Positions 1-64,000 of a stretch of DNA of 64,000 nucleotides are shown piece after piece. The first letter of the stretch is position 1. Each line of letters starts with the position of its first letter. Below the pieces are notes generated by a model. That model was given only the letters and a program-made list of their open reading frames with translations. It did no database searches and was not told the DNA's origin. Source of the stretch: Acheta domesticus (Eukaryota; Arthropoda; Insecta; Orthoptera; Gryllidae). The position numbers were made by a program, and so were the translations under genes. The stretch covers positions 223,147,654 to 223,211,653 of the forward strand of contig JAHLJT010000631.1 in assembly GCA_031308135.1 (NCBI GenBank), in the 5' to 3' direction.

Positions 1-1787
1 ATAGCGTAAAGGATGCTTAAAATAATGATACAGGTTTCATTTTCGTTAAAATTCCTAATTTTTTGAAAAGTACAAAATTTCAAATTTTTTTCGGCCCTTT
101 CTACAATTACAATATAGAAGATAGATATCTTTTCCGGAATGAAATCTGTTGTTTAAAGACTTATCCTAAAATAACGCCTATTTTTGTATAATATATGCTT
201 GAAGTGCATGTAATTGGTAAACAAATCATTTTCTCAAAAAACGGCTCTAACAAGGGACGCTTAAAAGAATGGCGGAGGGAGTGATGTATTCAACAAGTGA
301 CGGCAGATAAGCGTTTACTCTTTTAATTTCAAAATATTAAAATTTTGCATTTATTCTATAAAATTGATTAATGATGGCACGCGATAAAACATCTCAAGCC
401 CATTACCTTTCATTTCAAACAATAATCACGAAATTTGGTTGAGAACAAAGTTCTAACGCCTTTCTAACCAAAAATTTTAGTTTAAAAAAATAATTTTTGC
501 AGTTTTATAAATGTCCCAGGTTTTAATGAAAAACAAACCATTCTCATATAGTATCACTTCCTTTCATTAGAGTAAAACTTTCAAGAAAACATTCCAACTG
601 TTTTCTAGAAAAAATTGAAAATGTCACAGCATCGTGAAAAATACCCTCAAAAATTATAATATCTTAATGATTTTCGGACCAGCACAAATTTACTTTACTC
701 CAAACGGATTTACCCAGTTTCAGTTCGACATCTTCTAAACTGACGGAGTTAAGCGTGACACATACTTCTATTCACCCATCCAGATATCCCGATTTCTGGT
801 ACAAAATTGAGTGTATATCCTCTCCACTCAAACCAATGTCAACCACCGTTAAAACACTACTAGACCTTCATCATGACGTGTGTGTAGTTACAGCTCAGAA
901 AAATCTTAATCAGGGATGTAACTGACGAAAATACGAGGAAATATTGAGGAGTTGATTCCAATATTATCCCTCCACATACTACAGTTTTAAGAGGAAAAGT
1001 AACAATTGAAGTATTGTAAAAAGCTTGTGAATTTCGCATTGAAAGAAACCGATGTGCGATATAAAGTTTTGAATGTTAGATACACTTTTTCAATGAGATT
1101 CGGAATGGCCGATCTCGCTAATGTTAATGTAAGGGACATTTTCTCAGAAACGATTTAATTTACAACCTTGAAATTTTATGTGAGTGTAGATTCATTAGTT
1201 ATGATTATTTTAACGAAGGCATTTAAAAAAATATATTTTTCGTTGTTATTAATACAGTTATACATGTATACAAATACATTTTTGTCATTTGTAATCGATT
1301 TTGTTCTCAAAAATACTAACATTGAAAAGAATATTGTTTACAGTATTTAACATTTTATAAATCCGCCCCATTTAAGTATATTTTGGTGTGCTACATGCTC
1401 TGTTAATATTTTAGCATCTTCCTATTAGTAGTTTTTGATAAAATGTTTCCTAAAGATGAAAATTTTAAACTTACGAGAAATGGCTTCCAGAGTTTTTAGT
1501 GCATTCTTAGTTCATACGCTGGACAAAAACAAAACACCGACATGACGCTATTCACCACTCATTTGTTAAAAAATAGTGTATCCAACACTAGAAAGCCAAC
1601 TATTAACAATTTCTCACAAAGAAAGCAGAAAAGCAACATCCACAACATTCAAGCAACACCCATGATGTGTCAAAACGGCCACGCCCACTTCCATGCTACA
1701 CAAACTTCAAAATTAAAAAATAAATACAGAAGACATATTAAGACGAAATTTAGCTATTGAATACAAAAAACATCTGGACTCGAAACA
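1..1787. other. Unassigned AT-rich flank left of the tRNA array
   Basis: No supportable gene. Short open frames here have no recognisable motif. Roughly the first 170 bases weakly resemble internal parts of the 1.6-kb repeat family described at 22.8 kb (a poly-T tract, then a motif like TTTTTTTCGGC followed by ACAATTACAA), so this may be an old relic of it. The rest shows nothing I recognise. Confidence 0.4.
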
Positions 1788-1826
1788 TTGGACTCGAAAT
1801 CCAATGGGCTCTGCCCGCAGCTTCCG
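1788..1826 (+). pseudogene. Truncated tRNA-Ser unit at the left edge of the array
   Basis: Only the anticodon arm and variable arm are present (TTGGACTCGAAATCCAA, then the GGGCTCTGCCC arm). The acceptor and D arm are missing and the T arm is replaced by a short junction. The usual spacer follows. It is the left boundary of the array. Confidence 0.8.
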
Positions 1827-1913
1827 CTACTTTTAGATAAATGAGTCTACATTTACAATAGGATTTACATCCACAAACTGTATTAGATGTATCTTTCTGC
1901 AACCATCCCGACG

Positions 1914-1995
1914 CCTGCGGTGTCCGAGTGGTTAAGGAGTAGGACTCGAAAACCAATGGGCTCTGCCCGCACAGGTTCGAATCCTGTCCGCAGCG
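1914..1995 (+). tRNA. tRNA-Ser(CGA) copy 1, degenerate
   Basis: G1C breaks the first acceptor pair; T28A and T39A break two anticodon-stem pairs. The loop still reads CGA. Probably non-functional edge copy. Confidence 0.5.
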
Positions 1996-2086
1996 TCCGT
2001 GCATTTTAGATAAATGAGTCTACATTTACAATAGGCTTTACATCCACAAACTGTATTAGATGTATCTTTCCGATACCCTCCGCACG

Positions 2087-2168
2087 GCTGCGGTGTCCGA
2101 GTAGTTAAGGAGTTGGACTCGAAATCCAAAGGGTTCGGCCCGCACAGGTTCGAATCCTGTCCGCAGCG
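2087..2168 (+). tRNA. tRNA-Ser-CGA: tRNA-Ser(CGA) copy 2
   Basis: All stems intact. G17A alters the invariant D-loop GG pair, and the variable arm differs at three positions but still pairs. Confidence 0.75.
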
Positions 2169-2259
2169 TCCGCGACATTTAGATAAATGAGTATACATTT
2201 ACAATAGGATTGACATCCACAAACTGTATTAGATGTATCTTTCTGCCACCGTCCGCACG

Positions 2260-2341
2260 GCTGCGGTGTCCGAGTGGTTAAGGAGTTGGACTCGAAATCC
2301 AATGGGCTCTGCCCGCACAGGTTCGAATCCTGTCCGCAGCG
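2260..2341 (+). tRNA. tRNA-Ser-CGA: tRNA-Ser(CGA) copy 3
   Basis: Exact consensus over 82 nt. Confidence 0.93.
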
Positions 2342-2431
2342 TCCGCGACTTTTAAATAAATGAGTCTACATTTACAATCGGTTTACATCCGCGAACTGTA
2401 TTAGATGTTTGTTTCTGCCACCGTCCCCACG

Positions 2432-2513
2432 GCTGCGGTGTCCGAGTGGTTAAGAAGTTGGACTCGAAATCCAATGGGCTCTGCCCGCACAGGTTCGAAT
2501 CCTGTCCGCAGCG
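2432..2513 (+). tRNA. tRNA-Ser-CGA: tRNA-Ser(CGA) copy 4
   Basis: G24A gives a C-A mismatch in the D stem; otherwise consensus. Confidence 0.8.
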
Positions 2514-2604
2514 TCCGTGACTTTTAGATAAATGAGTCTACATTTACAATAGGATTATCATCCGCGAACTGTATTAGATGTTCGTTTCTGCCACCGTACC
2601 CACG

Positions 2605-2686
2605 GCTGCGGTGTCCGAGTGATTAAGGAGTTGGACTCGAAATCCAATGGGCTCTGCCCGCACAGGTTCGAATCCTGTCCGCAGCG
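2605..2686 (+). tRNA. tRNA-Ser-CGA: tRNA-Ser(CGA) copy 5
   Basis: G18A in the conserved D-loop GG; otherwise consensus. Confidence 0.8.
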
Positions 2687-2777
2687 TCCGCGACTTTTAG
2701 ATAAATGAGTCTACATTTACAATCGGATTTACATCCACAAACTGTATTAGATGTATCTTTCTGTCTCCGTCCCCACG

Positions 2778-2859
2778 GCTGCGGTGTCCGAGTGGTTAAG
2801 GAGTTGGACTCGAAATCCAATGGGCTCTGCCCGCACAGGTTCGAATCCTGTCCGCAGCG
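2778..2859 (+). tRNA. tRNA-Ser-CGA: tRNA-Ser(CGA) copy 6
   Basis: Exact consensus over 82 nt. Confidence 0.93.
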
Positions 2860-2950
2860 TCCGCGACTTTTAGATAAATGAGTCTACATTTACAATCGGA
2901 TTTACATCCGCGAACTGTATTAGATGTTTGTTTCTGCCACCGTCCCCACG

Positions 2951-3032
2951 GCTGCGGTGTCCGAGTGGTTAAGAAGTTGGACTCGAAATCCAATGGGCTC
3001 TGCCCGCACAGGTTCGAATCCTGTCCGCAGCG
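2951..3032 (+). tRNA. tRNA-Ser-CGA: tRNA-Ser(CGA) copy 7
   Basis: G24A, D-stem mismatch, as in copy 4; otherwise consensus. Confidence 0.8.
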
Positions 3033-3123
3033 TCCGTGACTTTTAGATAAATGAGTCTACATTTACAATAGGATTATCATCCGCGAACTGTATTAGATGT
3101 TCGTTTCTGCCACCGTACCCACG

Positions 3124-3205
3124 GCTGCGGTGTCCGAGTGGTTAAGGAGTTGGACTCGAAATCCAATGGGCTCTGCCCGCACAGGTTCGAATCCTGTCCG
3201 CAGCG
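3124..3205 (+). tRNA. tRNA-Ser-CGA: tRNA-Ser(CGA) copy 8
   Basis: Exact consensus over 82 nt. Confidence 0.93.
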
Positions 3206-3296
3206 TCCGTGACTTTTAGATAAATGAGTCTACATTTACAATAGGATTATCATCCGCGAACTGTATTAGATGTTTGTTTCTGCCACCGTACCCACG

Positions 3297-3378
3297 GCTG
3301 CGGTGTCCGAGTGGTTAAGGAGTTGGACTCAAAATCTAATGGGCTCTACCCGCACAGGTTCGAATCCTCTCCGCAGCG
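3297..3378 (+). tRNA. tRNA-Ser body with anticodon CAA (Leu), copy 9, degenerate
   Basis: Loop reads CTCAAAA, so the anticodon is CAA (codon UUG). It also has C41T (wobble), a variable-arm change and G73C, which breaks a T-stem pair. The serine-type long variable arm and discriminator G are retained. Confidence 0.7.
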
Positions 3379-3469
3379 TCCGTGACTTTTAGATAAATGA
3401 GTATACATTTACAATAGGATTATCATCCACAAACTGTATTATATGTATCTTTCTGCCGCCGTCCCCACG

Positions 3470-3551
3470 GCTGCGGTGTCCGAGTGGTTAAGGGGTTGGA
3501 CTCGAAATCCAATGGGCTCTGCCCGCAGAGGTTCGAATCCTGTCCGCAGCG
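3470..3551 (+). tRNA. tRNA-Ser-CGA: tRNA-Ser(CGA) copy 10
   Basis: A25G (wobble in D stem) and C59G (G-G mismatch in T stem). Confidence 0.75.
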
Positions 3552-3642
3552 TCCGTGACTTTTAGATAAATGAGTCTACATTAACAATAGGATTATCATC
3601 CGCGAACTGTATTAGATGTTTGTTTCTGCCACCGTACCCACG

Positions 3643-3724
3643 GCTGCGGTGTCCGAGTGGTTAAGGAGTTGGACTCGAAATCCAATGGGCTCTGCCCGCA
3701 CAGGTTCGAATCCTCTCCGCAGCG
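3643..3724 (+). tRNA. tRNA-Ser-CGA: tRNA-Ser(CGA) copy 11
   Basis: G73C gives a C-C mismatch in the T stem; otherwise consensus. Confidence 0.78.
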
Positions 3725-3815
3725 TCCGTGACTTTTAGATAAATGAGTCTACATTTACAATAGGATTATCATCCACAAACTGTATTATATGTATCTTTCT
3801 GCCGCCGTCCCCACG

Positions 3816-3897
3816 GCTGCGGTGTCCGAGTGGTTAAGGAGTTGGACTCGAAATCCAATGGGCTCTGCCCGCAGAGGTTCGAATCCTGTCCGCAGCG
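3816..3897 (+). tRNA. tRNA-Ser-CGA: tRNA-Ser(CGA) copy 12
   Basis: C59G T-stem mismatch; otherwise consensus. Confidence 0.78.
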
Positions 3898-3988
3898 TCC
3901 GTGACTTTTAGATAAATGAGTCTACATTTACAATAGGATTATCATCCGCGAACTGTATTAGATGTTTGTTTCTGCCACCGTACCCACG

Positions 3989-4070
3989 GCTGCGGTGTCC
4001 GAGTGGTTAAGGAGTTGGACTCGAAATCCAATGGGCTCTGCCCGCACAGGTTCGAATCCTCTCCGCAGCG
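3989..4070 (+). tRNA. tRNA-Ser-CGA: tRNA-Ser(CGA) copy 13
   Basis: G73C T-stem mismatch. Its downstream spacer matches that of copy 57. Confidence 0.78.
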
Positions 4071-4161
4071 TCCGTCTCTTTTAGATAAATGAGTCTACAT
4101 TTACAATAGGATTATCATCCATAAACTGTATTAGATGTATCTTTCTGCCTCCGTCCCCACG

Positions 4162-4243
4162 GCTGCGGTGTCCGAGTGGTTAAGGAGTTGGACTCGAAAT
4201 CCAATGGGCTCTGCCCGCACAGGTTCGAATCCTGTCCGCAGCG
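4162..4243 (+). tRNA. tRNA-Ser-CGA: tRNA-Ser(CGA) copy 14
   Basis: Exact consensus over 82 nt. Confidence 0.93.
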
Positions 4244-4334
4244 TCCGTAACTTTTAGATAAACGAGTCTACATTTACAATAGGATTATCATCCGCGAACT
4301 GTATTAGATGTTTGTTTCTGCCACCGTACCCACG

Positions 4335-4416
4335 GCTGCGGTGTCCGAGTGGTTAAGGAGTTGGACTCGAAATCCAATGGGCTCTGCCCGCACAGGTTCG
4401 AATCCTGTCCGCAGCG
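4335..4416 (+). tRNA. tRNA-Ser-CGA: tRNA-Ser(CGA) copy 15
   Basis: Exact consensus over 82 nt. Confidence 0.93.
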
Positions 4417-4507
4417 TCCGTGACTTTTAGATAAATGAGTCTACATTTACAATAGGATTATCATCCGCGAACTGTATTAGATGTTTGTTTCTGCCACCGT
4501 AACCACG

Positions 4508-4589
4508 GGTGCGGTGTCCGAGTGGTTAAGAAGTTGGACTCGAAATCCAATGGGCTCTGCCCGCAGAGGTTCGAATCCTGTCCGCAGCG
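4508..4589 (+). tRNA. tRNA-Ser(CGA) copy 16, degenerate
   Basis: C2G breaks an acceptor pair, G24A a D-stem pair and C59G a T-stem pair. Confidence 0.6.
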
Positions 4590-4680
4590 TCCGTGACTTT
4601 TAGATAAATGAGTCTACATTTACAATAGGATTATCATCCGCGAACTGTATTAGATGTTTGTTTCTGCCACCGTAACCACG

Positions 4681-4762
4681 GCTGCGGTGTCCGAGTGGTT
4701 AAGGAGTTTGACTCGAAATCCAATGGGCTCTGCCCGCAGAGGTTCGAATCCTGTCCGCAGCG
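4681..4762 (+). tRNA. tRNA-Ser(CGA) copy 17, degenerate
   Basis: G29T breaks an anticodon-stem pair; C59G breaks a T-stem pair. Confidence 0.65.
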
Positions 4763-4853
4763 TCCGTGACTTTTAGATAAATGAGTCTACATTTACAATA
4801 GGATTATCATCCGCGAACTGTATTAGATGTTTGTTTCTGCCACCGTAACCACG

Positions 4854-4935
4854 GCTGCGGTGTCCGAGTGGTTAAGAAGTTGGACTCGAAATCCAATGGG
4901 CTCTGCCCGCAGAGGTTCGAATCCTGTCCGCAGCG
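4854..4935 (+). tRNA. tRNA-Ser-CGA: tRNA-Ser(CGA) copy 18
   Basis: G24A (D stem) and C59G (T stem) mismatches. Confidence 0.7.
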
Positions 4936-5026
4936 TCCGTGACTTTTAGATAAATGAGTCTACATTTACAATAGGATTATCATCCGCGAACTGTATTAGA
5001 TGTTTGTTTCTGCCACCGTACCCACG

Positions 5027-5108
5027 GCTGCGGTGTCCGAGTGGTTAAGGAGTTGGACTCGAAATCCAATGAGCTCTGCCCGCACAGGTTCGAATCCTGT
5101 CCGCAGCG
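5027..5108 (+). tRNA. tRNA-Ser-CGA: tRNA-Ser(CGA) copy 19
   Basis: Only G46A in the variable arm; all canonical stems intact. Confidence 0.85.
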
Positions 5109-5199
5109 TCCGTGACTTTTAGATAAATGAGTCTACATTTACTATAGGATTATCATCCACGAACTGTATTAGATGTTTTTTTCTGCCACCGTACCCACG

Positions 5200-5281
5200 G
5201 CTGCGGTGTCCGAGTGGTTAAGGAGTTGGACTCGAAATCCAATGGGCTCTGCCCGCACAGGTTCGAATCCTGTCCGCAGCG
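5200..5281 (+). tRNA. tRNA-Ser-CGA: tRNA-Ser(CGA) copy 20
   Basis: Exact consensus over 82 nt. Confidence 0.93.
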
Positions 5282-5372
5282 TCCGTGACTTTTAGATAAA
5301 TGAGTCTACATTTACTATAGGATTATCATCCACGAACTGTATTAGATGTTTTTTTCTGCCACCGTACCCACG

Positions 5373-5454
5373 GCTGCGGTGTCCGAGTGGTTAAGGAGTT
5401 GGACTCGAAATCCAATGGGCTCTGCCCGCACTGGTTCGAATCCTGTCCGCAGCG
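5373..5454 (+). tRNA. tRNA-Ser-CGA: tRNA-Ser(CGA) copy 21
   Basis: A60T gives a T-T mismatch in the T stem; otherwise consensus. Confidence 0.78.
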
Positions 5455-5545
5455 TCCGTGACTTTTAGATAAACGAGTCTACATTTACAATAGGATTATC
5501 ATCCGCGAACTGTATTAGATGTTTGTTTCTGCCACCGTAACCACG

Positions 5546-5627
5546 GCTGCGGTGTCCGAGTGGTTAAGGAGTTGGACTCGAAATCCAATGGGCTCTGCCC
5601 GCACAGGTTCGAATCCTGTCCGCAGCG
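5546..5627 (+). tRNA. tRNA-Ser-CGA: tRNA-Ser(CGA) copy 22
   Basis: Exact consensus over 82 nt. Confidence 0.93.
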
Positions 5628-5718
5628 TCCGTAACTTTTAGATAAACAAGTCTACATTTACAATAGGATTATCATCCACGAACTGTATTAGATGTTTTTT
5701 TCTGCCACCGTAACCACG

Positions 5719-5800
5719 GCTGCGGTGTCCGAGTGGTTAAGGAGTTGGGCTCGAAATCCAATGGGCTCTGCCCGCACAGGTTCGAGTCCTGTCCGCAGCG
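5719..5800 (+). tRNA. tRNA-Ser-CGA: tRNA-Ser(CGA) copy 23
   Basis: A31G (G-T wobble closing the anticodon stem) and A68G in a non-invariant T-loop position. Confidence 0.82.
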
Positions 5801-5891
5801 TCCGTGACTTTTAGATAAATGAGTCTACATTTACAATAGGATTATCATCCGCGAACTGTATTAGATGTTTGTTTCTGCCGCCGTCCCCACG

Positions 5892-5972
5892 GCTGCGGTG
5901 TCCGAGTGGTTAAGGAGTGGACTCGAAATCCAATGGGCTCTGCCCGCAGAGGTTCGAATCCTGTCCGCAGCG
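5892..5972 (+). tRNA. tRNA-Ser(CGA) copy 24, one-base deletion
   Basis: One T is missing from the anticodon stem, so the copy is 81 nt and the stem cannot form five pairs; C59G is also present. Likely non-functional. It causes the only mid-array 172-bp step before copy 38. Confidence 0.55.
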
Positions 5973-6063
5973 TCCGTGACTTTTAGATAAATGAGTCTAC
6001 ATTTACAATAGGATTATCATCCGCGAACTGTATTAGATGTTTGTTTCTGCCACCGTACCCACG

Positions 6064-6145
6064 GCTGCGGTGTCCGAGTGGTTAAGGAGTTGGACTCAAA
6101 ATCCAATGGGCTCTGCCCGCACAGGTTCGAATCCTGTCCGCAGCG
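6064..6145 (+). tRNA. tRNA-Ser body with anticodon CAA (Leu), copy 25, otherwise perfect
   Basis: The only difference from the 82-nt consensus is G35A, at 6098, which changes the loop to CTCAAAA and the anticodon (6097-6099) from CGA to CAA. The serine variable arm, discriminator G, both internal promoter boxes and the downstream TTTT are intact. If expressed and charged by SerRS, which does not read the anticodon, it would place serine at UUG leucine codons. Confidence 0.88.
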
Positions 6146-6236
6146 TCCGTGACTTTTAGATAAATGAGTCTACATTTACTATAGGATTATCATCCACGAA
6201 CTGTATTAGATGTTTTTTTCTGCCACCGTACCCACG

Positions 6237-6318
6237 GCTGCGGTGTCCGAGTGGTTAAGGAGTTGGACTCGAAATCCAATGGGCTCTGCCCGCACTGGTT
6301 CGAATCCTGTCCGCAGCG
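6237..6318 (+). tRNA. tRNA-Ser-CGA: tRNA-Ser(CGA) copy 26
   Basis: A60T T-stem mismatch; first unit of a four-unit block repeated as copies 30-33. Confidence 0.78.
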
Positions 6319-6409
6319 TCCGTGACTTTTAGATAAACGAGTCTACATTTACAATAGGATTATCATCCGCGAACTGTATTAGATGTTTGTTTCTTCCACC
6401 GTAACCACG

Positions 6410-6491
6410 GCTGCGGTGTCCGAGTGGTTAAGGAGTTGGACTCGAAATCCAATGGGCTCTGCCCGCACAGGTTCGAATCCTGTCCGCAGCG
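6410..6491 (+). tRNA. tRNA-Ser-CGA: tRNA-Ser(CGA) copy 27
   Basis: Exact consensus over 82 nt. Confidence 0.93.
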
Positions 6492-6582
6492 TCCGTAACT
6501 TTTAGATAAACGAGTCTACATTTACAATAGGATTATCATCCACGAACTGTATTAGATGTTTTTTTCTGCCACCCTAACCACG

Positions 6583-6664
6583 GCTGCGGTGTCCGAGTGG
6601 TTAAGGAGTTGGACTCGAAATCCAATGGGCTCTGCCCGCACTGGTTCGAATCCTGTCCGCAGCG
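6583..6664 (+). tRNA. tRNA-Ser-CGA: tRNA-Ser(CGA) copy 28
   Basis: A60T T-stem mismatch; otherwise consensus. Confidence 0.78.
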
Positions 6665-6755
6665 TCCGTGACTTTTAGATAAATGAGTCTACATTTACTA
6701 TAGGATTATCATCCACGAACTGTATTAGATGTTTTTTTCTGCCACCGTACCCACG

Positions 6756-6837
6756 GCTGCGGTGTCCGAGTGGTTAAGGAGTTGGACTAGAAATCCAATG
6801 GGCTCTGCCCGCAGAGGTTCGAATCCTGTCCGCAGCG
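6756..6837 (+). tRNA. tRNA-Ser-AGA: tRNA-Ser(AGA) copy 29
   Basis: C34A turns the loop into CTAGAAA, anticodon AGA. C59G leaves a T-stem mismatch. Confidence 0.75.
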
Positions 6838-6928
6838 TCCGTGACTTTTAGATAAATGAGTCTACATTTACTATAGGATTATCATCCACGAACTGTATTA
6901 GATGTTTTTTTCTGCCACCGTACCCACG

Positions 6929-7010
6929 GCTGCGGTGTCCGAGTGGTTAAGGAGTTGGACTCGAAATCCAATGGGCTCTGCCCGCACTGGTTCGAATCCT
7001 GTCCGCAGCG
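6929..7010 (+). tRNA. tRNA-Ser-CGA: tRNA-Ser(CGA) copy 30
   Basis: A60T T-stem mismatch; duplicate of copy 26. Confidence 0.78.
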
Positions 7011-7101
7011 TCCGTGACTTTTAGATAAACGAGTCTACATTTACAATAGGATTATCATCCGCGAACTGTATTAGATGTTTGTTTCTTCCACCGTAACCAC
7101 G

Positions 7102-7183
7102 GCTGCGGTGTCCGAGTGGTTAAGGAGTTGGACTCGAAATCCAATGGGCTCTGCCCGCACAGGTTCGAATCCTGTCCGCAGCG
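7102..7183 (+). tRNA. tRNA-Ser-CGA: tRNA-Ser(CGA) copy 31
   Basis: Exact consensus over 82 nt; duplicate of copy 27. Confidence 0.93.
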
Positions 7184-7274
7184 TCCGTAACTTTTAGATA
7201 AACGAGTCTACATTTACAATAGGATTATCATCCACGAACTGTATTAGATGTTTTTTTCTGCCACCCTAACCACG

Positions 7275-7356
7275 GCTGCGGTGTCCGAGTGGTTAAGGAG
7301 TTGGACTCGAAATCCAATGGGCTCTGCCCGCACTGGTTCGAATCCTGTCCGCAGCG
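7275..7356 (+). tRNA. tRNA-Ser-CGA: tRNA-Ser(CGA) copy 32
   Basis: A60T T-stem mismatch; duplicate of copy 28. Confidence 0.78.
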
Positions 7357-7447
7357 TCCGTGACTTTTAGATAAATGAGTCTACATTTACTATAGGATTA
7401 TCATCCACGAACTGTATTAGATGTTTTTTTCTGCCACCGTACCCACG

Positions 7448-7529
7448 GCTGCGGTGTCCGAGTGGTTAAGGAGTTGGACTAGAAATCCAATGGGCTCTGC
7501 CCGCAGAGGTTCGAATCCTGTCCGCAGCG
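7448..7529 (+). tRNA. tRNA-Ser-AGA: tRNA-Ser(AGA) copy 33
   Basis: C34A (anticodon AGA) and C59G; duplicate of copy 29. Confidence 0.75.
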
Positions 7530-7620
7530 TCCGTGACTTTTAGATAAATGAGTCTACATTTACAATAGGATTATCATCCGCGAACTGTATTAGATGTTTG
7601 TTTCTGCCACCGTACCCACG

Positions 7621-7702
7621 GCTGCGGTGTCCGAGTGGTTAAGGAGTTGGACTAGAAATCCAATGGGCTCTGCCCGCACAGGTTCGAATCCTGTCCGCAG
7701 CG
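7621..7702 (+). tRNA. tRNA-Ser-AGA: tRNA-Ser(AGA) copy 34, otherwise perfect
   Basis: C34A is the only change from consensus. AGA (read as IGA after editing) would decode UCU, UCC and UCA, so one substitution gives a different serine isoacceptor. Confidence 0.88.
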
Positions 7703-7793
7703 TCCGTGACTTTTAGATAAATGAGTATACATTTACAATAGGATTATCATCCGCGAACTGTATTAGATGTTTGTTTCTGCCACCGTACCCACG

Positions 7794-7875
7794 GCTGCGG
7801 TGTCCGAGTGGGTAAGGAGTAGGACTCGAAATCCAATGGGCTCTGCCCGCACAGGTTCCAATCCTGTCCGCAGCG
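7794..7875 (+). tRNA. tRNA-Ser(CGA) copy 35, degenerate
   Basis: T19G in the D loop, T28A breaking the anticodon stem, and G66C in the T loop and B box. Probably not transcribed well. Confidence 0.55.
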
Positions 7876-7966
7876 TCCGTGACTTTTAGATAAATGAGTC
7901 TACATTTACTATAGGATTATCATCCACGAACTGTATTAGATGTTTGTTTCTGCCACCGTAACCACG

Positions 7967-8048
7967 GCTGCGGTGTCCGAGTGGTTAAGGAGTTGGACTC
8001 GAAATCCAATGGGCTCTGCCCGCACAGGTTCGAATCCTGTCCGCAGCG
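7967..8048 (+). tRNA. tRNA-Ser-CGA: tRNA-Ser(CGA) copy 36
   Basis: Exact consensus over 82 nt. Confidence 0.93.
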
Positions 8049-8139
8049 TCCGTGACTTTTAGATAAATGAGTCTACATTTACAATAGGATTATCATCCAC
8101 GAACTGTATTAGATGTTTGTTTCTGCCACCGTACCCACG

Positions 8140-8221
8140 GCTGCGTTGTCCGAGTGGTTAAGGAGTTGGACTCGAAATCTAATGGGCTCTGCCCGCACAG
8201 GTTCGAATCCTCTCCGCAGCG
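8140..8221 (+). tRNA. tRNA-Ser(CGA) copy 37, degenerate
   Basis: G7T breaks an acceptor pair, C41T gives a wobble and G73C breaks a T-stem pair. Confidence 0.6.
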
Positions 8222-8312
8222 TCCGTGACTTTTAGATAAATGAGTATACATTTACAATAGGATTATCATCCACAAACTGTATTATATGTATCTTTCTGCC
8301 TCCGTCCCCACG

Positions 8313-8393
8313 GCTGCGGTGTCCGAGTGGTTAAGGGGTTGGACTCGAAATCCTAGGGCTCTGCCCGCAGAGGTTCGAATCCTGTCCGCAGCG
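8313..8393 (+). tRNA. tRNA-Ser(CGA) copy 38, one-base deletion
   Basis: A25G, C59G and a one-base loss with a substitution at the junction of anticodon stem and variable arm; 81 nt. Its block duplicate, copy 48, lacks the deletion. Confidence 0.55.
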
Positions 8394-8484
8394 TCCGTGA
8401 CTTTTAGATAAATGAGTCTACATTTACAATAGGATTATCATCCGCGAACTGTATTAGATGTTTGTTTCTGCCACCGTACCCACG

Positions 8485-8566
8485 GCTGCGGTGTCCGAGT
8501 GGTTAAGGAGTTGGACTCGAAATCCAATGGGCTCTGCCCGCACAGGTTCGAATCCTGTCCGCAGCG
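8485..8566 (+). tRNA. tRNA-Ser-CGA: tRNA-Ser(CGA) copy 39
   Basis: Exact consensus over 82 nt. Confidence 0.93.
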
Positions 8567-8657
8567 TCCGTGACTTTTAGATAAATGAGTCTACATTTAC
8601 AATAGGATTATCATCCACGAACTGTATTAGATGTTTGTTTCTGCCACCGTACCCACG

Positions 8658-8739
8658 GCTGCGGTGTCCGAGTGGTTAAGGAGTTGGACTCGAAATCTAA
8701 TGGGCTCTGCCCGCACAGGTTCGAATCCTCTCCGCAGCG
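8658..8739 (+). tRNA. tRNA-Ser-CGA: tRNA-Ser(CGA) copy 40
   Basis: C41T wobble and G73C T-stem mismatch. Confidence 0.72.
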
Positions 8740-8830
8740 TCCGTGCATTTTAGAGAAATGAGTATACATTTACAATAGGATTATCATCCACAAACTGTAT
8801 TATATGTATCTTTCTGCCGCCGTCCCCACG

Positions 8831-8912
8831 GCTGCGGTGTCCGGGTGGTTAAGGGGTTGGACTCGAAATCCAATGGGCTCTGCCCGCAGAGGTTCGAATC
8901 CTGTCCGCAGCG
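8831..8912 (+). tRNA. tRNA-Ser(CGA) copy 41
   Basis: A14G at an invariant position, A25G wobble and C59G T-stem mismatch. Confidence 0.65.
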
Positions 8913-9003
8913 TCCGTGACTTTTAGATAAATGAGTCTACATTAACAATAGGATTATCATCCGCGAACTGTATTAGATGTTTGTTTCTGCCACCGTACCC
9001 ACG

Positions 9004-9085
9004 GCTGCGGTGTCCGAGTGGTTAAGGAGTTGGACTCGAAATCCAATGGGCTCTGCCCGCACAGGTTCGCATCCTGTCCGCAGCG
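9004..9085 (+). tRNA. tRNA-Ser(CGA) copy 42
   Basis: A67C hits the invariant T-loop A58 (standard numbering) and the B box; otherwise consensus. Confidence 0.7.
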
Positions 9086-9176
9086 TCCGTGACTTTTAGA
9101 TAAATGAGTCTACATTAACAATAGGATTATCATCCGCGAACTGTATTAGATGTTTGTTTCTGCCACCGTACCCACG

Positions 9177-9258
9177 GCTGCGGTGTCCGAGTGGTTAAGG
9201 AGTTGGACTAGAAATCCAATGGGCTCTGCCCGCAGAGGTTCGAATCCTGTCCGCAGCG
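9177..9258 (+). tRNA. tRNA-Ser-AGA: tRNA-Ser(AGA) copy 43
   Basis: C34A (AGA) and C59G; block duplicate of copy 33. Confidence 0.75.
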
Positions 9259-9349
9259 TCCGTGACTTTTAGATAAATGAGTCTACATTTACAATAGGAT
9301 TATCATCCGCGAACTGTATTAGATGTTTGTTTCTGCCACCGTACCCACG

Positions 9350-9431
9350 GCTGCGGTGTCCGAGTGGTTAAGGAGTTGGACTAGAAATCCAATGGGCTCT
9401 GCCCGCACAGGTTCGAATCCTGTCCGCAGCG
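9350..9431 (+). tRNA. tRNA-Ser-AGA: tRNA-Ser(AGA) copy 44, otherwise perfect
   Basis: C34A only; block duplicate of copy 34. Confidence 0.88.
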
Positions 9432-9522
9432 TCCGTGACTTTTAGATAAATGAGTATACATTTACAATAGGATTATCATCCGCGAACTGTATTAGATGTT
9501 TGTTTCTGCCACCGTACCCACG

Positions 9523-9604
9523 GCTGCGGTGTCCGAGTGGGTAAGGAGTAGGACTCGAAATCCAATGGGCTCTGCCCGCACAGGTTCCAATCCTGTCCGC
9601 AGCG
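9523..9604 (+). tRNA. tRNA-Ser(CGA) copy 45, degenerate
   Basis: Same three changes as copy 35 (T19G, T28A, G66C), which marks the block duplication. Confidence 0.55.
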
Positions 9605-9695
9605 TCCGTGACTTTTAGATAAATGAGTCTACATTTACTATAGGATTATCATCCACGAACTGTATTAGATGTTTGTTTCTGCCACCGTAACCACG

Positions 9696-9777
9696 GCTGC
9701 GGTGTCCGAGTGGTTAAGGAGTTGGACTCGAAATCCAATGGGCTCTGCCCGCACAGGTTCGAATCCTGTCCGCAGCG
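9696..9777 (+). tRNA. tRNA-Ser-CGA: tRNA-Ser(CGA) copy 46
   Basis: Exact consensus over 82 nt. Confidence 0.93.
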
Positions 9778-9868
9778 TCCGTGACTTTTAGATAAATGAG
9801 TCTACATTTACAATAGGATTATCATCCACGAACTGTATTAGATGTTTGTTTCTGCCACCGTACCCACG

Positions 9869-9950
9869 GCTGCGTTGTCCGAGTGGTTAAGGAGTTGGAC
9901 TCGAAATCTAATGGGCTCTGCCCGCACAGGTTCGAATCCTCTCCGCAGCG
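9869..9950 (+). tRNA. tRNA-Ser(CGA) copy 47, degenerate
   Basis: G7T, C41T and G73C, identical to copy 37. Confidence 0.6.
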
Positions 9951-10041
9951 TCCGTGACTTTTAGATAAATGAGTATACATTTACAATAGGATTATCATCC
10001 ACAAACTGTATTATATGTATCTTTCTGCCGCCGTCCCCACG

Positions 10042-10123
10042 GCTGCGGTGTCCGAGTGGTTAAGGGGTTGGACTCGAAATCCAATGGGCTCTGCCCGCAG
10101 AGGTTCGAATCCTGTCCGCAGCG
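10042..10123 (+). tRNA. tRNA-Ser-CGA: tRNA-Ser(CGA) copy 48
   Basis: A25G and C59G. Confidence 0.74.
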
Positions 10124-10214
10124 TCCGTGACTTTTAGATAAATGAGTCTACATTTACAATAGGATTATCATCCGCGAACTGTATTAGATGTTTGTTTCTG
10201 CCACCGTACCCACG

Positions 10215-10296
10215 GCTGCGGTGTCCGAGTGGTTAAGGAGTTGGACTCGAAATCCAATGGGCTCTGCCCGCACAGGTTCGAATCCTGTCCGCAGCG
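10215..10296 (+). tRNA. tRNA-Ser-CGA: tRNA-Ser(CGA) copy 49
   Basis: Exact consensus over 82 nt. Confidence 0.93.
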
Positions 10297-10387
10297 TCCG
10301 TGACTTTTAGATAAATGAGTCTACATTTACAATAGGATTATCATCCACGAACTGTATTAGATGTTTGTTTCTGCCACCGTACCCACG

Positions 10388-10469
10388 GCTGCGGTGTCCG
10401 AGTGGTTAAGGAGTTGGACTCGAAATCTAATGGGCTCTGCCCGCACAGGTTCGAATCCTCTCCGCAGCG
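10388..10469 (+). tRNA. tRNA-Ser-CGA: tRNA-Ser(CGA) copy 50
   Basis: C41T and G73C; its spacer has the rare variant TTTTAGAGAAATG shared only with copy 40. Confidence 0.72.
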
Positions 10470-10560
10470 TCCGTGCATTTTAGAGAAATGAGTATACATT
10501 TACAATAGGATTATCATCCACAAACTGTATTATATGTATCTTTCTGCCGCCGTCCCCACG

Positions 10561-10642
10561 GCTGCGGTGTCCGGGTGGTTAAGGGGTTGGACTCGAAATC
10601 CAATGGGCTCTGCCCGCAGAGGTTCGAATCCTGTCCGCAGCG
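10561..10642 (+). tRNA. tRNA-Ser(CGA) copy 51
   Basis: A14G, A25G and C59G, as copy 41. Confidence 0.65.
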
Positions 10643-10733
10643 TCCGTGACTTTTAGATAAATGAGTCTACATTAACAATAGGATTATCATCCGCGAACTG
10701 TATTAGATGTTTGTTTCTGCCACCGTCCCCACG

Positions 10734-10815
10734 GCTGCGGTGTCCGGGTGGTTAAGGGGTTGGACTCGAAATCCAATGGGCTCTGCCCGCAGAGGTTCGA
10801 ATCCTGTCCGCAGCG
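10734..10815 (+). tRNA. tRNA-Ser(CGA) copy 52
   Basis: A14G, A25G and C59G, as copy 51. Confidence 0.65.
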
Positions 10816-10906
10816 TCCGTGACTTTTAGATAAATGAGTCTACATTAACAATAGGATTATCATCCGCGAACTGTATTAGATGTTTGTTTCTGCCACCGTA
10901 CCCACG

Positions 10907-10988
10907 GCTGCGGTGTCCGAGTGGTTAAGCAGTTGGACTCGAAATCCAATGGGCTCTGCCCGCACAGGTTCGAATCCTCTCCGCAGCG
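10907..10988 (+). tRNA. tRNA-Ser(CGA) copy 53
   Basis: G24C (C-C mismatch in D stem) and G73C (T stem). Confidence 0.68.
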
Positions 10989-11079
10989 TCCGTGACTTTT
11001 AGATAAATGAGTCTACATTTACAATAGGATTATCATCCACAAACTGTATTATATGTATCTTTCTGCCGCCGTCCCCACG

Positions 11080-11161
11080 GCTGCGGTGTCCGAGTGGTTA
11101 AGGAGTTGGACTCGAAATCCAATGGGCTCTGCCCGCACAGGTTCGAATCCTGTCCGCAGCG
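11080..11161 (+). tRNA. tRNA-Ser-CGA: tRNA-Ser(CGA) copy 54
   Basis: Exact consensus over 82 nt. Confidence 0.93.
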
Positions 11162-11252
11162 TCCGTGACTTTTAGATAAATGAGTCTATATTTACAATAG
11201 GATTATCATCCACGAACTGTATTAGATGTTTGTTTCTGCCACCGTACCCACG

Positions 11253-11334
11253 GCTGCGGTGTCCGAGTGGTTAAGGAGTTGGACTCGAAATCTAATGGGC
11301 TCTGCCCGCACAGGTTCGAATCCTCTCCGCAGCG
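11253..11334 (+). tRNA. tRNA-Ser-CGA: tRNA-Ser(CGA) copy 55
   Basis: C41T wobble and G73C T-stem mismatch. Confidence 0.72.
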
Positions 11335-11425
11335 TCCGTGACTTTTAGATAAATGAGTATACATTTACAATAGGATTATCATCCACAAACTGTATTATAT
11401 GTATCTTTCTGCCGCCGTCCCCACG

Positions 11426-11507
11426 GCTGCGGTGTCCGGGTGGTTAAGGGGTTGGACTCGAAATCCAATGGGCTCTGCCCGCAGAGGTTCGAATCCTGTC
11501 CGCAGCG
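11426..11507 (+). tRNA. tRNA-Ser(CGA) copy 56
   Basis: A14G, A25G and C59G. Confidence 0.65.
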
Positions 11508-11598
11508 TCCGTGACTTTTAGATAAATGAGTCTACATTAACAATAGGATTATCATCCGCGAACTGTATTAGATGTTTGTTTCTGCCACCGTACCCACG

Positions 11599-11680
11599 GC
11601 TGCGGTGTCCGAGTGGTTAAGGAGTTGGACTCGAAATCCAATGGGCTCTGCCCGCATAGGTTCGAATCCTCTCCGCAGCG
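11599..11680 (+). tRNA. tRNA-Ser-CGA: tRNA-Ser(CGA) copy 57
   Basis: C59T together with G73C leaves a T-C mismatch in the T stem. Confidence 0.72.
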
Positions 11681-11771
11681 TCCGTCACTTTTAGATAAAT
11701 GAGTCTACATTTACAATAGGATTATCATCCATAAACTGTATTAGATGTATCTTTCTGCCTCCGTCCCCACG

Positions 11772-11853
11772 CCTGCGGTGTCCGAGTGGTTAAGGAGTTG
11801 GACTCGAATTCCAATGGGCTCTGCCCGCACAGGTTCGAATCCTGTCCGCAGCG
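11772..11853 (+). tRNA. tRNA-Ser(CGA) copy 58
   Basis: G1C breaks the first acceptor pair; A38T at the end of the anticodon loop. Confidence 0.68.
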
Positions 11854-11944
11854 TCCGTAACTTTTAGATAAACGAGTCTACATTTACAATAGGATTATCA
11901 TCCGCGAACTGTATTAGATGTTTGTTTCTGCCACCGAAACCACG

Positions 11945-12026
11945 GCTGCGGTGTCCGAGTGGTTAAGGAGTTGGACTCGAAATCCAATGGGCTCTGCCCG
12001 CACAGGTTCGAATCCTCTCCGCAGCG
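11945..12026 (+). tRNA. tRNA-Ser-CGA: tRNA-Ser(CGA) copy 59
   Basis: G73C T-stem mismatch; otherwise consensus. Confidence 0.78.
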
Positions 12027-12117
12027 TCCGTCACTTTTAGATAAATGAGTCTACATTTACTATAGGATTATCATCCACGAACTGTATTAGGTGTTTTTTT
12101 CTGCCACCGTACCCACG

Positions 12118-12199
12118 GCTGCGGTGTCCGAGTGGTTAAGGAGTTGGACTCGAAATCCAATAGGCTCTGCCCGCACAGGTTCGAATCCTGTCCGCAGCG
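12118..12199 (+). tRNA. tRNA-Ser-CGA: tRNA-Ser(CGA) copy 60
   Basis: G45A in the variable arm only; canonical stems intact. Confidence 0.85.
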
Positions 12200-12280
12200 T
12201 CCGTGACTTTTAGGTAAATGAGTCTACATTTACAATAGGATTATCATCCACGAAATGTATTAGATGTTTGTTTCTGCCAC

Positions 12281-12299
12281 CGTACCCACGTCCGCAGCG
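12281..12299 (+). pseudogene. Array unit with the tRNA body deleted
   Basis: The spacer runs directly into the last nine bases of a tRNA (TCCGCAGCG), so about 73 nt of tRNA are missing between CCCACG and that point. Confidence 0.8.
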
Positions 12300-12390
12300 T
12301 CCGTGCATTTTAGATTAATGAGTCTACATTTACAATAGAATTTACAACCACGAATTGTATTAGACGTTTGTGTCTGCGACCGTCTCCTCG

Positions 12391-12472
12391 GCTGCGGTGT
12401 CCGAGTGGTTAAGGAGTTGGACTCGAAATCCAATGGGCTCTGCCCGCAGAGGTTCGAATCTTGGCCGCAGCG
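12391..12472 (+). tRNA. tRNA-Ser(CGA) copy 61, degenerate right edge
   Basis: Acceptor, D and anticodon arms are consensus, but the T arm has C59G, C71T and T74G and cannot pair properly. Likely non-functional. Confidence 0.5.
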
Positions 12473-12560
12473 TCAGTCCTTTTTAGATAAGTAATTAGTC
12501 ATTTTGCAAGAGGAACTAGAACCATTGTATTAGCACTTTATTCGGGCCATTAGGACTACA

Positions 12561-12641
12561 GCTGCGATGTTCGCATGGTAAGGAGTTTTGCTCGAAACAA
12601 AATGGATTTTATGAACACATTTTGGAATTAGTTCAGCAGCG
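12561..12641 (+). pseudogene. Old tRNA-Ser relic outside the array
   Basis: Begins GCTGCGATGT and ends CAGCAGCG, keeping the 5' half of an array unit with CTCGAAAC in place of the anticodon loop. The rest is too diverged to fold. It continues the decay gradient at the right edge. Confidence 0.65.
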
Positions 12642-12729
12642 TCAGTTCATTTTATGAATGTTACATAGAGTTATAATATTAATTACAACCACTCGACTGA
12701 ATTAGTAGCATGTTTGTACATCTAGCGTC

Positions 12730-12800
12730 CCATTGAGAAGTCTGAGCGGCTAAGGATGATAACTCTGTCCGTACAAGTTAGAATCTCGTCCGCGATCCTT
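12730..12800 (+). pseudogene. Very old tRNA-Ser relic
   Basis: Scattered matches in the right order (TCTGAGCGGCTAAGGA, CTCTGTCCGTACAAGTTAGAATC) suggest a further decayed array unit. Weakly supported. Confidence 0.35.
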
Positions 12801-13116
12801 TCTTTTCGCTAATATGTACAAAAGTATTCATTTTCTCAAGAGTTAGGCCTGCCAATAAACAAGTCGCAATCTTATTTTATTGTACCTGTGTGCCCCTGCA
12901 ATGTTCGCAGTTCTGAAAGAATATTTCGCTGTTTATCCGAGGTTACCACTTGTCCCCCCCCTTTGGTTTCCTTCATGCTCCTACCGTCAATACTTATGCG
13001 GCTGTTGACTTTGAAGCTTTTTTATATTGACAGGAGATTGGCAACGTGAAGACGTTCTCGGTTCTCTCTCTGGCTGCGCCACCGGCTGGCGCTCCGGGCG
13101 CGTGGGGCGGCCGCGC
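12801..13116. other. Spacer between tRNA fringe and receptor gene
   Basis: No gene recognised up to about 13040. From there the sequence becomes very rich in G, C and CpG; this GC-rich patch continues to about 13510 and encloses the receptor's last exon. Confidence 0.4.
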
Positions 13117-13288
13117 TCAGAAGCTCCACGCTTGGGCGCGCGGCCGCCGCACTCCCGCAGCTGCGCCCGGCCGCCGCCGGCGGCGCCACCTGTCCGCCAA
13201 CAGCTCCACCGCGAAGACGGCGATCGCCAGCAGTACGACCGCGCCCAGCACCGCTGCCGGCCATAGACAAAGTAAGTGCTTTGGTGCT
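13117..13288 (-). CDS. Ionotropic receptor, exon 2 (fourth transmembrane segment and C-terminus)
   Basis: This minus-strand reading frame encodes a strong membrane helix, LWPAAVLGAVVLLAIAVFAV followed by ELLADRW, then an arginine run and a basic tail ending in a TGA at 13117. A hydrophobic helix ending in F-x-x-E-L-L is typical of M4 in insect ionotropic receptors, and M4 is what the large exon at 19.07-20.42 kb lacks. The phases agree: the upstream exon ends two bases into a codon, and an acceptor AG at 13289-13290 supplies one base (giving Arg) before the frame. A second in-frame acceptor 12 bases upstream is also possible. The exon is far more GC-rich than the rest of the gene, and the pyrimidine tract is weak. 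Joining the two is inference from phase, order, strand and complementary content. Confidence 0.68.
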
Positions 13289-13504
13289 CTGTGCTGCCGG
13301 CTGCACCAGGGCACGTGGGGACAGCGCCCGCACCATACTCCCGGACATACGCCCGACTTATACTCTCTGGCCCGCACCGCCGCCGCTGCCGCCCCCGCTT
13401 ATGCCGCTTCGCACGTACGCACGTACATGCCGCTCATCTTCTCCATGAACGCGTCGGCGCTGCAGGCACAGGCCGAAGGCGAGCGCGTTCAATTGGTTGA
13501 TGAG

Positions 13505-13690
13505 TGATTCGGGACGCGTCAACTTCTAAGGTCATTAGTCCCGCAAATGTAGTGCATGTTTTTTGCGTCAGGTAGTTGTGATCTTTCCCAGCTAGCTGGC
13601 AAGATTCTGCGCCGATTAATGGTAGCTTGCGGAGATTTTCCCCTAACAGGTATCTCCCATCTGCGTAGCATCGCGCCAGCCTGGGCAAGC
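13505..13690 (+). repeat. Interspersed repeat family 3, copy a
   Basis: Shares an ordered set of motifs with 26360-26490 and 58618-58865: GCGTCAACT, GGTCATTAGTCCCGCAA, GTGCATGTTTTTT, then TTTTCCCC...CAGGTATCTCCCA. No coding potential seen. Function unknown. Confidence 0.65.
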
Positions 13691-14396
13691 TTTGAGCTCT
13701 CGACATACGTGTTTGTGCATATATGGGTCAATGCGTCTAAGTAAGGGGTGAGGAAAAGACAAGGTTGGGGAAGCAGAGATCGCGCGCTATTCATGGTCTG
13801 TTTGTTTCAAGGTACCGCTCCGACATGTGCCTGGTGTTGATCGGAAGAACCCACGGACAAGCCGGCAGCTACAATTCTCCTCCACGCAGCGGTTGACAAG
13901 CTAGTGACGAAAATGTTGCTACTATCGGCACTCGAATACTCTTCCGTTCAGTGGCAATGCTTCTGCAAAAATCGGCAATTTTTTGATAGAATAACGCGTC
14001 TTGTGAGGTACAATCCGAAAAGTGGATAAACCTTCTTCCAATACGTAGTGAATTACAATTCCCAACATTCCAAAATTAATATTTCTAGATCGATTTGTAG
14101 AAACCAAAATTTACATCTAGCTTTAATATTTTTAAATTGTTCCAAAATATTACCACAAATTTACTTAAACTTTATCTTGGATACTGTAAAGAACGCTCAT
14201 TATAGTTGAAATACGATTTTATTTTTAGAAATCTGCAAAAGTTCAATATTTTTTTCGGTGCTTCTCTGTAACTACATTACTATAGATGCAAATTACTCCT
14301 GAAAGAAATTTGTTCTTCAAATACTTTAAAAAAGATTATGTACAATTTTTCACAAATATGAGTAGTTTATGCGTAATTTTGAGGGAAATATACTAT

Positions 14397-17300
14397 TATT
14401 TTCCGTATACGTACGTACATACGGAGTAATATACGGTAAGTAGTAAAGGGAAAGTTATGTAAGGCTGCGCGAAAAAATGGCGAATTTTCAGCAGAAAAAA
14501 AACGTTGCCGCGCCATGATAACGAAAAATTGATAAATCCAGTTGCTAAATTAAGAAAAAATCCCCTAACACGTGGTGTAGCCAGAATCCATGTTTTGTAG
14601 GTCCTTGATACCGAAAAAAACATTTGAAAGCAAAACGTCCGTCCGTCTGTCTGTCTGCCGGTGTATGTGAACAACATTAGCGCCTAAACCATGCAGACGG
14701 TTTTTCCAAATTGAAGAAACCCCTGTCCATCTCGCCTGAGTCGAAGCTCTGAGATTTTGAAAAACAAGCCTCCTGGATATTTTCGAAATTTTCTCAAAAA
14801 CGGCTCCAATTTTTTTCTTTAAATGTCTTGTAGGAATAGAGTAAAATACACATTTTCGAAAATTCCAAAAGTTTGAGTTTTATTTGATGTCTTCCTCCAA
14901 CTACAAAATTGCAGACACATATTTTTCCTCCAAATAAATTTTTTTCTTCATAGTGAGTTCCTTCTTTAAGGCAGTTTACATTTTTTTAAATTTTTACTAG
15001 TGTTCCCGCAATATTTGTAATTTAAAACTAGTGGTGCTACAGAATGGCACAGACTTTCCCGTATTAGTTTTCTATTTTCTTGGGTCTTCGCTAGCTATTC
15101 GGAATTGCCACATACTCTTTCTTGCCAGCTACCATGTATCACCGCCAAAAGTACATTTTTTTGTCATTTTCTTAATTTTTCGGTTTGCTATTGGTAGAAC
15201 GAAAATATTATTTTTAGAATATTAAAGAACACAGAAACCTAGCCGTAAATGGCAATTTTCTTTTAAAAATTATGTGCCGTTTTAAAGAAAGTTGCGTTTT
15301 ACCACTACTAAAAATGCGAAATTTGAAGCTCATTTTCACAGAAAATGTTTGAGTTTTCAAAATACTTTATTTGAAGTTATTTGAAGCACTTACTCACAAA
15401 TATAATAATCTTTACAAATTGCGGATAATGTGCGTATTAAAGATGTGAGAGATCTTTCAAAAAATTTACATTTATATAATTTTTGAAAAACAAAAAAAAA
15501 ACTCAAAATAAACTTTACGTCATATTAAAGACTGTAATTATCACTATCCGTTACAAAATTTCCAAGAACAAATTTTCAGCCATATATGAGAAAATGGCGT
15601 TTGAGCATTTCTGAAAATGCCGAAATTTGAGCTACTTTTCACAGAAAACGGTTGTGTTTTCGAGAAACTTTACTTGACATTATTTAAAGCATATATACTC
15701 GTAAATATAATAATGTGAAAACAACGCCGATAATGTAAATACTAACGACGTGAGAGACAAGTAAAAAAATTTACATTTTTGTAATTTTTGAAAAAACCAA
15801 CCGATAGACCAATATGGCTTTTATCTCATCTGATAGAGTACATTTACCACTATCCCTACCAAAAGAAAAAATTTGGAGCCGTTTTTGAGAAAATGTTGTT
15901 TTCGTAATTTTTTTTAAATTGCACATGTTGCACGCAATATTGCGCGAAAAATACTAAAATTTTCAAAAAAATGTAGATGACCTTAAAGAAAGAACTCACT
16001 ATGAAGAAAAATTTTATTTGAAGGAAAATTCTCTATCTTCAATTTTGTAGTTCCAGAAAGACGCCGTAAAATTTTTAAACTTTTGCAATATTCAAAAATT
16101 CAGAGTTATCCGTGAAAATTGGACCTATGCCATGTAAATAAGTGTATTTTACTCTATTCATACAAGAAATTGAAAGAAAAAATTTGGAGCCGTTTTCGAG
16201 AAAATTTTGAAAATCCCCGGGGGGCTTCATATAAAGTACCCCCAAATTTTGAAGAATATTTTTCAAAATCTCAAAGTTTCGACTCGAAGCATATCGACCA
16301 GGGAATATCCATTTTGGAAGAAATCGTACGTATGGTTTAGGCGCTAGCAGTGTTCACAGATGGACAGACGGACGGACAGACGGACGTTTTCCTTTCAATT
16401 GGTTTTTCGGTATCAAGGACCTAGAAAACAGGGTTTCTGGCTACACCACGTGTTAGGAGATTTTTTTCTTAACTTAGCAACTGGTTTTATCCACTTCTTC
16501 GTTTTCACGGCCTGGCAATTAATTTTTTTCCGCCGAAAATTGGCCATTTTTTTGCGCAGCATTACATAACTTTCCCTATACTACGGATATCACTCCGTGT
16601 ATACGTACGTATACGGGAAAGTAAAAGGTACATAAACAAGATTTTCTCAAAAATGGCTCCAAATTTTTTCTTTAAACTTTTGGTAGATATAGTGCAAAAT
16701 GCACTCTATGAGATGACATAAATGCCTTATTGCTCTATTCTTTTGGTTTTTCAAAAATTGCAAAAATGTAATTTTTTGACTTCTCTCTCACGTCGTTAAT
16801 ATTTACACTAGCGGCGATTTGTTCACATTATTATATTAATGACTAGATGAGCTATAAATAATGTCAAGTAAAGTTTGTGGAAAACGCAACCGTTTTGTGT
16901 AAAAAGATCAAAATTCCGCAATTTCAGAACGCTCAAACGCCATTTTTCATAAATGGCTCCAAATTTTTTTTCAAACTTTCGGAACGGATAGTGCTAATTG
17001 CCTTCTTTAATATGAAGTAAAGTTCATTGTGGGGTATTTTTTTGTTTCAAAAATTACACAAATCTATTTTTTTGAAAGATCTCTCATATCTTTAAAATGC
17101 ACATTACCAGCAATTTGTAAACACTTTTGTATTTGTGAGTGCAGGTGCTTTAAATGACTTCAAATGAAGTTTTTTGAAAACTCAAATTTATTTTATGAAA
17201 AAGAGTTTCAAATTTTGCATTTTTAGTACCGCTTAAACGCCATTTTCTTAAAAACGGCTATACATTTTTAAAAGAAAATTGTCATTTAGGACTAGGTTTT

Positions 17301-17501
17301 TGCAGTCTTTAATATTCTAAATTTAGTAATTCCGTTCTATGATTAGAAAACGGAAAAATTAAAAAATGTCAAAAAATGTACTTTGGGCGGTGATAGATGG
17401 CAACTGGCAAGAGTATGTGACACTTCCGAATAGCTAGCCCAGACCCAAGGAAACAGAAAACTAATACGGGAAAGTCTGTGCCATTCTGTAGCACCGATAG
17501 T
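14397..17501 (+). mobile_element. Helentron-like non-autonomous element, copy A (interrupted)
   Basis: Begins near a degenerate CTTTCCCGTATACGTACG terminus and ends at GTAGCACCGATAGT, with the internal order of motifs seen in the intact copy at 22841-24430. A second copy (15027-16622, opposite orientation) is inserted within it: the outer sequence breaks at TGTAATTTAAA and resumes at GGTACATAAACAAGATTTTC. It lies in the intron of the ionotropic receptor gene. No open frame of note. Confidence 0.8.
15027..16622 (-). mobile_element. Helentron-like non-autonomous element, copy B (nested, full length)
   Basis: Starts with ACTAGTGGTGCTACAG and ends TACGTATACGGGAAAGT, the reverse complement of the family's two termini. 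It has internal repeats of GCTCCAAATTTTTTC and a purine-rich GGACAGACGGACG tract. Flanks are A-rich on this strand (AAA on both sides), so a target duplication cannot be separated from target preference. Confidence 0.85.
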
Positions 17502-19070
17502 TTAACAATTACTTTCTCAAAGACGGTTCCAATTTTTATCTTCAAATGTTTTCCTCGGATAAAAACAGATGCTAAATATTAGGCATAGATTCTGGTGCTA
17601 TTTTCGTTTTCGGTGGTCTCTGTATTTTCAAAAATTGCAAAAATGTAACATTGGTAAAGTACAATATTGATGATGTAGATTTTTCTTAAATAAAATATGT
17701 TTTAAAAAATGTATATTTAAAGAAGAGCATGTACATTGTTTTGAAATCACGAGATGTTTTTGCGGAATTTTCGCTACAAATTTATGCAGTTCATTTTTTT
17801 TAAATCCAATTGTTTTCTTTAAATGATTACCTCGAGTAGAACAAAAAATTGGGTAAGTTTTATTTTCGTCAAACTTTACGTATTTTAGGAAATTTGAAAT
17901 AAACAATTTAGTTTGCAAAACTATAATGCAAATGATACAGATGTTTTCTTAATGAAATCTCTGCTTCAAAACCAATTTTGAGATAATGTAAATGAAAAAC
18001 TCAAAAATTTTTAAAATTCAACTTTTAAATCCGTCGTGTTGTTTAACTTTTTTATGCGTCGGAAAGGTGGAGACAAGTGTCAATGCTAGTAGCACAGGAG
18101 TAACGTAAAATTAAAATCCTGCGTAGGAATCCCAGCGAGAAAATATTGTTGCTGGTTCGAAACACTTTCCCAGGTTCATGTCGTATTATTAATGTACGTA
18201 GTGGTTACAAATAATAGGAAACAGTACGTAATGAGGAGGACTAGCTTTCCTACATATAAAAATACATTGTCAGATAATTATCTTCTTTTAAAATTTGCTA
18301 AGGGCAATATCTGCATTATTCTAATCCCCAAATACCAATCCTGCTTTCACATGTTGAAAGTACATTTCATCTCCTATGCCCTCCATAAATATCACATAAA
18401 ACATTTAATTATAATCTGACGTATACCAGTGAGTCATTTCAGGTGAAAAAAGTCACCCCTTTTTCCTCAATTACTAATTCTCAGTTTCTGTGCAGCAGTT
18501 TCTTGCCGATTTCTCTAATTCTACAAGTGTAATGTATAGAATATTGTCTTATAATGAGCCGCAGTACTATCTTGTATTGTCGAAGAAAAATCTACTTCAT
18601 ATGGATACAAATGAAAAATACCCAAATTTGTGAGCTTGTGGTGTTTATGGTAAAAATTAAACAGCTTTCTACCATGCTCTGAAGACCTAGTCCGATTCTA
18701 GGTCTTCAGAACCTTACCGTACGGCGTACCAGCCGGCTATCGGAATTGCAGTGTACTTGCTGTTCGTAAACTGATCGCCCGTGTCTGTGACAGGAAATTA
18801 GATTCTTGGAAATGCGCATTATGCTGCAGTGATACAAAAACCTGTGACGAAATCGAAAAATTACAAAGACACTTACTAAGGGAATCTATACTACTGATGC
18901 TAAAACGATGAAGAAATTAGTTATTCCTAATATTTCACGCGATGTTCCTCACAATTTAGAAGCATTTTAAGTAAGATTAAAGGTTTTACTGACATTATCA
19001 ATTGTTGTGCTTTACTTCATTCACCCTGATCGTGAATATCTTACTACATAATTATAAATTGCATACATAC
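17502..19070. other. Intronic sequence of the ionotropic receptor
   Basis: No gene recognised. Contains a perfect 12-bp hairpin at 18679-18709 (CTGAAGACCTAG, loop TCCGATT, CTAGGTCTTCAG). A GGTTCGAAAC motif near 18150 resembles a Pol III B box, but no tRNA or SINE body could be built around it. Confidence 0.45.
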
Positions 19071-20422
19071 CTTTGCGCCTTTTCGTAAAATCCTGCCTCT
19101 TTCAGGTTTTGAACTTTCCTGCTAAAACGATCTGCAAGTGGCCATCCGTGACGCACGATATACACACTGGCAGAATTTTTTAGAATACACTCTTTTACAA
19201 TGTGAAACCTGGGACGACCATTCTCATCAATATTTTGTGATAAATGAGAAAGTTTTTCTAAGATATGTGCATCTAAAATTACTGCTGCATCGTACGAATT
19301 ACGAATGTCTTTTTGTATTGCATCGCCATCCCAATTAGGATTATATTTTTCCAGTAGTCTCTTAACCACATCGTCATCATCAAATTTCTCTAGCATCTTT
19401 GTCAGAGTGGGAGTGATGTACACTCTTTTCACCTGCCTGTTAACCTCTTCAAGCGTTTCAATCTGGATGGGCTCGCTGGTTGTTGCCAGAAAACTCATGA
19501 ATACTCCAAGAAATGCGTTGACCATGATCAGTCCGAAAGTCGTCAAAAGCAGGAAAAGGAAATTGGCGAGTGGGCGCTGACGTGCATCAAAACTTCCCAC
19601 CAGAAACGTTCTGAAGGTGTCCATGATGGGCTGCCGCTTCCCCAACATGTGCAGTACTCCTACGTAGAAGAGCAGTGTTGCTGCTAGTGCCGCCCACAGA
19701 TCTCCCGTAAAAGAGGCAAAAATGTGCTGAGCACGCCTCTTCTTCCTCTTTACGAGGATACAAAGGTCTGTAGTCGCGTGAGGATACAAGGACATATAGT
19801 CAGGATGATCAGGAGGAGCGTAATATACAGAGGTATCATAAATATCCATCACTCCCAATCCCAAGCTGATTATCATTCCACGTCTTCCACCGGGCACATG
19901 AAAACATTGTTCCGACCCTAGGTGTTTGGCGATGATTTTTAGAATAAACGAGTCTACAGAGCTAGGTATCCACTCGGGACTGCAAACAGTTATATCTCTA
20001 GCAACCACCCGCACGTGTCCGCTTCTCTGGGAATTCTTCAGCAGTGCTCCAAGACCTCTCGTTGTTGGGCGTTCTCGTTTGGGCAGCAAAGGAGGGAGAT
20101 TCGAAATGTAATGAACTGCGCATTGATGATGCAGCGACGGAATTTGTTTTTGAGGAATTTGGAGCTTTACTCTCATTGCCTCCACACGCAGTACACACTC
20201 ATCGGGATGTTTGATGAAATTTTTGGGGAAGACCCAAAAGTTCTTGGGATAATCTCGTGAATCTTGGGCAACGGGTGCATTCCGAGTTGGTAGCGTCGAT
20301 GTAGCAATTGTTTCATTTCCCATTGCTTTTTTCTGGAAAGAGTCCGCAATAGATGCCACAGGAAACAGAAGGATATTCAGCAGAACAAAGACGCTACCGT
20401 ATGAAGCAGTAGATATTTGCAT
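19071..20422 (-). CDS. Divergent ionotropic receptor, exon 1
   Basis: A 450-residue exon starting at an ATG at 20422. It encodes a signal peptide (residues 1-27, VFVLLNILLFPVASIA core), an N-terminal region, a membrane helix M1 (about 240-260), a pore segment, and M3 (about 286-314, LFLLLTTFGLIMVNAFLGVF then MSFLATTSEP), followed by a second ligand-binding lobe to about 450. This M1-pore-M3-S2 order is that of insect ionotropic receptors, variant glutamate-receptor channels used in smell, taste and other senses. The exon stops at AAAG followed by donor GTATGT at 19070, not at a true end: M4 is missing and lies on the proposed exon at 13117-13288, giving a protein of about 507 residues. No close orthologue can be named; the sequence looks like a divergent (non-co-receptor) member. 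The frame is intact. Confidence 0.85.
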
Positions 20423-21394
20423 GATAGATTTGTTTGATTCTCAATATGAAGAAATCTGATCCAATTTTATGGGTATTGATATTTGATAACGAATATAGGT
20501 ACTTTCTCACTTCTTACCCGCGAGAAAATTCGTCTAATAGAAATAATCAATTGCAAGAAAAATTGATCTTCTAATTCAGGTTACCCCTCTGAAAAATAAG
20601 TTACTTCATCATTAAGAGTCTAATGTTAACAGCATTTGCAAGTACCTACTAATGCTGAGCAAAAAATGAAATGCGAAGGATAAAAATTAAATCTAATATA
20701 AAAAAAGAAAATACAGCATCTTGACGATGCACAGAAAATAACAAATAAAGACTGATTGGCTCTGTGAGTATACGTTGCAATAATTCAAATATATTCCGAA
20801 ACATTGCTTTCTAGCCTGAGATAAACAAATTGGATTTTTCTTACAAACCGTGTAACTTACCAAAAATTGTGATCCACGAAGGCGGATCTACGTGTAAACT
20901 GTTTTCTCTTAAACATGAGAATAAAATTTGCTTACTCCTCCTGATAGTATCACAGTATAGATGAATCGTTCGAGTTGAGCTATTGATTATTCAGACCCAC
21001 AGGATTAGAATTGATTGAAAGGCTAAAGAATACTGAAATTAGGAAACGCCTGATATTTTGTCTGTTTCCTAACAGATGGAGTGACTTGTCGAAATCAATA
21101 GACGTTCTAACTGTTTCGAAACCTGGTCCGTGTATCGTATTCACACGATATGTCATGTCCTAATGAATTTGGAAAAACACATTGGGCAAGAATTCTATGT
21201 TCTTGTTAAGTCTCCTCTGTCGCGGTCATGAACGGTCGATAATAATGGTATCTCTGTTTCGAAAATAAATTTCTACTCAGTAGTTCTTTCTTCTTGATCA
21301 CTATAATATTCATATTATATATATATATATCAAATTAAATACTAAAGCTTGAGCTGTGATAGCGTGTGCGATCAGATGAAAGTTTTGTTTTCTT

Positions 21395-21400
<6 letters not shown>
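20423..21400. other. Upstream region of the receptor gene, nothing recognised
   Basis: AT-rich sequence 5' of the minus-strand receptor. It presumably holds its promoter, but I see no defined motif to annotate. Confidence 0.4.

Positions 21401-21474
<74 letters not shown>
21401..21474. repeat. (AT)n(GT)n compound microsatellite
   Basis: An AT-dinucleotide run of about 44 bases passes directly into a GT run of about 30 bases. Confidence 0.97.
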
Positions 21475-21475
<1 letters not shown>

Positions 21476-22840
21476 AAAAAACAGTAAAAACTATATATGA
21501 CGCATGGGGGAGATTTATCTGCGCACATTTTCTTGGGGTCCAGAAAAAAAAGCGCGAGATTTTTTTTCTATTTGAAAAACTAGACATTTTCGTTTCCGAG
21601 TTACAGAACACACAATTGCAACGGTAAACGAACTGCAGATGTGATTTTGCATTCTGCATTGCTAAAGAAATAGTAACTCACCCTCAGCTCTACTCCTACC
21701 ACTAAAAGCAAAAGAAGTGTTCAACAAAACGTGCGCAAAGTGAAGCTACATTTACCTCCAGAAGCAAAAAGAAGGGCCATCTCAGCATTTGCTCAATCAG
21801 GGAAACTGGACAAAAATCGAGATGGGAGTCATTGACACGGAAGCTGAAGGGTATTACTTGTTACAGGCGTATTAAGTATTTTTTATAAAATTATACAATA
21901 CAAATGTAAACTAATTCATTATATATCATTGTTTTGTTAAAATGAACATTATTTTTCTTTTGGCCGATCAGTACAGTCTCTAATTGTATAGAAACAGTAA
22001 TGCAGTAGAAAAGATTTTACTTTTAACTTAAATTTGTGTGATGGTTTTAATTATATATGGTTTATGAATGATGTATCTTTATGTATTAAGTACGTATGAT
22101 GGTTTTAATAGTATGATCGCATGCCCTTCACGTAAAGTATAATTTGGATTCTTGAATTAAAATAATAGTAATTAACGAAACGAGTGTACCCCACTTTACA
22201 GTGGGGTATAATTGGATGCGAGGTATGTTCAAGAAAACGAGCGACGATAGGAGCGAGTTTACTTATATACCACGAGTACAATTATACCCCTTTATACACA
22301 TGTTATGTTCAATATTTTTTCGTTTCCATTTAAGAATGATTTGATTTTTGAGAAATTCAAGCACATCTTTACCATTCGAGGCATAAGTTTGACGTCGTTG
22401 TATCGCTTCTGAAAAAGATATTTTAGTATGCCTTGCAATGTTTGCAAGAAATATTTGAAAAGGAAGGTACAGAATATATGGCGGATACAATATTAGAAGA
22501 AACTGACAGTCATGAAAAAATCACTTCCCACGAAAAGTAAAGACCGCTATGAGAGAATATATGTACAGATAAGTATTAGCAAGTAAAAACTAGTGACTTG
22601 TGACACAGGTTTGCTATAGTGACCGTTTAGAACGGGTAAACACAACTGATGTGTACATTATATACATTTGTAATCCTAAGACCAAATGTTTTACATGTAC
22701 AACATTCAATTTATTCACGTTAAATATTTTATATTGTTTCATTATTCAGTTAGATTAACGTTTACTTCGCTAATTTAGTTCTATTCATTCGTCGTTTATA
22801 TACAGTTGTAGTAGGTATGTAAATTGTGATGTGCATTTTT
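21475..22840. other. Unassigned region with a short perfect hairpin
   Basis: No gene recognised. TACCCCAC-TTTACA-GTGGGGTA at about 22187-22208 is an 8-bp perfect hairpin. The right end (T-rich) is the insertion site of the element at 22841. Confidence 0.4.
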
Positions 22841-24430
22841 ACTTTCCCGTATACGTACGTATATATGGAGTAATATACGTAGTATAGCGAAAGTTATGTA
22901 ATGCTGCGCGAAAAAACGGCGAATTTTCAGCAGAAAAAAGCATTGTCGGGCCATGATAACGAAAAAGTAGATAAATCCAGTTGCTAAATTAAGAAAAAAA
23001 AATCCCCTAACACGTTATGTAGCCAGAATCCCTCGTATGTATGTCCTTGATACCGAAAAGCCAATTGAAAGCAAAACGTCGGTCCGTCCGTCTGCCCGGT
23101 GTACGTGAATAACACAAGCCCCTAAACTATGTGGATATTTTTTCCAATGTGATTCCCTGCCCATTTGGCCTGAGTCGAAGCTCTGCGATTTTGAAAAACA
23201 TTAATTTATTTTGGGGGGGGGTACGTTACATGAAGCCCCCCCGACATTTTCGAAATTATCTCAGAAACGATTCCAACTTTTTTCTTTACATTTCTTGTAA
23301 GAATGGAGTAAAATAGACTTATTAAGGTCGCATAGGTCCGATTTTCACGGATAACTCTGAATTTTCGAAAATTGCAAAAGTTTGAATTTAATTCGGCGTC
23401 TTCCTCCAACTAGAAAATTGCAGCTAGATTTTTCCTTCGAATAAAATTTGTTCTGCACAGTACGTTCTTTCTTTAAGGTTATATACATTTTGTTGAAAAT
23501 TTTAGTAGTTTTCGCCCAATACCGGGTGCCATATGGGCAATTTTAAAAAAATACAAAAAACAGATTTTCTCAAAAACGGCTCCAAATTCTTTCTCTAAAC
23601 TTTTGGCAGGGATAGTGCTAAATGTACTCTATGAAGTGACATAATCGCCATATTCCGCTATTCTTTTGTTGTTGTTTCTTTTCTCAAAAATTGCAAAAAT
23701 GTATTTTTTTTACTTGTATCTCACGTCGTTAATATTTACACTAGCGGCGATTTTTTCACAAAACTATATTAATGAGTACATGTGCTTTAAATAAAGTCAA
23801 GTAAAGTTTCTCGAACATTCAACTGTTTTCTGTGAAAACTAGCTCAAAATACAGCATTTTCATAAACGCTCAAACGCCATTTTCTCATAAATGGCTCCAA
23901 ATTTTTTCTTCAAACTTTGGGAACGGATAGTGATAATTGCACTCTTTAATATGAGGAAATTTTATTTTCAGGTACTTTTTTGTTTTTTTCAAAAATTACA
24001 CAAATGTAATATTTTTGAAAATTCTCTTACATCATTAAAATGCACATTACCAGCAATTTGTAAATACTTTTGTGTTTGTAAGTTCTTCAAATGAATTTTT
24101 TTGAAAACTCAAAAATGTTTTGTGAAAAAGAGCTTCAAATTTCGCATTTTTAGTAGCGCTTAAACGCCATTTTCTTAAAAACCGCTACAAATGTTTAAAA
24201 GAAAATTGCCATTTAGGACGAGGTTTTAGTGTTCTTTAACATTCTAAAATTAATATTTCTGTTCTACCATTAGGAAAACGAAAAATTAAGAAAATGTCAA
24301 AAAAATGTAGTTTGGGCGGCAATAGATGGCAGCTGGCGCAAGTATGTGGCAATTCCGAATCGCCAGCCCTGACCCAAGGAAATAGAAAGCTAATACGGGA
24401 AAGTCTGTGCCATTCTCTAGCACCACTAGT
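22841..24430 (+). mobile_element. Helentron-like non-autonomous element, copy C (full length, reference copy)
   Basis: A 1590-bp element running from ACTTTCCCGTATACGTACG to TAGCACCACTAGT. The first 12 bases, ACTTTCCCGTAT, recur inverted as ATACGGGAAAGT not at the 3' end but 26 bases inside it, an asymmetric terminal inverted repeat. A further GGGAAAGT near base 40 lets the 5' end fold on itself. A short GTGC/GCAC stem precedes the terminal CACTAGT. It is preceded by T5 and followed by TG, with no clear target duplication. Inside, a unit beginning CTCAAAAACGGCTCCAAAT recurs four times at about 300-bp spacing. No coding capacity. The features match non-autonomous Helentron-type rolling-circle elements; that class assignment is inference. 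Confidence 0.85.
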
Positions 24431-26180
24431 TGTTCATGTTTCATAGCCGACTGGGAATATCTTGGCTATGTCTGTGTTATAGTTTCTTAATTAAACGATT
24501 TGGCATCTTTTCTGAATTCTGATTGGTAGATGTGGAGTTTTAATTGCATGGCGGGATTTTAATTACACGCATGCTATTAACGTAGAGATAATTGACTATT
24601 TCTCATGGAATTAATGAGCATATTTAGTTTAGTAAACGAAAAAAATAATAATAGAGTATGACACATATGGTAAAAGTGATTTTATTTTGCTCGAAGGTTT
24701 GCGACACTCGCCCTCTAGACCTCGTCGCAACATAGCCTATTTGCAAAATAAAATGTCATTTTTCCACTGGTATGTTAAATAACTATTACTGGTTCAACGA
24801 GTTAAAAAAAATGTGTAAAAAAATGTATATCTTAATTTACAAGAATACACAGTACTTATTAAGTAACTCACTTTGTGTTCCCATTTCATTGCAGATATTA
24901 AGTTTCCTGTTTATTTTTTATTAATGCCATTTCCCTTAAACATTTAAAGATTTAATTTCATATCAATGGATTCAATCATTCGGAAATAGCAGATTAAGTC
25001 CTGTGATTTTAGACTAGTTGGGTTAGCGAAATGCACAGACATTCTCGTACTAGTTTGTTTTCTAATCTCTTTAGTATGGACTAGTTTTCGATATTGCCTC
25101 AGCCTCTTTCTAGCTATAATCTATCGGAGCCTAGAAATCATGTTTGTACATTTTCTCATTTATTCGGTACCCTAAAAGTAGAACTGAAATATGACTTAAA
25201 GATCTTTGATCATAACAATAAGCTTTAAGCAAGAAGGAAAACGTGAGAAAGTGCACGTCATTTTACTTACTGTCACAAACTGCAGAACTTTTGCTATGCC
25301 CTCCTGAAGTGGATTTTGTGAGATTTTTTCAAGAAAAGAATTAATAATCAATTTCATATATCTAATTTACATAATTTCGGGGAAGAAATCCTTTGCATTG
25401 GTAATGAATCAGTTAATAAGTATCTTGGCATATTAGGTCCAATATTTACACAGCACCTTTTGTTTATTTATACAAAAGTTTATACTTTCTTAAAAATGTT
25501 CAAAAGAAACTCCATAATGCAATAAGGAAATATGAGATTCTATTTTGTTAGTCCTTGTTTTGAATAATGTAAGTTTAACATCCACACAAATACCCTGCAA
25601 TACTAAGGACTGTGTCACACGAGCGCTGCATTGACGCGCGTGACCTAACGCTGATGACATCATCACATCACACGCGTCGTAGATTTACACCACCTTTTGC
25701 GAAACAGAATAAGTGCGCTCTTGCCAACAGGTGTCGGTCGTTGGAAACCTGCGTTATCTTTCACTTACGATGTAGCTTGAGCTATGGGCACAGAATAGAT
25801 ACTAGAATCTAATCTGTGCTTTGGGCACAAAGCATGTCACCAAGAGCGCTCATGTGCCGAAAGAGTGTTAATCTACGCTGCGCGTTAAGTGACTCGTGTG
25901 CGCAGACATCGACGCAACTGACAGCATCAAAATTAAGTGACGCGCGTCAAAGCAACGCATCTATGACATACGCCCGAGTAAAACGAGAACTCATTTTCAC
26001 TTGGAAAGTCACCACTGAAACGAACTATATTTTCTAATAAGCTTCTTTCAAATAGGCGATTCCTAAATTGACGAAGGATCATACTGGTAGTAGCTGGATT
26101 GTCTGAGGTAAGAGACTCAGAAATAGAAAACAAACTGGGGGTGTTACAATACATACATGGCCATATAATTTCTCGCATTA
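24431..26180. other. Unassigned region
   Basis: No gene recognised. An imperfect inverted repeat at about 24667-24780 (TTTTATTTTGC...GCAAAATAAAA) may be a small MITE. A CpG-containing stretch at 25610-25990 has repeated GACGCGCGT and ACGCATC-like words but no clear boundaries. Confidence 0.4.
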
Positions 26181-26359
26181 CTTATAACGATTCCAATTTT
26201 CAAAATTGAGAGAGTTTAACAAAACGCAATTTCTAAGTGCTTATCTCTATCCAAGAAAACATTTTAAAGAAAAATTGGAGTCGGTTTTTGAGATTTTTTA
26301 TTAATTGTTTTAATTTCAAGTGCAAATTGCGAATGCCCGCAAGCCTGCATTAGTGTTTC

Positions 26360-26490
26360 CGGGCGCGTCAATTGCTATGGTCAATTGTCCTTTAAGTGCA
26401 GTGCTTTTTCGCGGGAGGTGGCGCTGTCTTCCCCTGACGACGTCGGCTTGTGCGGTTTTCCCCAACCAGTATGTCTAGCCGCTAGTGTCG
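26360..26490 (+). repeat. Interspersed repeat family 3, copy b
   Basis: Ordered match to 13505-13690 and 58618-58865: GGGCGCGTCAA, TTTAAGTGCAGTGC, CGCGGGAGGTGGCG, GGTTTTCCCCAACCAG. As at 58.6 kb, it is preceded by a GGAGTC-TTTTTGA motif of the Helentron-like family. Confidence 0.6.
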
Positions 26491-26860
26491 TTCACGGACG
26501 GACACACATTTTGCCGTATACCGATTTTTCGGTATCATGAGCCACCAAAATGTGGATTCTGATAATAAGTTAGAGGAAGTAATTTACTACATATTAGAAA
26601 AACATTCATTCATTTTTTTCATCGGTTCCACAATAGGCTACAAGTTTTTGTCGAAAAGTCGCTTTTTTGCTGCAGGAAGACTTCCTCTATACAACTTAAG
26701 TATGCGAGAAAGTAAAATTTCATTTATCCCACACAGGTTCGATAGTGACCGCGTTGGGAACCACTGGTTTAGATCGACCGAGGAATATGAATTTTAGAGG
26801 AAATTAGTTTAGAGGCGTTAGCCTAAACCTTTCAGACGTTCCGACCACGGACGGACAGTA

Positions 26861-26993
26861 GAGAGTTTTTGCACGCCATAGCAGACAGCACTATCGATCT
26901 TCTACGCATGCGCAGATGCACAAAAGTGACGCGAAATTTGAGCTATACATGCGCAGATCGATAGTCCTGTCCGCTATGGCGTGCAAAAGCTCC
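26861..26993. mobile_element. Small MITE with long terminal inverted repeats
   Basis: About 133 bp. TTTTGCACGCCATAGC at the left is matched inverted by GCTATGGCGTGCAAAA at the right, and ACTATCGATC by GATCGATAGT further in; the arms cover most of the element. It interrupts a duplicated family block. Flanks contain TA on both sides. Confidence 0.75.
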
Positions 26994-27298
26994 CTAGTTT
27001 TGTCTTCAATCGATTTTTCGATATCAAGGGCTCACAAAACGTGGATTCTGACTACAAAACGTTTTAGAGGAAGTAATTTACTTCATATATGAACAACATT
27101 TATTCGAGTTTTCGTTATCGGGGTCCGACACTACGATAAGTATGTTCTAAGACGAGAAAGTCAAAAGCAATAAGTCTGACAATTACGGGGAAAATATTGC
27201 GAAAGTGAGAAACAAAAATATTTCAAATGCAAATGTAAATTGTACATTTGCATTTGCATTCAACATCCGGAATCACTGTTTCAAAATGCCCTAGATTT

Positions 27299-27391
27299 GA
27301 AATCAATATTTGATGTAGGCTCTTCATCGTAATTGTTTATTTTGCCAAAATAAACAATTACGATGAAGAGCCTACATCAAATATTGATTTC
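27299..27391. repeat. 46-bp perfect palindrome with one-base centre
   Basis: The arm at 27299-27344 (GAAATCAATATTTGATGTAG...) is exactly the reverse complement of 27346-27391. The right arm and what follows are repeated directly at 27472-27556. Confidence 0.9.
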
Positions 27392-27556
27392 AATGATAGC
27401 ATCGTAAATGCCACACCATTTCCTACTATTATGACGGCTGGCTTAGCCAATATGGTGTCTGATTTCTACATGCCAAAATAAACAATTACGATGAAGAGCC
27501 TACATCAAATATTGATTTCAATGATAGCATCGTAAATGCCACACCATTTCCTACTA
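27344..27556 (+). repeat. Direct repeat of about 85 bp, offset 128
   Basis: 27344-27428 recurs at 27472-27556 (GCCAAAATAAACAATTACG to CCATTTCCTACTA). The whole structure lies between two copies of GCCCTAGATTT (about 27288 and 27565). Confidence 0.88.
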
Positions 27557-27784
27557 CTACTACTGCCCTAGATTTATAATGATTACAATAAATAATTTAA
27601 ATAAGTACATTATTTTTATTTGACAACTTGCAATGTTATAAAATAAAGTTATATTGATGATACAATTTTGAAGAATAATAGTTATTCTTAATATTAATTC
27701 CATTATATATAATATATCCAAGAATATCAGTACATCGTCTCCTATATTTTTTTAGTATACCTTTTCATTGCGGCTCTCACATGT

Positions 27785-28105
27785 AACCAATCTTTAGAAA
27801 TGAATGTCTCTAAAGAAAGAGAATTTCACGGAGGCATGACCTTGCACTTTGACTTTGAAAATACGAGGGATTTGTTTAAAAAACGCATCTAAATATCCAT
27901 GTAAAATGCAACCCGCAACGCATAGCCAGGATTCTTGAAACTATATCGTTAAAAAAACTCCTAAACGAAGCGTCTTAAGGCCTTAAAAACTAAAATTCCT
28001 CAAAGAGAAGTTTCTCACATCCCGTAATCTACAGGATGAAATACTTTTGAACATTATGTTAAATTTTTGCTGGACCGGCGGTTATTGATATTATCCAATA
28101 CCAAC
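27785..28105 (+). repeat. Interspersed repeat family 2, copy a
   Basis: Shares an ordered series with 29712-29999, 54735-54985 and (inverted) 47985-48245: CACTTTGACTT, AAATGCAACC, GACGAAGCGT-like, CTTAAAAACTAAAATT, CTCAAAGAGAAGTTTCTC, GTAATCTACAGG, then TTTTTGCTGGACCGGCG. No coding potential; unknown family. Confidence 0.65.
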
Positions 28106-29711
28106 TATATTACTCGGCGCAGGAGGCGATCTTTGTGACGTCGTCTTTTGAAGGCTTAGATTTCTTCATATTACATGTATACTTTCTGTGTACATTAATT
28201 CAAGATATTTTCCATAAATGCTCACGCAGCAACAATTAGAAGTATTAATAGTTACTTGATACCCATGAAGATTGCTTTTTATGTGTACAGTGTATTTTCT
28301 CAACAAAACTAAAAAACAAACGCTCTTTGCTGTATTCAAAATTCGACTAGAATATGGTTTAGGATAGAGATCACAGAATTATGAAAACGTGCACAAAATT
28401 CTCTTCTCCCCATAGCTCCTCACACACAGTTTTTAACTGTTTTTGACGTAAATAAAATAAATAAATAAACCATACATCTATTGAGTCTTGTTTCTGTGAA
28501 AAGTTTGTCATATAACCCACAGTACTCATGCACTTGCTATGGTTTATCACTAAACATTCATGTTTTGTTTTTTTTATACAAAATCGGTTTGTCCGTTTTA
28601 ACAGCTCACCGCTCAAATATCAGACTCTGCTAATGTTAATTGCGAAACAGCGTTATGGCTTATCCTGTTATCTTAGATTTGAAGTTTATGTAAAATTTGT
28701 ATTCAATGAACTCCACTAAATTCTTTATTAACAAATTTTCTTCTGCTTTTCAAGTCAATATACATTCACAGACAGTGCTATTCAAGAGGTGATTGTTTTA
28801 AAACCATTACCTAATAAATGAATTTGATAAAAGCATAGGCCTATATTTTCACAATATTTTTACTTTTTCTGGCGTGGTTGATTTTAAAGATCTAACAAAA
28901 ATCATTTAAGATAAATAATTGTTTTACCTTTCGATCTCATTTCTTTGAAGGTGGGTGCACTTCACTTTGATAAAAGGAAAATTCGCTGCAAGTTCTTATG
29001 CTATGATGAAAAGTCACGAAAGGAACTACAGTGTACTATGAGACGACCGAGACTCAAAGAAGGAACCATCTGCACGAAATTGCCAGGGTGTTCTGCGTGT
29101 GAATCCGAAAGATAAGGCAGAAAGCTTACGAAAATTTAAGAAGGGCATTATCAGATAGATTAGAAAGAAAATCAAACTATGATGGAAAGAGAGCTCTTAC
29201 ACCGTTTGATGTTCGTCAAAAAAGGAAACAATATTGGCAAAGAATACACGATTGTTTACAGTGAAGAGTGACGGTGTCTTGTTACGATTGGATTCTGTTT
29301 TACCTGTACCAGCATTTTCTTTATCAGCAGTGATTCCGTGAAATTTTCTTGTCAGCATGTTGAGCCGTGATAATGCATTGAAAAAGCTGGGAAATAATAC
29401 TTTCCCTAGAGTGATTAGTAATTTCAAAACGATAGTTTATATCTTGGACAAGTTGCAGCATTTGCACGAAAACTAGGACTATTTTCGTAGTACATTTAGT
29501 ACTGTAAATGCTCTTTGAGCAGGTTAATAAAATATTTACATGTTACATGCAAGCAAGTTAAATTTATTATTAAGCAGATCGATTGATACTCGTTGAAAAT
29601 AGGTGGAAATATAGTTGGTGCAGTATATGATAGTCCATATGCTGCTACTTCATCTCATGTTTTATCGTTTGTATTCTACAAAATCCTCTCCTAAATTGTT
29701 TCAGTAGTATA

Positions 29712-29999
29712 GATGAGTTTTGCGGACACGCAACCGATCTTCATAAATGAGGTCTCAAAAAAAGGGAACTTCGCGGAGACGTGACGATTTACACTTTGAC
29801 TTAACAAACATGAAGGATTTGATGAAAAAATGAAAATTAATGTCAAATGCATAACCATCCACTCGGTCAGCTTTATTAAAATTTGTTTAGTTGAATAACT
29901 ATTAGACGAAGCGTTCCAAGACCTTAAAATGTGGAAGTTTGAAGCCGAAGGCCACAAAGAAACGTTCCTCGCCATGTAATCTACAAGGTCGAGAGCTTC
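29712..29999 (+). repeat. Interspersed repeat family 2, copy b (cut by element D)
   Basis: Carries GAAGCCGAAGGCCACAAAG and GTAATCTACAAGGT of family 2 and stops at GAGAGCTTCTTTT, where the Helentron-like copy D begins. A matching continuation, GAGAGCTTCTTGAACATTC, appears at 32641. Confidence 0.65.
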
Positions 30000-30013
30000 T
30001 TTTCCCGTTTTTT

Positions 30014-32276
30014 ACTTTCCCGTATACGTACGTATACACGGAGTGATATACGTAGTATAGGGAAAGTTATGTAATGCTGCGCGAAAAAATGGCCAATTTT
30101 CGGCGGAAAAAAATTAATTGCCGGGCCGTGAAAACGAATAAGTGGATAAAACCAGTTGCTAAATTAAAAAAAAATCCCCTAACACGTGGTGTGGTCAAAA
30201 TCCATGATTTGTTGCTTCTTTATACTTAAAAATCGATTGACGGCATTCCGTCCGTCTGTCCGTCTGTGGTCAACGCTAGCGCCTAAACCGTTCGGTCGAT
30301 TTTCTTCAAATTCATATTCCCCAGTCGATCTAATTCTAGTCGAAGCTCTGTGATTTTGAAAAATATTCTTTAAAATTTGGGGGTACTTTATATGAAGCCC
30401 CCCGGGGATTTTCAACATTTTCTCGAAAACGGCTCCAAATTTTTTCTTTAAATTTCTTGTATGAATAGAGGAAAATACACTTTTTAACATGGCATAGGTC
30501 CGATTTTCACGTACAGCTCTGAATTTTCGAAAATTGTGAAAGTTTGAATTTTTTTCGGCGTCTTTCTCCAACTACAAAATTGAAGATAGAGATTTTTTCT
30601 TCAAATAAAATTTGTTCTGCATATTGAGTTCTTTAATAACGGTCATGTAAATGTTTTTCACAATTTTGGTAGTTTTCGTGCAATATTGCGTGCAATATGT
30701 GCAATTTAAAAAAATTACAAAAACAAAATTTTCTCAAAACGGCTCCAAATTTTTTCTTTAAACTTTTGGTAGGGATAGTGGTAAATGTACTCTATCAATG
30801 ACATAAAAGCCATTTTGTTCTATCGGTTTGTTTTTTCAAAAATTACCAAAATGTAAATTTTTTTACTTGTCTCTCACGTCGTTAATATTTACATTATCGG
30901 CGATTTTTTCACATTATTATATTTAGAGTATATATGCTTTAAATTATGTCAAGTAAAGTTTCTCGAAAACACTACCGTTTTCTGTGAAAAGTAGCTCAAA
31001 TTTCGGCATTTTCAGAAATGCTCAAACGTCATTTTCTCGTATATGGCTGCAATTTTTTTCTTGAAACTTTTGTAACGGATAGTGCTAATTACACTCATTA
31101 GTATAGCGTGAAGTTTATTTTGAGTTTTTTTTTGTTTTTTTCAATAATTATATAAATGTAAATTTTTTGAAAGATCTCTCACATCTTTAATATGCACATT
31201 ATCCGCAATTTGTAAAGATGATTATATTTGTGAATGTAAGTGCTTCAAATAACTTCAAATAAAGTATTTTGAAAACTCAAAAATTTTCTGTGAAAATGAG
31301 CTTCAAATTTCGCATTTTTAGTAGTGCTAAAACGCCATTTTCTCTTAAACGGCACATAATTTTTAAAAGAAAATCGCCATTTATTGCTAGGTTTTTGTGT
31401 TCTTTAATATTCTAAAATTAATGTTTCTGTTCTACCAATAGGAAACCGAAAAATTAAGAAAATGACAAAAAAATGTACTTTTGGCGATGATAGATGGTAG
31501 CTGGCAAGAAAGAGTATGTGGCAATTCCGAATATTGACAAATAAATAAATAAAATAAATACGGTCATGCTTAATTTTTTCAAAATACGAGTAGTTTTTCT
31601 TTAATTTTGTGACAAACGTAATAGGCCGCTGTAAATTTACTGCGCTTCGGACAGCTGGATGCGTCGTAAATTAGAATGTGCAATTTTGTATATTATTTCT
31701 TTCTTCGTTTCTTACATTCGAACTTTGTTATAGACTAACACATTAATATTTTAGAAATTGTTTATTTTGAAATATTTGAAATAAGTAAAAAGAATTAATA
31801 GCTCTCAGAATAGCGACAATGCAGGGTCTGCAACAATGGAATTCACTTTGCGCTCGCGAATATCTGTGAATTAGTGTCATTGTTGTGACCTAATGGAGCT
31901 GTATGAAAAGGAGTTATAATTGTCTAAATTATGTTGATGTTTGCAGGCAATTATTTAGTTTTGCACCAAATGCTGTACCATTTGTAGTGAGTAGAGAATT
32001 TGTTGCATGGTTTTAAAATACTCTTCCCTAATCATGGCCCAATGGAAGGCATTTCTATATTTCCAGGTTATCAGGCTTCTTTTTCCAATACAGGGTTACA
32101 AAACTTTTGCATTCTATTTTTGTGAAGTTGTAGAATTCACATAGTTCTGACAACACTGCAATGGAAATAGTGAGTTCCAAGCGAAGACGTTAGTAGCGCA
32201 TAAAGTGCAATATTACAGTACTACTTAGCTGTTTCCTCTAATACGGGAAAGTATGTGCTGTTGTAGCACCACTAGT
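30014..32276 (+). mobile_element. Helentron-like non-autonomous element, copy D (with internal foreign segment)
   Basis: Both family termini are present (ACTTTCCCGTATACGTACG at 30014; GTAGCACCACTAGT at 32276), flanked by T6 and TTT. Homology to copy C runs to about 31535 and resumes at CTAATACGGGAAAGT near 32238. About 700 bp between them has no family match, so D is about 2.26 kb instead of 1.6 kb. Confidence 0.82.
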
Positions 32277-33089
32277 TTTATTATAATTCTCCTTGATCGG
32301 CCGTTGTTGCCTTACAAAGGTTTTTAATAATATTTACAATAAATTTTTACATAATTTTTCGAGGGTCTTCCAAGGTGGGACCTCTCCTTAACTGATTGTT
32401 AATTTAACACTGAATATAAAAAAACAGTAAATGTACAAAACAATGAATATTTACAACAAAGAGTTTCTATTCTGCCTTAATGTGGGAAGAAATGGTCTGT
32501 AGTAAAAATTAGACTATTACGATTGCAAATTATGGAGGATGAACGAGATCTTAGCTATGTCGGGTCTTAATTCTGGGAAAAGGATTTGAAGTTTTGCCAA
32601 GCTTATAAATTAGTTGTGGCGGGGGAGGAGGGTAAGGATGCGAGAGCTTCTTGAACATTCTATTACATTTTGATTATCGTGTTATTCTCGATACTACATC
32701 TGTTTAGAAACGTGCAGAATCTGCAACTATGTGTGAAACACACAGGGTGTGCGTACTTGTATGTTATGTACTTGAGGCGATGCATGGGCGTACCTCTCAG
32801 TTTGGTAATAGAGATAAATAATATTGCAAAGAGTAGGGTTATGCTTTCTCAATCCTGTATTTTCGCATGGACAACTTCAAGCAGAGATCTGGAGAGTAAA
32901 AAGCTTTGTCATATTTTCGTGAATATCAAGTAAAGCGAAAAGCTGTCAAGGAAGACGGTATAATTACTTCAAATGTTTTTAAGGCAGTGTTGTGAATTGT
33001 TCCAAGAAAACGTCTATAATGCTGAACAAGGCTTTATTCAAAATTTGATTCTAACAAGTTTCATTGTTTTTATTGCTATTTTAAATTCT
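32277..33089. other. Unassigned region left of the Gypsy element
   Basis: No gene recognised; a family 2 tail-like piece at 32641-32730 (CTTCTTGAACATTCTATTAC). Confidence 0.4.
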
Positions 33090-33093
33090 ATAA

Positions 33094-34531
33094 TGTAGCG
33101 GTACGCTAGTTCTACTGCAAATTAATTTCATAAATAAAATGCCGATGCAGAAGGCTAGTGCGTGGAGAGAACCGCACCACGCTGCCCGCCCTACCGCACC
33201 ACGCTGCCCGCCCGCGAGCGCGCGACACGCGCCCTCCACGAATGTTTATGGCACCATGGGACGAGGGGAGACCTTTTGTTCGGGACCTCAGGCGCCCCAG
33301 AACTATTTGAATAGGTTCGCGGCGCGTGCCCGTCACGGTTTTTTGGCTGTCACCCGCGCTGGGAAGCTCAAAGCCGTAATTCACTGCAACCTTCGGGGGT
33401 ACAACGATCATGTCTCACACCCTTCTTGACCTCCTTTCTTCGATATACAAAGAGGGCTTTTGGAATGAGACAGAGTAAGGAAAATTCCCAGAATCGCCGG
33501 AGCTGGTTGGCTAAATAAGAGTTAAGACGCCATCACACTCAACCAATCAGGGGTAGAATTCTGTGGGGAAGGGATGATTTCGAAATATCTGCGAAAATTT
33601 GGGGGGGGAAAGAGTGGGAAAACACACAAAGTGGGGTTACGGGAGACTTGGGTGGCGAGAGCTGAGGAGAGAGGTCGAGGTACCTCGGGCATCGCGTGCT
33701 CCGGGGAGCGATTTGAGATTGCCCCGTGCAATTCTATTCTGTCTTGCTTAATCTCGATAGCCGGGAGAAATTCTTTCCGAGTATCAATTTTTGAACTCTG
33801 CCACCACTGGCAATTAGACCGATACTCTCCGAGATTTGTGCTCGCATAGAGCTTATTGGAACTCTCAGATCGTGCTGTGTGACATTGTGCGTGAGATACG
33901 CGATTGCTCGTGATTTGGGCCAACGAAGCCGCCATCGCTTCAGCCCGCGCCGCCGCCGTGCCGACACCGCCCGTGTTGCGGCCACGCCCCGGCAAGCGCC
34001 CCTTCGGCTTTGGAAGGCCGACCTGCCGCCGTCGCCGCCATCAGCTGCCACCGGATTCACTGCCATTTGATGCCTGTTCAGCACCATCATTATCAGGCAT
34101 TGTATTTGGTCAACGACCGTACAAAGACTTTTCTGTGAATTGCGGTGCCACGCTGAGGCACGGAATCGCCAGTCCAGAGGGCGGAGGATCGTTTCCTTTG
34201 TGTAATCAGTAGAATAATTGCATTGTGAATTTTCTTTTTGCTTTTCTCTTAGATTTAAGTTTCTTTTGTTCCTAACCAGAGCTCACTAGGTAGGGCATTT
34301 CTTCCAAAATTCCTTGTGTAACTTCTCCGGCCTATCATTAGGCGGAAATAAACTTTCTATTGTGTTTACCAGTCACCCAAATTGTTATTGTCATTATATT
34401 GCGCCTTGCAGTTCCTTCCATCACCGCCTATTTTCAGAGGTAACAAAATTGACTGACTGAGCTAGGCCCGGGCCGCCCTCACGGATTTCCGGCGCTCCCA
34501 CGCCGCCGGGGACCGCGTGCGGTGCGTGACA
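33094..34531 (+). repeat. 5' LTR of the Gypsy element
   Basis: TGTAGCGGTACGC to GTGCGTGACA, 1438 bp. Contains a poly(A) signal AATAAA at 34347-34352 and a GC-rich segment around 33900-34060. Short frames seen inside are mirrored in the 3' LTR and are not genes. Confidence 0.96.
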
Positions 34532-34532
34532 A

Positions 34533-34550
34533 TGGCGCAAGCCAACGGTG
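34533..34550 (+). promoter_or_regulatory. Primer-binding site of the Gypsy element
   Basis: TGGCGCAAGCCAACGGTG starts one base after the LTR end, with the TGG expected to pair with a tRNA CCA end. The primer tRNA is not identified; the array tRNA-Ser 3' end (CCGCAGCG) does not match. Confidence 0.6.
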
Positions 34551-34810
34551 GGGCTCGATAGTATCGTTGATACCCCAGTAAAACGCCCTAGAATCAATTT
34601 TTTTTCTCAATGCCGTCTTGATCATATTTGCATAAAATTTAAATTGTTCTATTGTTGTATTTTAAATGGATGGAAGGACGCTGCTACGAAACGAACAATT
34701 TGTGGTCTGGTAATGATGTTATTTATTATTGTATTTTGTATGTGAGTGTTATTGTTTTGTGCTTTGTGTGTTGTGACTACCGTGTGCGCGTTTCACGCAA
34801 AACAGTCAAA

Positions 34811-36204
34811 ATGCTGGACGAATCAGGCGTCGATGTGGCGGGAGAGAGCAGTTCAGGGGAACAACCCGCGCCTGAGATCACCCTAAGTGAGCTTATGCGA
34901 GTTCTCACGAAGCAAATTTCGGAGAGTAGCGAAAGCTTAAAGTTAGAAGTAATGAATCAAATTTCAGAAAGTAGCGGAAAACAAGCGGAAAGATTTGACC
35001 GGCTGGACAGTTGTTTAGTTGACCAGGCTGCGAAATTAGAAAAATTGGAGGCAAAATTTGACCATAAAATAGGAACTTTGCAGAACCAGCTAGAGAGTAG
35101 ATGCGGGAAAATTGAAAATAGCGTGGAAAACTTAGGCCAAGAATTAGAAAGTTCAAAGGCTGAGGTAAGAGAGAATATTACGAAAATTGAATCGGAAATT
35201 AGCCAGAAGCTCCAGGCATGTGATAGTAAGGTAGAAGCGTGCTGCGAGTCAGTTGCCGGGAATATTGCCGAGGTTAAGACAGAAATGAACGACAAATTCA
35301 CTAAAATAGAAACTAAACTTAGCACGGAAGTGAGTCACATTCATAACAAATTTGAGAAGTTAGGGGCTATTGAAGGAGAAAATATCAGAGACAGGGAAGA
35401 AAGATTAAAGAGAGAAATAGATAAAAATGTAATGAAATTAGTGAGAGAGGAAATCGAGAAGGAGAAAGAGAATGGTCCTATTTCAAATTCGTCGGGCGGA
35501 TCGGGCCTTAGATTCTCGTGGGCTCCTCCACAAAATCTGTGTTTCTGGGGAAAGTCGGACGAAAATCCAAAGGTTTTTCTCGACCGCGCAGAGAACTACA
35601 TGGATTTAACGAAGGCAGTACCGCCTAAATTAAAGCCTAAGTTTATGCAGGAACTTCTGCGTGGAAATGCAGCTTATTGGCTCACTGCACTTACACCATT
35701 CCCGCAAACGTACGAAGAGTTTCGTACTAAATTTCTTGCGCGTTATTGGAATGAACAGACACGCTATGAATTTGAGAGAAAGATTTTGGAAAACAGGTGG
35801 GACAAAAGACGCGATCAGTCTTACCTCGATTACGCCATGGAAAAATCTCCGCTATCAAACTGTGTGACCCCATGATAGATGACAAAAAGGTTATCTGGCT
35901 TTTAACTGCGCATTACCCTACCTATGTGCAGAATCTTATCAATAGTGTAGGATGTGAAGACCTCGACCGCTTTCAGGAGCTGCTTGCTCAATTCGATAGA
36001 ACTCGGGCGAATTCTTACGAAGAAAATTGGGAGCGAAACCAAGGGAACAGCCAAAACCGACAGTCATGGCGTCGCGATGACCGGAATCGAGGGAACGGTG
36101 CGAATGAACGGCGCCCACCACAAGATTCTAATGAGAATCGAAGTGGGAATGTTAGTGATAGAAACGGCCACCATGATCCTACGAGGCAGGGCCCGTTAAA
36201 TTAG
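34811..36204 (+). CDS. gag: Gypsy gag polyprotein (one frame break)
   Basis: Structural protein of the retrotransposon particle. ATG at 34811 (MLDESGVDVAGE). Residues of about 30-215 form a long heptad-type coiled coil rich in K, E and L; about 250-345 match the retrotransposon gag domain (RAENYMDL...FRTKFLARYW). The C-terminal part is basic and rich in Arg and Asn, with no CCHC zinc knuckle visible. The frame breaks once: reading stops at 35875 in the first frame, while the gag-like sequence continues in the next frame through 36204. The break coincides with a five-A run at 35841-35845, as if one base were missing. The final codons overlap a candidate -1 frameshift heptamer at 36195. Confidence 0.88.
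36195..36201 (+). promoter_or_regulatory. Candidate -1 ribosomal frameshift site at the gag-pol junction
   Basis: G-TTA-AAT in the gag frame, immediately followed by the gag stop TAG (36202-36204). The pol-like sequence that follows (LEPFEPSRYRG...) is in the -1 frame. GTTAAAY resembles known slippery heptamers, and GGGCCCG a few bases upstream also fits XXXYYYZ. No downstream pseudoknot was worked out. Confidence 0.55.
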
Positions 36205-39200
36205 AACCGTTCGAGCCTTCAAGGTACCGGGGTTCCGAACGAATTTTGTCAGAGGTACCGATTTTCAAGGTAGTGTCAGTAACTACTCCTTTCATAATCT
36301 GAACGACGATGCGAATGAGCACGTAAAAGAACTAGCACGAAAATGTCCAGTAGTCGAGTTCCTTATAGGAAAATTTAATGGACACGCTTTAGTGGATACC
36401 GGCAGCGAGATTAGTGCGATTTCAAAGAAATTGTATTCACAATTGATTAGTGAACGCGTTCCAGTACCGACTTTGCCCACGAGTAAATGCTTCGTCGTAG
36501 GAATCGGAAACAAAAAAAGCAAGCCGATTTTCATGCAAGCCTTAATTTCACTTAATTTTCGGGAAGTTTCATTCGACGTGCCATGTTTGGTTATTGAAGA
36601 TTTAAGCTACGACGCCATTCTAGGGGTAGATTTCTTACGGGAAAATAACGGGATAGTGGATTTTTCTAGAAATATTGTGAGTTTCGGTGAGGGTAGGGAA
36701 ATTGAGATTCAGGATGACGAGGACAGACCAGATATTAGCATTTCATGCGGGTTTGGGGATTCGGGAGATGACATGCGTGAAGTCATAGACAAATGTTCAC
36801 TAGGAAATGATTTACTAAATGACCACGAGCGCCATCAGCTGCAGAAATTGCTCTACAAGTATAGAAATGTTTTCGATCGTCCCGTGCATCCCATAAAAGA
36901 CTTTAGTTTTCGGATTCAGGTCACCGATGATTCACCTTTTAAAGTAAAGAATTACCCTATTCCGCAGTCCATGAGGGGGGAAGTCGATGAAACAATCAAG
37001 ACCATGATTTACGAGGGTATCATTGAGAGGTCAGTCACGGCCTACTTAAATCCAATTGTGGTAGTGAAAAAAAAGGATGGAAAAGTAAGAATTTGTCTAG
37101 ATGCACGACGAAATAACGAAGTCACAGTCCCGGAAAACGAGGCACCTCAAAACCTCGACGAAATTCTCTGGAAATTTAATGAAACTAAGATTTTTCAGCC
37201 TTAGATTTTTCGAGCTCCTATTGGCAAATTTCCATTCACCCCGACGACAGGAAATTCACGGGATTTTTGTATAACGGTTTGACATACGTTTGGAAACGAA
37301 TGCCTTTCGGCTTAAGGAACAGCGGTGCGGCTTTTATTCGTTGTCTCGACCAGAAGCTAGGTGACAAAATTAGACGATTCGTCACGCCATACATTGACGA
37401 CATCGTGATTTCCTCACAAAACTTCCAGGAACATCTCGATCACCTGGAACAGCTATTGGAATGCCTTTCAGAAAATCACATGATGTTAAATCTGAACAAA
37501 TCTCAATTTTGTACGTCAGAGATTTCATTTTTAGGATACCGTGTAAACACAGATGGCGTGAAAATTGACCCTGAAAAGGTGAAAGCAATTGATCAAATAT
37601 CACGCCCACGGAATACTAAGCAATTAAAGGGATTTCTAGGTATGTGCGTGTACCAATCGAGGTTTATTCCAGGCTACGGGATCCTGACGGTACCTCTCAT
37701 AAACCTACTCAGAAAAGGAACTAAGTGGCACTGGACAGACGAACACGAGCAGGCGTTCAACAATATTAAAGCGGCGTTCCGCAATGCGATTTTGGTAAAC
37801 CATCCAGATTTTTCTAAACCATTCTACCTCCAAACTGATAGCTCAAATGTAGGCATCGGGTGCGTGCTCACACAAATCGGTGAAAACGACGCGGAGTATA
37901 AGATTGTCGCGGTCGCTAGTCGAGTGCTCAGATCAAATGAACTTCAATTTTCGGTGACGGAGAAAGAGGCGCTGTCGATAATTTGGGCCCTCCAGAAAAT
38001 GTTGGGGTATTTGGCTGGAAGGAAATTCTACATCGTTACAGACCACAAGGCTCTAATTTTCCTAAAACGCTGCCACTGCACTAACGCCAGATTGTTACGG
38101 TGGGTACTCTGGCTACAGCAGTTTGATTTCGACATTAGGCATTGCCCAGGGATAAATAACCCCATCGCAGATTTTTTAAGCAGGTTGCCCTACTCTTCTA
38201 ATCACAAAACTCAAAATGATACAGTGTACCACATGAATGTGATTAATTTAAATGTAATCCCGATTCCGGAAATGCAACCCAGAAACCTCCAAAGATTACA
38301 GGAACAAGATGCCACCATCGGCAAGGCTAAATTATTTCTCCAAAATTCCCTAGATCAGAGTGATCCACTGTTTGAAAAATTCAATCAAAATCCCGGGCTA
38401 GTTAAACTTTCAAACAATTTTGTCATGTTCCGGACTAAAGAACAACCCTGTAAATATCGGATTTGGATTCCGAATGAAATCACTAATAAACTAATTACGC
38501 ACGTGCACCAAAAGCACGGACATTTTGGCGGGAATAAAATCCTTAAAGTAATTGTGACCTTTGCATACTGGAAAGGCATGGCGAGGCAAGTTAGGACGAC
38601 AGTTTCTAAATGTGTGACCTGTCAGCTAACCAAATTTCCGAACAGACACTATGAAGGACCGATGAAGCACGTAATCCCATCAGCCCCCAATGAACTCGCT
38701 TGCCTCGACCTTACGGACCGTTACCTACTGCGAGGTACGGCTACAAGCACGTTCTGGTCGTAAGTGATTCTTTTTCTAAATTCACTCAACTCTATCCGAT
38801 CACTAGGCCCACTGCTCAGAACTGTTTAAAAAGACTGACCAGAGAATTCTTTCAAACTGAAGGGACCTACAAGAAAATTCTCAGTGATCATGCATCCCAA
38901 TTTACTGGGGCACTGTGGAGGCAGACGCTAGAGAATGAAGGGGTAGCGGTCATCTTTTCATCTGTGAGGCACCCACAATCCAACCCAAGCGAGCGAATTA
39001 TGAGGGAAATTTCTCGCTTATTCCGAGTGTATGTCACCCAGAATCACAAGGAATGGCCCTTATTAATTAAAAACATTAATGAGTGGATCAATAGTGTAGA
39101 ACATGACTCCATTGGCATGATGGCTTACGAGGCTCACTTCGGTAAAAAACCAGAACACTCTTTTCCATTGTTGGCCCGATTGTCAGGACAACAGGTCCCA

Positions 39201-39491
39201 AATTACGAGAACCGATGTAAAATCATTTTAGATAACATCACTAAAAATGCCAGAAAGAGAGAAGCCCTGGTTAAGAATCCTTACCAATTTAATGTAGGTG
39301 ATAAAGTGCTTGTTAGGACTCCTCGAGTAAGTGACCAGCCTGCGGGTCTGTTTCACAAATTCTTCCCTCTATTCAGTGGTCCATTTATTGTTGAAGCCAT
39401 CCCACATCCAAACGTATGTCTCCTGCGGGACGTAAACGGCCTTCCCGCCGGGAAATTTAACTTTTATAACCTGCGTCCTTTCAAAGAGTAA
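36201..39491 (+). CDS. pol: Gypsy pol polyprotein (three frame breaks)
   Basis: Protease, reverse transcriptase, RNase H and integrase of the element. Visible signatures: protease DTGSEIS at about 36395; RT with RICLDARR (about 37090), MPFGLRN (about 37300) and the catalytic YIDD at 37390-37401; RNase H from about 37830 (LQTDSSNVG, TEKEAL, TDHKAL); integrase HHCC finger (about 38500-38625); and the integrase core triad D at about 38707, D at 38886 and E at 38991, the last two 35 residues apart, as expected for D,D-35-E. The frame breaks at about 36290 (T run), 37201 (T run, within the RT LDFSSSYW region) and 38711 (T run, at the first integrase Asp). Each looks like loss of one base. Ends at TAA 39489-39491. 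Confidence 0.92.
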
Positions 39492-39763
39492 AAGTTGCAT
39501 TGTTACGGACTGACAACCTCCGCACACAATTCATGGTACCTTGGGCTCACGGAACAGTTTACATTTTTTTTGTTATTAAATCCAGTAGATTTAATTAAAA
39601 CTAAGATCTTATGTTAGTTATTTTTAATTGCAATTATATTATTTACTGTACATGATTCTCGCACTAAGCATCGTCATATTATTTCAGAAATTTTTGTTAT
39701 GACGAGAAAAAAAATTCTCATTTCCGAAATTTAGATTTTAAACTCTAATTTTTTTCTCTATTC

Positions 39764-39774
39764 GGAGGGGAGGG
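39764..39774 (+). promoter_or_regulatory. Polypurine tract of the Gypsy element
   Basis: GGAGGGGAGGG four bases before the 3' LTR, the usual plus-strand primer position. Confidence 0.85.
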
Positions 39775-39778
39775 CCAA

Positions 39779-41205
39779 TGTAGCGGTACGCTAGTTCTAC
39801 TGCAAATTAATTTCATAAATAAAATGCCGATGCAGAAGGCTAGCGCGTGGAGAGAACCTACCGCACCACGCTGCCCGCCCGCGAGCGCGCGACACGCGCC
39901 CTCCACGAATGTTTATGGCACCATGGGACGAGGGGAGACCTTTTGTTCGGGACCTCAGGCGCCCCAGAACTATTTGAATAGGTTCGCGGCGCGTGCCCGT
40001 CACGGTTTTTTGGCTGTCACCCGCGCTGGGAAGCTCAAAGCCGTAATTCACTGCAACCTTCGGGGGTACAACGATCATGTCTCACACCCTTCTTGACCCT
40101 CCTTTCTTCGATATACAAAGAGGGCTTTTGGAATGAGACAGAGTAAGGAAAATTCCCAGAATCGCCGGAGCTGGTTGGCTAAAAAAAAGAGTTAAGACGC
40201 CATCACACTCAACCAATCAGGGGTAGAATTCTGAGGGGAAGGGATGATTTCGAAATATCTGCGAAAATTTGGGGGGGGGGAAAGAGTGGGAAAACACACA
40301 AAGTGGGGTTACGGGAGACTTGGGTGGCGAGAGCTGAGGAGAGAGGTCGAGGTACCTCGGGCATCGCGTGCTCCGGGGAGCGATTTGAGATTGCCCCGTG
40401 CAATTCTATTCTGTCTTGCTTAATCTCGATAGCCGGGAGAAATTCTTTCCGAGTATCAATTTTTGAACTCTGCCACCACTGGCAATTAGACCGATACTCT
40501 CCGAGATTTGTGCTCGCATAGAGCTTATTGGAACTCTCAGATCGTGCTGTGTGACATTGTGCGAGAGATACGCGATTGCTCGTGATTTGGGCCAACGAAG
40601 CCGCCATCGCTTCAGCCCGCGCCGCCGCCGTGCCGACACCGCCCGTGTTGCGGTCACGCCCCGGCGAGCGCCCCTTCGGCTTTGGAAGGCCGACCTGCCG
40701 CCGTCGCCGCCATCAGCTGCCACCGGATTCACTGCCATTTGATGCCTGTTCAGCACCATCATTATCAGGCATTGTATTTGGTCAACGACCGTACAAAGAC
40801 TTTTCTGTGAATTGCGGTGCCACGCTGAGGCACGGAATCGCCAGTCCAGAGGGCGGAGGATCGTTTCCTTTGTGTAATCAGTAGAATAATTGCATTGTGA
40901 ATTTTCTTTTTGCTTTTCTCTTAGATTTAAGTTTCTTTTGTTCCTAACCAGAGCTCACTAGGTAGGGCATTTCTTCCAAAATTCCTTGTGTAACTTCTCC
41001 GGCCTATCATTAGGCGGAAATAAACTTTCTATTGTGTTTACCAGTCACCCAAATTGTTATTGTCATTATATTGCGCCTTGCAGTTCCTTCCATCACCGCC
41101 TATTTTCAGAGAGGTAACAAAATTGACTGACTGAGCTAGGCCCGGGCCGCCCTCACGGATTTCCGGCGCTCCCACGCCGCCGGGGACCGCGTGCGGTGCG
41201 TGACA
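39779..41205 (+). repeat. 3' LTR of the Gypsy element
   Basis: 1427 bp, almost identical to the 5' LTR; AATAAA at 41019-41024. Followed by ATAA, the right target duplication. Confidence 0.96.
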
Positions 41206-41209
41206 ATAA

Positions 41210-42006
41210 GTACATTGGAAGTTACCTTTTTAATTTTTTTAAACAAACGTTTCGTTAACAACTTTCTCTCTTAATATGGAAATGGAAAGAAAGGAAAAAG
41301 GGTGAAATTTAACATGCGAGAGTTCTTGCACGGGTACGCTTGTATCACTTCATTTCACTGGTGTGATAAAGTGATACTATTATATTATACACTGAATATT
41401 GCCATTAAATTTGACTGAACTAAAAAAATGGATTAAAAAATAAATATAGTTAATTTCTGGCCATGTATATATTTTCTCTTCCATTTATTTCATTTTTCGT
41501 GGAAAACATTGAAGAAAACAGATTTCAATATTCAATGGTGTAACAAATTCATACTATTCCACTTATTGTACATTTATTACACAACACACATCTTACATTC
41601 ATTACACAGTAATAAAATATAATATACTTCAATTATTATGCTAACCTACGTTTTGGGGGAAGGATGACCAAGGTTTTGGAATGTAAGCTTTCAGCATTAG
41701 GAAATTGTACAGCAACATTACAGCTGTCATCCCTAAATGACTAACCCAGATCTAATAAAAAGCTATGAATACATACTTTTGAATTATATGGAAAGAAGCG
41801 AAATATCCAAACAACTTTTAAGATTCGTACACTCAAATAGATGATAACCATTTCCTATCAAATTGAGATTCTGATTTTTTCAAGTACTAAAAGCATAAGA
41901 AAAATATTAAAAAGTTCTACAAATTCAAGAGAAAAAAAAATTCTACCTATTATGTATTTATACAAATGATCATTAACTTTATAATCACTGATTTCAACTA
42001 TTTCTT
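41210..42006. other. 3' flank of the CYTH gene, nothing recognised
   Basis: AT-rich; presumably includes the 3' untranslated region of the minus-strand CYTH gene. TTTATT words (AATAAA on the minus strand) occur but none is decisive. Confidence 0.4.
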
Positions 42007-42135
42007 CTATTTTTGCAAAAGGAGATCCATATAAGCACCAGCTATCAAATCATCATTTTTGATTCCTAATTTTTTCATTATATCTTCTGCAATTTGTTGT
42101 CCTTCTTCACTAGTTTGACCACTTTTTAAAACAAC
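42007..42135 (-). CDS. CYTH-domain protein, exon 3 (C-terminus)
   Basis: Acceptor AG at 42136-42137, then VVLKSGQTSEEGQQIAEDIM and onwards for 42 codons, ending AYMDLLLQK and TAG at 42007. This is the conserved tail of small CYTH proteins (alternating V-L-L strand, then E-G helix, then G-A-Y-x-D-L-L). Exon 2 ends exactly at a codon boundary and this exon starts at one, so the phases fit. It lies about 8 kb from exon 2, beyond a LINE fragment, a MITE and several Helentron-like copies. Confidence 0.85.
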   Translation of the reverse strand, partial: VVLKSGQTSEEGQQIAEDIMKKLGIKNDDLIAGAYMDLLLQK

Positions 42136-43699
42136 CTACAAAGAGAAAAATAAAAGAACATTTCATACGACAATATATACCAAAAATTAATAAAGAACAC
42201 TAACATTACACTGAGGAATGTGAAACGTGGTAATCCTATTTTCTTGGAAATATTAAATGTAGGGAAAATACTGGGGAAACAAGAAAATTTTAATCGTAAA
42301 TGATAATCCTAGAAAGAGGTCAAAATTGCTTCTTCAAATCGTAAATACCCTTGCTGGTTATGGCAAAAATATTGAACAAGAGAAAGGATTACATCCTCAA
42401 ATATTCAGCAATTTGTTTGGCATGGAGCCTCCAGGGACTACTTTCTTATTAAAATTGCTTTAATTTGTATTTTGCAAGTTATTAATAAAAATCAATTTTA
42501 AAATGGAACGTGGATGCCTTTATGTGCCACAAGCCGAGAGTGGTGTCAGCAGTTTTAGCTGAGATCATCTGCGAGTCCCATTTCTTGTTTTATTAAATGC
42601 TGTTATGTAATTTTACCTCGAGAAATCCTTGTTTTGTGACAATAATTGTAAACCATTTGTTTAACGAGTACGAATTACCTAGAGAGGAGCACACTACTGC
42701 ATTGCACACGAATCATTATTCAATGTAAAAAAACAACAACAGGAAATTATGTGACCTACAAAGGAGAAGTAGTACATCAAATTTTCTTGAGCTCCGTAGT
42801 CTCTACCCCACTCTGGTTTACTTATTTGTTGGTTGAATAATGAATAGATAATGAATGATCAAATAATTCATAATAAAATTCACAATTAATAAGTTCATTC
42901 ATAAAAACCAATTAAGAAAAGTAATAAATTAATTCAATTCTTTCAAGATACCCTTTCAAGTTTCCTGCTTCAAATTTTTATTTTTATATTACTCATTATG
43001 AGCGGTTTTCATACAAATAAGAATATCTCCCACACACGTTTTTTCTTGTTCATTTCAGTTTTAAGAGAAATTTCAAGAAAACAATTAAAAAACTGATACT
43101 TTATCGCATCTTTTACTGCTAAATATTATAACATCACTCAGTTCTATGCACTGTTTGGTGTTTTCCTGCGGCAGCGAAAGCTTAAATGTCATATAACAAG
43201 TGATGGAGTAGAAATGTGTCCCGAGAAAACTCGCTCGCCGACCGACTCGAGCGAGGAACTCTTTCGTCTCCGCAGAGGCGAACGAGGAAACTCTCTCAAG
43301 TGTGTGGGGGTCCATAAGAGTCCCTTGTTTCGATTTTCCACATTTCTCGTCGCACATTTCTGGAAAAATATTCCTCGGTGTAGTCTGTTGCGGGCCTAAG
43401 ACTCGATAAATCAGACAACTACGGACGACGAGCTAAATAAGCCAACGGCGCTTAAAACTACCTATGTTGTTTCTGTTCCTGAACGATGACCCCACGATGG
43501 AATATATCCTGTGGATAATGACAAGAACGAAATTTAAAAAATCTCGAATACCACAGCATCAGACTTGAAGAAGACTACAGGTAGAATTGACTTGCGTCCT
43601 CTTCGTCTTATTCCCCTCTTAACAATTTCCTTCCTGAACCCAAACTTACCAATATTTAATCCCAGAATGAGAAAATTGCTCTCTGAACCATCCTGCCTA
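42136..43699. other. Intron of the CYTH gene, unassigned part
   Basis: No exon recognised. 43200-43450 is more GC-rich, with repeated CGAGCGAGG/CTCGCTCGC-like words. It may be the 5' part of the LINE fragment that follows, but this is not demonstrable. Confidence 0.4.
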
Positions 43700-45200
43700 C
43701 GAGCCATCATGTCCTTATTTTGTCCAAGCCAGAATTCTCAGGCAACAACAATAGAAGTTCACACCAGCACCCCTCAAGCATATTACCTCAAACCTTCCCT
43801 CCTTTAAGACGAGAATGTTTCTCCTACACCTCTGCTGCAGCCCCATCTCAGTCCACCTCCCAAACACAAACTCCCCAATCTACAGCCCAGTACCTTCAAG
43901 AACTTTTCTCCCTTTTCCAAAACCCCAACATTAAAAATATCCTCTCTGACCTACAATCACTCTAAATTCTAAATGGCTCAGAGGACATAATCACGAAATT
44001 GTTCACCGCTGACTTCAATCCGTTAGAAACCCTTAATTTAAATGGCTCCCCCACCTCGCATCCTAAACCTGTCCTTGTGGAATGCGCGAGGCGATGTAAC
44101 CAAAACTTTCCTTATAATTAATTTATAATTCTTAAAAGTCTACTCCATAGGAACACTTTTACTAAAGAAGACTAGGCTGACACCCAACACATCCTTTTCT
44201 ATCCCAAATTATAATACCGTAATGTGTGACGGAACCACTTTCCCTAGAGGCTATCCTGATCCGACGCTCCATGCTGAAAACCCCCACCCCAATTCCCCCT
44301 TATAACAACATTAAAATGTATTTCTCGTTCACTATACATTTGCAGACGGAGCGCTGGGATCTGTTTACATGTGGTCACCGCCGACTGAATGAGAAACACG
44401 CGTCTGCAGTAGATACTGACCGTTTAATATGATATAGATGGCGGTGAGCAGCACACAGAACCCCGGCGGGGCAAGAACATAACCATTAAGCAGTAGATAA
44501 GTGCAAAGAAGAAATAAAAATATGGTATGTGAATGTTGTGAATAGCGTGTGGTGTGATCTATTTTTCTGTATATTACTTTAATCATTTAACGGCGCGACT
44601 CCAGCTCACTGAGAAAGGCATAATTCGTCTGTTGTGTCCATAGCGCTTGTGCTGTCTTCAGAGACAGCTGATTGGTCAAATGCTGATTGACATCGGGACC
44701 ATTCGTGTATACTCGATTGTGTGTTCGGGCATAGACTAAAGATGTCCTTAGTCTATGGTTCGGGCCTTCACTTTCAAAACAACTTTAGTTCCTAGTTCTG
44801 CCGTCTGCAAATGTAAAGTGAACGAGTTATACTGTCATACGAATTGGAAACACAATCCTCAATACATCCTGCTATAAGAAACCCTCGATCCCAATCATAA
44901 ACTCCGACCTTGACATCCTCGTCAAACTCCCCTACCCCTTCATAATAGCTGGCGACCTCACATCATGGGGCTGCGTAACAAGTACACAATCGGAACGAGA
45001 GAACTTCTTAAACCAAAACCCCAAATTCACATCAAAAGCCCTCCGGAATCTACTCATATCCTTAATGACAGCCCACATGACATTTTCGTTATTATCATCC
45101 CCTTTTCCCAACTCCAGATTACCATGCCCTACCCTAAAAATGACGTATGTCATCTCCGACCACCCTCCTTTAGTTTTTACCTGCTCTACCTGAAGAGTTG
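43700..45200 (+). mobile_element. LINE (non-LTR retrotransposon) fragment, Jockey/I-like, interrupted by a MITE
   Basis: The end of an ORF1-like frame (about 43720-43965, ...YLQELFSLFQNPNIKNILS) is followed by the start of an ORF2-like frame at 44042 (MAPPPRILNLSLWNARG), the usual beginning of a LINE apurinic-type endonuclease. After the MITE at 44324-44826 the endonuclease resumes with PFIIAGDLTSWGC and ends near ISDHPPLVFT at about 45170, both conserved endonuclease motifs. Several stops and frame changes and no reverse transcriptase: a dead fragment. Its right end is cut by Helentron-like sequence from about 45203. Confidence 0.78.
44324..44826. mobile_element. MITE of about 503 bp inserted in the LINE
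   Basis: Left CTCGTTCACTATACATTTGC and right GCAAATGTAAAGTGAACGAG are terminal inverted repeats (one mismatch), continuing with AGACGG/CCGTCT. Flanks are TTT and TTA, so the target duplication is uncertain. It contains a 10-bp perfect hairpin, CATAGACTAA...TTAGTCTATG, at 44730-44757. Confidence 0.82.
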
Positions 45201-45305
45201 AGTTATTTGTGGCATAGGGACCTAATCCGGAGTTATCCACGAAAATCGGATCTAAGCCATCTTAATAAGTGTATTCAACTCTATTCTTACAAGAAATTTA
45301 AAGAA

Positions 45306-45721
45306 ACTAGTGGTGCTACAGAATGGGACAGACTTTCCAGTATTAATTTTCTATTTCCTTGGGTCTGAGCTAGATATTCGGAATTGCCACGAACTCTTTC
45401 TTGCCAGCTGCCATCTATTTCCTTCCAAAGTATATTTTTTGACATTTTCCTGGGTTTTCAGTTTCCTAATGATAGAACGGAAATATTAATTTTTAGAATA
45501 TTAAAGAACACTAAACTTCTTCCTAAATGGAAATTTTCTTAGAAAAACTTTTAGCCGTTTTTAAGAAAATGGCGTTTAAGCGGTACTAAAAATGCGAAAC
45601 TTGAAGCTCTTTTTCACAGAACATGTTTGAGTTTTCGGAACACTTCATTTGAAGAACATTAATTTACAAATACAATAGTGTTTACAATTTGCTGGAAATG
45701 TGTATATGTGTGTGGTGTGCG

Positions 45722-45770
<49 letters not shown>

Positions 45771-47837
45771 TGGAGATGTGAGAGATCTTTCAAAAAATTA
45801 CATTGATGTAATTTTTGCAAAATCAAAATAATACCCCAAATTTAACTTTACGTCATATTAAAGAGTGCAATGAGCACTATCTGTTCGGAAAAGTTTGAAG
45901 AAAAAATTTGGAACAATTTTTGAGAAAATTGTGTTTGAGTGTTTCTGAAAATGCGAAATTTTGAGCTAGTTTTTACAGAAAATGGTTGAGTTCTCGAGAA
46001 AATTTACTAGACATTTTAAAGCAAATGTACTCGTAAATACAATAATGTGAACAAATCGTCACTAATGTAAATATTACCATAAATGAACATTACTTCAAAT
46101 ACTTTGAAACAGCGAAAGCAATAGCATGTCTAAACAAAATATTTTAACTACAAATAAAAAATTATAAATGCAAATTATAGTTTTATCATTCATTGTCAAA
46201 TTTTAAGTAAAATTGCCAAATACTTACGAACTTCTTTGACTTTCGGCACATACAGCAAGCGAAGTATTTCAGTAATGAAATTATTCGAAAAATATACACA
46301 TGAAATAAACTCACAATATAAGTAATACACTACAATGACCCTAAATCCACAACACTAATATATATTTTGACTGATACACACACATATACTTATTTTTAAT
46401 TATAAATTCCAGTGATAAATCTTTATCGTGTTCATTTTCTGAATCGAGAAATAAACACGCATTGTTTAATAACAACTTTCTTGTCATGGTAACCAATTCA
46501 ATTTCGAAAATCATTGTCCCTCTTTGATCGAATACAACAGGTGGAAAAAATCACATTTGCGGGAATCTTTACAACAATTCGAGAAAATGTTATAAAACAA
46601 AATATTTAGAAAACTTTTCAATTGACGCGATGGTTTACTATTCGTTTCAGTGCAATGCTTACTTTTAATTTTGTGTGTGATTAAACAACACCTACATTTT
46701 TCAGCATTATTTTGATTTTTGGGCCCCAAATATTGTGGCCGAAATCAAGCTTCTGGAATATGGGAGAGAACTGAACTTTTTGTCATTGTTGAGAATTTCG
46801 GCGAAAAATTTTCAATAGTGTTTGAGAAAATTTCGTTCGAACATTTCAGAAAATTTGCCAATTTTGTTTTTTTATTATGGACCACTTATAGACATTTCAA
46901 AAACCATCATTGGAGATACTTTGAAGCTTATGTGTGAAGAAACACACTAAGCAAATAAACACATCTATAATGTAAATTTTGACATGAGAGACAAATCAAA
47001 AAATTTAAATTTTTGTAATTTTTGAAAAAAAAAACATGTAGACCAGTATGAAGTTTATGTTATCTGACAGAGTATATTTAGCATTATCTTCGCAAAATGT
47101 TTAAAGAAAAAATTTGGAGCTGGTTTTTGAAAAAATCAATTTTTTTAATTGCACATACTGCATGCAATATTGCACGAACACTACTAAAATTTTGAAAAAA
47201 AATTTACATGACCTTTATGAAAGAACTCAATATGCAGAACAAATTTTATTTGAAGAAAAAATCTCTATCTTCAATTTTGTAGTTGGAGAAAGATGCTGAA
47301 AAAATTCAAACTTTCAAAAGTTTCGAAAATTTAGAGTTATCAGTGAAAATTGGACCTATGCCGTGTTAATAAGTGTATTTTACTGTATTCATACATGAAA
47401 TTTAAAAGAAAAAATTTGGAGCCGTTTTTGAGAAAATTTTGAAAATCCCAGGGGGGGGGCTTCATATAAAGTACCCCCAAATTTTGAGGAATCTTTTTCA
47501 AAATCTCAAAGCTTTGACTAGAATCAGATCGACCGGGGAATATCTATTTTGGAAGAAATCGTACGTATGGTTTAGGAGCTAGCAGTGTTCACAGACGGAC
47601 GTTTTCCTTTCAATTGGGTTTTCGGTATCAAAGACTTAGAAATCAGTGTTTCTGGCTACACCACGTGTTAGGGGATTTTTTCTTAATTTAGCAACTGTTT
47701 TTATCCACTTATTCGTTTTCACGGCCCGGCAATTAATTTTTTTCCGCCGAAAATTGGCCATTTTTTTTGCGCAGCATTACATAACTTTCCCTATATTACG
47801 TATAAGACTTCGTGTATACGTACGTATACGGGAAAGT
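45306..47837 (-). mobile_element. Helentron-like non-autonomous element, copy E (enlarged)
   Basis: Starts ACTAGTGGTGCTACAG and ends TACGTATACGGGAAAGT. At 2532 bp it is about 0.9 kb longer than copy C: unrelated sequence interrupts it at about 46090-46720, and 46720-46975 looks like a diverged second pass through part of the family. Contains an (AT)n tract at 45727-45769. Confidence 0.8.
45727..45769. repeat. (AT)n microsatellite
   Basis: Uninterrupted AT dinucleotides, absent from the other family copies at this place. Confidence 0.95.
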
Positions 47838-47984
47838 AAAAATTTGGAGCCGGTTTTGAGAAAATTTTGAAAATGTCCGGGAGCTTTACATAAAGTACCC
47901 CAAATTTTACAGAAGCTTTTCAAAATCTCAAGCTCTGACTAGAACCAGATTGACCGGGGAATATCCATTTGGAGGAAACATTCA

Positions 47985-48245
47985 CATTTACTTGCTGATT
48001 CTGAAAGTCTCTGAGCAGGTGGAATAATATTGAGAAGTGTTGGACCAGCAAACTGTAATAGAATGTTCAAGAAGAACTCACCTTGTAGATTATGGTGTGA
48101 AAAACGTTTCTTTGAGGCCTTTGGCCTCACATTTGTTTTTAATGCCCTAGAATGCTTTGTTTAGGAGTTTTTAATGACATAGATTACTAAGTGTAGAGGG
48201 TTGCATTTGCATGAATATTTAGCTTTTTACTCTTCAATGCCATGT
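47985..48245 (-). repeat. Interspersed repeat family 2, copy c
   Basis: Inverted relative to the other copies: GTAGATTATGGTG, GAAAAACGTTTCTTTGAGGCC, TTTGGCCTCAC and the ATGCAACC complement in order. Confidence 0.65.
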
Positions 48246-48364
48246 AGCGCCATTTTTTTTGATATTTTATTGGGTAGTGATGGGACCAACAAAACAGAGA
48301 TAATTAAAATTGGTCCAGTTGTTCTTGAGTTGGAGTAACTTACTTTGTTTATTTACACCACTTT

Positions 48365-48443
<79 letters not shown>

Positions 48444-50186
48444 TACAAAGAAAGAAGAGAAAGGGGGAGAGAGAGAAGAGGAAAGAGAGAGAGAGAGGGG
48501 GGAATGTTTCTGGTTGCTGCAAGAATGTCATGCAGTTATGAGAAGTTTAGTTTTTTTAACAACATTAATGTAGCGCCAAGGGCCCCCAAAGCTGTTAAAA
48601 TAGCCCTGGCAATAAGTGGCATGAAATCAAGAAAAAGGAATAAGATCTGTATTGGATAGGTAACAGTGGATGAATACATAAGATGTTAGGAAGAGAATGA
48701 AGGTCAATGTGATTGATGACAGATTATGACATAGTGATGTCCAGTCGAAATTTAGAATTTTTGAAGTGATATTTAATTGTTTTAAGTTGGTATTAGAAAT
48801 TTTAAGGCAGAAAGAATGGAAAAGCCAAAAGTGCAACATATTTGGGAACATTTATTTTAAATTTTGATAATGTGCATGAAGGAATGGATGCAGAGGAAGA
48901 ATGAAGTATTTGAGTGCACAAAAATGGCACTGGGGCAAGGACTTCCCATTCACCAAGGTTGAATTTTGACAAAAGGAAAGTCACCACCTTGAACCCTTTT
49001 TAATACATCTACAAGCCCTAATATGGATATATTTTTATAAGACAGTAAAGTATATAATGACAGCCATTTATTTGCAGGCATAAGAGAACAATGAACAGAT
49101 ATCAGAAAATCTTCCAAGTATGAATGGATGCAGTTATTTTGATGTGAATGTATTTTATTGTAATATTCAATTTTAAGAAAGTGTATTATGACTTGTATTC
49201 TACTGGTTTCAATTTATGTGATAACAAAAGAAGTCAGGCAAAAAGATTCCATAATTAAATAGCACTATGCCATTGTTGCTGTTTTTTTATATTTCAATTA
49301 CATATTTTTTATTGGCAGTAGCGAAATCCATAGACTTTCCCCAATAATGTTATTTCCCAGCCAAGTTCTTGAATGTTTTTCTTTCCCACATAAATGGTAC
49401 AGCACCCTTAAAATTATCTGTGATACGTATACATACATCTAGCCAACACTGAATTGATAGCTGAATATTCCAAGGTGCAAACATTTGTTTACGTACAAGG
49501 ATTTTATGAAACAATTAAATAAGTAAAAGGAAGGAAGGCTGGAAGTATTGCAATAAGTACAAATTTTGCTTTTCTATTGCAATAAATTTTGTTCCCCATT
49601 AATAACTATGGCCATCAAATTATATCATATTAGCTCATATCTTTAGGAATATATAACAATGTGTTGAATAAAATCCGAGGTGAAGGTCCTTTCTCTATGC
49701 CGATCTGGTATATCTTTAAATTAGAAATTGCTTTTTTCTCCCAAAACAATAAATTTTATCTTCCATTCATAAAATATAATACAATCATCCAATACATTTC
49801 ATACTCCAAATGAAACATTTGTAAATTTAAAATATTAAATTTAAAAATTTTTACATATTAAAAGTAAAGGCTGAAGTCTAGTGTATGGTACAACCTAAGG
49901 AAGTCGTTCAAACTGGCCCTTTGCACCCCTCCAGCGAGGAGGAAAGCCACAGTGGAGGGGACGAGGGGTGTTTGAGGGATGATGAGGGGGAGCCTTCCGG
50001 TGGGAAGGGGTGGGGAGAAATAAAATTTATGCACATTTTCTTGTATTAACCTGAGTATTGAGAAAAAGGGCACAAGTAGTACACTAAGGAAAATCAACAC
50101 TACCACAGAAATAAGAGCAAAAAACATACTTTAATGCAACAGTTAAAGTTATAAATGCATATAATAAACATTATTTCAGTACCTAC
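48246..50186. other. Intron of the CYTH gene, unassigned part
   Basis: Includes an (AT)n(AC)n tract at 48367-48444 followed by GA-rich sequence to about 48500, and a GC-rich stretch at 49900-50020. No exon recognised. Confidence 0.45.
48367..48500. repeat. (AT)n(AC)n microsatellite plus GA-rich tract
   Basis: About 62 bases of AT, then ACACAC, then mixed AAAG/GAGA purine-rich repeats. Confidence 0.95.
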
Positions 50187-50413
50187 CTCTAATTCTAAAA
50201 AGTGGCCAAGGCCTTCCACTTCATCAATGTGAACCCTAGTTTGGTCTATCATATACAAATACCTCACTTTCTTCACAACACCTTTCACATCTAATGATTG
50301 GGATAAAACAGAAAGAAGATTTGAATTTTCTGAAGATTCATACTTTTCGTAGTTACTGAGCTTGGACCATCTGTATTTGGTCGATCATAGAATATCAACT
50401 CTGAACACACACC
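50187..50413 (-). CDS. CYTH-domain protein, exon 2 (one frame break)
   Basis: Acceptor CAG precedes GGTGTGTGTTCAGAG (GVCSELIFYDRPNTDGP). After one break the frame continues as SNYEKYESSENS and later VKKVRYLYMIDQTRVHIDEV then EGLGHFLELE, ending at donor GTAGGT. ELIFYDR and the strand-rich KVRYLYMIDQTRVHIDEVEG with GHFLELE are hallmark CYTH tunnel motifs. The break is at the TT at 50362-50363 (plus strand): one base appears to be missing. Without it the exon would be 228 bp, a whole number of codons that matches the phase-0 ends of its neighbours. Confidence 0.85.
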
Positions 50414-50501
50414 CTGTGGCAAGATTACACTTATTAGCAAGTAATAATTTATTCCAAGGAAATTTAATGGTTTATATATAACATAAAATAATCACTCATA
50501 C

Positions 50502-50657
50502 CTCAATTTGTCTTAATTTTAGTCTTCCTTTGGGAACTCGAAAAAAAGTATCAGTTTGTTTAATGATTTCTCCTGGATCATTTGTTAACTCCTTCAAGGC
50601 CTCAAGAACTTTATTTTTATCTCTGAGATGGCTTTTAACTTCGATGTTGCGGGCCAT
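50502..50657 (-). CDS. CYTH-domain protein, exon 1
   Basis: ATG at 50657 begins MARNIEVKSHLRDKNKVLEA. The exon is 52 codons and ends with VPKGRLKLRQIE at donor GTATGA. N-terminal I-E-V-K followed by D-T-F-F-x-V-P-x-G-R-L-K-L-R is characteristic of the CYTH superfamily (CyaB/thiamine triphosphatase fold), acidic-tunnel enzymes acting on organic polyphosphates with metal ions. The full protein of three exons would be about 170 residues, the usual size. Substrate cannot be predicted; similar insect proteins are annotated as class IV adenylate cyclase-like or uncharacterised. Transcribed away from the FASTK-like gene 0.85 kb to the right. Confidence 0.88.
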
Positions 50658-51503
50658 TATTCTGCAACAATACAAAATTCAAATTTCTAGTAAATCCTGA
50701 CATTATTGGAGTTTTTAATCATGCAAAAATAATTGCGATTAATTGTACTGTGAAATATTAATAAAGGAAAGCGGTATCACCAGGCGACTACGAAATTTCT
50801 ATCACCACAAATGACTCAAATGTCGCAGGGCACAACTCGCTTGTCAGTGTTGATCCCCGATCAATCCTGTTCTTATCTATGTCATCAATGGCATGCATAG
50901 GGTACGTACATTTCTCTACGGTGATCTTTTCCTACAATAGCGCTAGAATACTCTCTGGAAACAGCACTCACTTTCTTTGTCTATGTCTATGTAAAGTATG
51001 GATACAGGTATGGATATGCCACTTTGCCAAAACGCGCCAATTTGGCGCCCTGAACATATCACTTGTTTTTCTCAGCTTCATGCACCACTTATCAGAGAGT
51101 ATATAACTTATACTCACACTTATACTCTCTGGCTTCATGCGCATATTATGCGTTCACCGCGTTCACCCATTCGCTGCGCGACTATAAATAACAGGGTCGC
51201 CAACTGAAAAACATGCACATTGCAATGTTGGCCACAGTACTGTGCATGCTCTGATACTGTCAGTGAGTTACTTCATCATGATCATGCGTCGAAGCAGCGT
51301 CGAAGTTAGGCTATGTGTTTCTGCGTATAGGTTAATTTCGGTCGTTCGAAAGAATATTTAAAAATGGATGTTGCCTCCTAATAAATGCAACGTAGAAATA
51401 AGTAATGACTGAGTAGTTCTGTGTCAGTATTTTTTTATTCTTCTAACAAAATTTCTTAAAGGTACAGTGTTCTCACCATGCTTGTGTGCAAACCGGTGAA
51501 AAT
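50658..51503. promoter_or_regulatory. Divergent intergenic region between CYTH and FASTK-like genes
   Basis: About 845 bp between the two divergent start codons, so it must hold both promoters and 5' ends. A short upstream ATG at 51478 opens a 10-codon frame that ends before the FASTK-like start at 51504. No TATA box or other element is clear. Confidence 0.5.
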
Positions 51504-54500
51504 ATGAAGAAAAGTGTAGTATTTGGTGTTCTTTCGAAATCACCAAAGTTTGGACGTGGAATAATAAATTCATATTGTATTCAGAGCATGAAAGTTAATA
51601 ATAGTGTGCTGTCTGCTCGCAATTTGTTGCAAATACATAATCAGAATAAGAATCCTTTTATTTTAGTAAAACATTTTAAGTGTTCCAGCAGTTCGGATCT
51701 TGCCCAGCGTAATGACGAAAGTGATAGTGATGTGGAATCTGTGAAAGATCTTGACATTGATTCTGTAAGTGAATCTGACTTTGAAAATAGGAAATTCCTG
51801 TACCCAGACACCCAAGATCCAATCATTCTTAAGCTTTGTGAAAGTGCTTCAGTTCAAGCTGTTTTTGATCTTGTCTCAGAACATGAAAATGAATTTAATG
51901 GTCAGCATGCCTGTCAAGCATTATTGGTGTTGTGGGATCTTTACAAAATATATTACAGAATTAATAAGGAAACACAATTTGAGCCAGATTCTTTAAAGGT
52001 CTCTGGCGAAGAACTGGTAAACAAATTCGCTGAAAATGTTGTTTCACATCCAAATTTTGGAAAAATTGTGCGTTGTTTAGATGTTTCAATGAAAGAACTT
52101 ACACCAACTGCACTTACTTGTAGTTTTTTATACTTAAAAAGATTAGGAATACCTTGTCATACCTCAGTTATGCAAAAATTATTGGTGCATATTGAAGAAC
52201 TATTAGAGGATATGAGAAGTGACTTCTCCTTAGTTGCTTTATCTAGGTTCATTGTGGCAATAAAGGCACCTAATAAATTAAATTTTGTATCTTCTGCACA
52301 AAAAGTGTTACCACTCATCCATGAAAAGATTGGTGAGTGGTTATTTTGTAGTTTTTATCGGTCACATGTTACAATTTTAATTCTGTCTTACAATAATTAA
52401 TTTTTCAGACAGCTGTGAGAGTGAAGTGGATATTGACTTACTTTCTTCAAGTTTACTAAATATCAGTTGGTTTGTTAGTTCCACAACTTACAATGCATAC
52501 AAGCATCAGGTTGCGAAATTGATTGCCAGTGGCATTTTTACTTCCTACAAACCTTCTGTTATTGTTAAAACTGCAGTTCTTTTGAATAGCTCACTATGGA
52601 GTAATGAAGCTAGCGATGTGATCAAAAAATTATTAACATTGTTGAAAGGAAGAATTTCACACCTTTCAGTACCTGATGTAACACGAGTTCATAAGGTTTG
52701 TGTAGAAATTTGTTTTTTCACATTTCTTCAAATTAAATTCTGATTTCAGAATAAGCAGTATTTTGTTTTAGATTATTGAATCTCTCCGGGAACCTGCAGA
52801 TATGCATGCAGAACTTTCTGAGTATGCATCTCGTCTCCTTTCAGAAGATGGCTTTACGACTATTGATTCTGAATCGGCTAAGTTACTTTCATGTGTAACA
52901 TCATTCACATGCTCTCCCAATGAAAGGAAGATGTTTGAAAACATAGTAGAAAATTACTTAAAGAAAAATTAAATCCTGAAATATTAACATATCTGTTTAA
53001 AATACTTCGAAACATGAAATCTTCTAATGTTGAGCTTTGTGATAAATTTTGGTTTAGTACATTACAAGTCATGGAAGCAAATCCAGAAGAATACTCATAT
53101 ACTAATATTTTGAAGTATTCGTTGAGGTAGGAATCAAGTCAGTATCATTTTTTTACTAGATTTGTAGATAGGACTGCTGTAAAACTTTCTTTTATTGTCA
53201 CCACATTAATGTCTCTGCTTTCAGATACATGTACTTCAATAACAATTTAGGTGGCACATATCGTCATTATGAATTTGAGAATCAGTTGACTGAATGGTAT
53301 CTCAATCTTTACGAGAAAAGTATAATTGGCTTTATCCCTTCAAAATTTGCTATAATGATTGGATTTCTAGTAGCTTATGGTGACAAACAGCAGAAGGATT
53401 TTCTGGAAAAGCTTCAAGATATGATTACAAGACTTGGTGAAATGTCATCACAGTTATCAGAACTTGACTGCGTAAATATATCTCGAGGAATTCAGATAGC
53501 TTCCCTATTGAACCTGAAGAGCAATGAAAAGCCACAAATGTATGACAGTGTATGTTAGGTTGAATTCAATTCTCAATGAATGCATCAGAAGACACATCAA
53601 CAAAAATGACAAGAGTGTGTCAACCACAAATTTATTGATGCGTTCATATGTTATGAGAAAGGCTCCACAAACAACTGATATTTCAGAATGTCTAGTAAAT
53701 AGGTATGAATTACAATTTTTATTATTTTGACTGAAAATTACCTTTCTCTGAAATTTCAATATTTAACACTTTCTTTTTCCATTCCAGATATCAAAATATT
53801 AAAGAACCCATCAACTCAAGAAAGTTACAGGACATAGCGCGAAACTTGTTGCTATCAAAATGTTTAATACCTAATACAATTGACTATTTAGCTGAATATG
53901 TTGTACAAAATAAGGCAGATTTATTTGGCGAAACTGTAGAATTAATTCTGTACTTATGTTACGAACTTGGGTATTCTCCTGCAAATGTAGGCTCATTTTT
54001 GACAGCCTCTTCTGAAGTAATTTTGAGGTAAATATAGCATTTTTCTTTTTCATATTGTAATTTTAGTCATCAAAATTTTACTTCCCAAAGTATGTTTTCC
54101 TTTAACATAAAAAGTAAGACTACTTGTTTCAGTATACTTTCTCACTGTCTGTAAATTTTGGTAATGCTTTATTATTTTACTTAAAACATCAGCATGAACA
54201 ATAAAAAAGAAAATAATATTGATTTTAACGATGATATTTAATGTACAGTTACTGTTTGTTCTATGTAATTGTAAAAGTCTAAATATACCTTTATCAAGTA
54301 TTGTACTTCAGCTTCTGGGTCATCTCAATCAAGGTGGTTGTCCAGTTTCCCTTGATTTATTCAAGAAATGTTGAGATGGTCCCTTGGTGTGTTTCTGGAC
54401 ACAAATGTAACTTCACTATCTGTGTATGTTTTTTCGAGCACTATGGGGTGTTAGTGGGGAATGTAGCTATTCAAATAATTATTCTCCATGTTGTCATGGC

Positions 54501-56285
54501 AGTAAGTTAATTCCTTCATATGGAGCACAATAAAGGAAAAGAGCTTAAATCTATAGCTAATTTGCTGTTGCAAATAGTTTTTATTACAAGGGAGTGAATA
54601 TTTTCTATGTTGTTATGTATATGGATGTTGTTATGTATATTAGAGGAAAACTCCAACATCGTTAGGACCTATCTCTATGAAAGTCCTTCTATGTGTTTTT
54701 CCACCAAGAAGGTTTATGTGTTGTTAATTCTGTTGTAACTACACTATATGACTCTACATATCCACTACATATTCACGTCAAATGCAACCTGCAACACACT
54801 CAGCTTTAAAACAGCAACCAGCAAAACACTTCAGACTTAAAAACTAAAATGTTGAGGCCGAAGGTCTCAAAGAAATGTTTCTCGCACTGTAATCTTCAGA
54901 ATGAACTCTTCTGGAACATTCTATTACATTTTTGCTGGTATGGCGCTTCTTGATATTACCTCACCTGCTCAGGGACTACACAGAATCTGCAAGTAAATGT
55001 AAATGAGAGGGACAGAGAGAGAGACATGGACAGGATGAGGGAGGGAGAGACAGTGAGAAACGGAGATGGGAGGGGAAAGAGGAGATGAAGGGCAGAACAA
55101 TGTCTGCTGGGTTTTCCTACTATAACTTAAAATAATACAAGAAGTAGGAGAGGGATTCCAGAGCTCAACAATACATGCACAGAGTGCACCTCTCCTTCAT
55201 TTTTAATTTTTTTCAATGTTAAATAAATAAATAACATAAGTATGAGATTAAACAATTATTTTAGAAATTGTCATGTAGAAATTATTTACTTATTTTATGA
55301 TGCCGTGAAAAAATTTAGAAATAGCCATGTAGATATTGCAGTTAAATAAAAATCATTTTTGGGGCTTCCCTGAACAAACTGAAAATTTTATATGTATTAT
55401 TGTATTACAGTTATTGATTTCAAGATTATTTGCTTATCATGTTTTTTTATTATGAAATTATAGAGAAAGCAATCGTATGTCAGGACTTGCTGTGTTACAA
55501 GCGAGCCTTACACTGTGTTTCTTCCGTTTCCTCCCTGAAGAATTGGTTCATCTTATATTTACTCTTACATTTCTGGAGAGATTGGATGCGGAAATTGCAG
55601 AATGTTATGCTAAGGTAATCAATTATCCAGTTATAATCAACATGTTCACTTGGTTTAATTTTCCATAGGTAGAAGATAGTGTTATTGTGAAGTGAACATT
55701 AAACATTATTCCTGCATGCTGGTAGTGTTACACATTGTAGTATTGTTTTATTTGTTATTCTTGTTATTAAATCTTTCTTTATTATATTTATGTGTATCTT
55801 GGAACTTTTTTTTAGGCCGTCTACCCCAGTCGTGTCCGTAGCTATTTAATGCAATTGAACCGAGCTGTGTGTTTAGATTACCCTGAATTTGATGTGCCAT
55901 GGTTCCACAAAAAGTATTGTGAAGAGGTAGCAGTAACAGGTAGTTTTCATTCCTTTAGGACAGGTTAACATTATTTGTAATCTTTGTGTATTCTAATGAT
56001 TTTTCTTTTCATGAGAAGAGGATGCCCCAACCTCTTTATTTCACAATGAAGTTCGGGAAGAACTTGTGAAAGTTTTGGGAGACAACAAATTTATAAGACA
56101 ACAAAGTTATAGTCCTTATGGCTACAGGCTTGGTATGGAAATACATTTTTTCTGAAATTTTTATCGATTTTTTATTCAACAGTAAATGGTGAAAGTTAAC
56201 ATTTATTTCCAGATTTTGAAATTTTCTTCAATGAAAGCTACGTTCCTGTCACCTGGAAACAACGATATGATAAAAATATTTTCAG
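51504..56285 (+). CDS. FASTK-family (FASTKD-like) mitochondrial RNA-binding protein, nine exons, 3' end missing
   Basis: Exons inferred from GT-AG sites with matching phases: 51504-52332, 52409-52695, 52772-53126, 53225-53702, 53788-54027, 55464-55614, 55816-55939, 56019-56132, 56213-56285. The N-terminus (MKKSVVFGVLSKSPKFGRG) is basic and hydroxylated, like a mitochondrial targeting peptide. The later exons carry helical-repeat FAST_1-like sequence (LSKCLIPNTIDYLAEYVV) and the family signature YLMQLNRAVCLDYPEF followed by DVPWFHKKYC of FAST_2. FASTK proteins bind and process mitochondrial RNA. The C-terminal RAP domain was not found before the window end, so the gene may be truncated by transposons at 56.3 kb or continue beyond. 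Two frame breaks occur: an A run at 52964-52968 (one base missing) and near 53527-53558 (one base extra). Which FASTKD member this is cannot be said. Confidence 0.82.
54028..55463. other. Large intron 5 of the FASTK-like gene
   Basis: Bounded by donor GTAAAT and acceptor TTATAG. Contains a family 2 repeat (54735-54985) and a purine-rich AGAGAGGGA tract at about 54995-55090. No other exon seen. Confidence 0.6.
54735..54985 (+). repeat. Interspersed repeat family 2, copy d
   Basis: Best preserved central part: GTTGAGGCCGAAGGTCTCAA, AGAAATGTTTCTCGCACTG, then CATTCTATTACATTTTTGCT and CAGAATCTGCAAGTAAATG. Confidence 0.7.
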
Positions 56286-56425
56286 GTATTGTAAATTCTT
56301 GATTAATCTAGATTTATTGACCATGCTGGTTTTGTGCGAAGTTCACTTGTTCATGAATTACCCCTACCACAAGCTGAAAATGTTAGATACCAGCTATGCA
56401 ATTCATTCACTGTTTTGCCTTCCTA

Positions 56426-56707
56426 GTGTGCACTTCGTGTGGTTGTACTTGTCACTGTGTGTATTCGTAGAGCGTTAGTTTTGTCACTAAAACATTCCGA
56501 AGGAATCATTTCCAGTTTGTGCAGTGAGCCTCGTAGCACAGTAAGGGCACTGCATTTCGGCTGCAACAAGAGTCTGTTGTACAATCGAGTCCACAGAAGT
56601 GCTCTGAAGAAATAATTACTGAGAGCTGCATGAAATTAAATCTCGGCATCTTCAAGATTCAACTACACATATACACACATCTACAAGTACAACCACACAA
56701 AGTGCAC
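56426..56707. mobile_element. MITE of about 282 bp, TA target, mariner-type
   Basis: Terminal inverted repeats: left TGCACTTCGTGTGGTTGTAC and right GTACAACCACACAAAGTGCA, flanked on both sides by TA. It sits just downstream of the last recognised FASTK-like exon. Confidence 0.82.
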
Positions 56708-57510
56708 TAATAATTTTGGCAGACAAATTGTTAGTCAAGGACCTGTCCACATTATTGTCTGAGGAACATTTGTGGAAAATATAATTAGAAATTATAAAAT
56801 CAATAGAACGTCTTCTACATTCAGAATTCGTAACAAAGAGAAAATAGTTTTATTAATAGAGTTTCTCAAATCATATTATAACGACCCTTCTCGGGGGGCG
56901 AGTGTCGAGGCGTTCCCACGAGGTGGGAGGGCCGAGCGCCCCGGAGAGGGGAAGCCCGCATGTGGTTGACATTTGGCAGGCTACGTTCCGGGGTCAGTCG
57001 AAGGGGCGGTTTCCTGGAATGTCATTTTTTTTTTGGAAGGGAGCGGAGGGGGAGAGCTGGTAGAAGCGAGGCAGTGTCGAGGAGGGTAGTCTTAGAAAAG
57101 AAATGTAACAGGAAGGTTGCGACGTTTGGACGCTTCCTCTCCGATTTAGGGAAATTTATACTTAATAAATTAATTAGTAAAGTAATCTGTGTTTGCTTCA
57201 TGAAGAGCAGGAGAAACCCTAACACATATAAATTAGAAAATGTATTTTTATTGCTCTTCAGTATTCAATTGGAGAGTGAAACGATTTCCACCTTTCTAAC
57301 TATTAGCTTAATGTTCTTTAGTTCTATTCTGAACTAGAGAACATTAAGCTAATTCAACAAGCATGCTGATTAAAATTTTTCAACAAGCATGCTGACCTAA
57401 TCAATTCTTTTTTATGATTTCGATGAGACATTTTAGAACTCAGCTTAAGGCTAAATGTACCGACACTAGTTCAATTTGTCGCCACCACGTGGCAGCACCA
57501 AATATATTAA
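56708..57510. other. Unassigned, GC-rich in the middle
   Basis: 56880-57130 is GC-rich with no recognisable coding. A near-perfect 20-bp hairpin spans 57305-57350 (AGCTTAATGTTCT...AGAACATTAAGCT), followed by a repeated CAACAAGCATGCTGA. Confidence 0.45.
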
Positions 57511-57973
57511 AATTTACTTTACCAATAACGTCTGAACAAATGGTCCGATTTTCGAACTGTAAACAGCATTTGACTCCTTTTTGTAATAGAATTTACCTAC
57601 GAAGCCCTTTTTCCAAAAAAACTAGCAGAAACTCATTTTCTAAAATTTTTCTCGTACTTCCGGGAACAATTTCAAAAATGTGGGCTTATAGCGCGATGGC
57701 GACAAGCTTCCAGAATCCAACGCCGCATCAAACATGCAAATCGGATAAATAGGAGCGACGTAAAGTCAAATTTCGAAAAACACCTCACCCCACTCCGCCT
57801 TCCACACCGCTCCTGTCATCCGCCTAGTGGGGGAGGGGCCGCTGACTCAACGCGGAGACCACTGGCACTGCTAATCCCGAGGGCCTGCGGCGGACGGGCA
57901 GGCAAGGCACGCACTCCGTTATGCTTTCGTCACTTCGCATCTCAATGTATTTTTTCCCCGCAAATGAAACTAG
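57511..57973 (+). repeat. Interspersed repeat family 4, copy a
   Basis: About 460 bp beginning AATTTACTTTACCAATAACG and ending AATGAAACTAG, matched inverted at 61956-62434. Conserved blocks include CTCGTACTTCCGGGAACAAT and GTGGGCTTATAGCGCG. The central GC-rich part is the most divergent. No coding potential retained in both copies. Confidence 0.8.
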
Positions 57974-57984
57974 AGCAAACGTAA

Positions 57985-58600
57985 TCTGAGAAAATAGCGT
58001 TTAAGCATTTGTGCAAATTCGGAATTTTCAGTTTGTTTTCACAGAAAACATCTGTTGTTGAGGAATTTTTAAGACATAATGTAAAGGACATATACTCCTA
58101 AATGTAATAATGTGAACAAATCGCCGTTAATGAAAATATTTACGAAATGAAAGGCAAGTCAAAGAATTACATTTTTGTAATTTTTGAAAAAACAAAAGAA
58201 TTTAGGCGTTTAAAGAAAGAGCATTATGGCGTTTATGTCATCTCATAGAGTACATTGGGCACTATCCTTTTCAAAAGAAAAAAATTTGAGCAGTTTTTGA
58301 GAAAATCTTGTTTTTGTAGTTTTTTAAAATTGTTACATATTGCACGCAATATTGCGCGAAAACTAAAAGTTTAAAAAAATGTACATGACCGTATTGAAAG
58401 AACTAAGTATGGAGAACAAATATCATTTTAAGGAAAATTTTCTATCTTCAAATTTGCAGTTGTAGGAAGACACCGAAAAATCGGATTTTTGCAATTTTCC
58501 AAAAATTAGAGTCAATAATGAAAATGAGATCTATGCCACCTTTATAAGTATATTTTAGTTTCTTACAATTAATTTAAGGAAAACATTTGGAGTCATTTTT
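57985..58600 (-). repeat. Helentron-like internal fragment
   Basis: Family words in inverted order (TTTTCACAGAAAACATC, AATGTGAACAAATCGCCG, GCACGCAATATTGCGCGAAAA) without either terminus. Confidence 0.65.
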
Positions 58601-58617
58601 GATTTATTGGTAGTGAC

Positions 58618-58865
58618 TTCGGGCACGTCAACTACGGAGGTCTTTAGTACCGCAAGTGTAGGGCATGTTTATTTAATTGGGAGGTGGAGGTGATGTTCCC
58701 CCTGGATGGCGAGATCCGGCGCTGACCTTCGGTCTACTAGTTTTCCCCAACCAGGTATCTGCCACCAGCGGGGCACCACCCCAGCCGGAACAACTCTAAA
58801 TCACCGACCTATCTACCTGTCGGCTTGCGGGGTTCTTTCCCAACCAGGTATCTCCCACCAGCATC
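58618..58865 (+). repeat. Interspersed repeat family 3, copy c
   Basis: GGGCACGTCAACTACGGAGG, GTACCGCAAGTGTAGGGCATG, GGGAGGTGGAGGTGATG, and TTTTCCCCAACCAGGTATCT, the last motif occurring twice in this copy. Confidence 0.65.
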
Positions 58866-58869
58866 TCAA

Positions 58870-59190
58870 AATATTCCTGTAAAAACGAGCTTCAATTTTC
58901 GCATTTACAGTAACGCTTACAGGTCATTTTCTTAACAGCGGCTCCAAGTTTATAAATGAAAATTGCCATACAGGAGGATGTTTTACTCTTGATTACAATT
59001 CTAAAAGTAATATTACGAATCTACTACTAGGAAACCGAATAATGAGAAAACATTAAGAAATGTATTGTGGGTGGCGATATAACAGCTGGGAAGAAGATGG
59101 GGCAAGATGGTAAAGCTGGCATAGAACAAGGAAATTGGAATACTTTACTACGAGTAAGTCGGTGAAATTCTGTTGCACCACTTTTTCAAA
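58870..59190 (+). repeat. Helentron-like 3'-end fragment
   Basis: Plus-orientation 3' part (GAGCTTCAATTTTCGCATTT ... AAATTCTGTTGCACCAC), heavily substituted and lacking the final CTAGT. Confidence 0.65.
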
Positions 59191-59299
59191 TTTGTCCGAA
59201 AGTACGAAAACATTTTTAAAAATTATCTTCAGCTACTTTACTTGGAAAATGGGATTAACCAGGTGAATTCTATCAAGGAGACAAGCCGTTTTGAGATCA

Positions 59300-60901
59300 A
59301 CTAGTGGTGCTACAGAATGGCACAGACTTTCCCATATTAGTTTTCTACTTCCTTGGGTTTGGGCTAGCTATTCGGAATTGGTACACTGTCGTACCAGCTG
59401 CCATCTATCGTCGCCCAAAGTACATTTTTTGATATTTTCTTAAGTTTTCGAATTCCTGATGGTAGAACGGAAATATCAATTTTAGAATATTAAAGAACAG
59501 TAAAACCTCGATTTGAATGGGAATTTTCTTTGAAAAATTAGGAGCTGTTTTTAAGAAAATGACGTTTAAGAGCTACTAAAAATGCGAAATTTGAAGCTCT
59601 TTTTCACAGAAAATTTTTGAGTTTCCGAAAAACTTTCTTTGAAGTCATTTGAAACACATTTACTCACAAATACAATAGTGTTTACAAATTGCTGGTAATG
59701 TGCATATTAGAGGTGTGAGAGATCTTTCACAAAAATTACATTTGTGAAACTTTTGAAAAAACAAAAAATACCCCAAAATAAACTTCACGCCATATTAAAG
59801 AGTGCAATTTGCACTATACGTTCGAAAAGCATGAAGAAAAAAATTGGAGCCATTTATAAGAAAATGGTGTTTGAGTGTTTCTGAAAATGCCGAATTTTGA
59901 GCTAGATTTCATAGAAAACGGTTGAGTATTCGAGAAACTTTGTATGACATTATTTAAAACACATTTACTCATAAATGTAATAATGTAAACAAATCGCCGC
60001 CAATGTAAATATTACCTACGTGAGAGACAAGTTAAACAAATATTTTTGTAAATTTTGCAAATAAAAAAGAATAGAGCAATATGGCGTTTATGTAATATCA
60101 TAGAATACATTATGCACTATCCCTACCAAAAGTTCAAAGAAAAAATTTGGAGCAATTTTTGAGAAAATCTGTTTTTTATAATTTTTTCAAATTGCACATG
60201 TTGCAAGCAATATTGCGCGAAAAATACTAAAATTTTCAAAAATGTGTACATGATCGTAATGAAAGAACTCGCTTTGGAGAACAAATTTTATTTGAAGGAA
60301 AAATCTCTATCTGCAATTTTGTAGTTGTAGGAAGAGGCCGAAAAAGTTGAAACTTTTTAGAATTTTCGAAAATTCAGAGTTAATCGTGAAATTATGACCG
60401 ATTCCACCTTAATAAGTGTGTTTTACTCTATTCTTACAAGAAATTTAAAGAAAAAATTTGGAGCCGTTTTTGAGAAAATTTCGAAAATGTTCGGGGGGTT
60501 TCATGCAAAGTACCGCTATGTTTTATAGATTCCTTTTCAAAATCTCAAAGCTTTGACTCTAGTCAGATCGACAGGGGCTTATTCATTTTGAAAAAAACAC
60601 CAACAAAAACATACATATGGTTTAGGCGCTAGTAGTGTTCACAGACGGACGGACACACAAACAAACGTTTTGCTTTCAATTGGTTTTTCGGTATCAAGGA
60701 CCCACAAAAGAGGGATTCTGGCTACACCACGTGTTAGGGGATTTTTTCTTAATTTAGCAACTAGATTTATTTCCTTTTCGTAATCTGGGCCCTGCAATGA
60801 TTTTTTTCTTCCGAAAATCCGCCGTTTTTTTCCCGCAGCATTAAATAACTTTCCCTATAATACGTAAACAATTCCGTGTATACGTACGTATACGGGAAAG
60901 T
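59300..60901 (-). mobile_element. Helentron-like non-autonomous element, copy F (full length)
   Basis: 1602 bp from ACTAGTGGTGCTACAG to TACGTATACGGGAAAGT, with the four internal repeats and GACGGACGGACA tract. Left flank GATCA, right flank GAAAA; no target duplication. Confidence 0.85.
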
Positions 60902-61046
60902 GAAAATCGAGTCGTAGGATAAAAGAGCTCGTGCGTAATCTCTGCTCATTCTTTCAATAGTGGAATGATAACGGAAGATCTTAGAAGTAACAGATATCTA
61001 AAATAAAATGTGAGGAGATGGAATTAATTGTGCGAATATCACCTAA

Positions 61047-61732
61047 GGCCTCATTCACAATGCAAACTTAACCGTAACGTAAGGCCGTAAACTTGGCCGC
61101 AAAATTTACACGTAAAAACAAGCATTCACAATGACGAACGTAAGTTTCGCCTGAACCAATCAGAATTCAATGTACTGAAACTTGATCGATTCGTCTCTAA
61201 CATGGTGAAAAGGTCTTTCCACCATGGTTTCTAGCTTTTTCTTCGAAATTCTTATCGATTTGTCTTTATAATATACATGCGAGTAGATGTTGTAGTAGTG
61301 CTCACATTTCCTTAATCTTATAAGCAAGGATTCTCATGAACCAAATTCATCAGTAATTCGTCGGACATAATTAGTTTATTCGCCATCTCAGGTTAAAGTC
61401 ACAATAAAAATTGTCTAAGTTCTTACATTGAATTCACAACACGCATCAAAAGCATTCGTAAACTAGTTCTCTACATTACAATAACAATGACATAACCACA
61501 AATTACCTGAACACAATCTGAAATTGAGCTTCCATGCTGCTCTCTGATTGGTCTTCGGTAGAATTCCGACGTAAACTTAACGTAAAAGCTTGGAGCTTGC
61601 GAACTCTTTAAGTTTACGGTCTTACGTCTACGGTTACGTCAAGGCATTGTGAATGGTCTCGCTTAATAACACATTTCTAAGGTTTTGCGGCTACGTTACG
61701 TTTACGTTTAAGTTTGCATTGTGAATGAGGCC
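61047..61732. mobile_element. PIF/Harbinger-like non-autonomous element
   Basis: 686 bp. Terminal inverted repeats GGCCTCATTCACAATGCAAA and TTTGCATTGTGAATGAGGCC are perfect over more than 24 bp including ACTTAA. A 3-bp target duplication TAA flanks it (61044-61046 and 61733-61735). The TAA target and GGCC-type ends fit PIF/Harbinger. Internal GTAAACTT/TTACGT repeats mirror each other further in. No transposase frame. Confidence 0.85.
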
Positions 61733-61955
61733 TAATATTCCATTTTCTTTTTGAAATCGGTTCCAAACGGTAATCGATATTTTGAGTAATACTTCAATTT
61801 TTTTATCATATTTGAAGGAAGACGGGAGTATGTGAACAAGATAGGGTTATTTAATACTACTATTCAAATTATCTATCTATACTACTATCAAAATGAAATA
61901 AGAACTAATTGCTATTAAATATGATATGAGGCCGTTTACCTCTGTTACAACATCA

Positions 61956-62434
61956 CTAGTTTCATTTATGGGGAAAAAATATATTGAGATGGGAAATGAC
62001 GAAAGCATGACTGCCTGACTTGCCAGCCTCGCGCGCAGCCGCGCGCAAGCAACCAAGCCTGGCGTGCCCAGAAACTCACTGCCGGTGGCCGCGCAGGGAG
62101 CGCGTGGGCGCACGGGCGGATGGCGCGACGGCGCGGCGTGGAAGGGGGAGGGGTGTGAGGTGTTTTTCCAAATTTGACATTACGACGCTCCTATTCATCC
62201 GTTTTGCATGATTGACACGGCGTTGTATTCTGGAAGCTTGTCGCCAGCGCGCTATAAGCCCACATTTTTTAAATTGTTCCCGGAAGTACGAGAAAAAATT
62301 TCAAAATCGAGTTTCTGCAAGTTTTTTTTGGAAAAAGGGCTTCGTAGCGTAAATTCTATTTTAAAAAGGAGTCAAATGCAGTTTACAGATCGAAAATCGG
62401 ACAATTTGTTCAGACGTAATCGGTAAAGTAAATT
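61956..62434 (-). repeat. Interspersed repeat family 4, copy b
   Basis: Inverted copy of 57511-57973: begins CTAGTTTCATTTATGGGG, contains ATTGTTCCCGGAAGTACGAG, ends GGTAAAGTAAATT. Its GC-rich middle differs in sequence from copy a while remaining GC-rich. Confidence 0.8.
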
Positions 62435-62562
62435 CCCCACGATAGTGCTGCGATCTAGCGAATTTTCCTACAACTTTTTTTCGGTACAAGTAGCCTTAAC
62501 TCTACTTGAAACAGTTAGGGTCTTGTTCAAGACCTTAGCAATTCTTTGTTGAACAAGAACAT

Positions 62563-62818
62563 TATACTGCGATTTTTGTAGGAAGAGCTCTCAAGGCCAC
62601 TCAAATCCCATCTTCGCGATGGAATATGTCACGGCATTTCGTGTCATTCACAGTCGTTCCGCTAGATTTCGCACGATCGCGACAGTATGAAGCAGTGCTT
62701 GCGATCATGCGACTTCTACCGGCAAGACCGAGAAAAACGCCAAATGCCGTGACATATTCCATCGCGAAGATGGGATTTGAGTGGCCTTGAGAGCTCTTCC
62801 TACAAAAATCGCAGTATA
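62563..62818. repeat. 77-bp perfect inverted repeat with 102-base loop
   Basis: 62563-62639 (TATACTGCGATTTTTGTAGG...) is exactly the reverse complement of 62742-62818. An RNA across it would form a 77-bp hairpin. A foldback element, recent MITE or hairpin-RNA source are all possible; no target duplication was seen. Confidence 0.92.
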
Positions 62819-63478
62819 AGTTAAAAGTAAATATACAATATTGTAGGTCTGTTCTTAGACTTTATGCTTCTTTCAAAAACTTACCATTTTGATTTCATCC
62901 TGGAACAATGGAAGTGAAACAAATTTCTAAATGTTTAGTGTAATTCATCATCATGAACATACGAGGTTGTGGCTTGTGAACCTGTTCCTTTTATTTTTCT
63001 AGTATTTACTTATGATACAATTAAAATACATAAGTTGGTGATTGACAGCTGTGCTCCTGAAGCTGTTGCTTCATACAATATGAGTATATAATTTGGATAC
63101 TGTTATAAGTATTAATTTTAAGTGTTTATTTTTGTGTCCCTGGAACACGTGCTCAGTGGTCACCTGTCAATGTCACACCTTTCCATTCACAACTGTCAAT
63201 CACCAACTTCTTTTAATTGGATCCTAGTCACTTCCAAGGTGTTCCTAGTCTTTTGAATGTTTTCTTGGGCTGCCTGGGTCTCTTCTACCTCTTGGCATGG
63301 AATTGAGTGCCTTTCTTGGCAAACATTCTATCTTAATTCTTTTGTATGTTCTTGCCATTTCTTTTGGTACTTCTCAGTTTTGGAGACAATACCATGGTAA
63401 TTCGATAAGTAACTTGGTTTGATATGTAAGGCTACAATCTGAATTTTGTAACTTACTTTATTATTCTACATAATCCCC
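62819..63478. other. Unassigned region with an inverted-repeat element
   Basis: At 63018-63219, CAATTAAAA...AAGTTGGTGATTGACAG is matched inverted by CTGTCAATCACCAACTT...TTTTAATTG (about 200 bp), probably a small MITE. No gene recognised. Confidence 0.6.
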
Positions 63479-63800
63479 TTAAAGTTCATCACACTTGGTC
63501 AAATGTTTATCCAGGTTGAAGATTCCTTCTCTAAAGTGATTTTCTTCAAGACCCTTGAGAAAGTCATTGACTGTCTGGATGGCTTCTTCATTGCCCACAA
63601 GTTTTTGTCTAGCAAGGAGAGTTTTTAATTTTGGGGATAAATGAAAGTCCAAGGGAGATGCTGCTGATGGATTGCAGTTGCCTTTTTTTGAGCCAGTTCT
63701 CTTCTTGCAGACCATTGTTATAACATGCTTTTTTTCCGATGTGATTCTGTACCCAAATTTCGTCCACGTAACAAAACAATGCAAAAAAATCCATCTGGCA
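63479..63800 (-). pseudogene. Mariner/Tc1-type transposase C-terminal remnant
   Basis: Minus-strand frame with SPLDFHLSPKLKTLLARQKL, then NEEAIQTVNDFLKGL and HFREGIFNLDKHLTKC before a stop at 63479. The order S-P-x-D-F-H-L...P-K-L-K...E-E-x...V-N-x-F...F-x-x-G-I-x-x-L...K-C matches the end of mariner transposases. Upstream frames (about 63609-63803) change phase and look internally deleted. No inverted terminal repeats found. Confidence 0.8.
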
Positions 63801-64000
63801 CAAAGCTTCATCATACTAAAAAAAAAAAAAAGAGCACTTTGTCATTTCAGATAATTGAAAAAAATGCCCAATTTACACAATTCAACTGCTTTTTTTATTT
63901 CTGGGTTAATATTTCTTTGTGAACAAATATATATTAATTTCTTTTGTAAATAATAAACAATTTATATGTTTCTGGAGTGTTTTTATGTTTCTGCAATGTA

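Follow-up and report, generated by a model that had tools for sequence, protein, structure and literature searches.

A 173-bp tandem repeat in Acheta domesticus carrying 61 tRNA genes, best explained as a tDNA satellite that probably holds some working genes

The locus described here raises the question of what a long head-to-tail array of tRNA genes represents. An earlier note on this DNA had offered three readings, namely a dosage amplification, a chromatin boundary based on tRNA genes (tDNA), or a satellite that carries a tRNA by chance. ARAGORN, run on the whole window (the complete stretch of 64,000 nucleotides that was analysed), identified 61 tRNA genes, all on the forward strand, between positions 1914 and 12472, and none in the rest of the window. 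Searching positions 1-13000 with the Rfam model RF00005 returned the identical set, which confirms the 61 tandem copies claimed before; their scores of 37.4-63.7 bits all exceed the gathering score of 29 bits, so that all 61 score as tRNA, and the only RF00005 match in positions 12200-64000 was the last copy of the array.

1914..12472, forward strand: tRNA gene array of 61 genes (54 Ser CGA, 5 AGA, 2 CAA), from ARAGORN, TRF and Rfam
12291..12390, forward strand: 100-bp unit without a tRNA gene (gene end and spacer only), from a TRF 100-bp row, the sequence, an nhmmer match at 12290-12389 and the 273-bp step

The repeat unit of 173 bp consists of one tRNA gene of 82 nt (81 nt in two genes) and 91 bp of flanking spacer, and TRF reported it from 1811 to 12290 with a period of 173, 60.6 copies and 95% matches. 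The gene-to-gene step is 173 bp in 56 of 60 cases, 172 bp in three and 273 bp in one, the last containing the 100-bp unit listed above. The strict phase noted earlier thus stands as a 173-bp repeat, but an exactly strict phase is rejected because of these four exceptional steps. With genes of one type on the same strand, separated by 60 steps of 172-273 bp and hence always less than 1 kb apart, the locus has the layout of a homogeneous tandem tDNA cluster, and its short unit, long head-to-tail arrangement and high identity are those of satellite DNA. None of the 173 15-mers of the unit recurs outside the array within the window. Exact patterns of 45 nt from the gene and 32 nt from the spacer had no match in viral contigs, and an exact 51-nt gene pattern had none in a set of genome contigs that possibly does not include the window's own genome.

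The anticodon is CGA in 54 genes, AGA in five and CAA in two (ARAGORN), so the tRNA-Ser(CGA) identity proposed for the array applies to most copies but not to these seven; a serine anticodon is present in 59 genes, and both CAA copies have a serine tRNA body. One of the latter, unit u25 (6064), is otherwise identical to the consensus and has the highest Rfam score of the array. The 61 genes fall into 30 distinct sequences, and 14 genes equal the consensus, as previously counted. The consensus forms all 24 stem pairs of a cloverleaf defined by us, including a 4-bp stem in the variable arm, and combines the features of a serine tRNA gene (serine anticodon, long variable arm, cloverleaf pairs). 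Individual copies are less perfect: by the same 24 pairs, only 21 genes are fully paired, 18 of them with CGA (a count that excludes the two 81-nt genes), and one or more pairs are broken in 40 of 61. This qualifies the earlier description of near-complete genes.

A run of TTTT or TTTTT begins 8 spacer bases past the gene (7 in one case) in 60 of 61 copies, in agreement with the terminator reported for most of them. The A-box region (gene positions 8-19) equals the consensus in 53 of 61 genes and the B-box region (positions 61-72) in 56. AT-rich upstream elements aid tRNA transcription in insects, and the motif TATA[AT]A was found within 60 bp upstream of none of the 61 genes, a point against the reading favoured below. 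The unit holds a complete tRNA gene followed by a T-run, and no dispersed copy lies within the window, both of which are unlike a SINE; a SINE origin seems unlikely.

The many near-intact copies with terminators are what would be expected if the array were maintained by selection for a high need of tRNA-Ser(CGA), for example to make a serine-rich secreted product; however, the 18 fully paired CGA genes are few for such a role, and structure-keeping variants are not in excess. We consider this explanation, and with it a demand for UCG codons, improbable. The conserved B-box region could instead point to a chromatin boundary or another chromosomal element, in which bound TFIIIC would matter rather than the tRNA. 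tDNA is described as acting as a barrier, and in humans a tDNA tandem repeat is reported to lie at a topological domain boundary (PMC4041453), but, like dosage, this role has no direct support at the present locus, and we regard it as very improbable.

The order of the units along the array is not random.

7448..8912, forward strand: units u33-u41, first copy of a duplicated block, from the unit alignment
6237..6755, forward strand: units u26-u28, identical to u30-u32 at a four-unit shift, from the unit-order comparison

The block u33-u41 recurs as u43-u51 (9177-10642), ten units (1,730 bp) downstream, with at most one base difference in eight of the nine unit pairs, u38 and u48 differing more. 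At lags of 4 and 10 units, blocks with conserved order account for 11 units in runs of at least three, whereas 200 shuffles of the unit order gave 0.1 such units on average and never more than 3. These blocks also bear on the possibility that the array or its length results from mis-assembly. Assemblies often misstate the copy number of short repeats, but 47 of the 60 unit sequences (u01-u60) are distinct, and ordered blocks together with graded, decayed edges do not resemble a mis-join of identical copies; an artefact is therefore extremely improbable.

Both ends of the array are degenerate, and the repeat extends beyond the genes.

1788..1822, forward strand: cut-off leftmost gene piece at the array start, from nhmmer (1788-1811, model positions 27-50, E 8.5e-4) and reading of the sequence
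1823..2259, forward strand: left edge, comprising spacers sp0, sp1 and sp2 and genes u01 and u02, which differ more strongly from the core consensus
12561..12640, forward strand: decayed tRNA pseudogene psi62, from alignment and nhmmer (12561-12719, E 3e-8)
12732..12795, forward strand: decayed tRNA pseudogene psi63, from alignment and nhmmer (12737-12835, E 2.6e-4)
12796..12895, forward strand: decayed spacer sp63, where the recognisable part of the array ends (1 of 300 shuffles aligned as well)

The leftmost piece contains the anticodon arm and the variable arm and then jumps to the gene end. On the right, psi62 equals the consensus at 54 of 80 aligned positions and psi63 at 49 of 63, with 20 gap positions, and none of 300 shuffles aligned as well in either case; the next gene slot (12896-12981) was not recognisable as a gene (28 of 300 shuffles as good). 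At least two decayed units thus follow the array in register, reaching about 12895. The range 1914..12472 given before holds all 61 genes, but the repeat continues on both sides of it, at 1788-1811 and to about 12895. Left-edge spacer deviations from the core consensus show the same base in a right-edge spacer at 6 of 19 positions, compared with 1 of 7 for gene deviations, a difference that is not significant (p=0.63).

The two halves of the unit were compared for signs of constraint. In the core, nucleotide diversity is 0.032 for the gene and 0.064 for the spacer, and the gene ranks as the ninth lowest in variation of 173 circular windows. At the edges, deviations occur at 10 of 82 gene positions versus 27 of 91 spacer positions (3 genes, 4 spacers; p=0.006), and with equal copy numbers, taking three of the four spacers in each possible way, the p-values are 0.014, 0.014, 0.022 and 0.16, all of which are optimistic as the edge copies were picked after viewing the alignment and the repeats are linked by exchange. 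The two halves show no significant difference in segregating sites (30 of 82 and 37 of 91, p=0.64); single-copy variants outnumber shared ones in the gene (18 and 14, versus 16 and 28 in the spacer), but not significantly (p=0.10), and the psi62 and psi63 genes resemble the consensus no more than their spacers do. Moderate evidence from the alignments suggests lower variation in the gene half than in the spacer half. This is a hint of constraint on the consensus, so that the satellite may not be purely passive. If every copy were functional, variants should avoid breaking stems. This was not seen: 15 of the 32 distinct gene variants in u01-u60 break a stem, against 15.1 expected (sd 2.8). Functionality of every copy is therefore rejected, with stem breaks in 40 of 61 copies and at chance frequency, and single copies appear little constrained.

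The same chance-level breaks would also fit an array that is heterochromatic and silent, in which the tRNA gene is a passenger, no copy is transcribed and the consensus merely reflects a once-working source gene. The two CAA anticodons on serine bodies point in this direction, especially that of u25. Aminoacylation of tRNA-Ser is not specified by the anticodon (PMC6827378), and flies carrying serine tRNAs that have a valine or threonine anticodon are reported to develop more slowly and to show higher lethality (PMC11631534), so that strong expression of u25 should be costly. On the other hand, the gene half is less variable than the spacer half (with weaker edge support once copy numbers are equal), the T-run is retained in 60 of 61 copies, and the decay at the right edge suggests that the array is old, in which case an unconstrained consensus should have drifted. 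We consider silence a serious alternative, although on this evidence a rather unlikely one.

On balance, we favour a tDNA satellite made by ordinary mechanisms and probably holding some working genes, and of the three initial readings the best fit is a satellite that carries a tRNA by chance. One tRNA-Ser(CGA) gene with its 91-bp flank would have been duplicated head to tail, and the array would then have grown, like other satellites, by unequal exchange of multi-unit blocks. The ordered multi-unit duplications and divergent edges, which are signs of local growth, point to such exchange and to concerted evolution; repeated exchange would homogenise the core, while edge units escape and decay. 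Redundancy would allow single copies to accumulate stem-breaking and anticodon changes. Ordered blocks, decayed edges and chance-level stem breaks are indeed what unequal exchange without copy-by-copy selection is expected to leave. That the shared sequence is still a sound tRNA gene is most likely due to some copies being in use, now or until recently, after transcription by RNA polymerase III, and weak selection may act on the array as a whole. A stronger version, an old tDNA satellite under array-level selection in which copy number tunes a pool of variant serine tRNAs (with AGA and with the leucine anticodon CAA) or which serves as a TFIIIC-dense element, seems to us decidedly improbable; such a pool, if made, would form a natural reserve of tRNAs that mistranslate UUG codons as serine.

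Two other open reading frames of the window were characterised. A retrotransposon frame matched 55 proteins among 4180 candidates, including those of insects, a spider and plants, the closest with 81% identity over 54% of the query, while two further queries found no match. For a receptor-like frame at 19052-20440, all Pfam matches were below the cut-off, no solved relative was better than E 0.85, and the structural model was of low confidence (mean pLDDT 42).

The array is a clear, compact example of a tRNA gene acting as a satellite, in which block duplications, a homogenised core and edges in decay come together within one 11-kb stretch. It is thus a good site for studying how selection on single tRNA genes relaxes under redundancy while the array consensus stays working, and whether damaged or anticodon-shifted copies get silenced.

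Tandem tDNA arrays are already known in other eukaryotes, and the present one is a compact case with a uniform middle and decaying edges. Among the matches listed in a search of literature on tRNA arrays, satellites and insects, which mostly left subscription journals outside, no tRNA satellite was reported in an insect. In drosophilids, tDNA pairs are described as mostly homogeneous and large clusters as rare, whereas Nematostella and teleost fishes have clusters of fifty and more members, comparable in size to the cricket array, although in Nematostella and zebrafish most pairs are heterogeneous (PMC2888827). Plants have tandem copies of one tRNA type, as here but in a different lineage, with 27 tRNA-Pro genes in Arabidopsis, 28 tRNA-Ile genes in maize and 26 identical genes in the bryophyte 'Cpu' (PMC12652284); the same study also reports clusters with between 2 and 110 genes, not all single-type. 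The human 1q23.3 tDNA VNTR is likewise a tandem array with tRNA genes, of 9-43 units and unstable copy number, but its GC-rich unit measures 7.3 kb and carries several tRNA genes and a CTCF site, compared with 173 bp and one gene here (PMC4041453). The long head-to-tail tRNA gene arrays of Entamoeba are also similar (PMC2652664); they are described as most likely homogenised by concerted evolution and as obscure in function. By the same account, almost all Entamoeba tRNA genes are arrayed, with one to five per unit, the E. histolytica spacers contain short tandem repeats and clear pseudogenes were not observed, whereas the present array consists of one gene type, has spacers in which TRF reported no internal repeat, and includes many damaged copies.

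The head-to-tail array of 61 tRNA genes described in the earlier note was borne out by ARAGORN, Rfam and Tandem Repeats Finder. ARAGORN places 61 genes, a count that rests on the assembly, between positions 1914 and 12472, all on the plus strand, and finds none elsewhere in the 64-kb window. The identical 61 genes were recovered by Rfam at 37.4 to 63.7 bits (gathering score 29), 47 of them at 50 bits or more, and Tandem Repeats Finder gives a unit of 173 bp in 60.6 copies with 95% matches. The strict 173-bp phase claimed for the array holds at 56 of the 60 steps between units and fails at three of 172 bp and one of 273 bp. At 82 nt, the consensus gene encodes a serine tRNA with a long variable arm, in which all 24 stem pairs, as defined by us for this analysis, are formed. 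As had been stated, 14 of the 61 copies are equal to it; 30 distinct gene sequences occur among the 61 copies and 47 distinct units among u01 to u60 (units numbered from left to right). A T-run starting 8 nt past the end of the consensus gene is present in 60 of 61 copies, in agreement with the terminator noted for most of them. The assignment to tRNA-Ser(CGA) applies to 54 copies, as ARAGORN reads the anticodon AGA in five others and CAA in two.

The array exceeds the range of 1914 to 12472 first reported for it, which encloses the 61 genes but is overrun on both sides, from 1788 to ~12895.

Features of the window at the array and beyond it
1788: truncated gene piece at the left start of the array (nhmmer E 8.5e-4)
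12291-12390: 100-bp unit without a gene, before copy 61
14766-17366, 23233-24337, 30010-31533, 45435-47887 and 57984-60830, both orientations: dispersed AT-rich repeat family
19052-20440, minus strand: open frame of 462 codons
33601-40572: Ty3/gypsy-type LTR retrotransposon whose protease, reverse transcriptase, RNase H and integrase domains are spread over several frames
51447-53558: three adjacent, exon-like open frames, apparently of one host gene
63479-63841, minus strand: open frame

Right of copy 61, decayed units follow in array order as spacer, psi62, spacer, psi63 and spacer to ~12895, psi62 and psi63 being tRNA pseudogenes equal to the consensus at 54 of 80 and 49 of 63 aligned positions, respectively, the latter with 20 gap positions. 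No shuffle out of 300 scored as well as any of the first four decayed pieces, and one did as well as the last spacer; the slot for a further gene is unrecognisable, 28 of 300 shuffles being as good. The core profile alone recovers both decayed units (E 3e-8 and 2.6e-4), its best match elsewhere in the window reaches only E 0.2, and none of the 173 15-mers of the unit recurs in the window outside 1781-12900. A GC-rich patch (13031-13507) containing an open frame and splice-like ends lies a short way to the right of the decayed edge and has no Pfam match.

Among the other features, the retrotransposon ends (33601-33900 and 40273-40572, 300 nt each) are 100% identical, as would be expected of long terminal repeats after recent insertion. 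The AT-rich family, taken from the matches listed (20 of 49 direct families, 25 of 212 inverted pairs), has an inner spacing of ~300 nt. The 462-codon frame, which may resemble a divergent insect ionotropic receptor, gave no Pfam family past the cut-off, no homologue at E 0.001 and a predicted structure model of low confidence. The exon-like frames, perhaps a FAST-kinase-domain relative, showed neither a Pfam family over the cut-off nor a protein match, and the frame at 63479-63841, the C-terminal part of which may resemble a mariner-type transposase, had no Pfam match.

Units u26-28 are identical to u30-32, and u33-37 with u39-41 differ from u43-47 with u49-51 by at most one difference per unit, whereas u38 and u48, unlike the neighbouring pairs in this repeated block, show more than one. 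Ordered runs of at least three units hold 11 units; when the unit order was shuffled 200 times, such runs held 0.1 units on average and never more than 3. Of all spacings between 1 and 21 units, units ten apart are on average the most similar (mean difference 5.9 at lag 10, 6.8-8.4 at the other lags). Unequal exchange of multi-unit blocks would be the ordinary explanation for such ordered blocks. Left-edge spacers depart from the core consensus at 19 positions, and at 6 of these the same base recurs in a right-edge spacer (clearly at positions 7, 8, 44, 45 and 85, weakly at 6); most core units differ there, except at position 85, where 15 of 57 carry the base. In the gene, a deviation is shared at one of seven positions, in the highly diverged psi62, a rate not different from that of the spacer (p=0.63). 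Such sharing fits a core that has been homogenised and edges that have been neglected.

Whether the tRNA is kept working is a question on which the sequence evidence is mixed. Nucleotide diversity (pi) in the gene (0.032) is half that in the spacer (0.064), the gene window being the 9th lowest of 173 circular windows. In the edge copies (three genes, four spacers), deviations from the core consensus fall on 10 of the 82 positions of the gene and 27 of the 91 of the spacer (rank 7 among 173 circular windows), with p=0.006, or 0.014, 0.014, 0.022 or 0.16 depending on which three spacers are used, values that are optimistic because these copies were picked after the alignment had been viewed and the repeats are linked by exchange. 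The lower gene diversity and the fewer gene deviations at the edges count for constraint on the shared sequence. Copy-by-copy selection is argued against by at least one broken stem pair in 40 of 61 copies and by stem-breaking variants at chance level (15 of 32 distinct variants in u01-u60, 15.1 expected, sd 2.8), with no avoidance. The commonest variants, C59G (16 copies) and G73C (11 copies), affect a single T-stem pair, which each of them disrupts, and no copy carries both; combined, they would restore pairing. Segregating sites do not differ between gene (30/82) and spacer (37/91; p=0.64), the gene shows no significant excess of single-copy over shared variants (p=0.10), and the decayed genes psi62 and psi63 do not match the consensus better than their own spacers do. 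Folding eight chosen sequences as single strands gave results in keeping with damage to some copies: the consensus gene forms acceptor, variable and T arms (z -2.8), the T arm is lost from the minimum-energy fold of two copies that carry the common T-stem variants, and psi62 folds barely better than its own shuffles (z -0.5). The D and anticodon arms are absent from this fold even for the consensus gene.

None of the 61 genes has TATA[AT]A in the 60 bp upstream; in flies and silk moths, transcription of tRNA genes is aided by AT-rich elements upstream. The five AGA copies would remain tRNA-Ser. Copies u09 and u25, both with CAA, are called tRNA-Leu by ARAGORN, yet their bodies are the serine body, so that they would read leucine UUG codons on it; in u25 the anticodon is the sole difference from the consensus gene. 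According to an excerpt of PMC6827378, aminoacylation of tRNA-Ser is not specified by the anticodon, and in excerpts of PMC11631534 fly lines carrying serine tRNAs that misread valine or threonine codons show delayed development and raised lethality, although some other traits improved. Strong expression of u25 would accordingly be expected to carry a cost, which speaks slightly for an array that is expressed weakly or patchily.

The combination of a 173-bp unit with a single gene, some 60 copies and gradual decay at the edge was not found among the matches listed from the open-licence literature. Tandem tDNA arrays as such are already known from other organisms: excerpts of the respective papers describe them in Entamoeba (PMC2652664), in plants as tandem clusters of 26-28 genes of one tRNA type (PMC12652284), in Nematostella and teleosts as clusters of fifty or more members (PMC2888827), and in human as a tDNA VNTR of 9-43 units (PMC4041453).
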